From a virus: 64,000 bases of DNA. Of this stretch, positions 1 to 64,000 are shown one piece after another (position 1 is the stretch's first letter; each line of letters begins with the position of its first letter). The position numbers and the translations under genes are program-made. Under the pieces are notes generated by a model, which was not told the origin of the DNA, searched no databases, and worked only from the letters and a program-made list of their open reading frames with translations. The DNA lies in IMG/VR virus record IMGVR_UViG_3300042511_000631, positions 32,519-96,518 of that record, one strand, 5' to 3'.

Positions 1-397
1 CACTATTGCTCCAATTGCAAATAAATCATTTACTTACGAAATGCCCGTAGCTTACGATTTGGTATACCAAGTCACTAGCTACTGCCGCCACCCGCGGCAC
101 GATCGAACTCTTATGTACAAGCTGGCAGATAAATTTCCCTCAAAGTACGGCAAGTTAGCTGTGCCTAATTTCTTAGGCACCGAGACAGGCTACCGAAGCA
201 TGTTCCTTGATGGGTTTGTAAAAAGAGACGCAGTGGATGGAGAAACCGGTAACCGCCGTCTTCTCCGAAACGTCTACATGGTTAGAGTGATAAGTGAAAT
301 GACTCCAAGTCAAGCCGCTTCATCAGTCTGGGCAGTAGATACCGTCTTGATTAACGCTACTACCGCGAGCATCCCGATCCAATACAAGCCGGTCTAA
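1..397 (+). CDS. Tail terminator / tail-completion-like protein (5' partial)
   Basis: The reading frame is open from base 2, so the true start is probably left of the window; the first internal ATG is at 41. The protein has an alternating beta-strand pattern with YDLVYQVTSYCRHPRHDR early and RRLLRNVYMVRVISEM late. This resembles the short neck or tail-terminator proteins that cap the tube of contractile tails. It lies directly upstream of the sheath gene, the usual place for such a protein. The family call rests on pattern and position and could be another neck protein. Confidence 0.5.
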   Translation, partial: TIAPIANKSFTYEMPVAYDLVYQVTSYCRHPRHDRTLMYKLADKFPSKYGKLAVPNFLGTETGYRSMFLDGFVKRDAVDGETGNRRLLRNVYMVRVISEMTPSQAASSVWAVDTVLINATTASIPIQYKPV

Positions 398-435
398 CAT
401 ATGAAACCTACGAATAACTTAAAGGAGACAAACTA

Positions 436-1944
436 ATGCCTTTCCAACGCCCTGGGGTATACGTTCAAGAAACGTTAAACCCTGTTCAATCAACCACTGG
501 TCCTAACTCGGATTCAGTCGGTGCTTTTATTGGTGCTAACGACCGCGGTCCAACCACCCCAACTTTAATCACATCATGGAGCGATTACGTTAACAAGTTT
601 GGTAGCTGGAACGTTTCAGCCTCAAACAACCTTCCGCTTGCTGCTTACATGTTCTTTTCTAACGGCGGAAGCAAAGCATACTTTGCTCGCGTAACAGCCT
701 CAGCTGTTTCGGCTACACGTACTCTTGTTGACCGTGCGGCTACACCGTTAAACACCCTTACCGTAAGTGCTGCTAACGCAGGCGCATGGGGTAACAACAT
801 CAATATCTCTGTTTCAGACTCTACGAGCACTGGTCTATTTGATATCTCTGTTTACTACAACGGCAGCACCGATGCGTTTTTAGTAGAGCGTTATACAGAC
901 CTTTCAATGGCTGCTACTAATGCTCGATACGCCCCAACTGTAGTAAATGCAGGTTCTTTGTACATTACTTTGGGAGATCTTGGTTCAGCCACTGTTGGTA
1001 CTTCTAAGAACCCAGCAGTTATCACAAACCAAGCTTTGGCTTCAGGAGCTAACGGCTCAGCGATTACTGCAGTCTCTTCCTATTCAGTATTTGACACAGT
1101 TAACCAGTCTTTAATTTTAAATGTGCCTGGCTTTACTGATGCAACTACTGTAAACGCAGCAATTGCTTATGCGGATGCTCGCCAAGACGTGTTTGTTGTG
1201 ATTGATGGCTCTGGTCTACCTGTTGGTGACGCAGTTACATCTAGCACTCAATTAAACTTAGCTTCTACCTACACCGCATCATCTTATGCTGCTGTGTACT
1301 ACCCGCCAATTACAATCTCTGACCCTACAGGTGGCGTCGGCTCAGCAACTGGGTCTACAAAAACTATCGGTGCAGGTGCAGCTGTTGTTGGTCTTTATTC
1401 AGCAACTGATGCCTCTCGTGGAGTTTACAAAGCACCTGCGGGTCTTCAAGCTCGTTTAGCGGGTGCCGTATCTGTAACACCTTTAACAAATGCTAATCTA
1501 GACAGCCTAAATAGCGCAGCTAAGCCTGTAAATGCTATTAAGTTTGTTCCAGGATCAGGCATTGTAGTAATGGGTGCTAAGACACTTAAGGCTGGATATA
1601 TTGACAAGTACATCCCTGTCCGCCGCACACTTATCTATTTGCGTAAAGCTCTTACAGACCTTACTGAGTTTGCAATTTTTGAGCCAAATGACCCAGCGCT
1701 ATGGCGCCGTTTGAACGCAACTGTTAGCAGCTTCTTGACTAATTTCTGGTCACAAGGCGGTCTTGCTGGAACAACTCCGGCAAGCGCGTTCTTTGTAAAA
1801 GTGGATAGCACTAACAACCCACAACCATCAATTGACAATGGCGAAGTTAACCTTGAAATTGGTGTGGCCCTTCAGCGTCCAGCTGAATTCGTAATTATCA
1901 AGATCGGCCAGTTTGACGGTGGAACCACCGTTACTGTTGCGTAA
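436..1944 (+). CDS. Tail sheath protein
   Basis: The 502-residue product has the diagnostic N-terminus MPFQRPGVYVQETLNP seen in contractile sheath subunits. A variable, Ser/Thr/Ala-rich central domain follows. The conserved C-terminal sheath fold contains RRTLIYLRKALTDLTEF, then FEPNDPALWRRL and VNLEIGVALQRPAEFV. It polymerises around the tube and contracts on infection. AAAGGAG 8-9 nt before the ATG is the ribosome-binding site. The tube gene follows after 15 bases, the standard order. Confidence 0.95.
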   Translation: MPFQRPGVYVQETLNPVQSTTGPNSDSVGAFIGANDRGPTTPTLITSWSDYVNKFGSWNVSASNNLPLAAYMFFSNGGSKAYFARVTASAVSATRTLVDRAATPLNTLTVSAANAGAWGNNINISVSDSTSTGLFDISVYYNGSTDAFLVERYTDLSMAATNARYAPTVVNAGSLYITLGDLGSATVGTSKNPAVITNQALASGANGSAITAVSSYSVFDTVNQSLILNVPGFTDATTVNAAIAYADARQDVFVVIDGSGLPVGDAVTSSTQLNLASTYTASSYAAVYYPPITISDPTGGVGSATGSTKTIGAGAAVVGLYSATDASRGVYKAPAGLQARLAGAVSVTPLTNANLDSLNSAAKPVNAIKFVPGSGIVVMGAKTLKAGYIDKYIPVRRTLIYLRKALTDLTEFAIFEPNDPALWRRLNATVSSFLTNFWSQGGLAGTTPASAFFVKVDSTNNPQPSIDNGEVNLEIGVALQRPAEFVIIKIGQFDGGTTVTVA

Positions 1945-1959
1945 AGGAGAAAATAAATA

Positions 1960-2556
1960 ATGACAAGCAGCGTTATCAATCGCTTTTCAACGATTGCAAC
2001 CGACCCGTTACGCAGTTTTCGGTTTTATGCGGAATTTACTGCGGCGGGTGAGACCCAGTTTGACAACAAAATCACCAGTGGTTTCACTGGCGGTTTTACA
2101 AATATCAGTGGTTTAAACATCACTACTCAGTCAATCCAATACCGTGAGGGTGGCTACAACACCACTGTTCACCAGATCCCAGGAATGACAACTTTTAGCC
2201 CAATTACGCTACAACGTGGTGTGTTAGCCGGTAACGACCAAGCTATCACTTGGATGCGTGGTTTATTTGCTGCCTCAAGCGGTGACGGACTCGACACCGG
2301 AACTAATAAGACTTTCCGCGTAAACGTGGATATCTATGTAATGGATCACCCAAACGCAAATGCGGCATCTACCAACCTCCCAAAAATGAAGTTCACGGTA
2401 CACAACGCATGGCTTACTGGTCTAAACTACACAGATCTAAACGCAAATGATGGATCTCTTTTCTTTGAATCAATGCAGCTAGTCCATGAAGGATTAACTG
2501 TAGCCTTTACCAAAACAACTGCTGGTAAAGAATTTGAAGCAAACCGCGAGCAGTAA
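1960..2556 (+). CDS. Tail tube protein
   Basis: The 198-residue product matches the T4 gp19-like tube family. DPLRSFRFYAEF lies near the N-terminus, then GFTNISGL and IQYREGGYNTTVHQIPGM. The C-terminal half has a YVMDHPN / WLTGLNYTDLNAN / SLFFESMQLVHEG pattern. It forms the inner tube through which DNA passes. It directly follows the sheath gene and has its own AAGGAG site. Confidence 0.93.
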   Translation: MTSSVINRFSTIATDPLRSFRFYAEFTAAGETQFDNKITSGFTGGFTNISGLNITTQSIQYREGGYNTTVHQIPGMTTFSPITLQRGVLAGNDQAITWMRGLFAASSGDGLDTGTNKTFRVNVDIYVMDHPNANAASTNLPKMKFTVHNAWLTGLNYTDLNANDGSLFFESMQLVHEGLTVAFTKTTAGKEFEANREQ

Positions 2557-2588
2557 TCTAACCGACTAACTATTTAGGAGTATAAATC

Positions 2589-3383
2589 GTGACTGAAATA
2601 ATCACAGACGCAGAACTTGTATCAAAATTTGCCGCACAGGCGATGGAGGAGCCCGAGAAAGTTATTGAAACTCGGGCACCTTCAGAGTCAGAAGTAGATC
2701 TACCGGGAGGTTTCATTGGAGTCAACCGCGAAGTGATTTTAACCGCTGAGGTTAGAGAGTTAAACGGAATGGATGAAGAGTTGATCGCTAAAGCGGGATC
2801 TTCAGCTAAAGCCTTTAACGTTCTTCTTCAGCGCGGGTTAGTAAAACTAGGTTCAGAAGATGTGACTAAGGATCAAATTGATAGCCTGTTATCAGGTGAC
2901 CGCGACGCCATCCTTATCGCTATCCGACGAGCAACCTTTGGAAACACTCTAGATCTAAACATTAACTGCCCTAGCTGTAACGCCCCGCAAACTACAAGTA
3001 TTGACCTTGTAGACGATGTTCCAGTTAAGCGGTTAGAGGATCCAATTGCGGATCGAACATTCTATGTAGAGACAAAGAAAGGCCCGGTGGGAGTTGCTCT
3101 TCCAACGGGAGTAGTTCAAAAGCGTCTTGTAGACAACATGGATAAAAGCATTGCTGAGATGAACACTGTTCTACTAGCTGGTTGTATTTTATCTGTTAAT
3201 GGTTCTCCATCTTCAGGCGCTTCAACCGCTTTAGCTTTAGGAATGGCTGATAGAACAAAAGTTCTTGACGCAATTACTGATCGTAACCCAGGCCCACGCC
3301 TTGGGGAGGTGAAGAAAGCTTGTCAGGCATGTAATGAGGATATTGAACTCCCATTAAGTTTGACAGATTTGTTTCGCTTATAG
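2589..3383 (+). CDS. T4 gp26-like baseplate / tail assembly chaperone protein
   Basis: The 264-residue product resembles the T4 baseplate protein family (gp26-like), which occurs between tube and tape measure in myoviruses. The N-terminal half has LPGGFIGVNREVILTAEVRE and DRDAILIAIRRATFG. A zinc-binding pair, CPSCNAP near residue 138 and CQACNED near residue 250, brackets a beta domain. Translation starts at GTG with TTAGGAG upstream. The last codons, GAT TTG TTT CGC TTA TAG, overlap an open +1 frame (separate entry), so it may be the short product of a frameshifting chaperone pair. Confidence 0.75.
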   Translation: MTEIITDAELVSKFAAQAMEEPEKVIETRAPSESEVDLPGGFIGVNREVILTAEVRELNGMDEELIAKAGSSAKAFNVLLQRGLVKLGSEDVTKDQIDSLLSGDRDAILIAIRRATFGNTLDLNINCPSCNAPQTTSIDLVDDVPVKRLEDPIADRTFYVETKKGPVGVALPTGVVQKRLVDNMDKSIAEMNTVLLAGCILSVNGSPSSGASTALALGMADRTKVLDAITDRNPGPRLGEVKKACQACNEDIELPLSLTDLFRL

Positions 3384-3531
3384 CACTACTGAGTACGAAG
3401 GCATTTTAAATGAGTACGAAGTACTTACTAGAACGTTTACAGGATGGACATTGACAGAGATCCGCGCATTATCAGTTAGAGAACGATATAACTGGTTAGA
3501 GCGGGCTCAAAGACACACGGGAAGGAAATAA
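3373..3531 (+). CDS. Frameshift extension of the tail chaperone (candidate +1 frameshift)
   Basis: The +1 frame relative to the upstream gene is open from 3364 to the TAA at 3529-3531. It encodes about 50 conserved-looking residues including EYEVLTRTFTGWTLTEIRAL and SVRERYNWLERAQ. It has no ATG and no ribosome-binding site, so separate translation is unlikely. TTT followed by C at 3372-3375 allows tRNA-Phe to move from UUU to UUC just before the UAG at 3381-3383. The position between tube and tape measure is where G/GT-type frameshifted chaperones occur. The exact slip site is inferred. Confidence 0.6.
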   Translation, partial: FAYSTTEYEGILNEYEVLTRTFTGWTLTEIRALSVRERYNWLERAQRHTGRK

Positions 3532-3534
3532 CAA

Positions 3535-5601
3535 ATGGCAGATCCAAAGAGCGTCATTGTTGAAATAAAGAACGGCCTTTCCGACGTCCGTCAACAAATG
3601 AACTTGCTTAAGCAAGATACCGCGGCGTGGGTTAACAGTTTAGGCTCTGGTGTTTCCAAACTCTCTGGTGCTGGAGGCGGCTCAAGCGGTGGGGGCTCTA
3701 CAGTAGCCTCTGAACCAAAATTTACCCCACCCGCTTCTCAGACTGGCGGAGGTGGCGGAGGTTCCGCCCCGTACCAACCTATGGGTGGAAACCTTGTAGC
3801 TAAGAACCCATCTTTTAACCCACCAGCAGGCGGGGATGACGGCGGTGGCGGTGGCGGTGGAGGCGGCGCAGGTGGCGGGTACACCGGTAACACTAGCTTA
3901 ACTAAATATTTAACAGAAAACGCAGCAGCCGGGTTCTTATACTCAGCTGCGTTAACTTCTGGAATGTTGGACCAACCCGGTGAAACTGTTGAAGCCCAGT
4001 TGTTAATGAAACGAACCGCTTATTTTAATGACAAGTCTTATAACAACATTCGCGATCTTCAATCAAGCCTTGGTAAAAAAGGAACTATTAAAGATAAGAT
4101 GGATGTTTCGCGTGGTCTTGCTTCTGCGCAAAGCATTGGTGTTACCGGTCCAAACGTAACTCAAGGATCTAAAGGCATGGGTAGTGTAGCTGAAGGCGTA
4201 GCTGCAACCTCAAATCTTTTGCCTGGAGCTGGTTTTGAAGGCACAATGCGAGCTTTCTCGTCTATGCAGCAAGCTAGAAACGTAAACATGCTCCGCGGTA
4301 TTGGTATCCAACTCCGCGATGAAAATGGAAATTTAACGCCTCCAGATAAAATTATTGACAGCCTTTGGAAAAAGATTGTTCATGATTACCAACAAGCTTA
4401 TGGCTCAGGGTCAATGCCAAAAGAACGCGAATTGCTTATTGGTATGCAGCCAGGTAACTCTATTGACTCAATGCTTGATATGTATTTTGGCAATGACCCA
4501 ATGGCAAAACAACTTATTGCTAATGGTCTTTTGTACAAGGCAAAAACTGGCGGCGGCGCTATTGATAAAACTAAATTAACAGCCATGGGCGCCACCACAG
4601 AAGCAGTAGGTGCGTTTAGCCGTAGAAATGCTGCCGCTGGAACCCAATTAGGGCTTACCGCAAATGCTGGAGCATCGGGCTACACAACAGCTGCAAACGC
4701 AATTGCTAACATTAGCGAAAACATATCTTCAAATGAAACTTTGTTAAAAGCCCTTCAAAAAACAACAGAAATTAATGCGCAAGTTGTTACTGTATTAGGG
4801 GCAGTAAACGGAACATTAGCAAAAGCGTTAGGCGCTCTTACCGGTATAGGCGGAAAATTAGGTCTTGGACTTGGGTTTGCTGGTTTAGCGGGGTTAGGTG
4901 TTGCTGGATTGGTAACTACTTCAGGGGATGACACTTCTGGTGCAAGTGACACCGCTCCTAGTGGTGGAGGCAGTTCTGGCAGCTCGGGCGCAAGCGGAGT
5001 CGGCCTCAGCAAAAATCCAAAAGCTGGACAAAAGTCTTTTGCTTTAGCTTTGCTAAGAAAATTAGATATTAAACCTACACAAACCGCAATTGACGCACTT
5101 ATGGCATGGCAACAAAGAGAGGGCGGTCACTGGAAAAATAGTGCGACGTACAACCCTCTGAACACTATGCTGCAAAAAGATGGATCCGTTAACTACATGT
5201 CTGGGCAAGAAGGAAAGGGCGTTCAAGCTTACATGTCTTTGGATCAAGGAATTGATGCTACAGCCGATACTCTTACTGGAAAAAGCTCTAAATCTCGAGG
5301 CTACGACAGAGTTATTTCAGCTTTAAAATCTGGCGATCAAACGGATATATACGCAGCAATTTTAGCTACTGAATGGGTTGGAAGAAACGAAGTTGACAGT
5401 GAAGGGAACCGAACAGGTGCCAACTACTCCTACAAAGGTTTTAAAGGGTTTAAGTCGACGACGGACGAGGGAAAAACCTACAACATGGGCGGTGTTACCT
5501 TTAACATTGTCGGTACTGGAAAATCTGCGGATGAGCTTTACAAAGAATTTAAAACTTTAATGGATGCGGAAGAGCGGAAAGCACAGGCGGCCAACGGATG
5601 A
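3535..5601 (+). CDS. Tape measure protein with C-terminal lysozyme-like domain
   Basis: The 688-residue product starts with a helical stretch (VIVEIKNGLSDVRQQMNLLK). Glycine-rich linkers follow at about residues 43-120, then a long helical body and a hydrophobic segment near residues 437-460 (GLGLGFAGLAGLGVAGLV). The last ~170 residues look like a transglycosylase/lysozyme-type domain: FALALLRKLDIKPT, AWQQREGGHW with a candidate catalytic Glu, YNPLNTM, and AILATEWVGRNE. Length sets tail length, and the terminal domain could open peptidoglycan during injection. It precedes the hub genes and overlaps the next by 4 bases. Confidence 0.8.
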   Translation: MADPKSVIVEIKNGLSDVRQQMNLLKQDTAAWVNSLGSGVSKLSGAGGGSSGGGSTVASEPKFTPPASQTGGGGGGSAPYQPMGGNLVAKNPSFNPPAGGDDGGGGGGGGGAGGGYTGNTSLTKYLTENAAAGFLYSAALTSGMLDQPGETVEAQLLMKRTAYFNDKSYNNIRDLQSSLGKKGTIKDKMDVSRGLASAQSIGVTGPNVTQGSKGMGSVAEGVAATSNLLPGAGFEGTMRAFSSMQQARNVNMLRGIGIQLRDENGNLTPPDKIIDSLWKKIVHDYQQAYGSGSMPKERELLIGMQPGNSIDSMLDMYFGNDPMAKQLIANGLLYKAKTGGGAIDKTKLTAMGATTEAVGAFSRRNAAAGTQLGLTANAGASGYTTAANAIANISENISSNETLLKALQKTTEINAQVVTVLGAVNGTLAKALGALTGIGGKLGLGLGFAGLAGLGVAGLVTTSGDDTSGASDTAPSGGGSSGSSGASGVGLSKNPKAGQKSFALALLRKLDIKPTQTAIDALMAWQQREGGHWKNSATYNPLNTMLQKDGSVNYMSGQEGKGVQAYMSLDQGIDATADTLTGKSSKSRGYDRVISALKSGDQTDIYAAILATEWVGRNEVDSEGNRTGANYSYKGFKGFKSTTDEGKTYNMGGVTFNIVGTGKSADELYKEFKTLMDAEERKAQAANG

Positions 5602-6638
5602 GTCCTATCTTAGAACCATTAGACAACCCGCTAGTTGTAGCAACTTCAGCTACTAAAGCGGAGATTGCTGCTGCTGAAGCAATTGAGCGTTGGAAACAAA
5701 ATGAGTTAATTAGAACCGTATCGGAAGATATCGCAAATCAAACTCAATCTAGCTCTATATACAATGGTGCTGCGTTCCTAGCAACACAAGATAAGCCTAA
5801 CTCAACGCAATCTTCTGCTATTGAGTACACGGGTACCCCTACCCCAATTGATTACAAGTTTAACTTGCCTCCGCACACTTGGAGCTTACCCCTGCGCCCA
5901 GGCGAAATTGAGCCAGAAATTGTGGGCTCTAGTACCGTTTACACAAATGATTCTTTCCATGGTTTCCGCCGTGGTCGCATTTGGTACTGGCAAACATCGG
6001 CTGATATCAGCAAAACTACTAGCGATAACTCTGCTGCTACCAGCGGAGCTGAGAAGCTATTACTTGACCGCAACTACGGCTTCCAGTTCCTATGGAACCC
6101 TGATGCTATCTCAGTAAACGTCTCTAGAAACATGGACATAACCCCAAACAGCGCCGATACTCTCCGCGTTGTAGCTGGTGTTTTTCCTGGTCAAGAAACC
6201 GTTTCTTTAACTATTGTTCTAGACCGCACTAATGACTTTGCTTACGCTAAAGCTACCGGTACTGGGGCCGCGGAGTACTACACCGCAGGATTCCCATTAG
6301 CGGCAAAACAAGATTTTAATACACAACTAAAAACATTGTTAGAGCAAGGAACAATGGCGGACTTAGAATACCTTTTCCGCGCTATTAACGGTTCTGGCTC
6401 CGGAGACAAGCAGTGGACAACACTTTTAGGAAAGAAAACAGCAAACGTTGGTTACTTACAACCGACATTGCTTGGTGTGGCTCTTGGCCCAGATACCCAA
6501 AACAACTTGTCATATGTAGGTTGGATTTCTAACTTATCTATGAACCATACTGCCTTTACCCAAACTATGATCCCTCTAAGAACAACAGTAACCATCTCAC
6601 TCGAGTGCTTCTCTGGCTCAGGAATTACGGCGGGTTAA
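5598..6638 (+). CDS. Baseplate hub / tube-initiator-like protein
   Basis: The 346-residue product starts at an ATGA overlap with the tape measure gene. After a low-complexity N-terminus it has a beta-rich core with FLWNPDAISVNVSRNMDITP, GVFPGQETVSLTIVLDRT and LRTTVTISLECF. This resembles the tube-like N-terminal half of contractile-injection LysM adaptor proteins (Afp7/gp53-gp54 area), here separated from the LysM gene that follows. The family assignment is inferred from fold pattern and gene order. Confidence 0.55.
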   Translation: MSPILEPLDNPLVVATSATKAEIAAAEAIERWKQNELIRTVSEDIANQTQSSSIYNGAAFLATQDKPNSTQSSAIEYTGTPTPIDYKFNLPPHTWSLPLRPGEIEPEIVGSSTVYTNDSFHGFRRGRIWYWQTSADISKTTSDNSAATSGAEKLLLDRNYGFQFLWNPDAISVNVSRNMDITPNSADTLRVVAGVFPGQETVSLTIVLDRTNDFAYAKATGTGAAEYYTAGFPLAAKQDFNTQLKTLLEQGTMADLEYLFRAINGSGSGDKQWTTLLGKKTANVGYLQPTLLGVALGPDTQNNLSYVGWISNLSMNHTAFTQTMIPLRTTVTISLECFSGSGITAG

Positions 6639-6640
6639 AA

Positions 6641-6922
6641 ATGGCTATCTATCGCGGATCTCGTTACGAGTACTCAACTGTTGACTACTTTTCAACTACG
6701 GTAGAGGGTGCCGATGAGCCTGTCGTTTTTTACAGCTTTTCGGATCTTGGGTATGTTCGCTACTGGCAACACACGTATGTAGAAGGCGAACGTTTAGACC
6801 AGATTGCGTATAAGTACTACCAACGCCCTCAATTCTGGTGGATCATCCCTGAGTACAACCCGGAAATTACAGACTTAAACAACATTCCCGCGGGAACCGT
6901 TTTAAGAGTGCCAAATGTTTAA
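6641..6922 (+). CDS. LysM-like baseplate protein (gp53 / tail X-like)
   Basis: The ATG at 6641 immediately follows the preceding stop and is preferred to an in-frame ATG at 6605 inside the previous gene. The 93-residue product ends in a LysM-type repeat: YVEGERLDQIAYKYY, then FWWIIPEYNPEI and NIPAGTVLRVP. In contractile tails such LysM modules link hub and wedge. It overlaps the hub gene by 8 bases. Confidence 0.75.
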   Translation: MAIYRGSRYEYSTVDYFSTTVEGADEPVVFYSFSDLGYVRYWQHTYVEGERLDQIAYKYYQRPQFWWIIPEYNPEITDLNNIPAGTVLRVPNV

Positions 6923-8261
6923 TTACATAAAGGTAAACTTCCCTGACTCAGATATACAACCAGAGGTTGTTTACTCTGCCACTATCTCTCAAAGCCGGTT
7001 TGCCCACGAAACCGCGGTAGTAAAATTTAGAGACTGGAACGTTCAATACGACATCGTAGCTCCAGGCACACCTGTCCAACTAACCCTTTATGGCATGAAA
7101 AACCGTAGAGAGTTTTATGGCTATGTGCACCACATTACCCCTGACCAAAGCCCAGGAAAAAACTTTACAGAAGTTGTAATTATTGGGGCATCTTTTCCCA
7201 TGAAACAACAATCTCAAACTATTTATAAAAACACTACAGCTGATCAAGTCATTCAGTCAATTGCTACAAAATACAATTTTGTTGCCTATACCGTTCCGCA
7301 TCCACGCATTTACCCACAGGTGTCCCAAGCTGGCCACACTGATTGGGAATTTATGGTCCGTTTAGCTATGCAATCTGGGTACTCTTTGCGTACAGAGAAC
7401 ACCGAACTTTATTTTCAACCCGTTATGGACGACTTTACAAATTACAGAGAAAGCGCCCCTAAGTTTATTATGCGACAAGCCACCGATCCGGACGGCTCAA
7501 CCATTTACTCTTTTAAACCTATTATTGGTGAGTCATTAGACTTTAAGGACTCAACTAAAGCGGCTGTTGCAATCAGCGGCGTAAATCAAAATGATGGCAC
7601 TAGAATGGCCATTACCACTCAAATTAGAAATATTAAAACTAGAAAAAAGCAACAAATTGAGTTTTTTGACAAATTTGATACTTCTGTAGTCGCATCAGAT
7701 ATTCAAACAGCTAGCTTTGAAGCAAAAGCTGCTGAAGACAAAAACTACTTTCCATATCGAGCTACTGTAGAAGTTTTAGGCGACCCTACCTTGCGCCCAG
7801 ACTTGCCTGTATTTTTAGAGGGCATCGGGGACAACTATTCTGGTTACTGGGTCATTTTAAATACAGAGCATAAGATTATTGAAACTGAGCGGAATCAACA
7901 GACCTACACAACTGTGTTAACTGTAGGTATTGACTCTTTAGGCGCCGCTGCGTCGTGGAGTGACAACAAGACAATAAACTCCCCTGACTACATTCCGCGT
8001 AGAAAAATTATTCCGGGCGTAAAACAAACAAAGGTTGTTCCCGCTACCGCCTTAAACACCGTATCTCCTGCTGCGAGTCCTCAGCTAAAAAGCAGCTTTG
8101 GAACTTTACAAAATAGATCAAAGCCAAGCCTTAACCGCCGAGATCAATCCCCAACAGTTTGGAAGAGCACTACCTCTTCGCTTAATAACATAATTGTAGA
8201 AACTAAAAAGTCTCCAATTATCCTTGATCGGTTGCTAAAACGAGCGGCGTCTAACTTATGA
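6915..8261 (+). CDS. Baseplate hub protein, late control gene D / gp27-like
   Basis: The 448-residue product has the gpD/VgrG N-terminal fold: an opening beta domain, GYVHHITPDQSPGKNF, then the helical TADQVIQSIATKYNF. The conserved DWEFMVRLAMQSGYSLR follows. It forms the trimeric hub that joins tube to spike. The last ~80 residues are a Ser/Pro/Lys-rich tail not typical of the core. The small spike gene overlaps by 4 bases. Confidence 0.88.
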   Translation: MFNYIKVNFPDSDIQPEVVYSATISQSRFAHETAVVKFRDWNVQYDIVAPGTPVQLTLYGMKNRREFYGYVHHITPDQSPGKNFTEVVIIGASFPMKQQSQTIYKNTTADQVIQSIATKYNFVAYTVPHPRIYPQVSQAGHTDWEFMVRLAMQSGYSLRTENTELYFQPVMDDFTNYRESAPKFIMRQATDPDGSTIYSFKPIIGESLDFKDSTKAAVAISGVNQNDGTRMAITTQIRNIKTRKKQQIEFFDKFDTSVVASDIQTASFEAKAAEDKNYFPYRATVEVLGDPTLRPDLPVFLEGIGDNYSGYWVILNTEHKIIETERNQQTYTTVLTVGIDSLGAAASWSDNKTINSPDYIPRRKIIPGVKQTKVVPATALNTVSPAASPQLKSSFGTLQNRSKPSLNRRDQSPTVWKSTTSSLNNIIVETKKSPIILDRLLKRAASNL

Positions 8262-8500
8262 CCTTTGACAAGCGTTTTTATGGACTATATAAAGGTATTG
8301 TTGTAGACAACAACGACCTAGAGTTGCGAAAGCGCCTTACGGTTAAGGTTCCTCAAGTAACTGGGGACGCTGTAACGGGTTGGGCCGAAGTCTGCATCAA
8401 TGGTAGCGGGGTTACCGCGCCAAGTGTAAACGACGTTGTATGGATATCCTACATAGCAGGAGACCCTAATTTTCCAGTATGGATAGGAGTAACTACATGA
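8258..8500 (+). CDS. Baseplate spike OB-fold protein (gpV/gp5-like)
   Basis: The 80-residue product is a single OB-fold: FYGLYKGIVVDNNDLELRKR, LTVKVPQVTG and DVVWISYIAGDPNFPVWIG. This matches the OB domain of phage baseplate assembly protein V and gp5/VgrG. It is short and has no visible beta-helix needle or PAAR tip, so the membrane-piercing tip may be a separate protein. It overlaps both neighbours by ATGA-type junctions. Confidence 0.82.
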   Translation: MTFDKRFYGLYKGIVVDNNDLELRKRLTVKVPQVTGDAVTGWAEVCINGSGVTAPSVNDVVWISYIAGDPNFPVWIGVTT

Positions 8501-8904
8501 TTGAAAAAGCAATAACGTTGCCTTTTTCCTTTGATTCAACCGGGGCGGTATCGCACTCAACGGATCAAAAGAAAATATTACAAGACCGCGTTGTTCTTGT
8601 GGTTATGACCAAATTAAGAGAACGAGTAATGCGTCCTACATTTGGCAGCGAAGCTAGTAACTCATTGTTTGAGAACGTAGACTCAGCCGCAAATATGATC
8701 CGTCAAACTATTGGCGCGGCGTTCTCTAATTGGCTAAAAGGTTTACTTTTGACCAACGTTGAAATTTATGTAGATCCTTCTGAAGGCTATTTAATTGCGG
8801 AAGTGTTCTATAAGATTGATCTACAAGAGAATGAGCAAAGTGTAAGGATAAAAACGGCTATCCTTAGCCGAACAGGCGACGTACTTCTGGAGGTAAATAA
8901 CTAA
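8497..8904 (+). CDS. Baseplate wedge protein, GPW/gp25 family
   Basis: The start is the ATG at 8497, overlapping the previous stop and preceded by AGGAG. The 135-residue product has the gp25/GPW pattern: ILQDRVVLVVMTKLRERVMRP, FGSEASNSLFENV, then a helical and beta C-terminus ending SRTGDVLLEV. It is the core wedge component that contacts the first sheath layer. Gene order hub-spike-gp25-gpJ is standard. Confidence 0.88.
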   Translation: MIEKAITLPFSFDSTGAVSHSTDQKKILQDRVVLVVMTKLRERVMRPTFGSEASNSLFENVDSAANMIRQTIGAAFSNWLKGLLLTNVEIYVDPSEGYLIAEVFYKIDLQENEQSVRIKTAILSRTGDVLLEVNN

Positions 8905-10652
8905 TGGCTACTAACTACATACCGCAGGTGGATTACACCTCCCGCGATTACTCGTCTATTCGCCAAGATTTGATTGATTTAATCCCAGAATTTACCCCTA
9001 CTTGGACTAACCGCGATCCAGCTGACTTTGGTATTACTATCTTAGAGATGTTCTCTTACATGGGTGACATTTTAAATTACTATATTGATAAATCAGCTAA
9101 CGAAGCATTTATTAGCACAGCTAGCCAACGCGACAGCGTGCTCCAGTTGGCTAAGCTTTTGGGATACACCCCAACAACCAGCACAGCTTCTACTGTTACA
9201 TTAACTTTTGCCGACACCCGCGGTGGTACCCCAGCTACCGCTTTTGTGGTGCCAGCTTTGACTCAGGTAGCAACATCTGCGGTAACAGATAGCAATACAA
9301 ATCAAATTGTTTTTGAAACCAATTCTGCCGTAACCGTGCCCATAAACGGAACAATTACAGTTTCCGCCAAACAGGGCAAAACTATCGGGATCTCTCCTGT
9401 GGAAAAAATTGGTGAGTCTAACGGACAAGCTAACCAAGTATTTAAATTAGCTCAATCGCCTGTAATTAACGGCAGTATTTCAGTCACTGTTGGCGGGGTT
9501 AACTATTACGAAGTTTCTTATTTAATTGACTACAATAGCTACGACCCAGTGTTCTCTACCTACACAAACGCCGATAGCGTCACATATGTTTTGTTTGGCG
9601 ATAACATCAGCGGCCGTATTCCACCAAATAACGCAGAAATTTTTGCCGTATACCGTATTGGCGGAGGCGCCGAAGGTAACGTAGCAGCAGGCACAATTAA
9701 ATCTATTATTAGCCAAGCTGCTATTACACCTACTGCTTCTGGTTTAACTGTGCTTAACCAGTACATATCTGCCGCTAATGACGGCTCAGCTTCTGGCGGA
9801 GCTGACGCGGAGTCTACTGACTCTATTCGTATTAACGCTCCGTTAAGCTTACGCGCTTTAAACCGCGCCGTATCTCTATCTGACTATTCAGCTCTTTGTG
9901 TACAAGTTAGCGGTATTGCAAAAGCCATAGCTATTGCTGAAATTTATAGCAGCATTACTGTGTTCTTTGCTCCTTACGGTGATCGCGGAGTAGAATCTGA
10001 CAACGTAACCCCTACCGCAACCTTTAATACACTAAAGGCGACAGTACTAAGTTATATGGCTGACAAAGTTCCAGCTAACACCACAATTACATTCCAACCA
10101 CCAAGCTATGTAACTGCGCTAATAGACGCAAACGTTACATGCCTACCTCAATACAAACAAAACTTAGTAGAGGCCGGCGTAAACACAATCTTGGCAGAAC
10201 TATTTGCTTTTGACAACGTAGCGTTTGCTGACCGCATTACCCTACAAGATGTAATGTCTGCTATTTCATCTGTAGATGGTGTGGCGTACTCGCAAATAAC
10301 AAAACTTGTCCGCGAAGATGAAGACATCACATTAACCGTAACCAACAAGGTTCTTTCATCAAATGTAGCAACATTAACTGTAGGTTCCTCACACGGCATT
10401 ACTGTTGGAAATACAATTCTGGTTTCTGGAGTAGACGCTACGTTTAACGGTACGTTTGTAGTTACCGCAGTAGCATCCACTACAATTTCTTATGTATGTA
10501 TTGCTACTAACGTGTCTTCTACCGTAGTCTCCATTACTGATGGTGTAACAGTGCTAAAAGTTACTGACATCTTATGTTTAACAAATGAAATCCCAGAGAT
10601 TGACTACGAAACAAATCTTAATTTGACATTAACGGGAGGTATTCTTAACTAA
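8904..10652 (+). CDS. Baseplate J-like / gp6-type wedge protein
   Basis: The 582-residue product begins with YTSRDYSSIRQDLIDLIPEF and GITILEMFSYMGDILNYYID, typical of gpJ/gp47-like wedge proteins. ALNRAVSLSDYSALCVQVSGI is the conserved central element. Near residues 475-555 an inserted beta module (SSNVATLTVGSSHGITVGN, VDATFNGTFVVTAV) interrupts the usual C-terminus. Related modules occur twice in the next gene. Confidence 0.9.
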   Translation: MATNYIPQVDYTSRDYSSIRQDLIDLIPEFTPTWTNRDPADFGITILEMFSYMGDILNYYIDKSANEAFISTASQRDSVLQLAKLLGYTPTTSTASTVTLTFADTRGGTPATAFVVPALTQVATSAVTDSNTNQIVFETNSAVTVPINGTITVSAKQGKTIGISPVEKIGESNGQANQVFKLAQSPVINGSISVTVGGVNYYEVSYLIDYNSYDPVFSTYTNADSVTYVLFGDNISGRIPPNNAEIFAVYRIGGGAEGNVAAGTIKSIISQAAITPTASGLTVLNQYISAANDGSASGGADAESTDSIRINAPLSLRALNRAVSLSDYSALCVQVSGIAKAIAIAEIYSSITVFFAPYGDRGVESDNVTPTATFNTLKATVLSYMADKVPANTTITFQPPSYVTALIDANVTCLPQYKQNLVEAGVNTILAELFAFDNVAFADRITLQDVMSAISSVDGVAYSQITKLVREDEDITLTVTNKVLSSNVATLTVGSSHGITVGNTILVSGVDATFNGTFVVTAVASTTISYVCIATNVSSTVVSITDGVTVLKVTDILCLTNEIPEIDYETNLNLTLTGGILN

Positions 10653-13186
10653 TGTCACGTTACGGTATTAATTATTACGGCTTAAGTACGTACGGCTCTT
10701 CCGCCGCCGTTCAGTACGTAGCTGGGGCTTTTACTGCCCAATCTAGAGGGTACGGGTTTATACGTATTGAATGGGAAAACCCATCTGGCGCGTGGTCAAA
10801 TGTTCGGTTAATAAGAAACTCTTACGGTTACCCCGTAAACGCGTATGACGGCGACGTATTAGTCAATGCGGCAAGAGAAAACAATTTAACAGAGTATGAC
10901 GATTCAACGTTAGCAAAAGGCGCATTTTATTACTACTCTTTATTTTTGTATGACACCTTAACTTATAGCTGGGTTCGTGCGGGAAATGTAACGGGAGTAT
11001 CTGTAAAAAATTACAATTACGGTGCCAATATGTACAAATACATGCCGGACATTTACAAACTTACTCAAGCCTACGTGGCCTCATCCGAATGGGATAACGA
11101 CGACCTTTACAACTTTTTATCTTTATTTGGATTTCAACTTGACCACGCTCACACAATAACTAATTTATTAGTAAATCGGTACGACTTAGAAAAAGTTGGC
11201 GGAGTTCTAATCCCGTCATTACTACAGCAGTTTGGCTTAACGTACGAGCCTGAAATTGGTTACCAGCAATCCCGCATCCTTGTACGTGACGCAGTTCAAA
11301 TTGGCAAGAAAAAGGGAAGCGCAGAAGGCTTGCGTCAATTTATGAAAGCTTTTACAGGGTACGCAGTACCTCAACCAATTGCTGGAACCCCAAATCCAAG
11401 TGTAGACGGATTAGTGGTAGGCGAAAATATAATGCTTGATTACAACGATTCTTCATTTGAAGAGTCCGTTGGGCAATGGGCTTCATCTGACAGTACGGCT
11501 ACCTTGACCCATTTAAAAAAGATGGACATTACAGCCGTATCTTTAACCTCTAACGTTGTCCGTTTAATTATTGGATCTCATGCGTTTAAAGTTGGAAACA
11601 AAATTAACACCTCTGGGTTTACTTACCCACTGTTTAACACGTTAGGTACTCAAAAGACTATTACCGCAATTGATGCTACGTCAATTTATTTTGCGTTAAC
11701 TGCCAACGATGTGGCGCAACTACCGGCGTATAACAACTCCACTTCAAGTTACCCAGTAGTTATTCCCTACCCAACACCTTGGGATGAGCCAACAACTTTA
11801 ACTCAATACCCAAATAAACAAAACGGTATTTTGGCTATAAAAAATAGCACGGCGTCAACAGCTACAATTAAAATTGAATGCGGGTTGCTTAACCCTGTTC
11901 TAAAAGGCGTTCCAGTAACCACAGGTTTAAATTATGTGTTTAGTGTGTACTCAGCTGCTGGGTCTACTCTTAAAGGAATTGTTCTTAAAATTAGATGGTA
12001 TAGCCGTCTAGGTGATTTTCTTTCAGAGTCAACAGGCAGCTCAGTAAATAACGTAGTTGGCGATTTCTCAGCTCGTCCTGTTGTTTCGGACGGTGCCCCA
12101 GCTGACGCTTATTACGCTGTACCTGTAATAACAGTTGTTAGCGCCGGAGCAACATCGCTTAATGAATACCATTATTTTGATTGCGCTCAATTTGAACAAT
12201 CAGCTTCAGTCACAGACTTTGATGAAGCGCGCCAAATACATATGACGTTAAGAGCTTCTAGAATTAACGAATTGCTAAACCCTCACTTTGCCTCACCGTT
12301 AACCCCCTGGGCGGTTACAGGAGCATCAACTTCCGTAGATGCAACAACAAAAGAGCCAGACGTTGACGTATTCTCAATTGCCTTTAAATCTTTAACTTCA
12401 AATGTAGCAATGCTTGAAACATCCGTAAGTCACAACTTGCGTCCGGGAGATGTAGTTGTCGTAAGCGGGGTTGGCGCACCATTTGATGGAACTAAAACTA
12501 TAGCAACAGTTAGAGTTAACGCGGCTAACCCAACGCAAGTGTCAAAAACTTTTACCTACGCTGTTACAAACACAAATATTGTTAGAGTGGCCGCAACAGG
12601 TACAACTTATAAATCTGGAGATGCTTTAAAACTTACCGCCTCTGGCACGTCGGTGTTAGTAAAATCAACAACAACAACTGCAGATTTAATGCCAATCCAT
12701 TACCCAAGCACCTCTTACACATTTAGCGTATACGCTCAAGTTGCAACGGGAACAGAAACTGTAACCCCGGCTATTGTTTGGTATGACTCTTCTAAAGTTG
12801 CAATAGGTTCACCTATATCTGGAACCGCTACAGCAATTACCGCAACAGGTACTGCTTGGAATCGCCCATCTGTAACAGCCATCGCACCAAGCAACGCAGC
12901 ATACGCGCACGTGCAACTGTCATGGACAGCTGTAATTGGCGAAGAACTTTGGCTTGATGCAGCTTTGTTTGAAAACACTTCATCAATATCAACATACTTT
13001 GATGGAAGCTACGGCCCAGCTACAGCTAACGACTTGTTTTGGGAAGGCGGGGTAGTAGGTGGTTCCCGCAGCCATTACTACAAGCATCGGTACGCTATTC
13101 AAGATCGTTTGGCGGGAGCAGCGTTAGACTCTCAGTTAAACACGGGAACCACTGTAGCTATTTACTTGGCTCAACCAAAAACGTAG
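10652..13186 (+). CDS. Tail protein I-like baseplate protein with beta-sandwich modules
   Basis: The 844-residue product begins with RYGINYYGLSTYGSS. A core resembling P2 gpI follows: YKYMPDIYKLTQAYV, LFGFQLDHAHTITNLLVNRY and KKKGSAEGLRQFMKAF. From about residue 260 it carries jelly-roll, carbohydrate-binding-like modules (DSSFEESVGQWAS, LNPHFASPLTPWAV, AALFENTSSISTYFDGSYG). Two SNV-type beta modules at about 296 and 580 are like that in the upstream gene. It probably links the wedge to receptor-binding elements. Confidence 0.82.
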   Translation: MSRYGINYYGLSTYGSSAAVQYVAGAFTAQSRGYGFIRIEWENPSGAWSNVRLIRNSYGYPVNAYDGDVLVNAARENNLTEYDDSTLAKGAFYYYSLFLYDTLTYSWVRAGNVTGVSVKNYNYGANMYKYMPDIYKLTQAYVASSEWDNDDLYNFLSLFGFQLDHAHTITNLLVNRYDLEKVGGVLIPSLLQQFGLTYEPEIGYQQSRILVRDAVQIGKKKGSAEGLRQFMKAFTGYAVPQPIAGTPNPSVDGLVVGENIMLDYNDSSFEESVGQWASSDSTATLTHLKKMDITAVSLTSNVVRLIIGSHAFKVGNKINTSGFTYPLFNTLGTQKTITAIDATSIYFALTANDVAQLPAYNNSTSSYPVVIPYPTPWDEPTTLTQYPNKQNGILAIKNSTASTATIKIECGLLNPVLKGVPVTTGLNYVFSVYSAAGSTLKGIVLKIRWYSRLGDFLSESTGSSVNNVVGDFSARPVVSDGAPADAYYAVPVITVVSAGATSLNEYHYFDCAQFEQSASVTDFDEARQIHMTLRASRINELLNPHFASPLTPWAVTGASTSVDATTKEPDVDVFSIAFKSLTSNVAMLETSVSHNLRPGDVVVVSGVGAPFDGTKTIATVRVNAANPTQVSKTFTYAVTNTNIVRVAATGTTYKSGDALKLTASGTSVLVKSTTTTADLMPIHYPSTSYTFSVYAQVATGTETVTPAIVWYDSSKVAIGSPISGTATAITATGTAWNRPSVTAIAPSNAAYAHVQLSWTAVIGEELWLDAALFENTSSISTYFDGSYGPATANDLFWEGGVVGGSRSHYYKHRYAIQDRLAGAALDSQLNTGTTVAIYLAQPKT

Positions 13187-13198
13187 TAGGATGAGAGT

Positions 13199-13480
13199 AT
13201 GTTAAACCTCATACTCATTGGATGTTTTACTGCGTTTTTACTTGCCGCTCTTGGTCCTTTAATGGATATTTTAAGCATGTTTATAGACAGTTTAATCCTC
13301 ACCGCGTTTGCTTCTCTTGTCTTTTCTTTGGGGGCAACTTTGTTGTTAGGTACCCCGGACTATAGGTCAGCTACTGTCACAGTTGTTGCTGGCGCCTTTC
13401 TAGGATCTCTATTTTTAGCTTTGGCTGAACGCGTAGCTACCTACAAACCAGCCGTAATTAACCCCACTAGGACAAATTAA
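13199..13480 (+). CDS. Small membrane protein, possible holin
   Basis: The 93-residue product is mostly hydrophobic with two to three predicted membrane segments: residues 2-20, about 30-52, and 60-80. A short polar C-terminus follows. TAGGAT lies exactly 6 nt before the ATG, consistent with a -10 box and leaderless transcription; GGATGAGAG could alternatively act as ribosome-binding site. Position after the tail operon would suit a holin, but no endolysin gene is adjacent, so function is open. Confidence 0.6.
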   Translation: MLNLILIGCFTAFLLAALGPLMDILSMFIDSLILTAFASLVFSLGATLLLGTPDYRSATVTVVAGAFLGSLFLALAERVATYKPAVINPTRTN

Positions 13481-13520
13481 AAAAAATGTGTAGGGTAGGG
13501 ACTCTTAAAGAGGAGACCTT

Positions 13521-14144
13521 ATGGAAAAGCATTATGTTGTAATTGCGGGTAATGGTGAAACTAGCCGCGCAAACCTTGAAGCCCTTATGGAAGACTACTT
13601 TTACACAAAAGGCGCAGACGGAATAGTCACAGTTCACATTGTTGTGGAAGGCGCGTTAAGCCCCGGAAAAACTTTTGCTACGCAGTACTCAGAAAGCAAG
13701 GGCAAAGAAGTTTTTCAACTGGGCGTAAAAGACAGTCTACAAAAAGCGGATCGAGTAAATACGTCCTGTTTCATCCTGTGGTCTGATGAAGACTCAGAGT
13801 GCCAGAAAGTTTTGGCGGTAGCCACCCAAATGGGGATCCCATGCTTTGACTTGACCGAAGGTCTTCTCCCAATCACCGCATCTAACGGAATCAAGGCTGC
13901 GGTGGAACCCGTGATCCCAGTACAGGAAACCTTGACCCCGCCAGTTGTTGAGGAGCCTTACGTTGAACCTGAGGATGAGGATGTTGAAGAAGACGGCGAA
14001 GAGGAAGAAGCCGAGTACGACGAGGAAGACATGGATAGCCTCTATTTCGGCGTGGAGGCCATTGCCAAGATATTTGCAAAAGCTATGGTTAAGGAATTGA
14101 CCGAGCAGGGTGTTTTAAAGCCTTCCAAGGCACCTGAGGCATGA
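13521..14144 (+). CDS. Unknown protein with acidic C-terminal linker
   Basis: The 207-residue product has a Rossmann-like alternating N-terminal ~120 residues (HYVVIAGNGETSRANLEALM, TSCFILWSDEDSECQKVLAV). An extremely acidic stretch at about 150-172 follows, then an amphipathic C-terminal helix (IFAKAMVKELTEQG). It is preceded by AGGAG and overlaps the next gene by 4 bases, so it is transcribed with the replication genes. I do not recognise a family. Confidence 0.7.
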   Translation: MEKHYVVIAGNGETSRANLEALMEDYFYTKGADGIVTVHIVVEGALSPGKTFATQYSESKGKEVFQLGVKDSLQKADRVNTSCFILWSDEDSECQKVLAVATQMGIPCFDLTEGLLPITASNGIKAAVEPVIPVQETLTPPVVEEPYVEPEDEDVEEDGEEEEAEYDEEDMDSLYFGVEAIAKIFAKAMVKELTEQGVLKPSKAPEA

Positions 14145-15013
14145 TTTCAGCCCGAGCCCTAGGCATCCTTTTGGAAATCGCTTCTACAGGCCTCCAAGGC
14201 GGTGCTGACACCCTTTCTCTCCATTTTAAAGAGGGGCGTGACGCCTGCCAGTCTGCCCTGACCGAACTACGCAAGGCCGGTCTGATAGAGACCAAAACCA
14301 ACAAGTTCAATGGCGGGTTTAGCCGGTCAATTGAGGTCACGGAGCTAGGATTTACTTTCCTGGAAAGCCGTATAAGTATAACCCTGAAAAGCCGTACATC
14401 CATACTGCTGTCACAGCCTAATAGCATATTAAGCACTAATAGCTTATTAGCAAATAAGCAAGAAATAGTACCCGACGGGGTCGGGGATGAAGAATTTTAC
14501 AAGGTCGATTTAAAAACGGGAGGCGAAATGGATTTCTTAGGGCAAATGGATTTAGACCCTGATGACCGCGAGGAACAACTTCGCAAAGGGCGAGAACGCC
14601 GAAAGCTGGATTATCAAGACGCCAAGCAGCAAAAGCACGATGCTATGGTTGCTACAGCTGAAAATCGTTTACCGGCGATGTGGTCGACCAACCAAAGCTC
14701 ATCGGAGTTCATCAAGCGCCTTGAGGACATGTGGCATGTAAAACCTTGGACTGTCAGTCAAGCCCCCTTCAGAGCATCCCTAGCCAACGCTAGAAAGGCC
14801 TACGACACAGACGGCGAGATTGAGATTTTGATGATGGATTTGTATTTTAAGCAGATTGCTCATGAAACTTCTATTGACAACCCTGAGCATATTTGGCGAA
14901 GATTCATCCAACAATTTAGCTCACTTGCGATTGAGGCAAAACGGTCTAGGGTTACCGACGACGATATTGAAACTGAAAAGATTAAAGCCGCAAAGTCTTG
15001 GGAAGGTATTTAA
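14141..15013 (+). CDS. Winged-helix DNA-binding protein, possible replication initiator
   Basis: The 290-residue product has an N-terminal winged helix: LGILLEIASTG, CQSALTELRKAGLIETK, and a wing ending with RSIEVTELG. A charged linker follows near residues 125-165. The helical C-terminal domain contains FIKRLEDMWHVKPW and DNPEHIWRRFIQQF. Stop and start interlock (TAATG) with a DnaC-like loader, so a role as origin-binding initiator or loader partner is plausible but inferred. Confidence 0.65.
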   Translation: MISARALGILLEIASTGLQGGADTLSLHFKEGRDACQSALTELRKAGLIETKTNKFNGGFSRSIEVTELGFTFLESRISITLKSRTSILLSQPNSILSTNSLLANKQEIVPDGVGDEEFYKVDLKTGGEMDFLGQMDLDPDDREEQLRKGRERRKLDYQDAKQQKHDAMVATAENRLPAMWSTNQSSSEFIKRLEDMWHVKPWTVSQAPFRASLANARKAYDTDGEIEILMMDLYFKQIAHETSIDNPEHIWRRFIQQFSSLAIEAKRSRVTDDDIETEKIKAAKSWEGI

Positions 15014-15702
15014 TGTTTAATGTTAAAGATCTAAAGGTTCGTCGCCGATCTTGGGTACAAAGCGCGTCTATTCCTAGCGCCCGTGTGGGTTGGACGGTTG
15101 AGGATTGCGTAGATGTAGACAAGGATGACATTGAATCTATCCGCCGTTGGATGTCAACGGTTGAGTCGGGAAAGGTCATCCGCGCTGTCGGATCAAAGTT
15201 TTGTGGCAAAGGGTTACTTTTATACGGCCAACCGGGTCGCGGAAAGTCCACATTAGCTTTGGCTGTGATTCAAGACATGATGAGAACGTTTCCGTTAGAG
15301 GCTTTTGCTCCAGCTGAACACGGGGTAGTTATCCGCCCTTGTTATTTTGCAACTTTTAACAGCATTTTAGACTTAAAGGGGTCTTTAATGGGAGACCCTT
15401 CAATTGAAGAGCAAATAATTTATAACGGAATACTTGGGGAGTGCCAAGACGATGCTTATAACATACGAGTATTGATTATCGACGATCTAGGTAAAGAACA
15501 CGCTAGTTTGTCTGGTTGGCAAAAGAATTTACTTCATCACGTGTTAAGAACCCGCTTTAACAACGGATTGCCTACTATTGTCACCACGAACATCAAACGC
15601 GATGATTGGGGAGGGCTCTACGGTGACGCAACTGAAAGCTTTGCAAACGAAGCTTTTGTTTATATGCCCATTGCTGTCACTAAAGGAGACCTACGTAAAT
15701 GA
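15013..15702 (+). CDS. DnaC-like AAA+ helicase loader
   Basis: The ATG at 15013 overlaps the previous TAA; an in-frame ATG at 14998 lies inside that gene. The 229-residue product has Walker A GQPGRGKST near residue 73 and Walker B VLIIDDLGKE near 155. The sensor-like segment LPTIVTTNIKRDDW follows, as in DnaC/IstB-type ATPases. Such proteins load DnaB-type helicase, encoded two genes downstream. Confidence 0.85.
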   Translation: MFNVKDLKVRRRSWVQSASIPSARVGWTVEDCVDVDKDDIESIRRWMSTVESGKVIRAVGSKFCGKGLLLYGQPGRGKSTLALAVIQDMMRTFPLEAFAPAEHGVVIRPCYFATFNSILDLKGSLMGDPSIEEQIIYNGILGECQDDAYNIRVLIIDDLGKEHASLSGWQKNLLHHVLRTRFNNGLPTIVTTNIKRDDWGGLYGDATESFANEAFVYMPIAVTKGDLRK

Positions 15703-16013
15703 GCGAGTTCCAAATGACTGATGATTATCGTTTAGTTCAAGTGTTCTTGCCGCAAAACACAACCACCGGCCCTGGAATTTATGAAGTGTCTATAAATGAT
15801 ACTGATGGTTTTTACTGTACTTGCCCGGGTTACTCTGGACGCGCTATATGTAAACATGTTAAGTTTGTCAGAGCGCGGATTGATACTAATAACGGAACTT
15901 ACCCGTTAGAGATATCTAGTAGAGCTACTATGGATGACGCCGATAAAGCTAAAACATCCAACAAAGAGTTCCGGCAATTTATTATAAAATTTGGCAAGGT
16001 AGAGGTTATCTAA
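15699..16013 (+). CDS. SWIM zinc-finger protein
   Basis: The 104-residue product contains FYCTCPGYSGRAICKHV near residues 43-59. This fits the SWIM motif CxCxnCxH, a zinc-binding DNA- or protein-interaction module. Little else is recognisable. The 4-base overlap with the loader gene suggests a replication accessory role. Confidence 0.7.
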   Translation: MSEFQMTDDYRLVQVFLPQNTTTGPGIYEVSINDTDGFYCTCPGYSGRAICKHVKFVRARIDTNNGTYPLEISSRATMDDADKAKTSNKEFRQFIIKFGKVEVI

Positions 16014-16014
16014 C

Positions 16015-16422
16015 TTGCGAAACGGGGATATCAGCAACGAGCTCCCCAAAAGAATACTTGTAGTAAGTGACATATTCTTAACTGTAGAGCTCACGTTTAA
16101 AAAAGTATTAAAAGTTTTTCCTGTCGCAAAAATTGATAAAAAGATTCGTCGTGACATTTTAAGTTATCTCTACTTGTACACCACTAAACAAGGTGTTACT
16201 TTAGAACTTGTATCGTATGAGTTATCCGATGATGATCTAGCAAAAGTAATTGATATGCTTGACGACATGGGTACTAACCCGTTTAGATACTTCTCAGCGT
16301 ACGAATCAGTGAACCATCTAGTAGCGGAATTGCCTTATCGTCCAGAAGTTGTTGGTGTGCTTGATACACCAGAGCGACTGTTACGTTATGGCCATTGGGG
16401 ATTGGACTTTAATAGACTATGA
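16015..16422 (+). CDS. Unknown replication-operon protein (TTG start)
   Basis: The 135-residue product starts at TTG directly after the previous stop. No ATG start is available before VVSDIFLTVELTFKKVL. It is predicted alpha/beta, with TPERLLRYGHWGLDF at the C-terminus. It lies between the SWIM protein and the DnaB-like helicase and overlaps the latter by 4 bases. Family not recognised. Confidence 0.6.
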   Translation: MRNGDISNELPKRILVVSDIFLTVELTFKKVLKVFPVAKIDKKIRRDILSYLYLYTTKQGVTLELVSYELSDDDLAKVIDMLDDMGTNPFRYFSAYESVNHLVAELPYRPEVVGVLDTPERLLRYGHWGLDFNRL

Positions 16423-17645
16423 ACAACCAAGTAAAACTCATCAGTAAGATTCTTTCAGACCGAGATGTAACTTTAGTTCTTGAAAAGAATATTAACGAGT
16501 CTTGGTTTTCAGACGCCACAGATAAAAAAATATTTAAGTTTATTCAACAGCATTTTGTTAATTATCAAGAATGCCCAAGCTTAGATGTAATACTCGAGAA
16601 CTTTCCAACTTTTGAGATAACACCTTGCTTAGATAGCGTTGATTATTTAATTGATCGTTTAACTCAAGATCGTCGTAAGCAAAGAATTGTTGCCACACTT
16701 GGATCAGCTCTTGAAGCACTTGAAAGAGAACAAGACCACGAATCAGCTTTACTTGCTTTACAAAATGGAATTGTAAAGTTAGAAGAGGATGGGCTTAACA
16801 GCTCTACAGATTTAGAAATTACTATTGCTGCTAAGTCAGCGGTGGAAGAGTATGAGTGGCGAAAGAATAACCCCGGGCTATTAGGACTACCTACAGGGTT
16901 TCCTACTATTGATAGGGCTACTTCTGGTTTACAGAATGGCCAGTTAATTGTAATTATTGCTCCACCAAAAACTGGTAAGTCAACTCTTGCGTTACAGATT
17001 GCTACTAATTGTCACTTGAATAACAAAGTCCCATTGTTTTATTCGTTTGAGATGAGCAACAGCGAGCAGAAGAGTCGGTACTACGCCATGCGTGCTCGTA
17101 TTTCTCACAAGCGTTTAATGGAAGGTAACTTAACTTCGGAAGAAGAAAGTCGTTATTACCGTGTTGTTAAAGGCATTGAGAACATGCACGATAAGTTTTG
17201 GTTTAGCGACTCCTCTGGCGGTCAGACTGTAAGCGGTGTGGCTAGCAAGATTCAAAATAAGAATCCAGATATTGTTTTTATTGACGGAACTTACTTGATG
17301 ATTGATGAGCAGACTGGTGAGGCAAATACTCCTCAAGCTCTAACTAACATCACTCGTTCTTTAAAGCGTTTAGCTCAGAAGGTTAACAAGCCGATTGTTA
17401 TCTCTACTCAAGTACTGGCTTGGAAGATGAAAGGTGGAAAGGTAAACGCAGACGCTATTGGTTACTCATCTTCTTTTCACCAAGATGCTGACACTATCTT
17501 TGGTTTACAGCGAGAGACTGAAGATGTCGATGACACTCGTTTACTTAAAGTTGTAGCCAGCCGTAACTCTGGACTTAGCGAAGTTTCTCTATGCTGGGAC
17601 TGGGACAGCGGTCAGTTCCGTGAGCTTGGGGTTGAAGACCTATGA
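16419..17645 (+). CDS. Replicative DNA helicase, DnaB-like
   Basis: The 408-residue product has a short helical N-terminal domain and a RecA-type motor. Walker A APPKTGKSTLAL is at about residues 185-195, Walker B-like DIVFIDGTYLM near 285, then KPIVISTQV and a C-terminal LLKVVASRNSG. This is the SF4 DnaB pattern. It unwinds the fork ahead of the family A polymerase. It sits between loader and primase genes and overlaps primase by 4 bases. Confidence 0.88.
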   Translation: MNNQVKLISKILSDRDVTLVLEKNINESWFSDATDKKIFKFIQQHFVNYQECPSLDVILENFPTFEITPCLDSVDYLIDRLTQDRRKQRIVATLGSALEALEREQDHESALLALQNGIVKLEEDGLNSSTDLEITIAAKSAVEEYEWRKNNPGLLGLPTGFPTIDRATSGLQNGQLIVIIAPPKTGKSTLALQIATNCHLNNKVPLFYSFEMSNSEQKSRYYAMRARISHKRLMEGNLTSEEESRYYRVVKGIENMHDKFWFSDSSGGQTVSGVASKIQNKNPDIVFIDGTYLMIDEQTGEANTPQALTNITRSLKRLAQKVNKPIVISTQVLAWKMKGGKVNADAIGYSSSFHQDADTIFGLQRETEDVDDTRLLKVVASRNSGLSEVSLCWDWDSGQFRELGVEDL

Positions 17646-18571
17646 CAGTTGAAGAGATGCAAGACACCCTTACGCGTTTAGGTATGGAGAGTATTGCTGT
17701 ACGCGGAGATGAAATCCAGAGCTATTGTCCAGCTCACAAAGATAGAACTGGTCGTGAAGACCGCAACCCGTCGTTTTGGATTAACTCCGACACTGGAGCT
17801 TTTATTTGTTTCTCCTGTCAGTTTAAAGGAAATGTTTACAGTTTAATTAGTTATGTAAGCGGTATTGAGTTTGATAAAGCTAAAGAATGGTTTGCTTCTC
17901 CTTCGCTTTTAGTTACTCGGTTTAACCGACTTATTGAAGAAAAGCGGGGGCCAATTGAAGAGCCAACTATTATTACTGAATCGATGCTTAGTGCTTTTGT
18001 AGACCCCCCGCAGGAAGCTTTAAACGCTAGAGGGATATCTTTAGCTGCTGCAAGAGCCTACGAGATTTGTTGGGATGCTAGACAAGACAATTGGATTATC
18101 CCTATTCGTGATTCTAAAACTCAAAAGCTTTTAGGCTGGCAGGAGAAGGGTTACAAACAGCGTTACTTTAACAACCGCCCGGCTAAGATTAAAAAAAGCA
18201 ATTCTTTATTTGGTTACAGCCAGTATGTAGGCGGGGACATGATTGTGGTTGAGTCCCCTTTAGATGTAGTGCGCTTAGCCTCAGTGGGGATTATGGGCGG
18301 GGTGGCTACTTACGGAGCTTTGATATCAGACTCTCAAGTTGGGTACTTAAGAGGAGCCGACCGATTGATCTTTGCTTTAGATAACGACGAAGCTGGAAAG
18401 AACGCGTCTATGAAAATGCTACATACCTGTAAGGCTCTTGATATGGAAGCGTGGTTCTTTAGTTATAGCAATACGGACATGAAAGATATTGGCGGGATGA
18501 GCCTTGATGAGGTACGTTTAGGGTTAACAAACGCCAAACACTTGGTACACGGATTGAGGGCAGTTCTATGA
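17642..18571 (+). CDS. DNA primase, DnaG-like (zinc finger plus Toprim)
   Basis: The 309-residue product has a CHC2-type zinc finger, YCPAHKD near residue 29 and CFSCQFKGN near 57. The Toprim core follows: VVESPLDVVRLAS near 202 and LIFALDNDEAGKNA with the DxD acidic pair. It makes primers for lagging-strand synthesis. It is shorter than bacterial DnaG and lacks a visible helicase-binding C-terminal domain, which is common in phages. Confidence 0.88.
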   Translation: MTVEEMQDTLTRLGMESIAVRGDEIQSYCPAHKDRTGREDRNPSFWINSDTGAFICFSCQFKGNVYSLISYVSGIEFDKAKEWFASPSLLVTRFNRLIEEKRGPIEEPTIITESMLSAFVDPPQEALNARGISLAAARAYEICWDARQDNWIIPIRDSKTQKLLGWQEKGYKQRYFNNRPAKIKKSNSLFGYSQYVGGDMIVVESPLDVVRLASVGIMGGVATYGALISDSQVGYLRGADRLIFALDNDEAGKNASMKMLHTCKALDMEAWFFSYSNTDMKDIGGMSLDEVRLGLTNAKHLVHGLRAVL

Positions 18572-19101
18572 TTATTGGTCTTTCAGGATATGCGCGTTCG
18601 GGAAAAGACACGGTTGCTGGAATGCTAATGGGTATTCATCATTATCAGCGAGTAGCTTTTGCGGACAAGATTAAAGAAATGTTGTATGAAATTGATCCGT
18701 TAATCATGTTTAATAGGAGAGATTTTAGGTTGCAAGACATTGTTGACTACAAAGGTTGGGAAACCGCCAAGACAGAGTTTCCAGAGATTCGCCGCTTACT
18801 TCAAGACCTTGGCGTAGGCGCTCGTGACATTTTTGGAACTGACTTTTGGATTGACCAAGCTTTGCGGAAGTACAACGTTACTGAAAAGATTGTTATTACA
18901 GATGTAAGGTTTAAGAACGAAGCCGCCGCTATTAAACGGCATAAAAATGGTCAAGTATGGCGAATTAATCGTATTGGTACTGGGCCAGCAAATGACCATG
19001 TCTCTGAAATAAATATGGACGACTGGGAATTTGACGCTGTTATAAACAACGACAGCGATATGCCCAATTTGATTCGCCAGATACGCGCCCTGCTAGGGTA
19101 G
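18568..19101 (+). CDS. Deoxynucleoside monophosphate kinase
   Basis: The 177-residue product has an N-terminal P-loop GLSGYARSGKDTVAG. VAFADKIKEMLYEIDP and EKIVITDVRFKNEA follow, matching the phage dNMP kinase family. It phosphorylates dNMPs for DNA synthesis and belongs with the ribonucleotide reductase further right. The gene overlaps primase by 4 bases. Confidence 0.85.
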   Translation: MIIGLSGYARSGKDTVAGMLMGIHHYQRVAFADKIKEMLYEIDPLIMFNRRDFRLQDIVDYKGWETAKTEFPEIRRLLQDLGVGARDIFGTDFWIDQALRKYNVTEKIVITDVRFKNEAAAIKRHKNGQVWRINRIGTGPANDHVSEINMDDWEFDAVINNDSDMPNLIRQIRALLG

Positions 19102-19105
19102 CTCT

Positions 19106-20695
19106 ATGACATTTACAGGCACACTTCTGCCTTATCAGCCAGAGGCTGTCGATCGCATGTGCGACCGTAACAAGATGCTGGTGGCCTATGACCTAGGGCT
19201 AGGCAAAACTGTTTTAACCATTGCGGCTTTAGAACGTTTGATGGATGAGCGGAAAATACTGGAGCCAGGGCTTATTATTTGTCTTTCAAGCCTCAAATAC
19301 CAGTGGCATAATCAGATTGCGAAATTTACAAATGGAACTTCAAACTCTTTGGTCATTGATGGAACGCCGAAGAAACGCACAGATCAATACGCCGAAGCGA
19401 TGGACTGGCGGAATAGCGGGGTTGATTATGTCATTCTCAACTACGAGCAAATTGTTAATGACTGGGCATACGTCAGCCAACTCCCCCGAGGATTCGTGGT
19501 ACTCGACGAAGCAACAGCTATCAAATCTTTCAGATCAAAACGATCAAAAGCTGTAAAAAAGTTAGGCGACGCTCCTTTTAAATTTGCGCTTACCGGAACT
19601 CCTATTGAAAACGGTAAACCAGAAGAGCTGTATTCAATTATGCAGTTTGTTGACCCAACCGTGCTTGGAAGGTTTGACATCTTTGATTCAACTTTTATCG
19701 TGCGCAATAACTGGGGCGCGGTTAACTACTACCGTAATCTCCCAACGCTCCATACTAAGTTAAAGGAAGCTTGCGTTCGTAAAGCGCAAAAAGATCCAGA
19801 CGTAGCGCCATTCTTACCAGACTCTATCCACAAAGAGCCAGTAAAGATTGTGCTTGATCGCAAGTCAGCAAAACTTTACCGCCGTATTGCTACCGATTTA
19901 TCAAATGACTTAGAGGAAGCTCAAGAGTTGTTTGGCGCATCTTTTAACGTGCTAGCGCACTACGGGTTTGAAAGCCAACGCGGTGGGCCAGAGGATGAGA
20001 TCCGCGGTCGTATTATGTCCAAGGTAGGTTGTCTAAAGATGCTGTGCTCTCACCCAGATCTATTAAAGACAAGCGCTCGCAAGTTTTTATTAGAAAACAA
20101 CGAGGGCTCTGCTTACGCCAATGATTTAAAACAATCTGGGGCGCTGGATGATCTTGGTCAATCTACAAAGCTTGATTACTTAATTCAATATGTTAAAGAT
20201 TTCTTAGAACAAAACGACGCTAACAAAGTAGTTATCTTTGCTACTTACGTAGATATGCTAGACATGATGGCAGAAGCGCTGGGTGTAGACCAATGTCGTT
20301 TGTACTCAGGAAAACTGAATGCCAAAACTAAGGAGGATAACAAAATTGCTTTTAACACTGACCCTAATATTCGGGTGCTTATTTCTTCAGACGCTGGCGG
20401 TTACGGTGTGGATTTACCGGCGGCTAATCTACTCATCAACTACGACTTACCATGGTCATCAGGAGCAGCGACCCAACGCAACGGACGAATAATGCGTGCC
20501 TCATCCACTTGGCCTTCTATCGTTATTCAAGACGTGCTGATCCAAGGATCAATTGAAGAGCGTCAGCATGAAGCGCTTCAACACAAGAGTGCCTTAGCAA
20601 GCGCGGTGGTGGACGGAGAGGGTATAGACGACAAAGGGGGTATTCCAATGACAGTTGGGAGCTTAACTACCTTCCTACGGGTCTCTACGGTCTGA
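19106..20695 (+). CDS. SNF2-family DNA helicase/translocase
   Basis: The 529-residue product has the Q-like LLPYQPEAVDRM, motif I DLGLGKTVLTIAAL (residues ~27-40), motif II VVLDEATAIKS (~134) and motif III ALTGTPIENG. The second lobe has KVVIFATYVDML, LISSDAGGYGVDLP and a QRNGRIMRA motif VI. This is an SF2/SNF2 remodeller-type ATPase as found in many phages for recombination or fork restart. No nuclease domain is visible. Confidence 0.87.
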   Translation: MTFTGTLLPYQPEAVDRMCDRNKMLVAYDLGLGKTVLTIAALERLMDERKILEPGLIICLSSLKYQWHNQIAKFTNGTSNSLVIDGTPKKRTDQYAEAMDWRNSGVDYVILNYEQIVNDWAYVSQLPRGFVVLDEATAIKSFRSKRSKAVKKLGDAPFKFALTGTPIENGKPEELYSIMQFVDPTVLGRFDIFDSTFIVRNNWGAVNYYRNLPTLHTKLKEACVRKAQKDPDVAPFLPDSIHKEPVKIVLDRKSAKLYRRIATDLSNDLEEAQELFGASFNVLAHYGFESQRGGPEDEIRGRIMSKVGCLKMLCSHPDLLKTSARKFLLENNEGSAYANDLKQSGALDDLGQSTKLDYLIQYVKDFLEQNDANKVVIFATYVDMLDMMAEALGVDQCRLYSGKLNAKTKEDNKIAFNTDPNIRVLISSDAGGYGVDLPAANLLINYDLPWSSGAATQRNGRIMRASSTWPSIVIQDVLIQGSIEERQHEALQHKSALASAVVDGEGIDDKGGIPMTVGSLTTFLRVSTV

Positions 20696-20698
20696 TTT

Positions 20699-20721
20699 CA
20701 CCCAATAAAAACGGTTGGGTG
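20699..20721. other. Short hairpin between helicase gene and ribbon-helix-helix gene
   Basis: CACCCAA (20699-20705) and TTGGGTG (20715-20721) form a perfect 7-bp stem with a 9-nt loop just past the helicase stop. There is no U-tract, so it is not a convincing terminator. It could be an operator or RNA-stability element. Confidence 0.35.
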
Positions 20722-20737
20722 ACATTACACTTATCTA

Positions 20738-20881
20738 ATGCCTAACGCACCTAAGACTCCAACACGCACAATACGTGTACCTGATGACCTGTGGAAAGCC
20801 GTCCAGCTTAAGGCTGCCGATCAAGGCATAACTGTCACAAGCGTCATTATTAAAGCTCTTGAGGATTATCTTAAAGATTAG
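20738..20881 (+). CDS. Ribbon-helix-helix (Arc/CopG-like) transcription regulator
   Basis: This is a 47-residue protein. RTIRVPDDLWKAVQ gives the beta strand and first helix, and GITVTSVIIKALEDYL the second helix, a standard CopG/Arc fold that binds DNA as a dimer. TACACT lies 6 nt before the ATG, consistent with a leaderless -10 box. It sits alone between the helicase gene and a good promoter at 20882, so it could repress itself or that promoter. Confidence 0.75.
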   Translation: MPNAPKTPTRTIRVPDDLWKAVQLKAADQGITVTSVIIKALEDYLKD

Positions 20882-20910
20882 TTGACAAGGGCTTGGCTGG
20901 ACATTAAGTT
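20882..20910 (+). promoter_or_regulatory. Promoter with leaderless start
   Basis: TTGACA (20882-20887), a 17-bp spacer and TAAGTT (20905-20910) lie so that the expected transcription start falls at or within a base of the ATG at 20917. It overlaps the stop region of the ribbon-helix-helix gene. Confidence 0.6.
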
Positions 20911-20916
20911 ATCAGC

Positions 20917-21306
20917 ATGGACATGGAAACTATAAAAAACACAGTAAAGCAATACCTTGCGCTTAAAAAAGAAGCTGACATGCTTTCAGATCGCACAGGT
21001 GAGTTAAAGAAGCGTTTGACATCAGATGTTGAAGAGTTTGGTGAAGAGAACGATCGCGGACACATCGTTTTAGATGTGGATGGCGTAACCCTAACTAAAC
21101 AGCGTAAAGTATCTAAAAACTTAGATATGGACGTTGCAGAGCAGATGCTTAAAAAGCGCGGTATTTATGACCGCTGTGTAAAAATGGAGCCAGTGCTTCA
21201 AGAAAATGAAATTTTAGCGTGCGTCTACACTGGCGACTTAACTGAAGAAGACATTGACGTTATGTTCCCGTCTAAAGTTTCTTACGCATTTCTTGTGAAG
21301 GAATAA
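20917..21306 (+). CDS. Unknown coiled-coil protein
   Basis: The 129-residue product has an N-terminal helix rich in heptads (TVKQYLALKKEADMLSDRTG). A small beta region (GHIVLDVDGVTLTKQRKV) and a C-terminal helix follow. It resembles uncharacterised proteins common beside polymerase genes of actinophages. It starts at a leaderless promoter and shares A with the next gene (TAATG). Function unknown. Confidence 0.65.
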   Translation: MDMETIKNTVKQYLALKKEADMLSDRTGELKKRLTSDVEEFGEENDRGHIVLDVDGVTLTKQRKVSKNLDMDVAEQMLKKRGIYDRCVKMEPVLQENEILACVYTGDLTEEDIDVMFPSKVSYAFLVKE

Positions 21307-21770
21307 TGGAAGATTTTATCGAGTCAGCTTTTGCTGGTTTAGATGAGTACTACCCAGGTAGTAAACGCAAGCGCAAAAAAGCTGAGCCAAAGAAGCGAGA
21401 AGTAGACCCTGATCTTACTTGGGATGCAAAACCTTTTAAAAAGAGTTTGCCTAACGGTAGCGAGATTGAGATGTTTACTATCGGCGCGGTGGCTAGCGCT
21501 TTAGGTCGTCCTGTGATTACTATTAGAACATGGATAAAGGAAGGCTACCTTCCCGCATCTCCATACAGACTTCCCTCTAAGAAAAATATTAGAGGGGAAG
21601 ACCAGAAGGGGCGTAGGCTGTATTCGCGCCAGATGGTCGAGTCATTGATTACTTTGTTTGGTAAGTCTGGACTTCTATATATAAAACGTATAGAGTGGTC
21701 AGAACATCGGCAACTAAGCAATGAAATTGCAAAAGCGTGGGAGACAATCCGCGCTGATGAAACTAAATAA
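21306..21770 (+). CDS. MerR-like helix-turn-helix DNA-binding protein
   Basis: The 154-residue product has a lysine-rich N-terminus. A MerR-type motif spans residues ~58-115: FTIGAVASALGRPVITIRTW, IKEGYLPASPYRLP and RRLYSRQMVESLITLF. No effector domain is present. It may be an excisionase-like architectural protein or a regulator of the adjacent DNA-metabolism genes. Confidence 0.75.
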   Translation: MEDFIESAFAGLDEYYPGSKRKRKKAEPKKREVDPDLTWDAKPFKKSLPNGSEIEMFTIGAVASALGRPVITIRTWIKEGYLPASPYRLPSKKNIRGEDQKGRRLYSRQMVESLITLFGKSGLLYIKRIEWSEHRQLSNEIAKAWETIRADETK

Positions 21771-21803
21771 ACATACATAAAACTAAGAGAAAAAAGGAAA
21801 CAT

Positions 21804-22496
21804 ATGTCTATCGACCGGGAAGCAACACTTGCCCCTGAGAACGATGCGTTCTCAATTTCAACTGCCGTATTGGCAGATCGCCCAGCTCAAGCAACCAGTA
21901 CAGTAATTCAATCTGGTTGGGATGCAGCTGAAAAAACAATTGCACCAGTTGGGGATTATCCAACTGAGTTCAAGTTTGTTGAAAACTCCTATCAAATCAT
22001 TCGGTTTATGGATCCGCCTACTCCTCCTGCAGGACCATTTGCTATCTATAAGCAACACTTTTTAAATCAAAAGACAACAGGCAAGCGTTCATACGTTTGC
22101 TTGGAAAAGAGTTGTCCACTGTGCGTTCGTTTGCAGAACAAAGCAGAGGACAAGAAGGCGTTTACTGTAATTAATTACAGTGCTGAAGGCGGCCCACAGC
22201 GACAGATTCTTGTTGCTAGCGTCAAGTTGTACAAGCAGCTTGCCGGCATTCAGCATTCAACTTCTGGCCCTCTTATCAATAAGTACTGGTCTGTTACCCG
22301 TACAGGTAAGCAACAGACTACTAACTACATTATTACCCCAATCAAACCTCGCGACCTTCTTGAAGATGCTCCACATCTTGGTCTTGACGAGGCAGCTGCG
22401 GAAGAAGTTTTCCACCAGTTCCAAGCTTATGATCGTTCCGCTATTAAAGAATCAACTTGGGACGAACTAGAGGCAGTTGCTCTATCCCTGATGTAG
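21804..22496 (+). CDS. Single-stranded DNA-binding protein (phage gp32/OB-like)
   Basis: The 230-residue product has an N-terminal flexible region and an OB-like core with FKFVENSYQIIRFMDPP. A zinc-type CLEKSCPLC sits near residues 99-107. KAFTVINYS, QILVASVKLYKQLAG and ITPIKPRDLL follow. An acidic C-terminal third fits phage SSBs. It has its own AAAGGA site, ends at a strong terminator and precedes DNA polymerase, consistent with abundant expression. Confidence 0.7.
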   Translation: MSIDREATLAPENDAFSISTAVLADRPAQATSTVIQSGWDAAEKTIAPVGDYPTEFKFVENSYQIIRFMDPPTPPAGPFAIYKQHFLNQKTTGKRSYVCLEKSCPLCVRLQNKAEDKKAFTVINYSAEGGPQRQILVASVKLYKQLAGIQHSTSGPLINKYWSVTRTGKQQTTNYIITPIKPRDLLEDAPHLGLDEAAAEEVFHQFQAYDRSAIKESTWDELEAVALSLM

Positions 22497-22503
22497 CAAG
22501 TTT

Positions 22504-22546
22504 GAAGAGGCTAGGTTCAGGAGTGCGCCTAGCCTCTTCATTTTAA
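22504..22546 (+). terminator. Intrinsic terminator after SSB gene
   Basis: A perfect 12-bp stem, GAAGAGGCTAGG (22504-22515) with CCTAGCCTCTTC (22528-22539), is followed by ATTTTAATT. It should isolate the highly expressed SSB transcript from the polymerase operon. Confidence 0.85.
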
Positions 22547-22557
22547 TTGGGAGACAA

Positions 22558-24525
22558 ATGGAACATATAATTACAACGATAGAACAACTTAACGCAATGG
22601 TTGAGCATTACATGAAACAAGACGCATTTGCTTTTGACGTTGAAACTGTTGGCGATCGCAGAGGCGTGCCAGCTGTTAACGAAGTACTTTGGATTAGCTT
22701 TGCCACACACAATCGCGGTGACGTTATTCCGTTAGGGCACCCTCATGGAGAGTTTATTAGTGAGGCTTTCCCATTGACCGGGCAAGGAGAAAAGCGTGTG
22801 CTTGCTGGTTTACAGGCAAGAGATTCTGATTACTCTAAAGATAAAAAGAAAGCACTTAAATCTTTTGGCCCAGCACCAGATCAGTTAAACCCTGCCGAAG
22901 TGTTTAAAGCGTTAGCCCCTCTATTTTTTAATGACAAGATTCTAACTATTGGCCACAACTTAGGTTTTGATTTAAGTTCTGTTGCCAAGTATTACAAAGG
23001 GCAGATTCCAAGTGGCCCTTACTTTGACACTCTTATGGGTTCTTTTCTTTACGACAACAAAAATAAAAACAAGGTTGGTCTTGATGATTGCTTAGATCGC
23101 GAGTTTGGCTACAAGATGAAAAAAGGTATTGGCCACATGGTTGAGATTTATTCATTTGATGAAGTAGCTAAGTACGCATATTTAGATGCCAAGTACACGT
23201 TTCTTTTGTGGAAAGCAATTAAACCTAAGATTGTTCAAGCAGAGGTTGATTATGTTATGAGCGTTGAAATGGACGTGTTAAAAGTGTTATGCGACATGAA
23301 GCTTACTGGCGCACCTATTGACATGGAGCAGTTACAGATTTTGTATGACAAGTTAAACATTGAGATTGAAGAAGTTAAATCCGAAATTTATAAGATTGGC
23401 GGCATCTTTAATATTAACTCAAACTCCGATAAGCAATACTTGTTGTATGGCCCAAAGGAGGAGGGCTGCCGCGGGTTGAAGCCTATGATTCTTACAGGTA
23501 AAGGCGAAAAGAACGAAGGCGCATTAAACTATAAAGACTACTCAGTTTCAGCTGAGGCGCTAGAGCCTTTCCGTGAAAAGGACGAGTTAGTAGGAACTAT
23601 TCTTAAATACTCTGACTTAAACAAATTGCTTAGCACCTACGTTATTCCATACCTAGGCGGGGAAGTAACTAAGACTACAAACGGAAAGACTAAGACAGAG
23701 ACCAAGGACAGCTTGCTAGTCAATGGTCGAATCTACGCAGATTTTATTCAATGGGGCGCAGAAACCGGTCGTTTCTCTAGCCGTAACCCTAATTTACAGA
23801 ACATCCCAAACCCTTCGGTAAGCGAAAATGGTCGCGCTATCCGTAATTTATTTAAAGCACCTGCTGGGTACAAGCTAGTGGTGGCTGACTATTCACAGAT
23901 TGAGCCACGCGTTATTGCTGCCATGTCACAAGATCCAATTATGTTAGACAACTATCTAACGGGCGGGGATATCTATACAACTGTAGGAAACACTATGGGG
24001 GTAGACCGTAAAGCTGGCAAGGTGTTGGTACTGGCTATGGCCTACGGCGTTGGCCCGGACAAGATAGCTAAGAGCATCGGGTGTACCGTTACAGAGGCTA
24101 GAAAGCTTCTCACAGACTTTGGGGCTAAGTTTCCAGCGGTCAATGAGTACCGCCAGTTAGTCATTGGTGTAGCCCGCAATCTAGGGTATGTGACCACAAT
24201 TCTTAAGCGCCGCCGATACCTACCAGATATTAACTCTAAAGTGGTTTCGTTTCGAGCAAGCTCAGAGCGACAAGCTTTCAACACGCGGATCCAAGGGTCT
24301 GCTGCGGATATTATTAAACTGGCTATGGTCAGAGCGCATGAGCGTTTGCCAAAAGAGGCTAAACTAATCCTTACAGTTCACGACGAACTGGTAGCTCTGA
24401 CTCCTGATAATCTGGTGGATGAGGCTAAAGAAGCGATTAGAGATGCAATGGAAGGTTTAATTCTATTGCCAATACCTTTAATTGCCGATATCTCTGTAGT
24501 TGAAAGGTGGGGTGATGCTAAGTGA
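22558..24525 (+). CDS. Family A DNA polymerase with 3'-5' exonuclease
   Basis: The 655-residue product has DEDD exonuclease motif I FAFDVETVGD near residue 21 and TIGHNLGFDLSS near 137. A Y-type Exo III-like region (DEVAKYAYLDAKYTF) lies near 200. Polymerase motifs are GRFSSRNPNLQNIPNP, motif A VVADYSQIEPRV near 444, motif B RKAGKVLVLAMAYG near 482 and motif C LTVHDELVA near 607. There is no 5' nuclease domain. It is the probable replicative polymerase. Confidence 0.95.
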   Translation: MEHIITTIEQLNAMVEHYMKQDAFAFDVETVGDRRGVPAVNEVLWISFATHNRGDVIPLGHPHGEFISEAFPLTGQGEKRVLAGLQARDSDYSKDKKKALKSFGPAPDQLNPAEVFKALAPLFFNDKILTIGHNLGFDLSSVAKYYKGQIPSGPYFDTLMGSFLYDNKNKNKVGLDDCLDREFGYKMKKGIGHMVEIYSFDEVAKYAYLDAKYTFLLWKAIKPKIVQAEVDYVMSVEMDVLKVLCDMKLTGAPIDMEQLQILYDKLNIEIEEVKSEIYKIGGIFNINSNSDKQYLLYGPKEEGCRGLKPMILTGKGEKNEGALNYKDYSVSAEALEPFREKDELVGTILKYSDLNKLLSTYVIPYLGGEVTKTTNGKTKTETKDSLLVNGRIYADFIQWGAETGRFSSRNPNLQNIPNPSVSENGRAIRNLFKAPAGYKLVVADYSQIEPRVIAAMSQDPIMLDNYLTGGDIYTTVGNTMGVDRKAGKVLVLAMAYGVGPDKIAKSIGCTVTEARKLLTDFGAKFPAVNEYRQLVIGVARNLGYVTTILKRRRYLPDINSKVVSFRASSERQAFNTRIQGSAADIIKLAMVRAHERLPKEAKLILTVHDELVALTPDNLVDEAKEAIRDAMEGLILLPIPLIADISVVERWGDAK

Positions 24526-25004
24526 GTTGGTTTTCTGAGTTCTTTAAAAAGCAAGATGACTTTGAAGTAGAGTATAAAGATATACCCGCTAGCACTTTGC
24601 TACGTTGGTATATTTATGACACCTCACTTGCGGATGAAAACGGTACAGCGGAGTTTATGGGGTTAAGCAGGGTTAGCCAAGAAGGCGATGAGAAAGAACG
24701 CGAAGATAGCGATCGTCGTTTAATTGACTCTAAGTTTTTATTTCCATACATTGACTACATCTCTAGTATTAGCTCAGACGTGGTAACTTCTGTGCAGTTA
24801 AGAGATTTAGCAGACAGCACGGATCAAGCAACAAAAGCTTTATCTGAAGAGTTAGCTGTAGATTTAGAAGTAATGCGAAAAGTGTACAAAGCTGTAGCCG
24901 CATCTACATTGTTGGGCGCGTTTTCAATAGCTTTACATGTAGGTTTGATTGATGCTGGAACCGTAGTACTATCTGAAACTGACGAAGGAGATATTTATGA
25001 GTAG
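24522..25004 (+). CDS. Unknown phage protein (GTG start)
   Basis: The 160-residue acidic protein starts at GTG overlapping the polymerase stop. It is largely helical: LLRWYIYDTSLADENGTAEF, SRVSQEGDEKEREDSDRRL, then helices to the end. No family recognised; co-translation with polymerase suggests a DNA-metabolism role. Confidence 0.6.
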   Translation: MSWFSEFFKKQDDFEVEYKDIPASTLLRWYIYDTSLADENGTAEFMGLSRVSQEGDEKEREDSDRRLIDSKFLFPYIDYISSISSDVVTSVQLRDLADSTDQATKALSEELAVDLEVMRKVYKAVAASTLLGAFSIALHVGLIDAGTVVLSETDEGDIYE

Positions 25005-25353
25005 CAATTGGTGGGCAAATAAACTAGGAACACCCGCACCGGCAGTTGCGCCTCAACAACCGCAACCAGTGCTACAACAACAGCTTCAGTACCAGCAACC
25101 GCAGGCACAGTATCCGCCTTCACAACAGCTGCAGTTGCCGGCACGTTGCCCAGGTTGCGGTAGTGGAAACTACGGCGGTACAGCTGAGAGCAGAGCTCGT
25201 TGTTATGACTGCGGTTACCCTATACAACAATCAGGTAGTGGAGTAGGCACCGGTATTGTTGGTCAAGGTGGTCAGGCATCCGGGCCCGCAACTCCAGCTA
25301 CACAAGTAGCAGTTGGCGGCTTTAACCCAACAACAATCATTGGACACATTTAA
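24997..25353 (+). CDS. Gln/Pro-rich zinc-ribbon protein
   Basis: The 118-residue product has a Gln/Pro-rich N-terminal half (residues 13-48). A zinc ribbon follows, CPGCGSGNYG near 51 and CYDCGYPIQQ near 69, then a Gly-rich tail. It overlaps the previous gene by 8 bases and abuts RecA with a one-base overlap. Possibly a disordered adaptor; function unknown. Confidence 0.6.
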   Translation: MSSNWWANKLGTPAPAVAPQQPQPVLQQQLQYQQPQAQYPPSQQLQLPARCPGCGSGNYGGTAESRARCYDCGYPIQQSGSGVGTGIVGQGGQASGPATPATQVAVGGFNPTTIIGHI

Positions 25354-26405
25354 TGAATATTACAGGCGAACTAGCAAAAGTATTTAGCGACATTAACAAG
25401 AAGTATGGATCTGACACTATTGTTTTAGGATCAGACATTAGAGAAGATTTATTAGATCGTTTGACTACTGGCTCATTAGCTATTGACATGGCTCTAGGCG
25501 GCGGGTGGCCGATTAACCAATGGCATGAGATCATTGGGGAAGCTAGTAATGGTAAGACGGCACTTGCGCTAAAGACTATTGCTGCTAATCAAAAGCGAGA
25601 TCCAGAATTTACCACTGTCTGGGTTGCCGCTGAGCAGTGGGTACCTAAGTACGCAGAGATGTGCGGGGTTGACACCTCAAAGATTTATGTAATTTCTACC
25701 AATTTAATGGAGGAAGCTTATGAAGCGGTTATTCGCATCGCTGAAAGCAAGGCTGTTGATTGCATTGTTGTTGACTCCCTTCCTGCTCTGGTTCCTGGCG
25801 CAGAAAATGATAAAGACATGGGAGAATTTACAGTGGGAAGAGGAGCTCTACTAACCAATACGTTTTTCCGTAAGGTTGGAATGGCTTCAAAGCGCAGCTT
25901 AACTGAGCATGAGCGCCCTTTTATTGGGTTAATGATTAACCAATGGCGTTCAAAGATTGGCGTTATGTACGGGGATCCTCGTACGACCCCGGGCGGTTTG
26001 GGCAAGGACTACGCGTTCTTTACCCGCATTGAAGTTAAACGCGATGAATGGATTGAAGAAGGAACTGGCCAAGAGAAAAGAAAGATCGGGCAGTCAATTA
26101 AAGTTAGAGTAATGAAGAACAAGTCAGCTCCCCCATCACAAGTAGCCGTTGTTGATTTTTACTTTTCTGATGGGAAGGCCGCTAAAGCTGGAGAGTTTGA
26201 CTTTGCCAAAGAGATATTGTCTATCGGCATTCTGAATAAAGTCATCACACGTGCAGGTGCCTATTATCGTTATGCCGATAGACAATGGCAAGGATCCGAT
26301 GCTATGCTTAGCACTATTCGGGAAGAGTTAGACTTGAAAGAAGCCCTTGAACGTGAAGTACTGGATTCCATTAAAGCGGGATCTAAGTTCGTTTATGAAG
26401 AGTAA
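25353..26405 (+). CDS. RecA/UvsX-type recombinase
   Basis: The 350-residue product has LLDRLTTGSLAIDMALGGGWP, Walker A IIGEASNGKTALAL near residue 60, and Walker B CIVVDSLPALVPGAE near 130. PFIGLMINQWRSKIGV and TTPGGLGKDYAFFTRIEVKR correspond to the RecA L1/L2 and core regions. It catalyses strand exchange in phage recombination. It is followed by overlapping nuclease genes. Confidence 0.9.
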   Translation: MNITGELAKVFSDINKKYGSDTIVLGSDIREDLLDRLTTGSLAIDMALGGGWPINQWHEIIGEASNGKTALALKTIAANQKRDPEFTTVWVAAEQWVPKYAEMCGVDTSKIYVISTNLMEEAYEAVIRIAESKAVDCIVVDSLPALVPGAENDKDMGEFTVGRGALLTNTFFRKVGMASKRSLTEHERPFIGLMINQWRSKIGVMYGDPRTTPGGLGKDYAFFTRIEVKRDEWIEEGTGQEKRKIGQSIKVRVMKNKSAPPSQVAVVDFYFSDGKAAKAGEFDFAKEILSIGILNKVITRAGAYYRYADRQWQGSDAMLSTIREELDLKEALEREVLDSIKAGSKFVYEE

Positions 26406-26736
26406 GGGTCAAATAGAGTCAAAGAAGCATGAGGTACGGCTAGCCAAGGAGATTGGCGGAACGCGTAATGCGGGAAGCGGATCGTTTTGGAGTCGTAAAG
26501 GTGATGTCCGCAGTAGCGATCTACTTATTGAACATAAGTGGACGGGCAAAGCTTCCTTCACTGTCAAAGCGACAGTTTTGGAAAAGATTGTTAGAGAAGC
26601 AATTCTTGACAATCGGACGCCTGTCCTCGGCTTCAGTCTCAATAATGAAAATTATGTGATGCTCACTGAAGATGATTTTCTGGAACTACGCCAGAATCTT
26701 CAGGAGTGTACTTGTACCAAGACAACGAGCACGTAG
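26395..26736 (+). CDS. PD-(D/E)XK nuclease, Holliday-junction-resolvase-like
   Basis: The ATG at 26395, overlapping the RecA stop, is preferred to an upstream in-frame ATG at 26347. The 113-residue product starts with ESKKHEVRLAKEIGGTRNAG, then GDVRSSDLLIEHKW, which supplies D and ExK catalytic residues. This is the layout of Hjc-like or small phage resolvases. It may cut recombination intermediates made by RecA. A second, RuvC-like resolvase lies 1.6 kb downstream. Confidence 0.65.
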   Translation: MKSKGQIESKKHEVRLAKEIGGTRNAGSGSFWSRKGDVRSSDLLIEHKWTGKASFTVKATVLEKIVREAILDNRTPVLGFSLNNENYVMLTEDDFLELRQNLQECTCTKTTST

Positions 26737-27029
26737 AAAGCTGGCGCTACAACGCTAAGTGTCGCGGCATGGATACTGAATTATGGTATCCCCCAAGAGA
26801 TAAAACCAAATACAAAACTATTGCCGAAGTATCTAAAGCTGTGTGCTACGGCAAAGATGGTTTACCAGAGTGCCCTGTTCGTAAGCAGTGCTTGTTGTAT
26901 GCAGACAAGATGGATGAGCAGCACGGTATCTGGGGCGGTATGTCACACCGCGAACGTAACGCATTAAAACGTAAAGCTACAAAAATGGGTTACTCTTTAA
27001 AAGATTGGGTAGAACGAAAGAAACCGTGA
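26712..27029 (+). CDS. WhiB-family iron-sulfur transcription regulator
   Basis: The product (~105 residues) has the WhiB signature: one Cys in NAKCRGMDTELWYPP, three in CYGKDGLPECPVRKQCLLYA, then the turn GIWGGMSHRER and a basic C-terminus. Four cysteines bind a 4Fe-4S cluster, and WhiB proteins partner with the actinobacterial sigma factor. I place the start at TTG 26712, 5 nt after AGGAG; GTG 26706 would leave no spacing. The gene overlaps the nuclease by 25 bases. It strongly implies an actinobacterial host. Confidence 0.88.
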   Translation: MYQDNEHVESWRYNAKCRGMDTELWYPPRDKTKYKTIAEVSKAVCYGKDGLPECPVRKQCLLYADKMDEQHGIWGGMSHRERNALKRKATKMGYSLKDWVERKKP

Positions 27030-27041
27030 TAGGGTGCCAGA

Positions 27042-27902
27042 ATGGCATACAAATCAACCGGATCATTAAAAAGTTTTATTGAAGCTGGCAAAAAAGAAAC
27101 CCGTGTCCTAGGTTCTGTAGAGCGACACGTATTGGTTACTCCTCGAGATGAGGCTCCCCGCAGGCACGATGTCCTGCATCCTTCCGAAATGGCCGGAACA
27201 GATTGGTGCCACCGCGCCTCTTATTTTCAGTTGTTAGGTCACCCACCGGCCGATCGCAAGTTCTCATTTAAATTGCTATCTGTATTTGAAGAAGGCCACG
27301 CAATTCACGCAAAGTGGCAGGGTTGGTTTAAAGACATGAACAACCTATATGGAAAATACTATTGTACTGATTGCCGAGATAGTTTTTGGGGACTTCCCTC
27401 AGACCATCAGATTGATCCAAAAGCTTTACGTTACAACGAAGTGCCATTAGATTACGAACCTTTGCGTATATCGGGGCATTCAGACGGCTGGTTAATTGGT
27501 TTCGGTAACCCACTAATGCTTGAAATTAAGTCTATTGGTATGGGCACGCTTAGATATGAAGCGCCACAGTTGTTAAAAGAAAATGACAATGATTTTGAGA
27601 AAACATGGAAAGCTTTGTCTGAGCCTTTTGGAAAACATGTTACGCAGGTACAGATTTATATGAAGTTAGCCGAGTTAATTGGTTACGAAAACGTACCGCA
27701 AGAGGCTGTATTGATTTATGAGTCTAAAGCTACGCAAGATGTAAAAGAGTTTGTAGTTCCAAAGAGCGATTTTTCTATTAGCCATATCTTTGCTGCCGCA
27801 GAAAAGATTGTTAAAGCTGTTGACAGCCGTTCACCCCTTGATTGTAATATTGGGCCAGTGAGTTGTTCAAAGTGTAAGGGGTATAGCAATGAGTCCAATT
27901 GA
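27042..27902 (+). CDS. Cas4/RecB-like PD-(D/E)XK exonuclease
   Basis: The 286-residue product has WCHRASYFQLLG near residue 50, HAIHAKWQ, and ISGHSDGWLIGFGNPL with MLEIKSIG (D and ExK). QVQIYMKLAE (QxxxY motif) follows, then the C-terminal CSKCKGY. With the early Cys these could hold an Fe-S cluster as in Cas4/AddB. TAGGGT lies 6 nt before the ATG, suggesting its own leaderless promoter. Probably recombination end-processing; no CRISPR loci are near. Confidence 0.75.
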   Translation: MAYKSTGSLKSFIEAGKKETRVLGSVERHVLVTPRDEAPRRHDVLHPSEMAGTDWCHRASYFQLLGHPPADRKFSFKLLSVFEEGHAIHAKWQGWFKDMNNLYGKYYCTDCRDSFWGLPSDHQIDPKALRYNEVPLDYEPLRISGHSDGWLIGFGNPLMLEIKSIGMGTLRYEAPQLLKENDNDFEKTWKALSEPFGKHVTQVQIYMKLAELIGYENVPQEAVLIYESKATQDVKEFVVPKSDFSISHIFAAAEKIVKAVDSRSPLDCNIGPVSCSKCKGYSNESN

Positions 27903-28386
27903 ATTACAAATGGCGGATGCTAGTAAAAGAGCTATAGACAAGCTTAAAGGTCAAGGTCTTAGCATAAACGAGGATTACACATATGATCCGCCATCATTAC
28001 CTATGGATGTTACTTCTGTAGATGACGATGAGTTAATGGACATGTACGCTAAATATGTGGCTTATTTAGAGTTTATTAACCTCCAGCTGTGGTGCGCAAA
28101 CACTGACAAGTCTGAGGCTGAAAAAGATATGGTTTTAGTTAAGTCTAGAAAAAAATTAACAATGAAGGCTGCCGGTACGGCAGTAGCTTTACTTGATGCT
28201 GAGATTGAAGTAGATGACGAGTACCGAGTTAAGGCTGATAAGTTTCAAGAGCTAGACAACTACCACAGCCTTATTCAAATTATGTCTAGCAAGCTGTCTA
28301 AAGATATTTCGTTTATTAACCGTGAGATTACTCGTCGAGTGAATTTAAATAAAATGGCTGGACGAGGCCCGTGGCTAACCCCCTGA
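27889..28386 (+). CDS. Unknown helical protein
   Basis: The 165-residue product is acidic and predicted all-helical, with DDDELMDMYAKYVAYLEFIN and FQELDNYHSLIQIMSSKLS. It overlaps the Cas4-like gene by 14 bases and the resolvase gene by 16. No family recognised; a recombination accessory is possible from context. Confidence 0.6.
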   Translation: MSPIELQMADASKRAIDKLKGQGLSINEDYTYDPPSLPMDVTSVDDDELMDMYAKYVAYLEFINLQLWCANTDKSEAEKDMVLVKSRKKLTMKAAGTAVALLDAEIEVDDEYRVKADKFQELDNYHSLIQIMSSKLSKDISFINREITRRVNLNKMAGRGPWLTP

Positions 28387-28919
28387 AAACATTCGGTAGC
28401 CCAGCCGAGCTTCTGGGCAGTCCAGTCTATGTAGGCATAGATCAGTCTTACAGCGGGTTTGCCACGACAATTTTGCGGGGCGATAACCAGTGGACAACGG
28501 TATACAAGTCTGAGCAGCGCGGGATTGACCGGTTAAAAGATATACAAGCGCATGTAATGGAGTTGTTAGTTCAATTTGAGATAAAAGATGTAGCTATGGA
28601 AGGCTACGCATTTGGATCTCAAATGGCTAATATGCTTGGTGAGCTAGGCGGAATGGTAAAGCTGACGCTGTTAGATTTTGGCGTTTACCCATTAATCGTG
28701 CCCCCTACAAGCTTAAAGAAGTACGTTACCGGCAAAGGCAACGGTATTTCAAAGAGTCAGATGCTGTTGTATGTTTACAAAAAGTGGGGCGTAGATTTTA
28801 CTGACGACAATGCCGCTGATTCATACTCGTTAGCTCGCTTAGTGGCGGGAATGCACCAAACAGCTTATGAAAAAGAAGTGTACGATAAACTCCAAGATCC
28901 AAAGTTTAGGGAGAAATAA
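28371..28919 (+). CDS. RuvC-like Holliday junction resolvase
   Basis: The 182-residue product (GTG start) has the RNase H-like core with acidic residues in the RuvC pattern: VYVGIDQSYSGF near 19-30, VAMEGYAFG near 74, and TDDNAADSYSLARL near 143. GKGNGISKSQMLLYVY matches the RuvC third-helix region. It resolves branched DNA before packaging. Confidence 0.82.
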   Translation: MANPLKTFGSPAELLGSPVYVGIDQSYSGFATTILRGDNQWTTVYKSEQRGIDRLKDIQAHVMELLVQFEIKDVAMEGYAFGSQMANMLGELGGMVKLTLLDFGVYPLIVPPTSLKKYVTGKGNGISKSQMLLYVYKKWGVDFTDDNAADSYSLARLVAGMHQTAYEKEVYDKLQDPKFREK

Positions 28920-29143
28920 TGAATAAAGAAGCCCGCGAAATACTGCGCAAATTAGAGAATGCTAAACTTGAAGTTAAATTTTTAGAGGCTGAGTACAGCG
29001 CCGTGTGCGAGTGCAACGAAAAAATTCCTGGTGTTAAATTTGAATCTCAGTCTTACCAAAAGCTTTATAAAACGTGTCAACACCACGAAGTAAAACTAAG
29101 ACATAGTCATTTCCCAGAAAGCCAACACCATGCCGGCATATGA
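28919..29143 (+). CDS. Unknown small coiled-coil protein
   Basis: The 74-residue product has an N-terminal helix (REILRKLENAKLEVKFLEAE), two cysteines in AVCECNEK, and a His-rich end. It shares one base with the resolvase stop and overlaps the next ATG by 14 bases. Function unknown. Confidence 0.55.
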   Translation: MNKEAREILRKLENAKLEVKFLEAEYSAVCECNEKIPGVKFESQSYQKLYKTCQHHEVKLRHSHFPESQHHAGI

Positions 29144-29300
29144 CTTTGTATGTATGAAATGCGATCGCACAGTAGAGATGCACTTTGCGTTTGATTCGGT
29201 TCAACGCCCGACTTGTTCTGAGTGCGGAGAGTTTATGACTAAGTCCTACACCCCACCATCTATTCAGTTTAAAGGCGGAGGCTGGGGAGGTCAAGGATGA
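29130..29300 (+). CDS. FmdB-like zinc-ribbon protein
   Basis: This 56-residue protein begins MPAYDFVCMKCDRTVE, followed by RPTCSECGEFMTK, giving two CxxC pairs of a FmdB-type ribbon. It ends with SIQFKGGGWGG, a very characteristic FmdB tail. It overlaps both neighbours. Such proteins are common in actinobacterial phages and are presumed regulatory; their function is not established. Confidence 0.8.
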   Translation: MPAYDFVCMKCDRTVEMHFAFDSVQRPTCSECGEFMTKSYTPPSIQFKGGGWGGQG

Positions 29301-29536
29301 GTAAGACTAAAGATAAAAGAGAAGCCCGTAAAGCAGAAGCTGAGTCTTTTGTAAAAGAACGGCGTCAAGTACAGATGGCGGTGTTTGAAAGTAACTTTAA
29401 TGTAGGCCTTGATCTATACGAGCGAACTAAAGATAAGATGTCTAAAGAAGAACTTGCGTTAATTGAAGCAGAGATTGCTCGTAACCGTAAGTTAATTGAT
29501 GAGTGGAAAGAGAGGTGGGGTAGTGAAGAAGAGTGA
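29297..29536 (+). CDS. Unknown small charged protein
   Basis: The 79-residue Lys/Glu-rich helical protein (KDKREARKAEAESFVKERRQ) starts at an ATGA overlap with the FmdB-like gene. No family recognised. Confidence 0.55.
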   Translation: MSKTKDKREARKAEAESFVKERRQVQMAVFESNFNVGLDLYERTKDKMSKEELALIEAEIARNRKLIDEWKERWGSEEE

Positions 29537-29744
29537 AGACCAAGAGCTACGCAGCTGCGGGTACATGACCCCTGATGAATTTGTCGACAAATTAGTTCCA
29601 GGGCTTAAAGAATATTTAAACAAAAATTGGGGAATGGTTCCCGATCGGCTATACCATCCAGAGGATTTAGCGTCTAACGTTGCTATCTATATGGAAGTGG
29701 CTTATCACGTGCTTGTGGATTTCGGTGCTCGACCTCCGCGATAA
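29523..29744 (+). CDS. Unknown small protein (GTG start)
   Basis: The start is taken as GTG 29523, shortly after GAGAGGTGGGG. The 73-residue product has CGYMTPDEFVDKLVPGLKEY and LYHPEDLASNVAIYMEVAYH, predicted helical. It overlaps genes at both ends. Function unknown. Confidence 0.5.
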   Translation: MKKSEDQELRSCGYMTPDEFVDKLVPGLKEYLNKNWGMVPDRLYHPEDLASNVAIYMEVAYHVLVDFGARPPR

Positions 29745-29898
29745 GGAAGCCCCGCTGCACGTATGTGCCTGTGGGTCGACCTTATGGAATGTTAAAGTTA
29801 TGTTTGAAGATGGGGAAATATCCCTATATATGCTTGATATGGAGTGTGCTTTGTGCGGAAGTCTGGCCACCGCACCTACACCTTTAGACACACAATAA
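29725..29898 (+). CDS. Small zinc-ribbon protein
   Basis: The most likely start is GTG 29725 (TTG 29713 is possible). The ~57-residue product reads DLRDKEAPLHVCACGSTLW, then LDMECALCGSLATAPTP, giving two cysteine pairs around a short beta hairpin. Such mini ribbons recur in actinophages. It overlaps the upstream gene by 20 bases, which supports a real coupled gene rather than a shadow. Confidence 0.6.
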   Translation: MLDLRDKEAPLHVCACGSTLWNVKVMFEDGEISLYMLDMECALCGSLATAPTPLDTQ

Positions 29899-29957
29899 GC
29901 CGGTAATCCCTCATAATTGCGGGTACGGGGTTCCACTATTCGTTAAACGAGGTACAC

Positions 29958-30236
29958 ATGTCCGAGCAACCAGAAGAGCAGATCCTGCGCGTAAGCGCTG
30001 GTTCTAACCCACAAGCCGTAGCATCAGCAATCGCACACAGCATTTATGAAACCCGTGCTTGCAAACTTCGTGCCGTAGGCGCAGGCGCTGTCAATCAAGC
30101 CGTAAAGGCCATTGCCATTGCCCGTGGATACACCGCACCAAGAGGGCTTGATTTAAGCTGTATTCCAGGGTTTTCCAGCATTGAGAGCCACGATGGGCAG
30201 ATTTCTGCCATTGTATTCTCAGTAACTGCGAGTTAA
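29958..30236 (+). CDS. SpoVS-family protein
   Basis: The 92-residue product closely follows Stage V sporulation protein S: ILRVSAGSNPQAVASAIAHS, LRAVGAGAVNQAVKAIAIAR and GYTAPRGLDLSCIPGFSSI. SpoVS has an Alba-like fold and may bind nucleic acid. It is full length and preceded by GAGG. The family is best known from sporulating and other bacteria, so its presence in a phage is notable. Confidence 0.88.
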   Translation: MSEQPEEQILRVSAGSNPQAVASAIAHSIYETRACKLRAVGAGAVNQAVKAIAIARGYTAPRGLDLSCIPGFSSIESHDGQISAIVFSVTAS

Positions 30237-30296
30237 GCCATTATTTTTAAGTAAATAGACATACGATTTATTTACCCTTCGGCCAAAGGAAATTAA
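30237..30296 (+). promoter_or_regulatory. Structured leader upstream of 30297
   Basis: The 60-base gap holds GTAAAT (30251-30256) and ATTTAC able to pair around GACATACG, then CTTCGGCC and AAAGGAAA as ribosome-binding site. It might be an operator or 5' leader hairpin. Confidence 0.35.
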
Positions 30297-30629
30297 ATGA
30301 AAAAAGATTCAACTAAGAACTCAGCACCACTAGCTCCAACTTCAGCAAAGCCTTCAAACGCTACTGGATCAAAGCCACGTGTTGCCATGCCTGAAAAGGG
30401 CACCCTTATAAAGAAAAAGAACACAGCTGCTGGCGATCCAACAAAGATGGCTAAGCCTTCACGTTCTTTTGTAACCGCAACAGGCGGAGCTCGCTACGGT
30501 ATTCGTGTTAAGTACCAAGCATCAACAGCTCCAGAAGCTACTTCAACACAGAGCAACGGCCGCTTACTAGCAGCCGCTGTAAAGCGTTCAGCACCTAACT
30601 TCGCAGATGGAATGCAAGACTATAACTAA
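30297..30629 (+). CDS. Unknown basic low-complexity protein
   Basis: The 110-residue product is Ser/Thr/Ala/Lys-rich, with no clear fold for the first half. RSFVTATGGARYGIRVKYQ follows, then GRLLAAAVKRSAPNFADG. It has a good AAAGGA site and a strong terminator behind it, so it forms its own transcription unit and may be abundant. Possibly a small virion or DNA-associated protein; function unknown. Confidence 0.6.
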   Translation: MKKDSTKNSAPLAPTSAKPSNATGSKPRVAMPEKGTLIKKKNTAAGDPTKMAKPSRSFVTATGGARYGIRVKYQASTAPEATSTQSNGRLLAAAVKRSAPNFADGMQDYN

Positions 30630-30642
30630 TCTTTAAAAATAA

Positions 30643-30680
30643 AATCCCCGGTATCTTTCGAGATGGCCGGGGATTTTTTT
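30643..30680 (+). terminator. Intrinsic terminator
   Basis: AATCCCCGG (30643-30651) pairs perfectly with CCGGGGATT (30667-30675), followed by a run of T to 30680. It ends the 30297 unit. Confidence 0.9.
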
Positions 30681-30681
30681 A

Positions 30682-30800
30682 TGTATACTACTGTTGACTA
30701 GATTCGCTACCTAGACACGACCTGAACAAGTCGGTAAAAGGTTCAATTTTCATTTCCTTGTGGTAATCTTAACGCGTCATGATGACGACAAGGAGAGAAC
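30682..30800 (+). promoter_or_regulatory. Promoter and operator region upstream of 30801
   Basis: TGTATACT (30682-30689) is an extended -10-like element, and TTGACT occurs at 30694. A CGAC/GTCG hairpin (30718-30733) and the palindrome CGTCATGATGACG (30775-30787) follow. AAGGAG precedes the ATG. The palindrome is a plausible operator; which box initiates is unclear. Confidence 0.45.
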
Positions 30801-31040
30801 ATGCTTGATATTTTAACTAAACACCTTGAGGAAAAAGCTTCTATTAACTGTGTAGTAAGCGTTTGGATTGAGTCATTAGAAGAGGCTGAAAAAGAAGCAT
30901 TTGCTAAATTAAAAGAGAATAATAAAAACGTTGTTCTTGCTTCATTATATAAGGAGTTAGATAACGCAGATCCTATGCCTTTTGGGTTAACTGCTTTTCG
31001 TTCCCACTTGAGAGGTTACTGCACATGTCTGAAAAGTTAA
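30801..31040 (+). CDS. Unknown small protein
   Basis: The 79-residue helical product (LTKHLEEKASINCVVSVWIE, EEAEKEAFAKLKENNKN) overlaps the phosphoesterase start by 16 bases. A regulatory or accessory role is possible. No family recognised. Confidence 0.6.
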   Translation: MLDILTKHLEEKASINCVVSVWIESLEEAEKEAFAKLKENNKNVVLASLYKELDNADPMPFGLTAFRSHLRGYCTCLKS

Positions 31041-32227
31041 AGATATTGGGAAAAACCCTTATTAACGCTGATTTAAACGGCGTTGAGTCTGATTTAAAAA
31101 AAGCTAATACTCCGCCTGAATACAGAGCTCGCTTAGATGTTGGGCCAGAGGGCGGATATTTTGTTTCAACACCCCGCACCGCCGGTGACCTTCCAGATGC
31201 GGTAGAGATGTTTAAAGATTTTGATTTAGATCCAAATGTGTGGGAAGTTATTAGTGTTCGTAAAAGCCGTTGGCAACGTTATGACGGTGAATGGTTAGAA
31301 GCAGCTCGCGTAAGTATTAAGCCAACCGGACAAATATCAGGCAATGATCTTGACTACGATTTGTTAATTGATGAGGTAAAAAAATGGAAGCCAAGCAAGA
31401 AGGAACCGCACAGTGGAGCACTGTTCGCTATCTACGCGATAGGCGATACACAGTATGGCAAGGACGCGGGCGGTGGAACGGAAGCTACAATTCAGAGAGT
31501 GTTGCTAGCGATCGACGAAGCAGTGAACCGTCACAAGGAACTGTTGAAATTAGGTCGGAACATAGGGACAGTAGTCCTACCGCAGCTGGGTGACTGTATT
31601 GAAGGCAGCACCTCACAAAAGGGAATGGTGCTTGGCCGCAGCGATCTAGGCGTTACCCAACAGGTTCGCGTAGGCCGTCGCGTATTAATGGCGTGGGTAA
31701 AAGCTTTTGCGCCGTTGTGCGAAGAGTTACTTATCCCAGTAGTTCCAGGAAACCATGATGAGCCTCACCGTATTGTTATGACCGACCCTGTTGACTCATG
31801 GCAGATTGAAGTTGTATCTGCCGTTCAGGATGCGTGTGCGGAAAACCCCGCGCTATCACACGTAAAATTTTATTACCCAAAGGCCGACCACGCTACGCTA
31901 GCTTTAGAACTTGGCGGCACTGTAATTGGTTTGGCGCACGGTCATCAAGCTAAAGACATGGGCAAGTGGCTACATGGTCAAGCTACCGGGCGCACACCAG
32001 TTGGTTCGGCAGACATTTTGTTAACTGGTCACTTTCACCATTTCCGCGCTGATCAAATTGGCCCACGTTTATGGATTCAAGTGCCAGCTATGGACGGCGG
32101 AAGCGCATGGTTCCGTGACAAGAGCGGATTAGAATCACCAACAGGTATTGTTTCATTAGTTGTTGGCGAAGGCTATGACCCACGTAGAGATTTAGCAGTT
32201 TTAGCAGGCGAAAACCGCTTACCATAG
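31025..32227 (+). CDS. Calcineurin-like metallophosphoesterase
   Basis: The 400-residue product has an N-terminal ~120-residue domain resembling a helix-turn-helix/linker. The metallophosphoesterase core follows: AIYAIGDTQYGKDAG, VVLPQLGDCIEG, LIPVVPGNHDEPHRI, IGLAHGHQ and LLTGHFHHFRA. These supply the D-H, GD, GNHD, GH and GHxH metal ligands. It may be a DNA phosphoesterase of the SbcD type or a nucleotide hydrolase; no SbcC partner is seen. Confidence 0.82.
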   Translation: MSEKLKILGKTLINADLNGVESDLKKANTPPEYRARLDVGPEGGYFVSTPRTAGDLPDAVEMFKDFDLDPNVWEVISVRKSRWQRYDGEWLEAARVSIKPTGQISGNDLDYDLLIDEVKKWKPSKKEPHSGALFAIYAIGDTQYGKDAGGGTEATIQRVLLAIDEAVNRHKELLKLGRNIGTVVLPQLGDCIEGSTSQKGMVLGRSDLGVTQQVRVGRRVLMAWVKAFAPLCEELLIPVVPGNHDEPHRIVMTDPVDSWQIEVVSAVQDACAENPALSHVKFYYPKADHATLALELGGTVIGLAHGHQAKDMGKWLHGQATGRTPVGSADILLTGHFHHFRADQIGPRLWIQVPAMDGGSAWFRDKSGLESPTGIVSLVVGEGYDPRRDLAVLAGENRLP

Positions 32228-32231
32228 GAAC

Positions 32232-32771
32232 ATGCCTAATAGCCATCAGAATACCCAAAACCTCGGCGCTGCCGGGATGTACGGTACTAATACCAATTAT
32301 GGTGGTGGCGGTGTACCTGTTGCTCGCTCTGAGCTCGACTTCCTGCGTTTAGGTGTAGGTCGAACACCGCAAGCTGAGTATCCTGATGGCTATTTGGGTA
32401 CGATCCGTTCGCGTAGAGATGACCGCGGTCGTCCATCAAGCGTATCCGATAAAGTATTAGACGGTTTAAAAACCCGTGTAGGTCAACGTTCGTACCAGCG
32501 TGGTGTTCACCGCGGTGAGCGTATTGATCAGTCAGATTATTATTACCCAGAAGGTTTAGAGAATACTCGCGGTATTGCTCGTCAAATGAAAGCTGTAAAA
32601 GACGGAAATGTTTATCGCAGCGCTCGCGATGTCTATGTCGCACAACTAGCACCTGCTCCACACTTACCTAACGACGGTAAAGCTGGCCCACTTGCGCGGA
32701 GTGATTCACCTGTTCAAATTAATCAGGCACGTCAAGATCAAATGGCTCGTATGAAGCCTGCTTGGAGATAA
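32232..32771 (+). CDS. Unknown Gly/Arg-rich protein
   Basis: The 179-residue product has a Gly/Asn-rich N-terminus (MYGTNTNYGGGG) and many Arg residues (RSRRDDRGRPSS, GQRSYQRGVHRGER). It ends QARQDQMARMKPAWR. It heads a run of about ten small, mostly disordered proteins. A virion-associated or DNA-binding role is possible but unproven. Confidence 0.6.
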   Translation: MPNSHQNTQNLGAAGMYGTNTNYGGGGVPVARSELDFLRLGVGRTPQAEYPDGYLGTIRSRRDDRGRPSSVSDKVLDGLKTRVGQRSYQRGVHRGERIDQSDYYYPEGLENTRGIARQMKAVKDGNVYRSARDVYVAQLAPAPHLPNDGKAGPLARSDSPVQINQARQDQMARMKPAWR

Positions 32772-32772
32772 C

Positions 32773-33081
32773 ATGTCAGCACCAGATAGAGCTAACGATC
32801 CTAAAAGAAAACATACACCACCTAAGTTAGGCGATATGTATACAACCCACAGTACTGGGGTAACCGGAAAGATTGAAGAAATTGTTGAGAATAAAACTGG
32901 AACAAGCAAGCTTAGATTAAAAACTTCTGAGGGTCAAGATCGCTGGACTACATATGTACCTCCTGGTTCGGGCGTTGCCAAAACCCCTAACCCATCCGAT
33001 GTACAAAGTGCTTTGAAAGACGGGCACATTACTAAAGACGAAGCTGCCGGGTTAGATAAGAAAAACTTTGGAGATAAATAA
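32773..33081 (+). CDS. Small protein with DRANDP tag and SHOCT-like C-terminus
   Basis: The 102-residue product begins SAPDRANDPKRK, a motif shared with several other small proteins in this window. A short beta region (GDMYTTHSTGVTGKIEEIV) follows. The end, SDVQSALKDGHITKDEAAGL, resembles the SHOCT-like helix pair repeated in the products at 54568 and 61291. Function unknown. Confidence 0.6.
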   Translation: MSAPDRANDPKRKHTPPKLGDMYTTHSTGVTGKIEEIVENKTGTSKLRLKTSEGQDRWTTYVPPGSGVAKTPNPSDVQSALKDGHITKDEAAGLDKKNFGDK

Positions 33082-33446
33082 TGTCAGGTCAACAAGCAGA
33101 TGGCGTATACAACCGCCGCGCATGGTCAGCTCCCACAGCTGATGCTCCACGGCCTCCACAGGAGTACGTCGGCCCATTTCAGAGCAACCAAGAGCGTTTA
33201 CTAAGTCAATCCCTAGCGGCTTGGAATATGAACGGTGCGGATATCCAACAATATGTACGTCCGCCACTACCTCAAATCAAGCTTTTTCCACCGCGGTTCG
33301 GCTATACTGAGGACGAAATCAGCATTGAGGATATAATTGCGCTACCACGTAATATAGCCACCACACAGCGTAACGAGTCCGACTTTAGTCAGACTCCAAA
33401 TAGCACACAGTCTTCAAGTCGAAATACTTTAGGAGGAGCAGTTTAA
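33081..33446 (+). CDS. Unknown Pro/Gln-rich protein
   Basis: The 121-residue product has PRPPQEYVGPFQSNQERLL and FPPRFGYTEDEISIEDIIAL, with an Asn/Ser-rich tail. It shares a base with the previous stop and the next start. No family recognised. Confidence 0.55.
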   Translation: MSGQQADGVYNRRAWSAPTADAPRPPQEYVGPFQSNQERLLSQSLAAWNMNGADIQQYVRPPLPQIKLFPPRFGYTEDEISIEDIIALPRNIATTQRNESDFSQTPNSTQSSSRNTLGGAV

Positions 33447-33598
33447 TGGGACGTAATAACGCAGACTTTAACGAAGAGACTTCAAAGTCATCTTATAAAT
33501 TACCAGGGCACGATGAAACAATGGCTGCTTTTGATGATTTAATGAAAAGCGGTCAGGCTATTATAGATAAAAGAAAGCCTAAGCCTGATGAAGAATGA
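33446..33598 (+). CDS. Unknown 50-residue protein
   Basis: ATG at 33446 overlaps the previous TAA and is preceded by AGGAGGAG. The product starts MGRNNADFNEETSKSS, has AAFDDLMKSGQAIIDKRK and is charged. The strong ribosome-binding site and tight coupling support it as a real gene. Confidence 0.6.
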   Translation: MGRNNADFNEETSKSSYKLPGHDETMAAFDDLMKSGQAIIDKRKPKPDEE

Positions 33599-33821
33599 CC
33601 CCGGTCTATTTACAGATTCTACCGGCGAAGGTATGGCGGGGGCAGAAGACGTCAGTCTAGCTACTCAACAAGAGCTAAAAAAGACCATTTATAATGGGTC
33701 AAAGGCTTGTAATGGGTGCGGAACGCTTATGAATCCCGTACAATCATTACAGAACCAAGACCTTTGTCCGACCTGCAATCGACGCAAGTTGAACAATCTA
33801 GTGAAGGGCAAGATGGCGTAA
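33588..33821 (+). CDS. Small zinc-ribbon protein
   Basis: The 77-residue product ends in a ribbon, CNGCGTLMNPVQSL and LCPTCNRRKLNNL. The N-terminus is acidic (NDPGLFTDSTGEG). It overlaps the previous gene by 11 bases and the next by one. Role unknown. Confidence 0.65.
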   Translation: MKNDPGLFTDSTGEGMAGAEDVSLATQQELKKTIYNGSKACNGCGTLMNPVQSLQNQDLCPTCNRRKLNNLVKGKMA

Positions 33822-34036
33822 TGGCAAAAAACGCACCTAAAGCAAAACGCAAGATCGGTGACTCAAATATTACGGCTAACAACAAAGCTGTAAAATCAAC
33901 CCTTAAAAGTGCTAACGTAAAGTCTGATACATCCGCACATGTTGCAGTAAACAAAAGCGGCGGGTCAAAGCCTTTTTCTAAAAAGACATTTATGCCTCAA
34001 TCCCCATCTGTTCCAGTTAAAGGAAAGAAGAAGTAG
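33821..34036 (+). CDS. Small lysine-rich protein
   Basis: ATG 33821 overlaps the previous TAA; an upstream in-frame ATG at 33716 lies inside the ribbon gene and is rejected. The 71-residue product is basic and low complexity (KNAPKAKRKIGDSN, PVKGKKK at the end). It may bind DNA or be a virion internal protein. Confidence 0.55.
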   Translation: MAKNAPKAKRKIGDSNITANNKAVKSTLKSANVKSDTSAHVAVNKSGGSKPFSKKTFMPQSPSVPVKGKKK

Positions 34037-34038
34037 CC

Positions 34039-34245
34039 ATGACAGTTCGCAAAGCACGTTCAGAGAACGCAGAGCTTCTAGAGGGAGCTACTGACGGTAA
34101 GTATCGCAAGCGTCGTCCAAACACAACTGTAGATCCTGGCATGGGTGATCAAGAAGTGATCAAGAACCGCGCCGGTCTACATCCTTATATGAATTATGGT
34201 TTTATCAATTCCGAAGAGCCAGCTAAAGTAAACCCAGGTAAGTAA
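34039..34245 (+). CDS. Unknown small basic protein
   Basis: The 68-residue product contains VRKARSENAELLEGATDGKY, RKRRPN and HPYMNYGFINSEEP. It belongs to the same cluster of small basic proteins. No family recognised. Confidence 0.55.
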   Translation: MTVRKARSENAELLEGATDGKYRKRRPNTTVDPGMGDQEVIKNRAGLHPYMNYGFINSEEPAKVNPGK

Positions 34246-34247
34246 AA

Positions 34248-34766
34248 ATGGCTAAACCTAATAACCTAAACGTATCTCCTGGCGGTGGCGGCGGTAGCGG
34301 TGGCGGCGCAAAAGGCGGCGCAAGCAGCTTTGGCGGAAGTCCTCAATTTTCCGAGGGCGTTACAGTTGGACCTAAAGGTTCTTTTGGACCTTATTCACCA
34401 CCAAGACCAGCAGGAAGGCCTAGTAGTTTTGACGCAGAACCTACTTTTGTCAATCGATGGAACCCAGTAACCCAATCCCCAAAGCAAGCTGCTTACGTAA
34501 ATGCAAGACAAGGGCAACCACCCGCACGTGGGGAAGAAGTAACTATTAAAGGTGTAAACGACGGTTTGTTTGGTAAGAAAGTTGTAGCTCGAGGGTTGGA
34601 CAATACTGGAGCATCAGTACGAGTACGTCCAGCAGATTCACCAACGCAGGCCGCTTACAGCAATGCAAGATGGGCCAATGAAACACCCGCACGTAATAAA
34701 TTCCTTCCAGGTATAACGGACGGGTGGGGAACACCAAACGCTTCTGTTCGGGGGTTTGATAAGTAG
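34248..34766 (+). CDS. Gly-rich protein with internal duplication
   Basis: The 172-residue product has a Gly-rich N-terminal region (residues 9-35). Two related segments follow: SPKQAAYVNARQGQPPARGE with VNDGLFGKKVVARGLD, and SPTQAAYSNARWANETPARN with ITDGWGTPNASVRGFD. The duplication suggests a repeated structural or binding unit. Function unknown. Confidence 0.6.
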   Translation: MAKPNNLNVSPGGGGGSGGGAKGGASSFGGSPQFSEGVTVGPKGSFGPYSPPRPAGRPSSFDAEPTFVNRWNPVTQSPKQAAYVNARQGQPPARGEEVTIKGVNDGLFGKKVVARGLDNTGASVRVRPADSPTQAAYSNARWANETPARNKFLPGITDGWGTPNASVRGFDK

Positions 34767-34954
34767 TGCCTGAAGACAGAGCTAACGACCCTAACCGTGT
34801 ATTTGACGCTGAAGAGCTAAGAAAACATATGGGTATGCACCATGATGAAGCTACGGTAGAGAAGTTTCAAGGTAAGTATTACCCTGAGATGCAAAAAGCT
34901 CAGGAAGATACTAACGCATATTTGGCAGCTAGAGCAGAACGAGAAAAGGGATAA
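34766..34954 (+). CDS. Small protein with DRANDP N-terminal tag (GTG start)
   Basis: The 62-residue product begins PEDRANDPNRVFDAEE after a GTG overlapping the previous TAG. A helical, charged body follows (VEKFQGKYYPEMQKAQEDTN). The N-terminal motif matches the products at 32773, 34957 and 53191. Confidence 0.6.
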   Translation: MPEDRANDPNRVFDAEELRKHMGMHHDEATVEKFQGKYYPEMQKAQEDTNAYLAARAEREKG

Positions 34955-34956
34955 TC

Positions 34957-35373
34957 ATGGCAAGAGACAGAGCTCGCGACACCTCACGGGTGTATCAAAA
35001 CCCCATTAGCCATGTAAATGTGCTGCCTAATGAGCAAGAGGCATCCCCTGATGACGGTACTATGGGCTACGGTAGTTCACTTAATTTTAAGAAAAACCCA
35101 AAAGATAAATCTTTTTCAGACGCTAAGGGAGAGGTTCACTTCAGAACCGCCGCACGTCATGAGTGGCAGGAAGCTAAGGTTCGCTTACGGGGCGCTAAAG
35201 GTTCTTCCGGCGAAGACCACGAAACAGCTAACTCAGCACGCCAAGACGCATACAATGACGCTAGTTCAAAAGCCGTAAATAACCGCAAAGAAATTACTAA
35301 AAAGGGCGCAGAAGAAGTTGAACGCGGAAATAAAGTCCGTGGAAAAGCTCCGGTTGTCAAAGTAAAAAGCTAA
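34957..35373 (+). CDS. Small basic protein with DRARD N-terminal tag
   Basis: The 138-residue product starts MARDRARDTSRVYQNP. A basic, disordered or helical body with FRTAARHEWQEAKVRLRGAK and KAPVVKVKS at the end follows. It is the last gene before an apparent leaderless promoter at 35381. Possible nucleoid or virion protein; not recognised. Confidence 0.6.
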   Translation: MARDRARDTSRVYQNPISHVNVLPNEQEASPDDGTMGYGSSLNFKKNPKDKSFSDAKGEVHFRTAARHEWQEAKVRLRGAKGSSGEDHETANSARQDAYNDASSKAVNNRKEITKKGAEEVERGNKVRGKAPVVKVKS

Positions 35374-35380
35374 TTTATGC

Positions 35381-35386
35381 TAGGAT
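35381..35386 (+). promoter_or_regulatory. Candidate -10 box of a leaderless promoter
   Basis: TAGGAT lies 6 nt before the ATG at 35393, and there is no ribosome-binding site in the 19-base gap, so a leaderless mRNA is likely. No convincing -35 is seen. Confidence 0.45.
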
Positions 35387-35392
35387 CTGCCC

Positions 35393-35956
35393 ATGGCAAA
35401 TCCAATTGACGACCTAGAGCCCGATCGTATTAACCTGCTTATCTGTAAGCAGTGTAAAGATATTAAAGAAGTCCCTTATTGGAAGGGCGGCAAAGTTGTT
35501 AACGCCTCCGAAGGTAAGTATGACCAAACTGATAACCCTTGGCTAGAGAGCGCTATTGGTAAATGTGGGCCAGACGGACACTACGGCATCCTCACAGATT
35601 GTTTAACTGTTGCGTGGATGGGTAATCCAAAGCTTAAAGAAGAAATCCTAGATCGTATTAAGAAACAAATTCTAGGTGGCGGTTCATCCGGCCTAGATAT
35701 TCTGGGTACAAACTTCTACGCAGTTAAAGACACTTATTCCGCGGATGCTATGTCATGTTGGAAAATTCATAACAGTCCTAAAGGACAATGCCCAGATTAC
35801 AAGAGTGACCGTAAAGAATTAAAACCTGATACAGCTAAAGAGCGTAAAGATATTGGGTTGACTGCAACAAAAACTAAAATTCATTTATGTGATTTCTGCC
35901 CAGTTAAAATGTATAACCAAAAGCGTGCTTATGAGGCCAGAGGTTTGTATAACTAA
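35393..35956 (+). CDS. Unknown cysteine-containing protein
   Basis: The 187-residue product has INLLICKQCKDIKEVPYWKG at the N-terminus and IHLCDFCPVKMYN near the C-terminus. Additional cysteines sit in KCGPDGHYG, TDCLTV, SCWKIHN and QCPDYK. The layout suggests a zinc or Fe-S protein. No family recognised; it shares a base with the next gene. Confidence 0.6.
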   Translation: MANPIDDLEPDRINLLICKQCKDIKEVPYWKGGKVVNASEGKYDQTDNPWLESAIGKCGPDGHYGILTDCLTVAWMGNPKLKEEILDRIKKQILGGGSSGLDILGTNFYAVKDTYSADAMSCWKIHNSPKGQCPDYKSDRKELKPDTAKERKDIGLTATKTKIHLCDFCPVKMYNQKRAYEARGLYN

Positions 35957-36219
35957 TGGAAACCACCGCATTCATTGTAGTTTTGCGTCAAGACGGGTCT
36001 TACTACGCCACGGTTGACTTATCCACAGCCATCGAGGTAGAGCGGGATGCCACCCGATCTGAGATAAAACGCGGATGTTCGGACATTTTGGACATTATTA
36101 ACCAATCTGACATGGCAAGAATGGCAGCTGACCTAGTAATACAGGCTATTACACCCCCAGAACCCGAAACTATTTCAGGTTCAATCCGCGAAGCCCTAGA
36201 TGAGCGCGGTATACTGTAA
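35956..36219 (+). CDS. Unknown small protein
   Basis: The 87-residue product reads TAFIVVLRQDGSYYATVDLS followed by a helical half (RSEIKRGCSDILDIINQSDM). It looks like a small alpha/beta phage accessory protein. Not recognised. Confidence 0.6.
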   Translation: METTAFIVVLRQDGSYYATVDLSTAIEVERDATRSEIKRGCSDILDIINQSDMARMAADLVIQAITPPEPETISGSIREALDERGIL

Positions 36220-36242
36220 CTACACAGTGAAGGGTGGCCGTT

Positions 36243-36461
36243 ATGGCGTTCATCGAAATGACATGCACTTGCATGGCATCTTTTCAAGCAGAAGTAGAAG
36301 AGAACGAAACGCTAGCCGTGATGTGGGCGCAACAATTTGTTGGTGCGCACCAAGCGTGCGGTTATATGACAAAGATAGTCACTGACGCACCAGAGAAGCA
36401 TCGTAAATTTGAGTTCGAAACTGATGTTATGTACAAAGAACGCAAGGAAAAAGAACTATAA
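36243..36461 (+). CDS. Unknown small protein
   Basis: The ATG at 36243 with GAAGGGTGG upstream is preferred to GTG 36234. The 72-residue product has FIEMTCTCMASFQAEVEENE and FVGAHQACGYMTKIV, with a charged end. Two Cys near the start might bind metal. Confidence 0.55.
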   Translation: MAFIEMTCTCMASFQAEVEENETLAVMWAQQFVGAHQACGYMTKIVTDAPEKHRKFEFETDVMYKERKEKEL

Positions 36462-36462
36462 T
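36457..36462 (+). promoter_or_regulatory. Consensus -10 box, leaderless
   Basis: A perfect TATAAT lies 6 nt upstream of the ATG at 36469, within the end of the previous gene. With no ribosome-binding site in the gap, the transcript probably begins at the ATG. Confidence 0.6.
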
Positions 36463-36468
36463 AACTAA

Positions 36469-37398
36469 ATGAACTTCTATGATGCGTTAGTTGCACAAGC
36501 GCAACCAGTGTCATTAGAACCATCGGAAACTTCTTTTTTTAGCCCAACCAGCGCCGGATTAGATCCTAGATTATTTAGGACTGGGTCGCTAATACCAACA
36601 GTTAGAGCTTCTATATTGCGTATTTTATTTGAACATTTAAAGAACCATTATTATAACCCTGAAGCTTACGTTCACGTTTGGCTTGCCGGATCGGGTGTTT
36701 CTTACCAGTGGACAGCTGCCCGCAGCCCAGCAGATTTAGATTGTTTAATTGGTGTTAACTATTTAGCGTTCCGCCAAACAAATCCAGATCAAAAAGGTTT
36801 AAGCGATCAAGAGATTGCTAGTATGTTTAACGAAGACTTTCAAGCGTTAAACAAAGAAACCAGCAGCTTCCTTGACGTGTTTGAGCTAACGTTTTATGTA
36901 AACGTACAATCAGATATTAGAAAGATTAAACCTTACGCAGCCTATTCAGTAACCAACGACGACTGGACAGTTCAGCCGGAGTTGCGGGGGCCGATTATTA
37001 ATAAAATGTGGGATCGCAAAGTATCCTCAGATACGTCATTAGCTACTGAGATCCTTTCCCGCTATTCAAAAGCATTGAGTGATATCCATGCCGCTACTAC
37101 TGATACAGCTCGACGCAACGCGGAAGCTACGTTAAAGTTAGCGGTAGATCAAGCTACAGGTTTATATGAGGATATCCACAGAGGGCGCAAATACGCGTTT
37201 AGTTCTAGCGGTCAAGGCTACTCCGATATCCATAATTATCGTTGGCAATCTGGAAAAGCTGCCGGAACTATCCAAGCACTTCGCAAAGTAAAAGACGTCG
37301 GCGAAGCCGGAAAGAAAAGCTTTGAAACAGCTACTTATGGCATGGAATTGCCTGATGCTGGTACTTTAGTTCGTCGCGCTTTACAAGCTCGCAAGTAA
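36469..37398 (+). CDS. Nucleotidyltransferase-like protein
   Basis: The 309-residue product has a helix (RASILRILFEHLKNHYY), then HVWLAGSGVSYQWTA and SPADLDCLIGVN. This reads as the GS-x(n)-DxD core of nucleotidyltransferases, followed by a strand FELTFYVNV. The C-terminal part is helical and Ala/Arg-rich. Substrate unknown. It has a consensus leaderless -10 and neighbours a HAD-like and a TIM-barrel protein, so a small metabolic or RNA-modifying set is possible. Confidence 0.5.
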   Translation: MNFYDALVAQAQPVSLEPSETSFFSPTSAGLDPRLFRTGSLIPTVRASILRILFEHLKNHYYNPEAYVHVWLAGSGVSYQWTAARSPADLDCLIGVNYLAFRQTNPDQKGLSDQEIASMFNEDFQALNKETSSFLDVFELTFYVNVQSDIRKIKPYAAYSVTNDDWTVQPELRGPIINKMWDRKVSSDTSLATEILSRYSKALSDIHAATTDTARRNAEATLKLAVDQATGLYEDIHRGRKYAFSSSGQGYSDIHNYRWQSGKAAGTIQALRKVKDVGEAGKKSFETATYGMELPDAGTLVRRALQARK

Positions 37399-37407
37399 AA
37401 AAAGTGA

Positions 37408-37413
37408 TAGTGT
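37408..37413 (+). promoter_or_regulatory. Candidate -10 box, leaderless
   Basis: TAGTGT lies 6 nt upstream of the ATG at 37420 with no ribosome-binding site between. This is the same geometry as at 36457 and 35381. Confidence 0.4.
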
Positions 37414-37419
37414 TCCGCC

Positions 37420-37878
37420 ATGGCCGTGTTAATGTTTTTAGATGGTGTAATGCGCAATCAACAAGGTTCGCCAATTCCTAATGGTGTGTTGTTATATCAC
37501 ATCTTAAAAGAAAAAAATAAAATATTATTACTTGTTGAAGACAAAGACAAAGCAGACACGTGGCTGCGCCAACACAAAATAAATAAGCTTGACGATCTAA
37601 TTGATTTTAATATCCCTATGCCAGGTGATGATCCAGAGTTCCGTCAAGTTGAGTACGTGCGCTCGCAAGGCCCAGTTGATTATGTAATTACCTCCGACCC
37701 AGCTTTAATTAAAAAACTGTTAGGGATCGGTGTAACTGTATTAGGGTTTATGAACCCTATTTATATTAGGGAAGAGTTTCGGCCAGATAGCAAAGTCGGT
37801 ATTAAAAAGTGGGCGGATATTGTTGATGAGCTAGCCCGCCAACAAGACGCCTTCCTATCGGATCCCCGCGTAGAGTGA
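37420..37878 (+). CDS. HAD-like protein, possibly without catalytic nucleophile
   Basis: The 152-residue product begins AVLMFLDGVMRNQQGSPIP, recalling the HAD motif hhDxDGV with the first Asp replaced by Phe. ILLLVEDKDKADTWL and DYVITSDPALIKKLLGIG fit later strands of a Rossmann fold. If HAD-like it may be inactive or a binding protein. The call is tentative; the next gene overlaps by 4 bases. Confidence 0.4.
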   Translation: MAVLMFLDGVMRNQQGSPIPNGVLLYHILKEKNKILLLVEDKDKADTWLRQHKINKLDDLIDFNIPMPGDDPEFRQVEYVRSQGPVDYVITSDPALIKKLLGIGVTVLGFMNPIYIREEFRPDSKVGIKKWADIVDELARQQDAFLSDPRVE

Positions 37879-39344
37879 AGATCATTTACCTAGGGGCGGA
37901 AGTCCCAAGTAATCGTGTACTACTAGAATCCACTACAGCTAACCATGTAGGCGTTAGCTTCTGGCGGTTAGTTAAGCGAGGGTTACCAAAGAAGAGTGAC
38001 TACATGCTTGACAACTACTTTGCCAAAGACTGCTATATTTATGTTCACCCCGGCATTCCTAAAAACTTAGTCCTATCGGCCTCCGAGGTTGAAGACTTTG
38101 CGGTTATGTACGAGCACTTTGTAGCTAACAACATTGACCGCCTTACTGTAGTTACCGAGATCAACGGCCCACATATCAATCCCGTATTTGTAGAGTCTCA
38201 GCGCCGTACGGTGTGGCATGAGATCCCGCCAGGCAAGTTTCAACCTGTATGGGGACAGCAAACTGGGCTGCGGGGGTTACAAACCCTTGTGGATAAGTAT
38301 TTAGACGTTGCTATCCCCGGAGATGCTATAGAGTCTGATTCTCAGCTTGCTATGGCTACTAGAGCTCACGCTATCCAGCATGGCACTAGGTTCCACGCCC
38401 TAGGCTGCGCCAAGCCTGACAACCTGCGGCAAGTCAAGGTTGAAACAGCTAGCACCTTGTCATGGATGTCACCTATGCTTCATGGCGAAACTATTATTTG
38501 GGATGGCAGCCGACTGGTACGCTACCCAAAGAAGATGAAAGATCAAGCGCGGTCACGGTACAAGCATGTATATGAAAAAGCCGGACTCGACGCAGATAAG
38601 ATTCTAGAAGATGATGCCCAAGAGGTATGTCGACTAGCAGTATGGTCATATGAACAGCTTGAAGTGAGGATAAATAAGATGATCAATAACCCAGATGACG
38701 AGCTCTTATATGATAATAGCGAGTGGAGTGAAGGGGAGCAAAAGGGGGAAACTACCCCTGCCCATGCTGATAACAGGGGTATCCAGATGCGGAAACTTAT
38801 ACCCCGCGAACCCGAAGAAATGGGCAATTTACCAGTCTTCGGATACGAGGATAAGACCGAGGTTGACAACGATGGAGTCATTAAAGATGTCACCGTTGTT
38901 CACTCCCAAAAGGCTAGTTTACGAGCTTGCGATACCTGCTTTGTAGCTGCTAACTGCCCTGCTTTTAAACCTCAAAGTGTCTGTGCTTTCAAGCTTCCAA
39001 TCGAGGTAAAGACCAAAGATCAGCTCAAGAGTTTGATCAACGCAGTCATTGAAATGCAGGGTCAACGCATTGCTTTTATGCGTTTTGCTGAGGAAATGAA
39101 CGGTGGATACGCAGATCCAAACCTTTCACAAGAGATGGATCGCTTGTTTGAAATGCTAAAAGATACCAAGCAACTAGACGATTCACGTGAGTTTATTCGC
39201 ATGACCGTAGAGCGACAAGGCTCCTCTGGTGTGCTAAGTTCTATCTTCGGGGACAAGGCAAATGTCCTTAAAGAACTTCCCGACGGAGGGCTAAATGAAG
39301 CTCAAACCACCGAGATTATCAGGCAATCTTTAGAGGATAAGTAG
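37875..39344 (+). CDS. TIM-barrel protein resembling tRNA-guanine transglycosylase-like enzymes, with four-Cys domain
   Basis: The 489-residue product (GTG start) opens with KIIYLGAEVPSNRVLLES. The N-terminal ~230 residues look like a TIM barrel: RLTVVTEINGP, FQPVWGQQTGLRGLQTLV, then FHALGCAKPDNLRQ and ETASTLSWMSP. That late pattern recalls TGT/DpdA-like barrels. The C-terminal half has CDTCFVAANCPAFKP plus SVCAF, a possible metal cluster, and ends helical. The enzyme activity is inferred only; no 7-deazaguanine synthesis genes are in the window. Confidence 0.45.
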   Translation: MKIIYLGAEVPSNRVLLESTTANHVGVSFWRLVKRGLPKKSDYMLDNYFAKDCYIYVHPGIPKNLVLSASEVEDFAVMYEHFVANNIDRLTVVTEINGPHINPVFVESQRRTVWHEIPPGKFQPVWGQQTGLRGLQTLVDKYLDVAIPGDAIESDSQLAMATRAHAIQHGTRFHALGCAKPDNLRQVKVETASTLSWMSPMLHGETIIWDGSRLVRYPKKMKDQARSRYKHVYEKAGLDADKILEDDAQEVCRLAVWSYEQLEVRINKMINNPDDELLYDNSEWSEGEQKGETTPAHADNRGIQMRKLIPREPEEMGNLPVFGYEDKTEVDNDGVIKDVTVVHSQKASLRACDTCFVAANCPAFKPQSVCAFKLPIEVKTKDQLKSLINAVIEMQGQRIAFMRFAEEMNGGYADPNLSQEMDRLFEMLKDTKQLDDSREFIRMTVERQGSSGVLSSIFGDKANVLKELPDGGLNEAQTTEIIRQSLEDK

Positions 39345-39456
39345 TTTCTTCTTATCATATAAGAGAGCACTAGCATGGCACGGAACAGCATAAGGCTCGA
39401 ACTTAGCTGAGTAAGTAGTTAAACTAATAAACCATCCACAAAATAAGGGAGAAGCC
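39345..39456 (+). promoter_or_regulatory. Leader region of the ribonucleotide reductase gene
   Basis: The 112-base gap has a CTTA...TAAG mini-hairpin, AT-rich sequence and AAGGGA 8 nt before the ATG. I looked for a cobalamin riboswitch because the enzyme uses B12, but the conserved B12 box is not visible. Confidence 0.3.
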
Positions 39457-41481
39457 ATGGCATTATCGTTTCGTTTAGCCGATGAATTTGTTGGCAGTTA
39501 CAAAGAAAAGAAAGTCCCTTGGGGCTATCAAGATGCCGCTGGAAACTCGGTTGGAGAGATTACCTTCCTTCGCACCTACTCCCGTTTGAAGGAAGACGGA
39601 ACTAAAGAAACTTGGGTTGACGTGTGTGAGCGTGTTATCAACGGCATGTACTCAATCCAGAAAGACCACGCTAAAAGCCAGCGTTTACCTTGGAATGACT
39701 CCAAGGCTCAGTCCTCAGCTAAAGAGGCCTTCGACCGCCTGTTTAACTTGAAGTGGACTCCGCCGGGTCGCGGGTTATGGGTTATGGGTACTCCGCTTGT
39801 TAATGAGCAGAAGAACTCAGCTGCCCTACAGAACTGTTCATTTGTGTCAACTGACGCCATGACCAAGCTCAACCCAGCCAAGCCATTTGCTTTCTTAATG
39901 GAAGCGTCTATGCTAGGGGTGGGCGTCGGGTTTGACGACAAGGGCGCGGACAAAGACTTCATGATCTATGAGCCTAAGCTGCCGCCGGTCACTATTGTTA
40001 TTCCAGATACCCGCGAAGGCTGGGTAGAATCTGTATCAACACTGATCAATTCGTATCTAAAGCCAGAACAGCCAGTCTATGAGTTTGACTACTCAGAGAT
40101 TCGGCCAGCTGGCGCACTTATTAAAACTTTCGGCGGTACTGCTGCCGGACATGAACCATTGGAGAAACTACATGAGTACATTCGAGGAATCTTTGCTGGA
40201 CGAGCTGGTGAAAAGCTTATTCGGAGGGATATTGCAGACATTGGAAACCTTATTGGGGTCTGTGTCGTTAGTGGAAACGTACGTCGCTCAGCAGAACTGC
40301 TAATGGGGCGTCTGGATGACCCAGACTTCCTAAATCTAAAGAACGCTGCGGTATATCCAGAGCGTAACTCCTACGACCCAAAGAATCCGGGTTGGGCATG
40401 GATGAGTAATAACAGCGTTGAAGTTTGTGTAGGAGATGATATGACTCATATCGTTGACAGCATAGCTTTGAACGGTGAGCCCGGTGTAATTTGGATGGAC
40501 GTGACTCGCAAGTATGGTCGCCTCATTGATCCACCTAACAATAAAGACTGGCGAGCTGCCGGTTACAACCCATGCGCGGAACAATCCCTTGAAAGCTTTG
40601 AGTGTTGTACTTTGGTAGAAACTTATCTCAATCGCCATGAAAACTTAGAAGACTTTAAGCGCACTCTCAAGTTTGCTTATCTCTACGCAAAGACTGTAAC
40701 TCTTCTCCCAACTCACTGGGAAGAAACTAACGCAATCATGCAGCGCAATCGTCGTATCGGAACTTCTATGTCCGGTATTGCTAACTTTGCTGATCGCGTA
40801 GGACTACCAACTCTTCGTGAGTGGATGAACGCGGGTTATGAAAAGATCCAAGCTTACGATAAGTCATACTCAGAGTGGCTAGGTATTCGTGAATCAATTA
40901 AGACTACAACTGTAAAGCCTTCCGGCACTGTGTCTATCCTTGCCGGTGAATCTCCTGGTGTTCATTGGACTCCAGGTGGAGAATACTTCATGCGAGCTAT
41001 TCGTTTTGCTAATGAAGATCCTATGCTTCCATTGTTTAAAGCTTCGGGTTATGTTGTTGAGCCGGCCAGTGAATCTCCTGACACTACAAGCGTGGTGTTC
41101 TTCCCAATTAGATCTCTTGCTCTCCGTTCAGAGAAAGACGTATCTATCTGGGAGAAAGCTGACTTAGCAGCTCTAGCTCAGCACTATTGGTCTGACAACT
41201 CTGTATCTGTAACCGTATCATTCGACGCGGAAAAGGAAAAGGAAACTGTAGGCCGTGTACTACATATGGTAGACGGAAAGCTAAAGACAATCTCTTTCCT
41301 ACCTATGGGCAATCATGTCTATCCTCAAATGCCATACACGCAAACAACTAAAGAAATCTACGATGAATACGCTATGACTCTCTTGCCTATTGACTTTACC
41401 GACGTGTACGCCGGTATGGCAGCTGACGCAATTGGTGAAAAGTATTGTTCAACTGACTTCTGTGAAGTACCTAAGCCATAA
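39457..41481 (+). CDS. Adenosylcobalamin-dependent (class II) ribonucleoside-triphosphate reductase
   Basis: The 674-residue product matches the monomeric class II reductase: VCERVINGMYSIQKDH, WTPPGRGLWVMGTPLV, AALQNCSFVST, SMLGVGVGFD, NPCAEQSLESFECCTLVETY (active-site Cys and Glu), RNRRIGTSMSGIA, TTVKPSGTVSILAG. A C-terminal Cys pair in YCSTDFCEV follows. It makes dNTPs from NTPs using B12, independent of oxygen. It pairs functionally with the dNMP kinase. A strong terminator follows. Confidence 0.92.
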   Translation: MALSFRLADEFVGSYKEKKVPWGYQDAAGNSVGEITFLRTYSRLKEDGTKETWVDVCERVINGMYSIQKDHAKSQRLPWNDSKAQSSAKEAFDRLFNLKWTPPGRGLWVMGTPLVNEQKNSAALQNCSFVSTDAMTKLNPAKPFAFLMEASMLGVGVGFDDKGADKDFMIYEPKLPPVTIVIPDTREGWVESVSTLINSYLKPEQPVYEFDYSEIRPAGALIKTFGGTAAGHEPLEKLHEYIRGIFAGRAGEKLIRRDIADIGNLIGVCVVSGNVRRSAELLMGRLDDPDFLNLKNAAVYPERNSYDPKNPGWAWMSNNSVEVCVGDDMTHIVDSIALNGEPGVIWMDVTRKYGRLIDPPNNKDWRAAGYNPCAEQSLESFECCTLVETYLNRHENLEDFKRTLKFAYLYAKTVTLLPTHWEETNAIMQRNRRIGTSMSGIANFADRVGLPTLREWMNAGYEKIQAYDKSYSEWLGIRESIKTTTVKPSGTVSILAGESPGVHWTPGGEYFMRAIRFANEDPMLPLFKASGYVVEPASESPDTTSVVFFPIRSLALRSEKDVSIWEKADLAALAQHYWSDNSVSVTVSFDAEKEKETVGRVLHMVDGKLKTISFLPMGNHVYPQMPYTQTTKEIYDEYAMTLLPIDFTDVYAGMAADAIGEKYCSTDFCEVPKP

Positions 41482-41491
41482 AAGTAAAAGC

Positions 41492-41527
41492 GAAAAGCCC
41501 CCGGTATGAACTTCCGGGGGCTTTTCT
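41492..41527 (+). terminator. Intrinsic terminator after ribonucleotide reductase
   Basis: AAAAGCCCCCGG (41493-41504) pairs with CCGGGGGCTTTT (41513-41524), followed by CTATT. The stem is A-rich upstream and T-rich downstream, so it can work in both directions at this convergent boundary. Confidence 0.9.
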
Positions 41528-41530
41528 ATT

Positions 41531-41613
41531 GGTAAGCGCAGATCTAGCTACGAGTGATAGGACTCGATCATGACTAGCCTTAGCAGGAAAGGTTGAAGCT
41601 TTAACGCTTACCA
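41531..41613 (+). ncRNA. Candidate structured RNA, tRNA-like closing stem
   Basis: GGTAAGCG (41531-41538) pairs perfectly with CGCTTACC (41605-41612), closing 66 bases. Inside are CGAGT/ACTCG (41551-41566), CCTT/AAGG with a 7-nt loop (41579-41592 region) and GTTGA/TTAAC. The 82-nt size and closed multiloop resemble a tRNA, but there is no canonical T-loop or anticodon arm. It lies in a coding gap between convergent genes. Strand is uncertain. Confidence 0.4.
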
Positions 41614-41627
41614 ACTGTGACTAAACT

Positions 41628-41783
41628 TTAGTTACTAGGTCGAAATCCAAACTCTTCGTCATCATCCTCTTCGTGATCGTGAACGTGCTCTTCATCGTCT
41701 TCATCGTCTTCAAGGGCTGGGATAAAGTTTGGATCATTCGTCGGTGTCCAATCAGGGTTCGGTATAATCTCTTGCGGGGTCAC
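41628..41783 (-). CDS. Small highly acidic protein (GTG start)
   Basis: The 51-residue product begins VTPQEIIPNPDWTPTNDPNF and ends with a long Asp/Glu/His run and EFGFRPSN. It overlaps the upstream gene stop by 4 bases (GTGA), supporting coupling. DNA-mimic behaviour is possible for such acidity but is only a guess. Confidence 0.55.
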   Translation of the reverse strand: MTPQEIIPNPDWTPTNDPNFIPALEDDEDDEEHVHDHEEDDDEEFGFRPSN

Positions 41784-42064
41784 ACTTCTACCTTAAACAC
41801 TACATCGCCATTAAAGTAAACTGGCTTATCTTTGAGATCTCTCTCTGTATTAGCGGCCATTTTAATACTCTTCTTAGGTGTGTGCTCTAGCACCATAGCC
41901 TTGAGCCAACGCTTTCCAGCTGAGGCATTTGACCATGCGGCATATCCAGCGTTGACTGGTCGATCAAAATCAGATCGAGTTATTACAAACTCAGCGATCC
42001 ACGCACCACCTTGTTCGGTGTTCTTGCGTAGCTCTCCGTTAAAATTAGCGTTTACTTTAGCCAT
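41780..42064 (-). CDS. Unknown small protein
   Basis: The ATG at 42064 with GAGGAG upstream is chosen over an in-frame ATG at 42076. The 94-residue product has AWIAEFVITRSDFDRPVNAG and GKRWLKAMVLEHTPKKS, ending in beta strands. Similar short beta proteins are seen in phages, but I do not recognise the family. Confidence 0.6.
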   Translation of the reverse strand: MAKVNANFNGELRKNTEQGGAWIAEFVITRSDFDRPVNAGYAAWSNASAGKRWLKAMVLEHTPKKSIKMAANTERDLKDKPVYFNGDVVFKVEV

Positions 42065-42245
42065 TGATCTCCTCAATTCTGACTTCCGCGAGGGTGTTCT
42101 CGAAGTCGTCTTTAATCCATTTGTGAATCATATCTCTTGCGTCTTCTTCTGTAAAATCTTCAGCTGGATAGTCTTCGGCGAAGTCGTTCATTACATCTTC
42201 GATCTTGTATTCCACCGTCGCGGTGGCTCGGATCATCGTACACAT
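42057..42245 (-). CDS. Unknown small acidic protein
   Basis: The 62-residue product reads MIRATATVEYKIEDVMNDFA, then DFTEEDARDMIHKWIKDDFE. It overlaps its neighbours by 8 bases and 1 base, in an operon. Not recognised. Confidence 0.6.
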   Translation of the reverse strand: MCTMIRATATVEYKIEDVMNDFAEDYPAEDFTEEDARDMIHKWIKDDFENTLAEVRIEEING

Positions 42246-42592
42246 TATAGGTACCCATCTCTTCGATCAGACTCATGGGTTCTACCTTCATGCCACCAAC
42301 CTACTATGACATCGGTAAGGATATCGACGAACTCAGCCTTCTTATCCTCTTTAATGAAGTCGTACTGTAGCAGCAATCTTTTGGCCTGTTTCCTAGCATT
42401 AGCGTATATGTTTTTTGCGGTAATCTGATTAGCATAGTTAAGTGAAGGTGGAATTAGCTCTCTTAACCTACGCGCTTCAGCAATTTTAGCGGCACGCTCA
42501 GCTTCTTGCTCAGGCGTACGCGCCGGTCGACCGGTCATCTCGTTGCGCCAAGCGTCTAGCACATTGTTTAGCGACTTTACTTGGTCACTCAT
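42245..42592 (-). CDS. Unknown helical protein
   Basis: The 115-residue product is helical with RTPEQEAERAAKIAEARRLR and KNIYANARKQAKRLLLQYDF, ending WWHEGRTHESDRRD. Shares a base with the next gene. Function unknown. Confidence 0.6.
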   Translation of the reverse strand: MSDQVKSLNNVLDAWRNEMTGRPARTPEQEAERAAKIAEARRLRELIPPSLNYANQITAKNIYANARKQAKRLLLQYDFIKEDKKAEFVDILTDVIVGWWHEGRTHESDRRDGYL

Positions 42593-42901
42593 TTATTTCA
42601 CTAACACTTGAATATCGCGGTATTTGACATCAAAGTATAGATCTCTCTCTACTCCCTCTTCATCTTTGTAGAATACTTCTATTCCGAGGGCATTTATTCT
42701 TACGCCGGTTACTTTATAACTTGCGTCGCCAAGGTGGTATTTTTCATGGGTATTGACACTTACGATGAAAGCTTCATGACTTTCATATAAATTACCGTCA
42801 ATCTCTAAAATACTACTATCGTTGTACGGGCGGCCTTCTGGTAATGGCATTGAGTCATCCCAAAGGTCGATTATGTTTGGATCGGTTTCGGTCTTTATCA
42901 T
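42593..42901 (-). CDS. Unknown small beta-rich protein
   Basis: The ATG at 42901, preceded by AAGGAAAC, is preferred over the ATG at 42931 because TATAAA at 42939-42934 would start transcription downstream of 42931. The ~102-residue product has NIIDLWDDSMPLPEGRPYND, YKVTGVRINALGIEVFYKDE and ends DIQVLVK. Confidence 0.55.
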   Translation of the reverse strand: MIKTETDPNIIDLWDDSMPLPEGRPYNDSSILEIDGNLYESHEAFIVSVNTHEKYHLGDASYKVTGVRINALGIEVFYKDEEGVERDLYFDVKYRDIQVLVK

Positions 42902-42966
42902 TTGTTTCCTTAGTTTGTGTTGGTTTGGCATATTTTATACACGATTACCGGCTACTCGCCAGTAAC

Positions 42967-43074
42967 TTAATCTAGGGTTAAACCTTTGTCTAACCAGTTA
43001 GCTAGGCAGACTGGGCAGCCTAACGCGGTCTTGCTCTCTTCCGGATACTCATGGCCTTGATCGCAGGTAATCAT
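42967..43074 (-). CDS. Miniature zinc-binding protein
   Basis: The 35-residue product is MITCDQGHEYPEESK followed by LGCPVCLANWLDKG. C-H-C-C ligands fit a tiny zinc ribbon. The ATG directly abuts the upstream stop at 43075, consistent with the tight packing here. Confidence 0.5.
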   Translation of the reverse strand: MITCDQGHEYPEESKTALGCPVCLANWLDKGLTLD

Positions 43075-43281
43075 TTACTCTTCCCAGCAGTCCACGCATG
43101 AGTTCATGAGCTTAATGCTCTCTACTTCATTGAGCGTAGCTAAGCCCACCTCTAACCTGCCCACGCCACTTGGGTCGCGGGGGTCGGGTAGCCTCTCCCA
43201 TGCGCAGAATCTACATACAGCTAACACGCTTAGGTCACGCTTAGGGCGACTTGTAATAGGTATTACATTCTCATAATCCAC
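43075..43281 (-). CDS. Small zinc-ribbon protein (GTG start)
   Basis: The GTG at 43281, with AGAGG about 9 nt upstream, is preferred to a far upstream ATG at 43347 inside the previous gene. The 68-residue product has VLAVCRFCAWERLPDPRD and ends SCVDCWEE, two CxxC pairs. Overlap with the upstream gene is 11 bases. Confidence 0.6.
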   Translation of the reverse strand: MDYENVIPITSRPKRDLSVLAVCRFCAWERLPDPRDPSGVGRLEVGLATLNEVESIKLMNSCVDCWEE

Positions 43282-43489
43282 GTTTAATATCCTCTCTAGC
43301 AAATATGACACGGTATATCTCTTGATAGATAGCCGTATAACCGTCAAGCATTCCGTTGTAATAAGCTTTATCTAACTCAGCAGCTTCCTCTATCAATTCC
43401 TCTAAGTCATACATACGGGACTTGAGATCACCATGGATAAGGTCGTGTATCTCTATATCTAAACACGCAATAGCTTTCTCGCTAATCAC
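43271..43489 (-). CDS. Unknown small helical protein
   Basis: The 72-residue product has IACLDIEIHDLIHGDLKSR and YDLEELIEEAAELDKAYYNG. It overlaps both neighbours. Not recognised. Confidence 0.6.
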   Translation of the reverse strand: MISEKAIACLDIEIHDLIHGDLKSRMYDLEELIEEAAELDKAYYNGMLDGYTAIYQEIYRVIFAREDIKRGL

Positions 43490-43778
43490 TTAATTCTCCT
43501 TGCTTAATAGCCAATAGTCTTAGTTCCGGCGTTAAACACTCTTCATGGTACTTATCGTTGTATCCATTCTCATTTACTACGGTGATATCCATATCTAAAT
43601 AGATATTCTTTCCGCAGCCGTCACACTCGTAACCGGCACACTCTCCGCAACGCCAGCCGTCTTGCTCTCCGTCGTCGCAGCTAAGGCGGTCAATACCAAT
43701 ACCAACGGTTGAACCGTCGGCCATAGTAAGAATACCTAAGGTAGGTTTCCCGCAGTCAAGGCAAGGGTCATTACTCAT
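43482..43778 (-). CDS. Multi-cysteine zinc protein
   Basis: The 98-residue product carries CLDCGKPTLG, then WRCGECAGYECDGCGKNIYL, and HEECLTPELRLLA. At least eight Cys/His ligands fit two zinc ribbons. It overlaps the next gene by 8 bases. Possible regulator or protein-interaction module. Confidence 0.65.
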   Translation of the reverse strand: MSNDPCLDCGKPTLGILTMADGSTVGIGIDRLSCDDGEQDGWRCGECAGYECDGCGKNIYLDMDITVVNENGYNDKYHEECLTPELRLLAIKQGELSD

Positions 43779-43954
43779 TCTGTAACCTCTTCCGTTTCAA
43801 AGAAAGTGTTAACGGTTTCGCTATTAGACTCCCAGCCATAAACTTCAATATCAGTCATAAGCATTTTTTCAGCTGCCTCTTGGCTCTCAGCTTCATACAC
43901 GTCGTACCAAATATGATTAACTAATTCTGTATATCTAACGGCATATTTAGGCAT
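43775..43954 (-). CDS. Unknown 59-residue protein
   Basis: The product starts MPKYAVRYTELVNHIWYDVY and continues EAESQEAAEKMLMTDIEVYG, a beta-alpha-beta pattern typical of small phage proteins. It overlaps the neighbours by ATGA and TAATG-type junctions, supporting reality. Confidence 0.6.
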   Translation of the reverse strand: MPKYAVRYTELVNHIWYDVYEAESQEAAEKMLMTDIEVYGWESNSETVNTFFETEEVTE

Positions 43955-44109
43955 TAGTTTTCCTCTCTATCGTAATCGACTAGCACTTCATAGCATTCCG
44001 TACACTCGATAGCTACGTTCACAACTTCACTATCTTTATTTACATACCTAGTTATTGAAATATCGTGGCCAAAGTGTGTGTCAAGCTCGGTTAAAGTCTG
44101 TACGCTCAT
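43954..44109 (-). CDS. Unknown 51-residue protein with CxxC
   Basis: The product reads MSVQTLTELDTHFGHDISI, then VNVAIECTECYEVLVDYDRE. A single CxxC pair is present. Shares bases with both neighbours. Confidence 0.58.
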   Translation of the reverse strand: MSVQTLTELDTHFGHDISITRYVNKDSEVVNVAIECTECYEVLVDYDREEN

Positions 44110-44339
44110 AACCCTGCCCTTCGTTCAGCTTTCTTTATAGCTTCTTGGATAGTCCGGCAGTAATCCCCGCGGGAACAATTACCGTCATCTGTGGAATCCC
44201 ATACTACATAAGGGTCATAACTGTTTTCTCTCATCGCGAGAACTATATGGTGATCAACTGACAACTGCCAGCTTTCTACACACAACGCGCCGTTTTGTAA
44301 CTGTGTGCCCCGTAGCGCACCGCTCTCTAGTGTGGTCAT
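44106..44339 (-). CDS. Unknown small protein
   Basis: The 77-residue product has LCVESWQLSVDHHIVLAMRE, YVVWDSTDDGNCSRGDYC, and a terminal helix EAIKKAERRAG. Looks like a small alpha/beta phage protein. Not recognised. Confidence 0.6.
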   Translation of the reverse strand: MTTLESGALRGTQLQNGALCVESWQLSVDHHIVLAMRENSYDPYVVWDSTDDGNCSRGDYCRTIQEAIKKAERRAGL

Positions 44340-44342
44340 TTG

Positions 44343-44654
44343 TTATTCCCTTTCCTCTACAGATAGATAATGCTTACCTTCAATTTGAACGTATTCATAT
44401 TCAGTATTACCACCGTCAACGACATACCACTCGCCTCCGCCCATTTCAGATATAACGTCGAGAATGTCATACCAATACTCACCCTGAAACCAAGCGTTAG
44501 TGTCAAACTCTTTCAACGTTATCCCGCTGATATCACTTACATAACCGTCGACCGGTGAGGTAAAGCTTAAGCCTCCCTCTATCTCGGTGATCTCGATATT
44601 TGCCCAGATTACTCCGTGCTTATTACGTTCATAATTTTTAGTTATAGTAGTCAT
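44343..44654 (-). CDS. Unknown beta-rich protein
   Basis: The 103-residue product has HGVIWANIEITEIEGGLSFT, WFQGEYWYDILDVISEMGGG and EWYVVDGG. It shares one base with its upstream neighbour. Function unknown. Confidence 0.6.
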   Translation of the reverse strand: MTTITKNYERNKHGVIWANIEITEIEGGLSFTSPVDGYVSDISGITLKEFDTNAWFQGEYWYDILDVISEMGGGEWYVVDGGNTEYEYVQIEGKHYLSVEERE

Positions 44655-44866
44655 TACTTCTCTTCCTCTTCATCTTGGTATTGAGCCTCTAAGTGGTCGT
44701 TGACATGACCCACGCAGTTATCTAATGCGTTTTCAATTAGCTCTAACGCTTGCTCTTGATCTTTATAAGGCGTGTAATCCTCTTCCCCCCAATAGGTATA
44801 AACCAATACTTCATCAGGGTTTATCTTCATTAAGTCTTCGATTAACTCTTTAACGGTACTGATCAT
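44654..44866 (-). CDS. Unknown small acidic protein
   Basis: The 70-residue product starts MISTVKELIEDLMKINPDEV, then LVYTYWGEEDYTPYKDQEQ and a helix. This pattern is widespread in phage and plasmid genomes without assigned function. Acidic throughout. Confidence 0.62.
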   Translation of the reverse strand: MISTVKELIEDLMKINPDEVLVYTYWGEEDYTPYKDQEQALELIENALDNCVGHVNDHLEAQYQDEEEEK

Positions 44867-45006
44867 GCTGATACCTCCTTAGGGCAGTCTGGATATGGAA
44901 AGTCCTCTTGCTCTTCGCATGAGCACCAGTTAAACCGTTCAACTTGGGTGGCATGAGTTAGCTCTGCCAACTCTCCCCAGCTAATTGACTCTTGATCTTT
45001 ACTCAT
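44863..45006 (-). CDS. Unknown 47-residue protein
   Basis: The product is MSKDQESISWGELAELTHAT, then FNWCSCEEQEDFPYPDCPK. Three cysteines could bind metal. ATGA overlaps at both ends support it. Confidence 0.55.
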   Translation of the reverse strand: MSKDQESISWGELAELTHATQVERFNWCSCEEQEDFPYPDCPKEVSA

Positions 45007-45581
45007 GCTGATACCCGCTTCGCTGCTTGCTTAATCTCCCAGTCGATCAACGACTTAGCTTCGGTAATGGCGGCGGCGGTATCTTCCCAACCACCGTTAG
45101 AATCACCGTCAATATTGCTAATTACATGGCAGGTATCGCATTCCTCTTGCTTATAGATACGGAAGCGGTAGATATCCCCGCGGAGGTATCGGTCATAGAC
45201 ATATACGTCATTCCGAAGGTGCTCTTCGGCCTCTTCAATAGTCGTATATCCATATGAAGCCATATCGGCTTCGGTGGCATAGATAAACCCGACTTGACCA
45301 CTATCCCAAGGGTCGATACGCGTACCGACGTACATGGAGATACCGGAATGGTCATATAAACCGACCGGAAGGATAGCTACTGCCCCGCACTCAGCGATCA
45401 GGTGAGCTTTAAGTGCCTCCCATGAGTCAAAGTCATTCTCGGTTAGATCAGTCTTATCACCTAAATTGTATTTACGGTGGAAGCAAACCATATGACTGTC
45501 ATCTTGCCAGTCGCGGGGGTTTTGCGGGTCATCGTCTACTGATACTTCAATAGTCCAACCCTTATACTCGATAGACTCCAT
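45003..45581 (-). CDS. Conserved phage protein of unknown function
   Basis: The 192-residue product has MESIEYKGWTIEVSVDDDPQ, NPRDWQDDSHMVCFHRKYNL and VGFIYATEADMASYGYTTIE. DRYLRGDIYRFRIYK follows, then CDTCHVISNIDGDSNGG. This arrangement is recurrent in phages of many hosts, and no biochemical role is known to me. It is the second gene of its operon. Confidence 0.7.
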   Translation of the reverse strand: MESIEYKGWTIEVSVDDDPQNPRDWQDDSHMVCFHRKYNLGDKTDLTENDFDSWEALKAHLIAECGAVAILPVGLYDHSGISMYVGTRIDPWDSGQVGFIYATEADMASYGYTTIEEAEEHLRNDVYVYDRYLRGDIYRFRIYKQEECDTCHVISNIDGDSNGGWEDTAAAITEAKSLIDWEIKQAAKRVSA

Positions 45582-45583
45582 GG

Positions 45584-45754
45584 CTAGGCCACCTCTACGC
45601 GGAAGCCGAATGCTTCATACTGCTTAGCTAAGCGTTTAGCAGCAGCGGGAGTGAGTTCAGCTGATACAAACTCTTCACGGGTGATTAAGTCAATAATGCG
45701 GGTGGATACTTTCTTACGGGAGTTAAGCTTAGGTAGCTCGACTTCGGTGATCAT
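45584..45754 (-). CDS. Unknown 56-residue protein
   Basis: The product is MITEVELPKLNSRKKVSTRI, then IDLITREEFVSAELTPAAAK and a helical end. GAAAGG about 8 nt upstream is the likely ribosome-binding site. First gene of its operon, downstream of TTGACT at 45841-45836 (minus strand). Confidence 0.58.
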   Translation of the reverse strand: MITEVELPKLNSRKKVSTRIIDLITREEFVSAELTPAAAKRLAKQYEAFGFRVEVA

Positions 45755-46251
45755 ATAGTTAACCTTTCAATAGAATAAATTAATCGCGGTGGCTATCACC
45801 ACTTTCCCTATCATAGAGATAGACATATAGAGAGAGTCAAGCCAATATGGGCATATATAGCTATTGTTACCTAATCGTTATAATTGAGGGCTAGAGGGCT
45901 ACTTGGAAGCCTTGCCTCTCTCTCACTCTCTCTCTCTAGCTCATACACACTCTTATCAGCTAAGACTGTCCGGCAACCGGCAGATAATCTGGCCGCGCTG
46001 CTGGGTTGGCCGGTGAGCGGCCGGCAGTAGCCCAATATCGCTAAATAGCTATATCTCTTTGTCGACAATTGGCTAGCACGCCGGCCATAGCTTTGTCAAG
46101 CATCCGGCCGTGTTAGCTGCGTCACACGTTGATCTCTCTCTTTACCCTATCCCGAAGGGATAAGGGGAGGGTGGGTCAACACAAACAAGTTGCCGAGCTG
46201 CGCCGGTCGCCCGGGCAGCTCAGCAAGCTGGCAGTGTTAGCTAATTCATCG
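45755..46251 (-). other. Noncoding gap 1 of the minus-strand block
   Basis: About 500 bases without a credible gene. On the minus strand TTGACT (45841-45836) is followed after 19 bases by TATGAT, a likely promoter for 45754. A CT-rich tract, a GC-rich CCGGC-studded patch (45970-46035), TTGTCGACAA, a long imperfect inverted repeat near 46070-46120 (GCTAGCACG / CGTGTTAGC), and repeat copy 1 follow. Confidence 0.6.
46144..46186. repeat. 43-bp intergenic repeat, copy 1
   Basis: It begins ACCCTATCCCGAAGGGATAA, continues GGGGAGGGTGGGTCAACAC and ends AAAC. The TATCCC-GAA-GGGATA hairpin is perfect. It differs from copies 2-4 by one base (GTCAAC for GCCAAC). Followed to the right by a GAGCTGC/GCAGCTC hairpin. 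Confidence 0.9.
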
Positions 46252-46350
46252 TTAATCATCCTCTCTACAGATGTCGCACAGTCTTTCCGCGCAACATATT
46301 GACTCGACCGAGCAGCGTTCGCACCACTCTTTATCTAGATCACAGCTCAT
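46252..46350 (-). CDS. Cys-rich micro-protein
   Basis: The 32-residue product is MSCDLDKEWCERCSVESICC followed by AERLCDIC and an acidic end. Seven cysteines suggest zinc or Fe-S binding. The ATG overlaps the upstream stop by 4 bases. Small, so only moderately certain. Confidence 0.5.
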   Translation of the reverse strand: MSCDLDKEWCERCSVESICCAERLCDICREDD

Positions 46351-46673
46351 TTACACTCCAAGCTGTATAAAAGGTTCTCCGCGTACTCATACATCGGCGT
46401 GCCCTCAGCTACCTCTGTCCGGGCCCCGTCAAACCAGTCATGAAAGACATACTCCGCGGAAACGATCTCTCCGAACTTGTGCTTTATCTCTAAATAGTCA
46501 CTAGGGCCACCGTAGCTAAAACACACACGGGTGAACTCATATTGATCAATTGCGAGCGCGGGGTCGTCAAAATACTCATCTGGATCAGGGTGATCCATAA
46601 GCAGTCGTAGCTGCGCATTCCTCTGCGCTAGCTCAGCTTGAATGCGATCTTTACAAGGCTCATTACTACTCAT
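46347..46673 (-). CDS. Unknown acidic protein
   Basis: The start is ATG 46673 (MSSNEPCKDRIQAELAQRNA), not the far upstream ATG at 46808. The 108-residue product has DHPDPDEYFDDPALAIDQYE and FGEIVSAEYVFHDWFDGART. It overlaps its upstream neighbour by 8 bases. Function unknown. Confidence 0.6.
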   Translation of the reverse strand: MSSNEPCKDRIQAELAQRNAQLRLLMDHPDPDEYFDDPALAIDQYEFTRVCFSYGGPSDYLEIKHKFGEIVSAEYVFHDWFDGARTEVAEGTPMYEYAENLLYSLECK

Positions 46674-46818
46674 TTTCACACCCGCACGCGCAGCTAACCG
46701 CTTCGGTAGCTGCTTCGAGCCCTTTCTCTTTAATATATTCGGTGGCGTAGAAAGAGGCCTCCCCAGCGGAGAGGCCAACCTCCATTCCCCAATCTTTAAG
46801 ACGATCAAACGTGCTCAT
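46666..46818 (-). CDS. Unknown 50-residue protein
   Basis: The product is MSTFDRLKDWGMEVGLSAGE, then ASFYATEYIKEKGLEAATEA and a terminal SCACGCENE. Start and stop overlap neighbours, and the start fits the ATGA pattern. Confidence 0.55.
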   Translation of the reverse strand: MSTFDRLKDWGMEVGLSAGEASFYATEYIKEKGLEAATEAVSCACGCENE

Positions 46819-46994
46819 AGCTTCCCCTCAATATTCGTCGAATAGCACTCTTTACAAGTGCCTTCCTCAACCTCATGGAACTCTTTGTAAAAGACATCCT
46901 CAAGCTCACCTTTCTCATCGTACTCAGCTTCGTTATAGCTATTCTCACAATAAGTAAAGCGGCGGGTATTACCACAATCTAGACACTTAGGCAT
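46815..46994 (-). CDS. Small zinc-ribbon protein
   Basis: The 59-residue product begins MPKCLDCGNTRRFTYCENS, has an acidic middle and ends GTCKECYSTNIEGKL. Two CxxC pairs fit a zinc ribbon. It overlaps the upstream gene by 8 bases. Confidence 0.62.
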   Translation of the reverse strand: MPKCLDCGNTRRFTYCENSYNEAEYDEKGELEDVFYKEFHEVEEGTCKECYSTNIEGKL

Positions 46995-47268
46995 TTGTAA
47001 CCTCCAGTTTAGTAGTCCAGTCCGACATATCAGGGTAGTTCAGGCCGAATATAAAGCCACCGCCATTGCCTTCCTCATCTTGCGATATCTCTATCTTGAT
47101 TAGCTTGCCATTAGCAAGGCGCACCGAAAACTGCGGGAAGGAATCCTCACTACACTCAAGGCCAATTTTGCCCTTAAAGCTAATTATCTTTGCGCCCTCT
47201 AATTGGCTATAGTAACGCTTGTAAAACTCAGCAGCTTTAGCTGCGTGGTGATCGTTTAACGCACTCAT
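46987..47268 (-). CDS. Unknown protein, first gene of operon 2
   Basis: Start ATG 47268 (SALNDHHAAKAAEFYKRYY) or 47277; the upstream GATAGAGAG favours either. The ~93-residue product continues GAKIISFKGKIGLECSED and LANGKLIKIEISQDEEGN, beta-rich. Upstream is the CGACACGCC motif and a TTGATA box. Confidence 0.58.
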   Translation of the reverse strand: MSALNDHHAAKAAEFYKRYYSQLEGAKIISFKGKIGLECSEDSFPQFSVRLANGKLIKIEISQDEEGNGGGFIFGLNYPDMSDWTTKLEVTNA

Positions 47269-47338
47269 CTCTCTCATCTCTCTATCAGTTGTGGTATCTC
47301 CACGGTCATAAATTACTCTCTTTCAGCTACTTATCAAC

Positions 47339-47403
47339 CGACACGCCGCACTTTCGCAGCTATTTTTTTATAACAATATTGTTATCGACTCTCTCGGCGT
47401 GTC
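47339..47403 (-). promoter_or_regulatory. Nested inverted-repeat operator and promoter, operon 2
   Basis: CGACACGCC (47339-47347) and GGCGTGTC (47396-47403) flank the perfect 16-bp palindrome ATAACAATATTGTTAT (47370-47385). On the minus strand GGCGTGTCG is followed at once by TTGATA, the likely -35 for the gene at 47268. The arrangement recurs in operon 3. Confidence 0.6.
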
Positions 47404-47434
47404 TACTTGACATTCCGGCCGACTCTCTCTCCAC

Positions 47435-47477
47435 ACCCTATCCCGAAGGGATAAGGGGAGGGTGGGCCAACACAAAC
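47435..47477. repeat. 43-bp intergenic repeat, copy 2
   Basis: It begins ACCCTATCCCGAAGGGATAA and ends GGGCCAACACAAAC, identical to copies 3 and 4. It lies between the operator region of operon 2 and the terminator of the next operon. Confidence 0.92.
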
Positions 47478-47510
47478 ATTTGGCTTTTGGGTTTAGGCAT
47501 TTCCCTAAAA

Positions 47511-47556
47511 TAAAAAGAGAAATGCCCCAGCTGCCGTCTAACAGCCAGGGCATTCT
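47511..47556 (-). terminator. Intrinsic terminator of the C2H2 operon
   Basis: On the minus strand GAATGCCCTGGCTG pairs with CAGCTGGGGCATTTC around a short loop, followed by TCTTTTTATTTT. It lies past the stop of the gene at 47581. Confidence 0.82.
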
Positions 47557-47580
47557 TTTCTCTGATAGGAGGAAACCTAT

Positions 47581-47844
47581 TTAATCACAACAGCCACAAC
47601 ATTCTACGCAGACCGGTTGATTATCTTTAATATGAGTCCGGCAAGCATACTCACTCATATTCATATCTGGATTCCGGCAGTCCTCACAGATGATCTCCGC
47701 TAATTGCTGCCATGTCATATCTCTTAAGTGCGGGGGTTCATCTTCATCTACATGAGTCCGATAATGGACTATCAGATCACTAGAGGTAGAGAAGTAACCA
47801 AAGCAATACTCACAGACTCTAGTTACCACAGCAACCCTCCCCAT
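47581..47844 (-). CDS. Classical C2H2 zinc-finger protein
   Basis: Start ATG 47844 (MGRVAVVTRV). The 87-residue product has CEYCFGYFSTSSDLIVHYRT followed by H. That is C-x2-C-x3-F-x5-L-x2-H-x3-H, the full TFIIIA-type signature rather than the shorter bacterial Ros spacing. The C-terminal part adds CEDCRNPDMN, ACRTHI and CVECCGCCD. Likely DNA, RNA or protein binding; a candidate regulator of the block. Confidence 0.72.
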   Translation of the reverse strand: MGRVAVVTRVCEYCFGYFSTSSDLIVHYRTHVDEDEPPHLRDMTWQQLAEIICEDCRNPDMNMSEYACRTHIKDNQPVCVECCGCCD

Positions 47845-47965
47845 TATGGATCTCTTTAACATCTAACCACCGTAGCACTTCACCGTCATAGACATCGGCG
47901 GTAAAGTTCATAATTGCGTTTAACCATTTTTCATCGATCTCAAGGGTGACTCTGTAGTTAGGCAC
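47819..47965 (-). CDS. Unknown 48-residue protein (GTG start)
   Basis: The product is VPNYRVTLEIDEKWLNAIMN, then FTADVYDGEVLRWLDVKEIH and NGEGCCGN. GTGAGG lies 7 nt upstream. It overlaps the next start by 26 bases and the previous stop by 8. Confidence 0.52.
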   Translation of the reverse strand: MPNYRVTLEIDEKWLNAIMNFTADVYDGEVLRWLDVKEIHNGEGCCGN

Positions 47966-48377
47966 TTGGCACCTCACTATGAGTCGACACGTATGAGTTC
48001 GCGCCCGGAACTACAACACTATTTAACTTGATAATCGCCTTATGAGGGCACGGGCAATCGGGGGTGGGCACATACTCCTCTTTCCAATAAGTAGTGATCT
48101 CCATTAGAGAGTCGCACTCGGTACAAAGATATTGGTGCTTAACCCATGCGCCAAAGTGTGTCTTATTGACCTTAGATACCAAGCCAAGTTCAGCGATCTG
48201 CGGAGAGAGTTCGTCAATCTCTTCATCTAACTCTACACGAATAGATATATAGTCATCATGGTCTTGATTCTGTCTAAGATAGTTCAGATCTACAGCAACG
48301 CCAATAGCCACATCTAGTAGTACCATGGCATCAGGGTCACCCTGTAAATACTTTTCTGCGATCTCGCGGTTGTTCAT
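47958..48377 (-). CDS. Zinc-ribbon protein, first gene of operon 3
   Basis: The 139-residue product has a helical N-terminal half (REIAEKYLQGDPDAMVLLDV). A zinc ribbon follows, YLCTECDSLMEITTYW with PTPDCPCPHKAIIKL, and a Ser/Thr tail. The leader carries TGATAGGTGAGAA before ATG. Regulated by the operator at 48452. Confidence 0.62.
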   Translation of the reverse strand: MNNREIAEKYLQGDPDAMVLLDVAIGVAVDLNYLRQNQDHDDYISIRVELDEEIDELSPQIAELGLVSKVNKTHFGAWVKHQYLCTECDSLMEITTYWKEEYVPTPDCPCPHKAIIKLNSVVVPGANSYVSTHSEVPSA

Positions 48378-48451
48378 ATTCTCACCTATCAGGATAAGTC
48401 GGCATTGTTACCGACAAAGCACAAGGTAGTGCCTCTCTCAGTTAATTTCAA

Positions 48452-48505
48452 CGACACGCCGTAAAATTACTATAACGATATTGTTATAAACTTAACGGCG
48501 TGTCG
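48452..48505 (-). promoter_or_regulatory. Nested inverted-repeat operator and promoter, operon 3
   Basis: Perfect 11-bp arms CGACACGCCGT (48452-48462) and ACGGCGTGTCG (48495-48505) flank the near-palindrome TATAACGATATTGTTATA (48471-48488). The two share a centre within one base. On the minus strand GGCGTGTCG runs straight into TTGAAA, with TACCTT 17 bases on. Confidence 0.65.
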
Positions 48506-48523
48506 CCTTGACTCTCTCTCAAT

Positions 48524-48566
48524 ACCCTATCCCGAAGGGATAAGGGGAGGGTGGGCCAACACAAAC
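48524..48566. repeat. 43-bp intergenic repeat, copy 3
   Basis: Identical to copies 2 and 4. TTGACTCTCTCTCAAT precedes it. After it comes a less conserved part with GGGCAAAATAG and TTTTGGCATGCCCTAAAA. Confidence 0.92.
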
Positions 48567-48611
48567 TAATAAGCATTGAGGCTTTGGGCAAAATAGTATT
48601 TTGGCATGCCC

Positions 48612-48652
48612 TAAAAAAAAGATCGCCCCCACCGGCAACCGGCAGGGGCGAG
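48612..48652 (-). terminator. Intrinsic terminator of operon 48665-49852
   Basis: On the minus strand TCGCCCCTGCCGG pairs with CCGGTGGGGGCGA, followed by TC and eight Ts. Strong rho-independent terminator. Confidence 0.88.
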
Positions 48653-48664
48653 CTTCTATTTAAT

Positions 48665-48823
48665 TTAATCGAAATAACCTTCAGCCCACAGCCCATTTAG
48701 AAAGACTGTCGCCATAGTTAAATTACCATGTAACCAAGGGTCATCAGTATCATTAACAGTAGTTAAAGCAGACTCAATAGCAGTAACCATGTCATCTAGG
48801 TCAGCTTTGGTATATCCCAGCAT
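48665..48823 (-). CDS. Unknown 52-residue protein
   Basis: The product is MLGYTKADLDDMVTAIESAL, then TTVNDTDDPWLHGNLTMATV and FLNGLWAEGYFD. GGTGAG precedes the ATG. It follows the stop of the next upstream gene by 3 bases. Confidence 0.6.
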   Translation of the reverse strand: MLGYTKADLDDMVTAIESALTTVNDTDDPWLHGNLTMATVFLNGLWAEGYFD

Positions 48824-48826
48824 GGC

Positions 48827-49297
48827 TCACCAACTCGACTGGTACTCGAACGACCAGTATTGTCCATATTTTGCGGTGTGTAGGCACTTGTCAACGATAG
48901 CAATCGTATTGCTAAGGCTTTGGTAATACCAGTCATCTCGCTCAGCATTACCAAAGAAAAACCCTTCGGTAGGTTCTAGCACTCCGCCACCTTTACCGCC
49001 AGCAGGTACCAGCAACTCTAACTGGCAAGCCTCTTTAAGTTTGACTAGATCGTCAACGCTTACATAATACGGCTTACAATTATCCTCACCGCCTTGGACA
49101 TTTTCAACGAACCAGTTATGAATTGCGTTAGCCTTGCGCCAATAACCAACATTGAAAGAGATCTCCATTGACGGGGATTGCTCTGATATTTCGACTTGCG
49201 GATATAAAGCTTTTAAGCGATCAAACTCGCTTGTATCGTCTTGGTGCGACCAGCCGCTTATATATTTTTTTGCGTATAAATACATATCTAAACCCAT
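48827..49297 (-). CDS. Conserved phage protein of the MGLDMYL type
   Basis: The 156-residue product starts MGLDMYLYAKKYISGW and has NVGYWRKANAIHNWFVENVQ and FFFGNAERDDWYYQSLSNTI. This combination recurs in many unrelated phages and prophages, with no function known to me. The conserved Tyr/Trp/Arg/Lys/His residues suggest an enzyme or nucleic-acid binder. A 23-bp hairpin sits 27 bases upstream. Confidence 0.72.
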   Translation of the reverse strand: MGLDMYLYAKKYISGWSHQDDTSEFDRLKALYPQVEISEQSPSMEISFNVGYWRKANAIHNWFVENVQGGEDNCKPYYVSVDDLVKLKEACQLELLVPAGGKGGGVLEPTEGFFFGNAERDDWYYQSLSNTIAIVDKCLHTAKYGQYWSFEYQSSW

Positions 49298-49323
49298 TTA
49301 CTTACTCCTATCTAGTAGTTTGG

Positions 49324-49346
49324 TGAGCAGTTTAATCTCATGCTCA
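49324..49346 (-). repeat. 23-bp leader hairpin, copy 1 (degenerate)
   Basis: TGAGC and GCTCA arms enclose a 13-nt loop (AGTTTAATCTCAT). It lies 27 bases before the start of the gene at 49297. Two near-identical copies lie before the genes at 51495 and 51693. Confidence 0.7.
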
Positions 49347-49360
49347 GGAGAGATAGGGGA

Positions 49361-49852
49361 TTACGCCAGCGTTTCGGCAGTAATTTTTTGGTTAGCGATC
49401 TCGTTGATGGCTTCAACGATCTTTGAGTGTAGCCCGTCACGCATTTGCTGAACTGATTCGGGTGACCAGCCAGCGCGGATTACGCGTACCACTAGCAAGG
49501 CTAGTGAGTAACTAGGATCTGCCACTAGACACTTTTCTAGTGACGCCATAGCGTCAGCGGTTAGCCCTACTTCATACTGATAAAGGGCTAATACAGCGTT
49601 AAACGGGGTGCGGTGATTCTCCGCGACATTTTCTGCTAGGTAAGCAAGATATTCAAACGCGGTCATAAAGTCTTTTGACTCTACTGTGAAACCGATTAGG
49701 TAATCGCGCAACTGAACTTCATTTGCTACGGCATAACCGATAATGTCTAGTGACAATGGGCTAATGAACTTCTTATCTAAAAAACGCTGATAATTGTTGT
49801 CAATTATCAGTTTTGCCTCTGAAACAGTAGGCAAGGCTTCAATGCTTAACAT
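49361..49852 (-). CDS. DUF4192-like protein
   Basis: The 163-residue product has the actinobacterial DUF4192 pattern: FMTAFEYLAYLAENVAENHR, TPFNAVLALYQYEVGLTADA and ALEKCL-type SLEKCLVADPSYSLALLVVR. The WSPESVQQMRDGL end follows. The family has no assigned activity. The protein is shorter than chromosomal members, keeping mainly the C-terminal half. It supports an actinobacterial host. Confidence 0.75.
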   Translation of the reverse strand: MLSIEALPTVSEAKLIIDNNYQRFLDKKFISPLSLDIIGYAVANEVQLRDYLIGFTVESKDFMTAFEYLAYLAENVAENHRTPFNAVLALYQYEVGLTADAMASLEKCLVADPSYSLALLVVRVIRAGWSPESVQQMRDGLHSKIVEAINEIANQKITAETLA

Positions 49853-49930
49853 TGAAATCTCCTATCAAGAGTTACTAGACCGATCTGATCTAGTAAGAGC
49901 AATTTAATCTCTCGCCCTGTCAATGTAAAG

Positions 49931-49939
49931 CGACACGCC
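49931..49939 (-). promoter_or_regulatory. CGACACGCC operator-like site, DUF4192 operon
   Basis: CGACACGCC lies upstream of TTGACA (minus strand, 49923-49918 region), the likely -35 for the gene at 49852. There is no second arm here; an AT-rich tract follows instead. Confidence 0.5.
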
Positions 49940-49985
49940 GACCATTTAGCAATTATTTTTTTATTTTTTACGCGCCTCTCTCAAT

Positions 49986-50028
49986 ACCCTATCCCGAAGG
50001 GATAAGGGGAGGGTGGGCCAACACAAAC
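49986..50028. repeat. 43-bp intergenic repeat, copy 4
   Basis: Identical to copies 2 and 3. It is followed by TTAGGCATTGGGAAAAG and TTTTGGCACCCTATATAAAA, the semi-conserved part seen beside each copy. Confidence 0.92.
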
Positions 50029-50080
50029 ATATTAGGCATTGGGAAAAGAAGTTTTGGCACCCTATATAAAACGCGGGCAC

Positions 50081-50109
50081 AGAAAAGCCCCGGGGGGAAG
50101 GCCGGGGCT
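50081..50109 (-). terminator. Intrinsic terminator of the ArdC operon
   Basis: On the minus strand AGCCCCGG pairs with CCGGGGCT around a short loop, followed by TTTTCT. Located 27 bases past the last stop. Confidence 0.78.
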
Positions 50110-50135
50110 GATCTGTTTATCTGATAGGGATAAAG

Positions 50136-50228
50136 CTAGTTCTCGCAATCGCTACAGGTTGGTTGGCCGTCAACCAGATGATAGCCGGTAATTTCATCTA
50201 CCGGTGAGCCACAACTCCAGCATTTCAT
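50136..50228 (-). CDS. Miniature zinc-ribbon protein
   Basis: The 30-residue product is MKCWSCGSPVDEITGYHLVD followed by GQPTCSDCEN. Two CxxC pairs in 30 residues make a minimal ribbon. The ATG overlaps the ArdC stop by 4 bases, so it is co-translated with it. Confidence 0.6.
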   Translation of the reverse strand: MKCWSCGSPVDEITGYHLVDGQPTCSDCEN

Positions 50229-51103
50229 GCGCTCACCTCTTCCTTGACCTCGGCGCCTGTAATACACGCAACCGCTTTTTGCGCCTTCGCGCTCGCCTTA
50301 AAGATTAGGCTGGTGTCATTTTTTAGCGCGGTGAGCCAATTCTTTACATAAGCGCCACTATTAGGCAGATCGAATTCGATTCCCGCGGTTGATAACAGCA
50401 TACATGAGCCTAATTCTGCTACCAATTCCTCTTTGGCGTATGACTCGCAACCAAACGCGCTTGGCTTGTCTGCGGAATCCTTCCAGCGATTCACGCGTGA
50501 TTCGTGACCTGTGGAGTGAATCATCTCATGCGCGAAAGTGTAAGCATGCTCGCCTGCGCTGTCGAATTGCTTAAGTGCTGGCAAGGTGATCGAATCTGCG
50601 CTAGGTGAATAAAATGCGCCCGCTTGCTCGCGATAGTAAAGTGTAGGGCGGTTTGCGTATCCTTCCCAGATCGCGTTAATACCTTCTAAAGGTGTTACAG
50701 GCTCGCGGGTGTCTAGGTACTTACTAGGCAATTCGACACCTTCGGTTTGATCTAGGTTGAATACGCTGTCTAACTTATACATGAAGAAAGATTTAGCTGG
50801 ATCGCCCGCTGGCACTTTCTTATCTATGCGCGACATGAACACCACCTTGGTGGCTTTCTCGCCTTTCTTAACGCTTCCGCCCAATTTCTTTGCTTGGTTG
50901 AAAGTAATCCATAGCGGGCGGGAATACTCTAAACCCGCGATAGATAATAGAAGGTTATTTATGCCTTGGTAAGGTTTGCCAGTTTGTAATGATGTCGGCA
51001 TATAGCCATCGGTTGCCCAACCCTTGCGCCATGGCGCATTGCCTTGTTCTAGTTCTGCCATGATCAACCCTGTAACCATGTCCTTGATTTCTGCTTGATT
51101 CAT
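50225..51103 (-). CDS. ArdC-like anti-restriction protein (ssDNA-binding plus zincin)
   Basis: The 292-residue product has the N-terminal ArdC domain: LEQGNAPWRKGW, KPYQGINNLLLSIAGLEYSR, LWITFNQAKKLGGSVKKGEK. A zinc peptidase-like domain follows, FAHEMIHSTGHESR (HExxH at 192-196). The distal YAKEELVAELGSCML supplies the third ligand Glu. ArdC proteins protect incoming DNA from restriction. GATAGGGGAT is the leader/RBS element. Host-defence evasion is the probable role. Confidence 0.88.
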   Translation of the reverse strand: MNQAEIKDMVTGLIMAELEQGNAPWRKGWATDGYMPTSLQTGKPYQGINNLLLSIAGLEYSRPLWITFNQAKKLGGSVKKGEKATKVVFMSRIDKKVPAGDPAKSFFMYKLDSVFNLDQTEGVELPSKYLDTREPVTPLEGINAIWEGYANRPTLYYREQAGAFYSPSADSITLPALKQFDSAGEHAYTFAHEMIHSTGHESRVNRWKDSADKPSAFGCESYAKEELVAELGSCMLLSTAGIEFDLPNSGAYVKNWLTALKNDTSLIFKASAKAQKAVACITGAEVKEEVSA

Positions 51104-51214
51104 TTCTATCCCCTATCAAAGGTCACCCGATTAGGTGATGAGATGAAGGTATTCTCTATCTCTATGAATTACAAGCCACGCGCCCATTTATTAGGTAACG
51201 ATTAGATAACGATT

Positions 51215-51258
51215 TAATCCACAGCTTTATACACAGGCTGTGGATAACCTGTGGATAA
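51215..51258. promoter_or_regulatory. Cluster of four DnaA boxes
   Basis: TAATCCACA (51215-51223) and TTATACACA (51227-51235) lie on the plus strand; TGTGGATAA at 51239-51247 and 51250-51258 are TTATCCACA on the minus strand. Three match the DnaA consensus TTATNCACA and one has a single mismatch. Spacing of 11-12 bp puts them on one helix face. AT-rich ATAACGATTTA lies beside them. Candidate origin or DnaA-controlled promoter. Confidence 0.7.
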
Positions 51259-51266
51259 CTCTCTCC

Positions 51267-51309
51267 ACCCTATCCCGAAGGGATAAGGGGTGGGAGGGCC
51301 AACACAAAC
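51267..51309. repeat. 43-bp intergenic repeat, copy 5
   Basis: It starts ACCCTATCCCGAAGGGATAA and ends GGGCCAACACAAAC, with GGGTGGGAGGG in the centre instead of GGGAGGGTGGG. It directly follows the DnaA boxes. Confidence 0.9.
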
Positions 51310-51341
51310 ATTAGGCATCGGGAAATATTATTTGGCGCCCT

Positions 51342-51374
51342 AAAAAAAAGAACCCCCGCTGGGTGCGGGGGCTC
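51342..51374 (-). terminator. Intrinsic terminator of the rightmost minus operon
   Basis: On the minus strand GAGCCCCCGC pairs with GCGGGGGTTC around ACCCA, followed by eight Ts. Strong. Confidence 0.9.
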
Positions 51375-51390
51375 GATCGATAGGGTTTAT

Positions 51391-51495
51391 CTAAACAGCT
51401 TCACAATCATGTCCGTAATACCACTCACTAGCCTCATTTTCGTTGGCCAGATTAAATATCTTCCAACAGTGCGCGCATCTAATAACAGCTTTCAT
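51391..51495 (-). CDS. Miniature zinc-binding protein
   Basis: The 34-residue product is MKAVIRCAHCWKIFNLANEN, then EASEWYYGHDCEAV. CxxC plus a later H and C could bind zinc. AAAGGT precedes the ATG, and a 23-bp hairpin sits 27 bases upstream. Confidence 0.52.
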   Translation of the reverse strand: MKAVIRCAHCWKIFNLANENEASEWYYGHDCEAV

Positions 51496-51522
51496 TTTTT
51501 TACCTTTCTAAAGTTGATGTGG

Positions 51523-51545
51523 TGAGCCTTTTAAACCCATGCTCA
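51523..51545 (-). repeat. 23-bp leader hairpin, copy 2
   Basis: TGAGCCTTTTAAACCCATGC followed by TCA; arms TGAGC/GCTCA. It lies 28 bases before the start at 51495. Identical to copy 3. Confidence 0.8.
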
Positions 51546-51555
51546 GGGGCTAGTG

Positions 51556-51693
51556 CTATAACTGCGCTAACAAGCCGTTGTATTCATCCCATGTAATTTG
51601 CTTGGTGTAAAACTGAATTCCTAGTGCTATTTCTTTTTGTTTGCGATCTTCCGGGCCGGAAACAAAAGTTTCGTACCAAGTAGCGTAATCCAT
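51556..51693 (-). CDS. Unknown 45-residue protein
   Basis: The product is MDYATWYETFVSGPEDRKQK, then EIALGIQFYTKQITWDEYNG and LLAQL. AGAAAGGA is the ribosome-binding site. A helical hairpin is likely; function unknown. Confidence 0.55.
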   Translation of the reverse strand: MDYATWYETFVSGPEDRKQKEIALGIQFYTKQITWDEYNGLLAQL

Positions 51694-51718
51694 TTTATAA
51701 TCCTTTCTAGTAAGAGGG

Positions 51719-51741
51719 TGAGCCTTTTAAACCCATGCTCA
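51719..51741 (-). repeat. 23-bp leader hairpin, copy 3
   Basis: Identical to copy 2 (TGAGC/GCTCA arms), 26 bases before the start at 51693. The copies keep the same distance to the start codon, implying an RNA-level role. Confidence 0.8.
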
Positions 51742-51753
51742 GGGGTGGGGATC

Positions 51754-52116
51754 TTAGTAGTCTAGAGTTTCGTAATTCTCTAGGTAAGCGATATCCGATT
51801 CGGCAGCGGGGGTGCTGTAAATGCGGATAGATGAAGGAACCATGTCGTAAAGGTTTTCATCGGCAAGTTCGTAAGCCTTTTCAGATGAGCGGGCTTTTAC
51901 AGTAATTTCAGCGGTGTAAAGGAAAGAAACCTTTACAGGGAACTCAGTTTCTAGCCCCTCAAGTCCTAGGCTTTCTAGGAACTCATTTGCGGTGTCCTCG
52001 TCAATGTCATTGTCATTAACAAAGTCAATGAAGGTGGTGCGAACCTGCTCCTTGTAATCAACCAAGGCGTTACGAGTTGCGTTGAGTAACGCAATCGTTT
52101 CTGGCGCGATGTCCAT
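51754..52116 (-). CDS. Unknown protein, first gene of rightmost minus operon
   Basis: Start ATG 52116 with GGGGAT upstream, rather than 52131. The 120-residue product has an N-terminal helix (APETIALLNATRNALVDYKE) and an acidic middle. FPVKVSFLYTAEITVKARSS and SEKAYELADENLYD follow, a pattern seen in small phage proteins. Function unknown. Confidence 0.62.
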   Translation of the reverse strand: MDIAPETIALLNATRNALVDYKEQVRTTFIDFVNDNDIDEDTANEFLESLGLEGLETEFPVKVSFLYTAEITVKARSSEKAYELADENLYDMVPSSIRIYSTPAAESDIAYLENYETLDY

Positions 52117-52163
52117 TTTATCCCCTATCAAGAGATTAAGTACCAGCGGTTGCTGATAGGTGT

Positions 52164-52204
52164 ATTTTGACAGGTAGCAAGTAGTGAGTCAATAGCGACA
52201 CGCC
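52164..52204 (-). promoter_or_regulatory. Promoter with adjacent CGACACGCC operator
   Basis: On the minus strand TTGACT (52192-52187), a 17-bp spacer and CAAAAT (52169-52164) form a good promoter. CGACACGCC (52196-52204) ends 4 bases upstream of the -35. ATCGTTATAA repeats lie beyond. Same plan as operons 2-4. Confidence 0.68.
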
Positions 52205-52369
52205 CATGTCGTATCATCGTTATAAGATCGTTATAAATGACCCCCCCTAGGGTTAATCGAACGCCTGTTCGAGATCTCCACCAAGGGCTAGCCGTACCTA
52301 ACATGTAGCCCTCAAAGCAGTAGCCTAAAATGACCGGGGGGTGCTAAAAATTTTAATGAGGTTACCTAC

Positions 52370-52400
52370 TTGACAAGACAGTAGCCCATATTGTTAAACT
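52370..52400 (+). promoter_or_regulatory. Promoter for the rightward accessory operon
   Basis: TTGACA (52370-52375), then TAAACT (52395-52400) with a 19-bp spacer, 6 nt before the ATG at 52407. It is divergent from the minus-strand promoter at 52192; the 170 bases between hold ATCGTTATAA repeats and a C-tract. Confidence 0.55.
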
Positions 52401-52406
52401 GCGGGG

Positions 52407-52598
52407 ATGACAAACGAAGAGCTTATGTATGAGATAGAGCATTACTTGGCGGGGTCGCTAGAAAGCGGCAAGAGAAGCTGGAGAGGATTAGCTGCGGTGG
52501 CCAGATTGCACAAGCAACGAGAGGACAATTCTTGTCAACACTGTGTTACTTTCTACCCTTGCTCAACTATTAAAGCGATCGAGGCCGAGTTAGCGTGA
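52407..52598 (+). CDS. Small Cys-containing protein, actinobacterial type
   Basis: The 63-residue product is helical, then ends REDNSCQHCVTFYPCSTIKA followed by IEAELA. C-x2-C-x5-C near the end resembles small actinobacterial proteins of unknown function. Leaderless promoter geometry. The next gene overlaps by 4 bases. Confidence 0.6.
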   Translation: MTNEELMYEIEHYLAGSLESGKRSWRGLAAVARLHKQREDNSCQHCVTFYPCSTIKAIEAELA

Positions 52599-52768
52599 CG
52601 GAGAAGTTAATTACAGAGAAGCAAAAGTCAAAGCTTAAGAAGCTACTTGGCGCTCATGGCGTGGTCAAAGACCTAGATGGCTTAACCAAGGGCCAAGCGC
52701 AGCTAATGATAAATCGCCATCAGAAGTGGCATAAGCTAACCGATGAAGAGAAGGCTAAGCTAGCCTAA
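52595..52768 (+). CDS. Unknown 57-residue basic protein (GTG start)
   Basis: The product is VTEKLITEKQKSKLKKLLGA, then HGVVKDLDGLTKGQAQLMIN and RHQKWHKLTDEEKAKLA. GTGA overlap supports co-translation. DNA-binding is possible from charge and the helix-turn-like middle. Confidence 0.58.
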   Translation: MTEKLITEKQKSKLKKLLGAHGVVKDLDGLTKGQAQLMINRHQKWHKLTDEEKAKLA

Positions 52769-52846
52769 GGGGCCGGTGTCGCAACCGCGGTGTAGTTACC
52801 CTAGTTTTTCGCCTTCGAAAGTAACCGCCATTGCTATACTCAACTC

Positions 52847-52936
52847 ATGTGTAGAGAGTGCGGCAACTGTGCAACCGAACATGGTGCTCGAACAATTGAT
52901 GATGCAGTTGATGCCGTTTTAGACGCTCCCATTTAG
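52847..52936 (+). CDS. Micro-protein with CxxCxxC
   Basis: The 29-residue product is MCRECGNCATEHGARTIDDA followed by VDAVLDAPI. TATACT lies exactly 6 nt before ATG, a good leaderless -10. Very short, so moderate confidence only. Confidence 0.45.
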   Translation: MCRECGNCATEHGARTIDDAVDAVLDAPI

Positions 52937-52948
52937 TACCCTGTGCCT

Positions 52949-53176
52949 GTGACTTTTAACTCCTGGCTATTTGATAATATGGATACGCCTTCCCGCGCCA
53001 CAATATTTGGCAAAGTCATTTGGGCAGATATAAATAATGGCTGCGGCAGCAGTAAGTTCACCGCCGTTGATTGGCGTAGTCACTTTGAAGATAAACACCC
53101 AGAGCGCTGTAAAAAGCTTACAGATATGCTTTTACTGGCTTACGTCGAATACGCGCTGACTTTTAACTCCAAGTAG
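52949..53176 (+). CDS. Unknown small protein (GTG start)
   Basis: I choose GTG 52949 because TACCCT lies 6 nt upstream; GTG 52943 is the alternative. The ~75-residue product has FNSWLFDNMDTPSRATIFGK, VIWADINNGCGSSKFTAVDW and HFEDKHPERCKKLTDML. Not recognised. Confidence 0.58.
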   Translation: MTFNSWLFDNMDTPSRATIFGKVIWADINNGCGSSKFTAVDWRSHFEDKHPERCKKLTDMLLLAYVEYALTFNSK

Positions 53177-53190
53177 GGCAAACTTTATCT

Positions 53191-53382
53191 ATGGCTGAAG
53201 ATAGAGCACGTGATAAGAGACGCGTTATTGATTTAACAGCGACCGCACGTAACAAAAGACTTAACGGCCGTGTTCAACCAGTTGAGGCAAGCTCAACTCA
53301 TAAGCATGAAGATGAAGCTTTAGATATTCATAAGCCAAAACTAATCGCCGGCCCAGGCTGGATGGGGGAAAATAAAGAATGA
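53191..53382 (+). CDS. Small basic protein with DRARD N-terminal tag
   Basis: The 63-residue product starts MAEDRARDKRRVIDLTA, like the product at 34957. A polar, His-containing body ending AGPGWMGENKE follows. The shared tag links this cluster with the one at 32-35 kb, across the minus-strand block. Confidence 0.6.
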   Translation: MAEDRARDKRRVIDLTATARNKRLNGRVQPVEASSTHKHEDEALDIHKPKLIAGPGWMGENKE

Positions 53383-53711
53383 TTTCTACACCGCGTCAAT
53401 TTATGCCGCCTAGAACTGACCCTCAACGCACTGAGCAAATGAAACAATCTCCGTTACCTTTTGCTAAGCAACCTGTTTCACAACCTGGTTTCGTACCAGA
53501 TATGAGCGTTCCTGGCGGTGGAGCGTTTATTACTCGACCACCAGCTGGTCCACGTTACCTTGGCAACAAAGTTGAAGACATGCGCGTACCGGGCGGATTT
53601 AAAAAAATTCCTGTTGCACAACCTCCAAAATTTGTACCAGACATGCGTAAGCCTGGCGGAGATGCTAAAGGCGCTATGGCATGGATGAAGAAAAACCCAA
53701 CAAAGAAATAA
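53379..53711 (+). CDS. Protein with repeated PDM-PGG motif
   Basis: The 110-residue product has three copies of a short motif, FVPDMSVPGG, VEDMRVPGG and FVPDMRKPGG, separated by Pro-rich linkers. It ends in a basic helix (AMAWMKKNPTKK). Repeats suggest a scaffold or virion decoration. Not recognised. Confidence 0.58.
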   Translation: MISTPRQFMPPRTDPQRTEQMKQSPLPFAKQPVSQPGFVPDMSVPGGGAFITRPPAGPRYLGNKVEDMRVPGGFKKIPVAQPPKFVPDMRKPGGDAKGAMAWMKKNPTKK

Positions 53712-53712
53712 T

Positions 53713-53976
53713 ATGGCTAAGTCAGAAGCGTGGACACGCAAAGAAGGACAGAACCCTGAAGGTGGTTTAAACGCTAAAGGCCGTGCTTCTTTAAAAGCTA
53801 AAGGTCAAAATATTAAACCTCCTGTTTCAAAAGAGAAAGCAGCTAAGTCTCCTAAGTCAGCTGCGCGTCGTAAATCATATTGTGCTCGTTCTGCCGGACA
53901 AGCTAAAGACTTTCCTAAGGCAGCAGCAGATCCAAACAGCCGTTTGAACAAAGCTCGCAGAAAATGGGACTGCTAA
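53713..53976 (+). CDS. DUF6321-like phage protein
   Basis: The 87-residue product reads EAWTRKEGQNPEGGLNAKGR, then ARRKSYCARSAGQAKDFPKA and LNKARRKWDC. This matches a conserved phage family of unknown function (DUF6321-like), with invariant-looking WTRKEG and SYCAR. Very basic; nucleic-acid binding is plausible. Confidence 0.72.
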   Translation: MAKSEAWTRKEGQNPEGGLNAKGRASLKAKGQNIKPPVSKEKAAKSPKSAARRKSYCARSAGQAKDFPKAAADPNSRLNKARRKWDC

Positions 53977-53986
53977 AGTGGACAAC

Positions 53987-54142
53987 ATGAAAACATGTAA
54001 AGTTATTAATTGCGAAAACACTTCGATAGTTTACTCAGGGACAGACGCTTTATGTCTCGGTGGGATTCCGACTGAAACGTATTGCTACACGTGTGCTAAT
54101 GCTTATGCACAAATAGATAGAGATATGTCCGAGGTGCTCTAA
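53987..54142 (+). CDS. Small zinc-binding protein
   Basis: The 51-residue product is MKTCKVINCENTSIVYSG, then DALCLGGIPTETYCYTCANA and a helix. Five Cys suggest a zinc ribbon. GTG 53978 is an alternative start. Stop overlaps the next ATG (TAATG). Confidence 0.58.
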   Translation: MKTCKVINCENTSIVYSGTDALCLGGIPTETYCYTCANAYAQIDRDMSEVL

Positions 54143-54390
54143 TGTTAAAACCTGGACGTCAATGGTCAATTAAAGCTGATGGTATGCCCGAACCAATGCC
54201 GCCTTCAGCATTTGCAAACCCAACACCAACACCAACATCAAAACTAACGCCAAAGCCAACACCTAAGCCTAAAAAGTTATATGTAGGCAGGGGAGGTATG
54301 CCTGAGTACAAACCTGTCGGTTCAGGTAACTCTGCAGCAGTTGGTGGTATTTCAGGCGGAAGCAGTAACGCAATGTTTGGATTACTATGA
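54142..54390 (+). CDS. Unknown Pro/Thr-rich protein
   Basis: The 82-residue product has a PTPTP-type linker (NPTPTPTSKLTPKPTPKPKK) and a Gly/Ser-rich end (VGGISGGSSNAMFGLL). No fold visible; possibly a virion linker protein. Confidence 0.55.
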   Translation: MLKPGRQWSIKADGMPEPMPPSAFANPTPTPTSKLTPKPTPKPKKLYVGRGGMPEYKPVGSGNSAAVGGISGGSSNAMFGLL

Positions 54391-54575
54391 GTAAAGTTAT
54401 TAAAGCTGCTGGAGAAAAGCACACTATTAAGAAGAACAAAAATGGTGAAGTTATTGTTGATCATGCCGGTAAAAAGGGCAAGTACGATAAGATTAACCTG
54501 ACAAAGAAGGCCGGGTCTAAGACAATTAAGCAAGGCGTTCAAGCTACTAAAGAATGGCATAAGAACAATGGCTGA
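54387..54575 (+). CDS. Unknown small basic protein
   Basis: The 62-residue Lys-rich product has KHTIKKNKNGEVIVDHAGKK and SKTIKQGVQATKEWHKNNG. ATGA overlap with the previous gene. The first part looks like a small beta hairpin. Confidence 0.56.
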   Translation: MSKVIKAAGEKHTIKKNKNGEVIVDHAGKKGKYDKINLTKKAGSKTIKQGVQATKEWHKNNG

Positions 54576-54837
54576 GTCCCGAAATGGTTCTTTTTATGAA
54601 GGTAAGACTCCCACGCTTCTAGATGTGCATGAGGCATATACCTCTGGAAAAATTCCAATGGAAGAAGCTCAAGATTTAAACGTTAAATACGATCCTAGTA
54701 AAGTTACAAATGTTTTTAAAAGAGGAGACACAAAATATGTTCAAAAAAGAACTCAAGCTCACATGTTAAACTCTGTACTTAAACAAAAAAAGTTAGGCAA
54801 AGGGCGATACGCAAAAAAGAAGGATGACAATGGCTAA
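54568..54837 (+). CDS. Small basic protein with SHOCT-like motif
   Basis: The 89-residue product has TLLDVHEAYTSGKIPMEEAQ, DLNVKYDPSKV, then a basic end (KLGKGRYAKKKDDNG). The D-V-x2-A-x3-GKI-x2-EEA pattern is shared with the products at 32773 and 61291. Confidence 0.6.
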   Translation: MAESRNGSFYEGKTPTLLDVHEAYTSGKIPMEEAQDLNVKYDPSKVTNVFKRGDTKYVQKRTQAHMLNSVLKQKKLGKGRYAKKKDDNG

Positions 54838-55360
54838 GCCAAAGACCACTAATACATCTACACCTAAAGCGCCAAAGACTAAAGTCACCACTACGGAGAC
54901 ACCTAAAGCGCCAAAGACTAAAACTACTCGCGTAGACACTAATAAGTGGATGGGTACTTCTCCGCTTTCTGGCTCTGGTCAATCATGGTCTGCTTGGGGT
55001 AAGTCAAACCCTAACCGCGCTCTCAACGCAGCTCTAGCTGATGACCGCTTGCGTAAAACTCCGCGAGAAACAGCTAAGACAAATAGATTTAAAGAAGACG
55101 GCACAACCGAGGATCCTAAGCGCGAAGAGGCTGTACAAGCTTGGCGAGGCTTGCGCCCTCTATCTGGCAAGGGAACCTCTAAGTCAGAAGAAGAGAAAGA
55201 AATTCGCCGTAAGAAAATGATTAAGTGGGCTAAAGATAACCCTAACGCCCGCGATAACGCCCGTACAGCTCTTGGTAGAGAGCTAACCCGCGATGGTGAA
55301 ACCCCTGCCGCTAAAGCAAAAAAGAAAACAGCGCCAAAAAAGAAATCTAAGAAGCGATGA
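54830..55360 (+). CDS. Lys/Thr-rich protein with tandem TPKAPKTK repeat
   Basis: ATG 54830 with AAGGATGAC upstream is preferred to 54824. The 176-residue product has TPKAPKTK twice near the N-terminus and a helical middle (SNPNRALNAALADDRLRKTP). A similar KDNPNARDNARTALGRELT and a polylysine end (KKKTAPKKKSKKR) follow. Histone-tail-like; possible DNA-packing virion protein. Confidence 0.58.
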   Translation: MAKPKTTNTSTPKAPKTKVTTTETPKAPKTKTTRVDTNKWMGTSPLSGSGQSWSAWGKSNPNRALNAALADDRLRKTPRETAKTNRFKEDGTTEDPKREEAVQAWRGLRPLSGKGTSKSEEEKEIRRKKMIKWAKDNPNARDNARTALGRELTRDGETPAAKAKKKTAPKKKSKKR

Positions 55361-55548
55361 AAGATCCAGCACTAGGCCGCACCCGCGCTGAAAACAGCGG
55401 CGTAACCCCACCAGTAAGCCGTAATAAAGAATTTAGAAACATAAACGTAGGCATGTTTGCGGGGCCACGCCCCACCTATGGCCGATACAATGTATCCGAG
55501 CAAGCAGCGGATGTTTTAAACAGGTCGCTTAATAAGAAGACGAGGTAG
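55357..55548 (+). CDS. Unknown small protein
   Basis: The 63-residue product has MKDPALGRTRAENSGVTPPV and FAGPRPTYGRYNVSEQAADV, ending basic. ATGA overlap with the previous gene. The N-terminus is loosely similar to the DRA-tag proteins. Confidence 0.55.
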   Translation: MKDPALGRTRAENSGVTPPVSRNKEFRNINVGMFAGPRPTYGRYNVSEQAADVLNRSLNKKTR

Positions 55549-55550
55549 TC

Positions 55551-56321
55551 ATGGAGCGCGGACAACAATTTAATACACCTAAGTTGCCAGAATTACCGCC
55601 CCAACAAAGTTTTGGCGAGGAAGTGGCTGGACTTGCCGGAATAGTTACTCGCGCCGTTACAGGTGCTCCAGGCTTTAATATTTACAAAGAGATATTAGGT
55701 GACAAGCCTCGCACTTGGAATGGTACAACTATGTACAACCCAGACGCAAGTGTAAAAGACTGGGCCAAAGATATTTTAACAAGCGCTGCGTTGGTAGTAG
55801 GAGCAAAAGGCGGAGGCGCAGGTAGAACTGTTGTTAAAAGCCCTACAAAAGCAACTACAAAAGCAACTACAGGTGCAACAGCGGCAACGTCAGGCTCAAA
55901 AGCAACTGCTAGTGCGCCAACTACTCCAAAAGTTCCAACCCCAACTGCTGGTCCAAAGCCTACCGCCCCTACTCCACCAAAGGTAACAACTCCTACTCCA
56001 CCAAAAACAACAACTAAAGCTCCAGTAAACACAAAACCACTAGATGATTTGTTCTTTCCAACTTCTAGTAAAAATGCAGTTGTAAAACCCAAGCCTGAAG
56101 TTGTTGCTCCAAAACGCACAACAAAAATGACTACTAAAAAGAAAACTGAAGAAAAGCCAGTAGTCACAGCTAAAACAAAACAAGAGGCTAAAGCAGATAA
56201 GCGTGCAAAAAGAACTAAGGCTGCAAAGACAGCTGCACTGTCTGCTTTAGGTGCCGCGTTACTTGCTAAAGGTAAAGACAATAGCGGTGAAGAAGGCTGG
56301 AAGCCTAGTGGTGTAGTCTAA
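55551..56321 (+). CDS. Ala/Thr/Pro/Lys-rich protein
   Basis: The 256-residue product has a folded-looking N-terminal ~85 residues (FGEEVAGLAGIVTRAVTG, PGFNIYKEILGDKPRTWNG, VKDWAKDILTSAALVVGAKG). A long Pro/Thr linker and a basic Ala-rich helix (TKAAKTAALSALGAALLAKG) follow. It may be a virion or envelope-associated protein. Family not recognised. Confidence 0.58.
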   Translation: MERGQQFNTPKLPELPPQQSFGEEVAGLAGIVTRAVTGAPGFNIYKEILGDKPRTWNGTTMYNPDASVKDWAKDILTSAALVVGAKGGGAGRTVVKSPTKATTKATTGATAATSGSKATASAPTTPKVPTPTAGPKPTAPTPPKVTTPTPPKTTTKAPVNTKPLDDLFFPTSSKNAVVKPKPEVVAPKRTTKMTTKKKTEEKPVVTAKTKQEAKADKRAKRTKAAKTAALSALGAALLAKGKDNSGEEGWKPSGVV

Positions 56322-56325
56322 AGCC

Positions 56326-56619
56326 ATGGCAGAGACAAAGAAGTTTGGACCGTACAAAGGATCTGATGCGAATGGAGGTCGTCCTATCTACGTCTACAAG
56401 AAAAAAGTAGACGGTAAATGGGTTACTACATCGAAGAATAAGGCTCGCGCCGACTATGAATCAGAAAACGGTAAGATCAAATCGAAGAATAAAACGGTTG
56501 ATCACAAAGATAATAACCACAGTAATGACTCTAAGGGCAATCTTCGCATCTTAGATAAAGGTAAGAACACCGCCAAAGAAAACAAGCGCCGGGCAGGCAA
56601 AAAGGAGAATGAAAAATGA
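56326..56619 (+). CDS. Small HNH endonuclease-like protein
   Basis: The 97-residue product has a basic beta N-terminus (YKGSDANGGRPIYVYKKKV), then TVDHKDNNHSNDSKGNLRIL and GKNTAKENKRR. DHKDNN plus NLRIL and N in the final helix match the HNH_3-type active site. It is compact and freestanding, perhaps homing-type. No intron or repeat flanks are visible. Confidence 0.75.
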   Translation: MAETKKFGPYKGSDANGGRPIYVYKKKVDGKWVTTSKNKARADYESENGKIKSKNKTVDHKDNNHSNDSKGNLRILDKGKNTAKENKRRAGKKENEK

Positions 56620-57113
56620 TATTAACTTCAAATCAATTTGATAGCGATGGGGCTACTCTTCCAGCCACACCGGCTGTTCCACTTGCACCAACAGCAAGCA
56701 TTGAGCCAGTAAAAGCTGCGCCAAAGGCTGCACCAAAAGCTGCACCAACAAAAGCTATTGACAAGAGTAACTGGAACCGCAATATTAAAGTTCGTCAATC
56801 TACAATTGACGAACTTAAAAAAGGCGGAATTAAATCGGCTGCCGCAATGTCTAAGGTTAACGCTGGCGCAGATCAAGGAGGAATGGTTGGAGAGTACCAA
56901 GAAGCAACTAAGCGACTTTACCCAAAGGCTTACACAGCAGCTCCTAGCAAGGTAACTGGCAACCGAGTTGATAATAAAGATCCTAAATCACCTTACCCTT
57001 TTGGCGGGTTTACTCAAACTCCCAATAAGGCTAAGGCTAAGCCTAAGCTTAAGCTTAAGCCTAACCCTAGTGGCGCCGCCGGACAAGCTCCATTTATTCC
57101 AGTAACGCCATAA
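56616..57113 (+). CDS. Unknown Ala/Pro/Lys-rich protein
   Basis: The 165-residue product has an Ala/Pro-rich N-terminus with KAAPKAAPKAAPTK. It then has NWNRNIKVRQSTIDELKKGG, GEYQEATKRLYPKA and a Lys/Pro tail. ATGA overlap with the HNH gene. Not recognised. Confidence 0.56.
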   Translation: MILTSNQFDSDGATLPATPAVPLAPTASIEPVKAAPKAAPKAAPTKAIDKSNWNRNIKVRQSTIDELKKGGIKSAAAMSKVNAGADQGGMVGEYQEATKRLYPKAYTAAPSKVTGNRVDNKDPKSPYPFGGFTQTPNKAKAKPKLKLKPNPSGAAGQAPFIPVTP

Positions 57114-57116
57114 ATT

Positions 57117-57401
57117 ATGAGCGCAGAGAATCGTGCATTTAATCCAATCCGCAGTGTAGGAAACTACATTGGTAACCTAGCTCGGGAAGTTCGTGACATC
57201 CCTACGGCTTTTGGCACAAACGTCAGTATGGCTAAAAACAGGGCGACAACAGGTCAAAACGATCCAATGAGCGTTGCTGGCGAAAACAATGTGTACAAGC
57301 AGGTTAAAGAAGTTGGCGGAGCCCTTATTGGCAAGCCAGGAGCTCGCTCTGACCAGTACAAGAAAAGCACCGGGTATGTTTCAGGAAAGAAGTTTAAGTA
57401 A
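57117..57401 (+). CDS. Small protein with variant DRA tag
   Basis: The 94-residue product begins MSAENRAFNPIRSVGNYIG, a variant of the DRANDPxR tag. REVRDIPTAFGTNVSMAKNR and a Gly/Lys-rich end follow. Shares a base with the next gene. Confidence 0.56.
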   Translation: MSAENRAFNPIRSVGNYIGNLAREVRDIPTAFGTNVSMAKNRATTGQNDPMSVAGENNVYKQVKEVGGALIGKPGARSDQYKKSTGYVSGKKFK

Positions 57402-57697
57402 TGGCTATCTACCGTGAAGGTGGAGACGACTCAGGTCTTCGTACCCGCGCTTTACAGCAGGGTATTGAAGAGTCAACAGCTACTCGCAATATGACTTCTG
57501 AACAGAGGTACGATCGTGATGCTAAGAGTGGTGTACAAGGCGCAAGAAATGCTGTAGAGTTAAACCCAACCGCCAGAGAAGCTATTGAAAACCCAGATAC
57601 TCTAGGCGGCCCAGTAAGTGGCGCAGCTCTTGCTAAACTTAAGGCAAAAAAGTCAGACGCTAAAAAGACTAAAGAAAGAGAGATGAAAAGACGATGA
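57401..57697 (+). CDS. Unknown small charged protein
   Basis: The 98-residue product is polar, with TRALQQGIEESTATRNMTSE and a basic end (AKKTKEREMKRR). ATGA overlap with the DUF7455-like gene. Not recognised. Confidence 0.55.
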   Translation: MAIYREGGDDSGLRTRALQQGIEESTATRNMTSEQRYDRDAKSGVQGARNAVELNPTAREAIENPDTLGGPVSGAALAKLKAKKSDAKKTKEREMKRR

Positions 57698-57903
57698 CCT
57701 CTGTGAGCCTAACTTCACCAGAACGGGAACTTACGCTCCAAGATCGTTGTGATTCATGCTCTGCAGCTGCATTAGTTGTAGCTACATTTTTAAATGGTGA
57801 ACTTATGTTTTGCGGACACCACGCACGCAATTTAAGTGCGGAGCTTACAAAAAAAGCTGTAAGTGTATATGACCCGCAAAATGTATTAAATGCTTTAGAA
57901 TAG
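57694..57903 (+). CDS. DUF7455-like zinc protein
   Basis: The 69-residue product reads LTLQDRCDSCSAAALVVATF, LNGELMFCGHHARNLSAELT and ends with VYDPQNV. CxxC plus CGHH is the zinc site of this actinobacterial family, which has no established function. The gene supports an actinobacterial host. Confidence 0.8.
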   Translation: MTSVSLTSPERELTLQDRCDSCSAAALVVATFLNGELMFCGHHARNLSAELTKKAVSVYDPQNVLNALE

Positions 57904-57930
57904 AAGAAACACCATCTCGGGGGAGATAAA

Positions 57931-60396
57931 ATAAAACGACTGCGCATGTTCGCAGTATTATCTGTACTAACATACGCCGCTTTTTTCCCTTTACTATTCC
58001 CAACACCTGCTAACGCCGAAGGTAGTATTGGCGCGCCTACAAACTTAACAATTGTTGACGGCGGGACTTCTCTTATTCTTTCTTGGCAAGCACCAGACTC
58101 TGGCACAGCTACAGTTCAACCAGAAAGATACGCCATTATGTTTAGCGTTGATGGAGGTGGTTGGGGAATAGCAACTGGAAATGTTGGAGATGCTAACGCT
58201 CTTAATACAACAATATCTATTGACAAGTCATTACTAGATAGCCTTAAACCTGCAGGCACGGTATGGTCATTTCATATTAGATCTGATAACGATACTTTGC
58301 GCATGTATTCCGCAAATTCAAATGTTGTAACTGGGGCTACTGCTGCTCCAGCCCCTGAACCAACTCCTACCCCTACTCCTACTCCGACTCCCACTCCAAC
58401 TCCGACTCCAGAGCCTTCACCATCTCCTTCAGAAACAGTAACGCCCCAACCGAGCCCAACGCCAGAACCAACAGCGACACCAGAACCTTCTTCATCTCCT
58501 ACTCCTTCTCCCGAGGCGACCAGTAATTCTCCTTCGCCTTCCCCGTCCACCACACAGCAGCCCAGCCCAGAGCCATCAGTAACACCCAGCCCAACACCAT
58601 CTCCATCAATTACTCCTTCCGATACTTCAACAGTTCAAGGTACAACAAATGAAGGCGGTTTACTAGAGCTAATTGCTCCTATTGGTAAAATATTTACATC
58701 TGTTATGTTTGCTAGTTATGGTACCCCAAACGGGTATTCGATTGGGCAATGTCACGCACCTAGCAGTATTGAAAAAGTGGCGGAAGTATTTTTAGGTAGA
58801 GCTATCGCTTCAATAATGGCGATCAATGACATATTTGGCGATCCTTGTAGCGGAGTTGGTAAAGCTTTAGCGGTAATACTTCAATACGGAAATGACCCTA
58901 ATCCCGCCCCATCGCCTTCGACTTCTCCAAGTCCAGAGCCATCTCCAACGTTGACTCCCGTAGATACCTCAACTGCAACTGTTTCTCCAACGCCATCACC
59001 TGAACCCTCATCGGAGCCGACGCCAACACCCACCCCAGAGCCAAGCCCAACACAAACATCACCAGTAGTAATACCGATTCCATCGCCTACTCCTCTTCCT
59101 GTCGAGCCAACGCCCACACCAACAGTCCCACCAGCAGTGGGACCAACACCACAACCGCAACCAGAACCAACTCCATCACCTACCCCTTCGCCTGAGCCCG
59201 TGCCTGTTGTAGTTCCAACGCCTTCGCCAGAGCCCGTTGTGCCGCCTGTTCCAGCGCCTCAGCCGTCTCCGGAGCCATCCCCGGAGCCAGTTCCTGTTCC
59301 TCAGCCATTACCTACTCCTTCTCCTGAACCGGAGCCTGCCCCAGAGCCAGAGCCTGCGCCAGAGCTAGAGCCAATTCCTGAACCTGAACTTGCTCCAGGA
59401 CCTTTACCAGAGCCTGAACTTGAGCCGCCGCTAATCCCAGAACCCGAGCCTGTTCCTGGGCCAGAACCTGAACCTTCTCCTGGACCTGCTCCAGAGCCGG
59501 AACCAACTCCCGAAGAGCCACCAATTGCGATCCCAGATCCTGAGGGTTCAATTGGTGAGCCACCTACTGAGCCACCCACAGAAGAGCCATTACCACCCAT
59601 AGAGCCGCAACCACCCGTGGAAGAGCCTTCAGAGCCACCCGTAGAGCCCGAGGAGCCTCCTGTGGTACCTGAGCCACCTGTGGAACCAGAACCAGCACCA
59701 GAGATACCAGAGCCAAAGCCACAAAATCCGATAGAAGAATCACCTAAACCTCCTGTAGTAGAACCTGCTCCAGAGCCTATCACACAGGCTGAGGAAACTA
59801 AGGTTGCCGTAACTGAGGCTTTGTCTGATGGAAAGATCACCGCAGCCGATAGCGTTGCTATTTTGGAGTCTTTAAACTCTGATGGAGAGGTCACCGCGGA
59901 AGAAGTATCTACCCTTTCTGAAGCTCTATCTGCTGATGGAAATTTAACTACTGCTGAAAAAGAATTAGTCGCGGATGCCCTTATTGAATCAGTAGTAGAA
60001 GGAGAAACTCTTACAACAGAGCAGATCCAAGACGCGGGAATTGAGTATAAAGATCTTCCAGCGGAGACACCTGTCGAGGTTAGACAGGATGAAGAAGGAA
60101 ACGAAGTTATAATTACAGCAGACGTAGCTGCGGCTCTAGTTTTACTAGAAAACCCATCAGAATTAATTGGCGCAATATTTAGCGATCCAGGTGAGGCACT
60201 ACAAGCACTTGCAAGTATTGGTGCTGATATGTCTACAGAAGAACGAGAAGAGTCTACTAAAGCAGTTGTTGCAACAGTTATTGCAGCAGGTGCGGCAATT
60301 AATGCCGTAGGTGCCGCTACAGCGGGTGGCTCCACTGGAGGAAGTACCGGAGGCGGAGGCGCCTCTGGACAATCAGGATATAGGAGAAAGCCTTGA
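57931..60396 (+). CDS. Exported proline-rich protein with fibronectin-like and SUEL-lectin-like domains
   Basis: The obvious ATG is 57946, but GGGGGAG lies best for ATA at 57931, which would add IKRLR and complete a signal peptide (cleavage near NANA-type PANAEG). Domains: Fn3-like at ~25-125, a Pro/Thr/Ser linker, then a galactose-binding-lectin-like domain ~248-312 (FASYGTPNGYSIGQCHAP, FLGRAIASI, FGDPCSGVGKALAV). A long PEP-type repeat region to ~615 follows, then EF-hand-like SDGKITAAD / SDGEVTAEE / ADGNLTTAE helices and a Gly-rich end. Probably a cell-surface or virion protein. Confidence 0.72.
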   Translation: MKRLRMFAVLSVLTYAAFFPLLFPTPANAEGSIGAPTNLTIVDGGTSLILSWQAPDSGTATVQPERYAIMFSVDGGGWGIATGNVGDANALNTTISIDKSLLDSLKPAGTVWSFHIRSDNDTLRMYSANSNVVTGATAAPAPEPTPTPTPTPTPTPTPTPEPSPSPSETVTPQPSPTPEPTATPEPSSSPTPSPEATSNSPSPSPSTTQQPSPEPSVTPSPTPSPSITPSDTSTVQGTTNEGGLLELIAPIGKIFTSVMFASYGTPNGYSIGQCHAPSSIEKVAEVFLGRAIASIMAINDIFGDPCSGVGKALAVILQYGNDPNPAPSPSTSPSPEPSPTLTPVDTSTATVSPTPSPEPSSEPTPTPTPEPSPTQTSPVVIPIPSPTPLPVEPTPTPTVPPAVGPTPQPQPEPTPSPTPSPEPVPVVVPTPSPEPVVPPVPAPQPSPEPSPEPVPVPQPLPTPSPEPEPAPEPEPAPELEPIPEPELAPGPLPEPELEPPLIPEPEPVPGPEPEPSPGPAPEPEPTPEEPPIAIPDPEGSIGEPPTEPPTEEPLPPIEPQPPVEEPSEPPVEPEEPPVVPEPPVEPEPAPEIPEPKPQNPIEESPKPPVVEPAPEPITQAEETKVAVTEALSDGKITAADSVAILESLNSDGEVTAEEVSTLSEALSADGNLTTAEKELVADALIESVVEGETLTTEQIQDAGIEYKDLPAETPVEVRQDEEGNEVIITADVAAALVLLENPSELIGAIFSDPGEALQALASIGADMSTEEREESTKAVVATVIAAGAAINAVGAATAGGSTGGSTGGGGASGQSGYRRKP

Positions 60397-60563
60397 GAAT
60401 ATTAAAAGACATGGTTGATCAGCTATGGACACTGCTTGGCATGTTTATTGCTTGGGTAGTCCTAGATGGCTCAGCTAAAACAATTGTTGGATACGCAATC
60501 ATGGGTACTTTGTTTGCATGGGCTATTACCTATCCGCTACGCAACCCAAAGGATGAAGACTAA
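60393..60563 (+). CDS. Small membrane protein, holin-like (TTG start)
   Basis: The 56-residue product has two hydrophobic segments (LLGMFIAWVVLDG and AIMGTLFAWAITYPL) and a charged end NPKDED. TAGGAG lies 6 nt before the TTG, which overlaps the upstream stop. Possible holin or membrane partner of the exported protein. Confidence 0.6.
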   Translation: MRILKDMVDQLWTLLGMFIAWVVLDGSAKTIVGYAIMGTLFAWAITYPLRNPKDED

Positions 60564-60778
60564 TGTTAAAACGAATTATGCTAACCTTTGTGTTAGCACT
60601 TACCCTGTCAAGCTGCGGGTATGACGGTGGGTTCAGGTATCCATGTCAAGACCCAGCAAATTGGGAAACAGCGGAATGCAAACCACCAATTTGCACAGCT
60701 TCACAGATTTGCCCAGAAGATTTGGTTAAATTAGAGGGCACAACCTTTACTACAGAAACAGGTACATCAAATGAGTAA
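60563..60778 (+). CDS. Putative lipoprotein
   Basis: The 71-residue product starts MLKRIMLTFVLALTLSSCGY, a clear lipoprotein signal with lipobox LSSC. The short mature part carries five more Cys (YPCQD, ECKPPICTASQICPED). Such small phage lipoproteins can block superinfection or act as spanin-like units; host Gram-positive envelope makes the former more likely. Confidence 0.72.
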   Translation: MLKRIMLTFVLALTLSSCGYDGGFRYPCQDPANWETAECKPPICTASQICPEDLVKLEGTTFTTETGTSNE

Positions 60779-61169
60779 ACAGCGTTATACACAGAGCGAA
60801 CTAGATGCTCGACTTAAGTTTCTATTGGGAACTATTTTAGGTCTCATTCTACTATTTACTGCCTCTGGAATCCTTTACGGGCTTTTATTTGTTACACAGC
60901 CGGTAGGCGCTCAGTCAGAAAATGACAAAATGTTCTTCAATGTTCTAGGAAGCATTGCTACATTTATCACAGGAACCCTTGCTGGTATCTTGATTGGTAA
61001 AAGCGGATCGGAAGAAATTAAAAATATGGGTAACGCGGCAGGAGAGCCTATTCCAGCACCAGCGCCAACCGAGCCCGAGCCAACAGCGCCAGAGGCAACA
61101 GAAGAAAAAGAAGTAGTCAAAACTGGGCCAGCTATGCCTGATGCCCACGACGCAGATGACGAGTGGTAA
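60771..61169 (+). CDS. Two-span membrane protein with acidic tail
   Basis: The 132-residue product has membrane segments at ~18-42 (LLGTILGLILLFTASGILYG) and ~58-76 (VLGSIATFITGTLAGILIG). A Pro/Glu-rich acidic tail follows. Class-II-holin-like topology. It overlaps the lipoprotein by 8 bases. Confidence 0.65.
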   Translation: MSKQRYTQSELDARLKFLLGTILGLILLFTASGILYGLLFVTQPVGAQSENDKMFFNVLGSIATFITGTLAGILIGKSGSEEIKNMGNAAGEPIPAPAPTEPEPTAPEATEEKEVVKTGPAMPDAHDADDEW

Positions 61170-61178
61170 CCCACTAAT

Positions 61179-61298
61179 TTGTTAAGCGACAGCGATCGTG
61201 AAGCGCTCTGGTCATGTGCGCTTTGCGGTCGCTTTTGGGCTGTACCCGGTTTAGCCCGTTCCTGCGAAGAAAAACACCTAGACTTAGACCATGAATGA
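61179..61298 (+). CDS. Small Cys protein (TTG start)
   Basis: The 39-residue product is LLSDSDREALWSCALCGRF, then WAVPGLARSCEEKHLDLDHE. C-x2-C plus C-x3-H can bind zinc. TTG is the only start in this frame; ATG of the next gene overlaps the stop. Moderately supported. Confidence 0.48.
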   Translation: MLSDSDREALWSCALCGRFWAVPGLARSCEEKHLDLDHE

Positions 61299-61800
61299 CG
61301 ATGTAAGCCAAGCTAATTTTATTGGTAACGCTATAAACAAGGGTCTTGTTGGCATTCCAACCCGTAAAAAGAAAAAAGATGACGGCAAAGGCAAAGGTAA
61401 AGATAAAGATAAAAGTGAAGACACCGTCACGGAAACTGAGCCTACGGAGCCAACAACACCTTCAAAGCCTTCGACCCCTTCAGCGCCAAAGACTAAAACT
61501 GGAAAGAACGCAACAATAAAAGATGTTAAATTGGCTATTAGCGCAGGAAAAATTGATCAAGAACAAGGAATTAATTTAAGCCGTGGGTACGCTAATCAAT
61601 TTGCCAAAAAAGAAGTTGGCCGTCAGTTTAGAGATTACGTTGGAAGCTATGGCGGAACAAGCAACCAACCCCCTGTAAACTTGACTAACTTGAATACAAA
61701 AAATTCTAGCGGAAATGAAATTGACGAAGTTACGGGGCCAGTTAACCCTAAGGGAAATCCAACAGGGAAATATATAAACCCTACAGGGCCAATTTTTTAA
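61291..61800 (+). CDS. Lys-rich protein with SHOCT-like motif
   Basis: The 169-residue product has a polylysine/Asp segment (KKKKDDGKGKGKDKDKSED) and a Thr/Pro linker. TIKDVKLAISAGKIDQEQGI and NLSRGYANQFAKKEVGRQF follow, the same motif as at 32773 and 54568. TAGACT lies 6 nt before ATG, a leaderless -10. Function unknown. Confidence 0.6.
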   Translation: MNDDVSQANFIGNAINKGLVGIPTRKKKKDDGKGKGKDKDKSEDTVTETEPTEPTTPSKPSTPSAPKTKTGKNATIKDVKLAISAGKIDQEQGINLSRGYANQFAKKEVGRQFRDYVGSYGGTSNQPPVNLTNLNTKNSSGNEIDEVTGPVNPKGNPTGKYINPTGPIF

Positions 61801-61801
61801 C

Positions 61802-61975
61802 ATGCCTAAAAAAAGAAAGCTAGAACTAACCGAGACAACGGCCATAGCCCAAAAAGCTGCAGCAACACTGGGCTCTACCAGAGACGGTAGAGACAGACTG
61901 ACTAGGGCTAGTTACAAAGGTGCTATTAAAGTCACGGACACCCACGGCAAACAATGGAACCGCTGGTCTCCGTGA
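61802..61975 (+). CDS. Unknown 57-residue basic protein
   Basis: The product is MPKKRKLELTETTAIAQKAA, then ATLGSTRDGRDRLTRASYKG and IKVTDTHGKQWNRWSP. Basic N-terminus, then helix. Follows the previous stop by one base. Confidence 0.58.
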   Translation: MPKKRKLELTETTAIAQKAAATLGSTRDGRDRLTRASYKGAIKVTDTHGKQWNRWSP

Positions 61976-62133
61976 GAAAAAAAGAGTTTAAAACGGCAAT
62001 TGCAAAACCTATTACTATTCGTGATTCGCGGTTTGGTATTAGAAAGATTTATTTAAACCCAAATGAAGAGCCAAGTATTGGCGGAGTACAGCAAAGACCA
62101 GGTCGCGGACCAAATGGAGAGTCTCAAAACTAA
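61972..62133 (+). CDS. Unknown 53-residue basic protein (GTG start)
   Basis: The product is VRKKEFKTAIAKPITIRDSR, then FGIRKIYLNPNEEPSIGGVQ and a Gly/Arg end. GTGA overlap with the previous gene. Not recognised. Confidence 0.56.
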   Translation: MRKKEFKTAIAKPITIRDSRFGIRKIYLNPNEEPSIGGVQQRPGRGPNGESQN

Positions 62134-62196
62134 GGTTTAGCCCCAAAAGCAAGAGCATTTCCTCTAAGGTAGGACATAGTTTTTGAAAGGATACTC

Positions 62197-62949
62197 ATGA
62201 CCGCGACGTACCCCGCTGGTGTAGCTAGCTTTATTGCTAAAACCAACATCTCTGACATTATTGACGCGTCGCACCCAAACGTACTTCAAGAAGAAGTAGT
62301 TGCTATTGAGGTTACTTTAGGCACAGAACCTAACCGTTCTACAACCCCTAGCCCTTCTGGCACATTTAACGGCACTACCAACTTATTCTCAACAGTCGGC
62401 GGTCGCCTTAACAATATTGAAACTGGCGTAGTAGCTGACGTACATACCCAGTACATCCGTAAAGCTGGAGATAGCGCTAACATAATTACCGCAAACTCAT
62501 CTGCTATTACAGGTCTTGTAGTTAAAGGCGCAGCTTCTCAAAGCGCAAACCTTCAAGAGTGGCAAGACTCAGCTGGTACCGTTCTTGCTTATGTAAGCCC
62601 TGCCGGAGCATTTAATGGAACTATCGTTGCGCAAGATTTAGTAATTAATAACCAAACCGCAAGCTACACAATTTTGGTTGGCACCGATAAGAATGCTCTT
62701 ATAGTTGTAAACAGTGCCTCTGCCGTAAACATTACCGTACCTTTGTACGCCACTAGCGCTTTCCCACAGGGCTCACAAGTAAATATTCTTAGATACGGAA
62801 CAGGTACCGTTACCATTGTTCCGGTTTCAGGTACAGTAACTGTTGGCGCAACTCCGGGGCTAAAGCTTCGTGCGCAATATTCTTCAGCAACTCTTATTAA
62901 ATTAGATAACTCAAATGCTTGGGCGTTAGTCGGCGATTTGAGCGCCTAA
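62197..62949 (+). CDS. Tail-fibre-like virion protein
   Basis: The 250-residue product begins AGVASFIAKTNISDIIDASH, the type of N-terminus found on phage fibre or virion proteins that wrap the next subunit. DVHTQYIRKAGD and repeated beta strands follow, ending with a C-terminal receptor-like domain (YTILVGTDKNALIVVNSASA, VNILRYGTGTVTIVPVSG). GAAAGGA precedes ATG. Probable adsorption protein. Confidence 0.72.
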   Translation: MTATYPAGVASFIAKTNISDIIDASHPNVLQEEVVAIEVTLGTEPNRSTTPSPSGTFNGTTNLFSTVGGRLNNIETGVVADVHTQYIRKAGDSANIITANSSAITGLVVKGAASQSANLQEWQDSAGTVLAYVSPAGAFNGTIVAQDLVINNQTASYTILVGTDKNALIVVNSASAVNITVPLYATSAFPQGSQVNILRYGTGTVTIVPVSGTVTVGATPGLKLRAQYSSATLIKLDNSNAWALVGDLSA

Positions 62950-64000
62950 TGCCAAGTATTGGAATTGTAGCTTCGTCTAGCCGCGAACCAGCTGACACGC
63001 CCGTAATTGGAACCGCAAGCAATGTTCCTTCTGGCCGTGGGTTTAACAACGGCCGCGCTGATGTAACGTTTACAGCTTCTACTTCTGATGGCGGATTACC
63101 CATCACTTCTTACCTTGCTACATCTAACCCTGGCGGTTACACAGGATCAAGTGCAACATCTCCAATCTCAGTAACAGGTCTTCAATCTAACACCGCATAC
63201 ACTTTTAACGTAGCTGCGGTAAACGGTGCGGGAAACTCCGTCGCATCCGCATTTACAAGCGCAATAACTGCTACAACTGTTCCTCAAGCTCCAACCATTG
63301 GCACCGCAACTTCTGGAAACACCACCGCTACTGTGACTTATACAGCAAATGCTACTGGCGGGTCTACTATTACTGGCTTTACCGCAACATCTTCTCCTGG
63401 TGGTTTAACAGGCACAGGTGCCTCACCTATTAGTTTTTCTGGCCTTAGCAATGGTACTGCGTACACATTTACCGTTACCGCAACTAACGCTAACGGCACT
63501 TCAGCTGCGAGCGCAGCTTCTAACTCTGTTACGCCTTCTGTCCCAGCTCCACCTCCGCCACCTCCACCTCCACCTCCGCCACCAGCAGTTCAACCGGTTC
63601 TTACCAGCTTTACATTTACGTCTACAACGTCTGCAGGCTCAGTCTTTGCTAATGGTGGACAACTTTCGTGGACTGGTAGCAACCTTGATATGTGGCGCTT
63701 TATCGGCGACTCCAGCACTTATCCGTCCCCATACAACTATGGAACATTTACCTCTGGTTGGCCTGGCAACTTAGTAAACATGCAACTCGGTGTTAATTAC
63801 AGCATGCAAATGGAATTTCGCTCCAACAGTGGTGGATCCGTATTTTCGCAAGTAATCAATAATATTCCAGCTGCTCCACCGCCTCCTCCAACTCCTCCAC
63901 CGCCAACTCCTCCACCGCCAACTCCTCCACCGCCAACTCCTCCACCGCCAACTCCTCCACCGCCAACTCCTCCACCGCCAACTCCTCCACCGCCAACTCC
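62949..64000 (+). CDS. Fibronectin-type-III repeat protein (3' partial)
   Basis: The frame runs from ATG 62949 to the window end without a stop (350 codons). Two Fn3 domains lie near residues 15-110 and 112-195 (PSGRGFNNGRADVTFTA, GLQSNTAYTFNVAAVNGAGN; TYTANATGGSTITGFTATSS, GLSNGTAYTFTVTATNANGT). A polyproline stretch, a beta domain with TFTSGWPGNLVNMQ, and a PPTPP repeat follow. Likely a surface-binding virion protein. Confidence 0.75.
   Translation, partial: MPSIGIVASSSREPADTPVIGTASNVPSGRGFNNGRADVTFTASTSDGGLPITSYLATSNPGGYTGSSATSPISVTGLQSNTAYTFNVAAVNGAGNSVASAFTSAITATTVPQAPTIGTATSGNTTATVTYTANATGGSTITGFTATSSPGGLTGTGASPISFSGLSNGTAYTFTVTATNANGTSAASAASNSVTPSVPAPPPPPPPPPPPPAVQPVLTSFTFTSTTSAGSVFANGGQLSWTGSNLDMWRFIGDSSTYPSPYNYGTFTSGWPGNLVNMQLGVNYSMQMEFRSNSGGSVFSQVINNIPAAPPPPPTPPPPTPPPPTPPPPTPPPPTPPPPTPPPPTPPPPT
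63888..64000 (+). repeat. 15-bp tandem repeat encoding PPTPP
   Basis: CCAACTCCTCCACCG is repeated about seven times without change to the window edge, within the Fn3 protein. A hinge-like polyproline linker that can vary in length by slippage. Confidence 0.85.

Follow-up and report, generated by a model that had tools for sequence, protein, structure and literature searches.

In T4-like phages, PeSL (promoter-early plus stem-loop) cassettes are formed by a promoter and a terminator hairpin (Arbiol 2010; Comeau 2014; both as cited in PMC4503421). Integron attC sites are 57-142 nt long, with short conserved ends and a variable self-complementary segment (PMC2727003). In Cluster K mycobacteriophages, SAS repeats are located at start codons and ESAS repeats carry imperfect 17-bp inverted repeats with variable spacers (PMC3203893), while the stoperators of Cluster A mycobacteriophages are 13-bp protein-binding sites without palindrome structure (PMC9283540).

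The window studied here is a stretch of 64,000 nt, positions 32,519-96,518 of the 96,518-base phage record IMGVR_UViG_3300042511_000631. An earlier note on this DNA described five copies of a 43-bp hairpin repeat between minus-strand operons. Direct reading of the sequence together with pattern searches confirmed their coordinates (Table 1) and a single shared orientation, the minus strand being the reading strand (5' to 3') of all five copies and of the flanking genes. On this strand the consensus is GTTTGTGTTGRCCC[A/T]CCC[T/A]CCCCTTATCCC-TTC-GGGATAGGGT. Copies 2, 3 and 4 are indeed identical and two are altered, copy 1 by a G to A change and copy 5 by the exchange of two C-run spacers. The count of TATCCCGAAGGGATA over the entire record is exactly five, and a search of all 96.5 kb found no further 43-bp copies outside the five sites. 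The longer element pattern gave 0 matches in shuffled windows.

The surroundings of the copies are also as described. Four intrinsic terminators were located directly ahead of copies 2-5, and copy 1 has only a GC-rich hairpin, matched by a similar hairpin at the syntenic place in a relative (L006). The semi-conserved second part between repeat and terminator is real. It is found again in relatives, reading ..AGGG..(T)GCC-AAAn..nTTT-CCC..TGCCTAAT, ahead of GTTTGTGTTG, and this second hairpin is longer than in shuffled sequences (4.01 vs 2.94, sd 0.09).

Table 1. Elements, accompanying features and genes in the window.
Feature	Position	Strand	Remarks
Element copy 1	46144-46186	-	GTTTGTGTTGACCCACCCTCCCC-TTATCCC-TTC-GGGATAGGGT
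GC-rich hairpin	46192-46224	-	GCTGAGCTGC/GCAGCTCGGC; immediately upstream of copy 1 in transcription sense
Family g71 gene	46347-46808	-	later gene, unit downstream of copy 2
Family g26 gene	46987-47277	-	first gene, unit downstream of copy 2
Operator/promoter-like block after copy 2	47340-47403	-	CGACACGCCG..TAACAATATTGTTATA..CGGCGTGTCG
Element copy 2	47435-47477	-	sequence reading and search
Second, weaker hairpin part	47478-47513	-	AGGGAAATGCC..CCC..GCCAAAT; between terminator and copy 2
Intrinsic terminator preceding copy 2	47520-47555	-	
93-aa ORF, weak C2H2-type zinc-finger match	47581-47862	-	second gene, unit downstream of copy 3
Family g42 gene	47958-48377	-	first gene, unit downstream of copy 3
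Operator/promoter-like block after copy 3	48452-48506	-	inverted CGACACGCCG/CGGCGTGTCG around TATAACNATATNGTTATA, as after copy 2
Element copy 3	48524-48566	-	sequence reading and search
Second hairpin part	48567-48616	-	between terminator and copy 3; sequence reading
Intrinsic terminator preceding copy 3	48623-48651	-	
Family g10 gene (MGLDMYL..)	48827-49297	-	unit downstream of copy 4, with g19
Family g19 gene (DUF4192-like)	49361-49852	-	first gene, unit downstream of copy 4
Element copy 4	49986-50028	-	sequence reading and search
Second hairpin part	50029-50067	-	between terminator and copy 4; sequence reading
Terminator hairpin preceding copy 4	50086-50109	-	
ArdC-like antirestriction gene, family g15	50225-51103	-	unit downstream of copy 5
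DnaA-box-like 9-mer cluster after copy 5	51214-51258	-	TTATCCACA x2, TTATACACA/TGTGTATAA x1, one near match
Element copy 5	51267-51309	-	C-run spacers swapped: CCCTCCCACCCC
Second hairpin part	51310-51346	-	between terminator and copy 5; sequence reading
Intrinsic terminator preceding copy 5	51350-51374	-	

The 43-bp repeat is a single variant within a far larger family of palindromes, which mark the borders of shuffled early-gene cassettes. This family, present in about 50 IMG/VR virus contigs and absent from 50,697 phage records, is so far undescribed, and its carriers are freshwater actinobacterial viruses. Among cultured phages, the Streptomyces BRock-type myophages come closest, with 38-40% identity in sheath and polymerase; in the stretches of them that were examined, GTTTGTGTT was not found. 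A host origin was rejected: the strict pattern has 0 matches in GTDB genomes, and the sole long-form match, on an Acetobacteraceae MAG contig (L093), is unrelated both as a palindrome and in its surroundings. Relatives with the flanking genes but without the repeats were looked for; the relatives retain both, which bears out the earlier view of functional sites rather than chance.

The first bases of each element, GTTTGTG(Y)(Y)G, adjoin the terminator of one unit; self-complementary DNA follows and stops just short of a phage-specific operator/promoter block. Elements come in three forms: the 43-bp one of the window, one whose stem surrounds CCCNCCCNCCC, and long palindromes with CAACACAAAC as their closing end. 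The palindrome ends are GTTTGTGYYGGG..CCCRRCACAAAC (GTT..AAC); the 43-bp form lacks the closing end and has only one. GTTTGTG and G10 are invariant in 36/36 palindromic ends and in 137+6 single ends. Copies inside most genomes are dissimilar (median identity 0.64-0.72), whereas a single form fills all five gaps of the window, with an identity of 0.90. A G-quadruplex was rejected as the common denominator, the window form having four G-runs but the short-spacer A form not having these four. A simple sigma-70 or T7-like promoter was rejected too, because the spacing from the conserved GTTTGTGTTG..CCC block to the GGG block varies.

We propose, with a probability of roughly 45%, that the repeat serves as a joint, at the level of DNA, between early transcription units arranged in tandem in a group of freshwater actinobacterial phages, and that cassettes are exchanged at these joints. 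One element is found per gap between independently transcribed early genes. The neighbouring genes lie on the element's own strand in 94 of 104 cases upstream and 91 of 100 downstream. Operator motifs belong to the downstream side only; the CRP-like TGTGA-N6-TCACA, for example, is found downstream of 40/117 elements vs upstream of 1/117. The operator is often uniform per phage, such as the CRP-like motif in one (7/9, L049), a DnaA box in another (6/7, L072) and CGGCGTGTCG in a third (7/8, L015). DnaA-box-like sites come after copy 5 and after 23 of the 52 long elements. The earlier suggestion of a replication or partition site finds no partition-site marks here, and an origin in every gene gap is unlikely. 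Nor are the long hairpins intrinsic terminators themselves: they end in AACACAAAC, followed by the operator block, without a T-run.

A topological or insulating element is a serious rival, though less probable than the joint. A supercoil-absorbing cruciform or a protein-bound block would stop read-through and promoter interference, and the shuffling would be a by-product of the location between units. Its position between terminator and operator block, its structure at the DNA level and the presence of one element per tandem-unit gap, just where the need is expected, all agree with such a role. However, why mere insulation should call for an invariant 10-base end, three structural forms or copy-specific arms is not obvious, and a strong terminator already precedes most copies.

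The structure is kept while the sequence changes. The 52 long elements contain 1,639 Watson-Crick pairs with nearly no internal mismatches; stem sequences diverge with pairing retained, and ten phages carry unrelated or diverged palindromes ahead of one shared gene, g3. Arms of the B form pair over at least 4 bp in 34/44 elements, vs 4.6 in permuted sets with a maximum of 12 (2,000 permutations). Among 26 homologous pairs there are 59 double compensations vs 7 single changes to G-T and 20 to A-C, and because double compensations so outnumber single G-T changes, the pattern points to a DNA hairpin or cruciform rather than RNA. An RNA element, one of the earlier suggestions, would act in read-through transcripts, which fold into hairpins and are then processed, terminated again or antiterminated. 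The fixed orientation relative to transcription and the compensated B-form stems are consistent with it. But G-U pairs are not in excess on the transcribed strand (57 vs 93 on the other strand), and changes are mostly double Watson-Crick ones. The element also lies outside both mRNAs, because it begins at the end of the terminator tail and stops before the operators. With no T-run after the long hairpins and no match at E<=1 in an Rfam 15 covariance-model search, we regard an RNA role as very unlikely.

In about 25 contigs, small early gene families (ArdC and others) stand between elements in an order that varies. Genes keep their neighbours in 24% of comparisons at boundaries with an element vs 41% at boundaries without one, a contrast that is no proof of element-caused exchange because unit boundaries are expected to shuffle more than operon-internal gaps. 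Where the same downstream gene has different upstream neighbours, homology often sets in at the element's first base, position 0 of GTTTGTGTTG. Element pairs above 0.7 identity make up 25% and 23% when the upstream or the downstream gene is shared, respectively, vs a background of 15%. Because it is precisely at these joints that gene order differs among the viruses, the elements may be seams for swapping small gene cassettes. The dissimilar copies within most genomes do not favour exchange by homology between copies. Element-free versions of a given gene pair mostly have short operonic gaps without terminator or promoter; therefore, the joint arrives as a whole.

This last observation speaks against a non-autonomous mobile element of the MITE or REP type inserting beside terminators, to which we give little credit. 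Such an element would fit the conserved inverted ends and variable interiors of the long form, and also the single form in all five window gaps, though the orthologous g15 to g19 joint in L006 and L076 holds a different form. Against it, target-site duplications of at least 5 bases were found at 0/47 elements, no transposase was found in the records searched (Y1 (HUH), PF01797, 0/12 records), and one element per unit boundary in one orientation is too regular. The proposed joint, too, has evidence against it: besides the negative Y1 result, the tyrosine recombinase domain PF00589 was found in 0/16 records, possibly incomplete, with control rings found in 14/14 genomes, searches of the records for serine recombinase domains gave none, and the 43-bp form is without the closing CAACACAAAC. 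As a candidate integrase, the large gene g0, located where the arrays end, was rejected; by eye it looks like a MoxR-type AAA ATPase beside a VWA protein. Least probable is a single-strand DNA promoter or replication/primer site, in which a GNA mini-hairpin on the template strand would recruit polymerase or primase as at N4-type early promoters and single-strand origins: 32/39 triloops read TNC on the sense strand, hence GNA on its complement, and DnaA-box-like sites are present, but the spacing of the conserved blocks varies, the long form has no mini-hairpin, separate operator blocks follow the element, and the single-subunit RNA polymerase PF00940 was found in 0/16 records, control genomes likewise giving none.

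For the DNA-level joint, the following mechanism can be envisaged. The GTTTGTG(Y)(Y)G end would be recognised by a putative trans-acting factor; the bound protein suggested in the earlier note is plausible because this invariant end resembles a recognition sequence. The remainder, being self-complementary, can fold into a hairpin or cruciform, which would be extruded in vivo. The joint lies past the terminator of one unit and ahead of the predicted promoter of the next, which makes each stretch from joint to joint, with its promoter, its one to three small genes and its terminator, a self-contained cassette. Upon recombination of phage genomes, cassettes would be gained, lost and re-ordered at the joints, and the joint itself might promote the exchange. 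Candidate routes are a recombinase, a structure-specific resolvase (phage RuvC-like enzyme) with RecA, and single-strand annealing. A more specific version, which we consider doubtful, is a structure-encoded site-specific cassette system of lytic actinophages, in which a putative enzyme would read GTTTGTG(Y)(Y)G at the hairpin foot and excise or join promoter-gene-terminator cassettes, as an independently evolved viral counterpart of the integron without a known integrase.

Phage early regions abound in small accessory genes (antirestriction and others) with a fast turnover, and how whole units are exchanged with regulation kept safe is mostly unexplained. A DNA joint dedicated to this task, placed between terminator and promoter and conserved in structure instead of sequence, would, if true, answer this in clear physical terms. 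GTTTGTGYYG plus a palindrome would also serve as a search handle in the abundant freshwater phages that are uncultured, pointing to their accessory and anti-defence genes.

Compared with known systems, the joint shares features with several. REP and MITE sequences are likewise short palindromic intergenic repeats; they differ in that neither target duplication nor Y1 transposase accompanies the elements searched here. Like stoperators, the elements are numerous, asymmetric and aligned with transcription, and they occupy short intergenic spaces. They resemble SAS/ESAS as oriented, repeated and conserved intergenic actinophage sequences, but ESAS has one consensus per genome, whereas the present element lies far upstream, after a terminator, with copy-specific arms. 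With attC sites it shares one site per cassette, a structure kept while sequence varies, and genes mostly in one orientation. The attC core-site consensus is RYYYAAC..GTTRRRY, and the polarity here is reversed, GTT..AAC; moreover, no integrase was found in the records searched, the cassettes bring their own promoters and terminators, and the window form is single-ended. PeSLs, as described in the citing paper, are similar in having terminator plus promoter units (the promoter here being predicted) between small early genes of shuffled order. They differ in that here a further palindromic DNA element, its end invariant, stands between terminator and promoter, and in that arm sequences differ between copies in most genomes. 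A hallmark of PeSLs is shuffling through recombination between similar copies; here gene order changes at the joints, but copies within a genome are mostly dissimilar. On our best reading, the joint would be comparable to T4-type PeSLs in role and to integron attC sites in form, and would belong to neither.

All five minus-strand copies of the 43-bp element (numbered by rising coordinate) are confirmed where the earlier note placed them, in the same sense as the flanking genes. That note's claim of a real repeat is upheld, and the repeat is more interesting than it stated. No further 43-bp copy is found elsewhere in the whole 96,518-base IMG/VR virus record, of which the window spans bases 32519-96518. 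Read 5' to 3', the element is GTTTGTGTTGRCCC[A/T]CCC[T/A]CCCCTTATCCC-TTC-GGGATAGGGT, then GAGAGAG, and its conserved block has an abrupt edge at either side. Intrinsic terminators precede copies 2-5. The small genes of the surrounding block, all on the minus strand, include one for an ArdC-like antirestriction protein. The phage is a myovirus by its tail sheath and baseplate wedge, and it also encodes RecA, a RuvC-like resolvase, a primase, DnaB helicase and family A DNA polymerase; together with a WhiB-like regulator, this gene set bears the marks of an actinobacterial host.

Located features of the window (g-numbers are protein families)
Position	Feature	Remark
37875-39344	Queuine tRNA-ribosyltransferase-like gene	Adjoins the minus-strand block; the pair with the next gene (g7, g1) recurs in relatives
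39457-41481	Ribonucleotide-reductase-like gene	Next after the preceding gene
51214-51258	Cluster of DnaA-box-like 9-mers	Immediately after copy 5
57946-60396	816-aa protein	Very long Pro/Glu/Thr/Ser-rich repeats

The nearest protein-level relative found is L006, a 97,993-base contig whose ArdC-like protein shows 62% identity. It carries four elements between genes homologous to those of the window, with GTTTGTGTTGGCCCACCC[N]CCCC and a different loop in place of the 43 bp. In IMG/VR, pattern scans picked out 11 stretches with the window form and 67 with the 5' part, and their parsing reveals three forms. In form A, what comes after CCCNCCCNCCC is either a mini-hairpin, as in the window, or GGGA set off by a short spacer. 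In form B, a variable-sequence stem of 3-6 bp encloses CCCNCCCNCCC and a second hairpin follows. Form C consists of palindromes of 59-142 nt that start with GTTTGTGTTGG and finish with CCAACACAAAC, some with three-way junctions (L028). At their ends, 36 perfectly closed palindromes share the motif GTTTGTG(Y)(Y)G, in which positions 1-7 and 10 are invariant and positions 8-9 vary from T to C only, the partner base co-changing; a putative factor would recognise this motif. A variant, GTTTGTGC, occupies several other gaps that had seemed element-free. Rfam has no match to the family, a search of 50,697 phage records brings up nothing meaningful, and the strict pattern has no hit in GTDB genomes.

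Some details of the forms are recorded here. In forms A and B, a nearly C-free tract of short tandem repeats lies between GGGA and GAGAG, ahead of AGAGAGAG; the repeats differ from copy to copy (GTTGTTG, GTAAGTAAG, TATATATA, ATACATACATA, GGTGGTGG). In almost every form A copy, the two purines of CCCC[R]TT..GGGA[R]T match (A/A, G/G), an agreement that does not follow from base pairing. In L037, the g31 to g48 gap holds a single reverse-orientation element with the variant end GTTTGTGTCGG.

Across the family, pairing is constrained and sequence is free to vary. Of 44 distinct form B cases, 34 have arms that pair over 4 bp or more; in 2,000 permutations of the arms, the mean number of such cases is 4.6 and the maximum 12. 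Second hairpins in A/B elements exceed shuffled ones in length (4.01 vs 2.94, sd 0.09). Their triloop is TNC in 32/39, that is GNA on the opposite strand, and C-GNA-G is a DNA triloop of unusual stability. Only two isolated internal mismatches occur among 1,639 Watson-Crick pairs of form C (n=52 elements). Folded as RNA, form C has 57 G-U pairs for the sense strand as against 93 for the opposite one, thus no excess for the former. Comparison of 26 homologous pairs yields 59 double Watson-Crick changes and single changes to G-T (7), A-C (20) and others (48), counts that describe a pattern and not probabilities, since the sequences share ancestry and the pairs are not independent. A route through G-U is expected for RNA under selection, not for DNA palindromes. 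When folded as DNA, two form C elements reach z values of -9.2 and -12.9, and window copy 5 about -3. Structure at the DNA level is well supported.

Neighbouring genes share the element's strand in 94 of 104 cases upstream and 91 of 100 downstream. A called ORF is overlapped by 15/117 elements; these are presumed to be chance ORFs. Operator-like motifs lie downstream of the elements, with hardly any upstream: CRP-like TGTGA-N6-TCACA, DnaA-box TTATCCACA, CGGCGTGTCG and GTTAT..GTTAT repeats. The dominant motif is often phage-specific (CRP-like in 7/9 for L049, DnaA boxes in 6/7 for L072, CGGCGTGTCG in 7/8 for L015, GTTAT repeats in 4/4 for L076). Because these operators are uniform and placed upstream of ribosome-binding sites, the block is termed a putative promoter block. 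With terminators before, operators after and same-strand neighbours, the position of the element as a joint of transcription units, after one has ended and before the next begins, is well supported.

Six phages (L049, L044, L020, L072, L015, L076) each seem to have one of these host-type operators (CRP-like, DnaA box, CGGCGTGTCG or GTTAT repeats) ahead of most early units. A DnaA-box-like site lies within 80 bases downstream of 23/52 long-form elements; in L006, a cluster similar to that of the window instead follows the element preceding g19. LexA-like and parS-like (TTTCACGTGAAA) sites occur in a few intergenic regions of the compared phages.

When proteins from every locus are clustered, the same small families recur in varied orders with elements in between.

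Gene order at four loci (slash, element)
Window	g15 / g19 g10 / g42 / g26
L006	g15 / g19 g17 / g31 g54 / g26
L020	g10 / g19 / g60 g17 / g26 g22 / g31 / g36 / g9 g5
L076	g15 / g19 g17 / g10

Neighbours are conserved in 288/1,210 comparisons across element boundaries vs 416/1,020 across element-free ones (0/1,000 label permutations), in a test that ignores phylogeny and where intra-operon gaps are expected to be better conserved anyway. Where the same downstream gene has different upstream neighbours, homology often begins at position 0 of GTTTGTGTTG; where it is the upstream gene that is shared and the downstream neighbours that vary, homology often stops near the element's far end. In element-free versions of a gene pair, the gap is mostly -4 to 70 bases long and lacks both terminator and promoter, so that gain or loss concerns the whole joint (element, terminator and promoter-like block) and not an insertion. 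Palindromes ahead of g3 are unrelated or strongly diverged among phages sharing this family. The window copies are alike (identity 0.90), and copies inside most other genomes are unlike (median 0.64-0.72, end motif left out). L006 and L076 carry a different form at the orthologous g15 to g19 joint. Thus, one form has apparently spread across all five window joints, its boundary coinciding with the element. Arrays in L027, L036, L066, L078 and L049 often end with the pair g0 and g12, which by eye resemble a MoxR-type AAA ATPase and a VWA protein.

On comparative grounds, the best-supported function is that the joint would promote exchange of cassettes (promoter, small genes and terminator between two joints), to which we assign a probability of about 0.45. 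A topological or insulator role of the element is the main rival, with a lower probability. For cassette exchange, the phage RecA and RuvC-like resolvase are candidates to act on cruciforms; however, BRock-type relatives of the phage also have RuvC-like resolvases, and elements are absent from the stretches of them examined. In the records searched, possibly incomplete, no tyrosine recombinase, serine recombinase or Y1 transposase is found (controls positive in 14/14, 10/14 and 5/14 genomes, respectively).

Among known systems, Cluster K ESAS repeats and Cluster A stoperators share orientation and intergenic position with the element but lack its free-sequence palindrome. Integron attC sites are closest in form; however, their end polarity is reversed, and integrons have an integrase while none is found with the element. 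In role, the closest match to the joints, as far as papers that cite them describe it, is the PeSL (promoter-early stem-loop) cassettes of T4-like phages.
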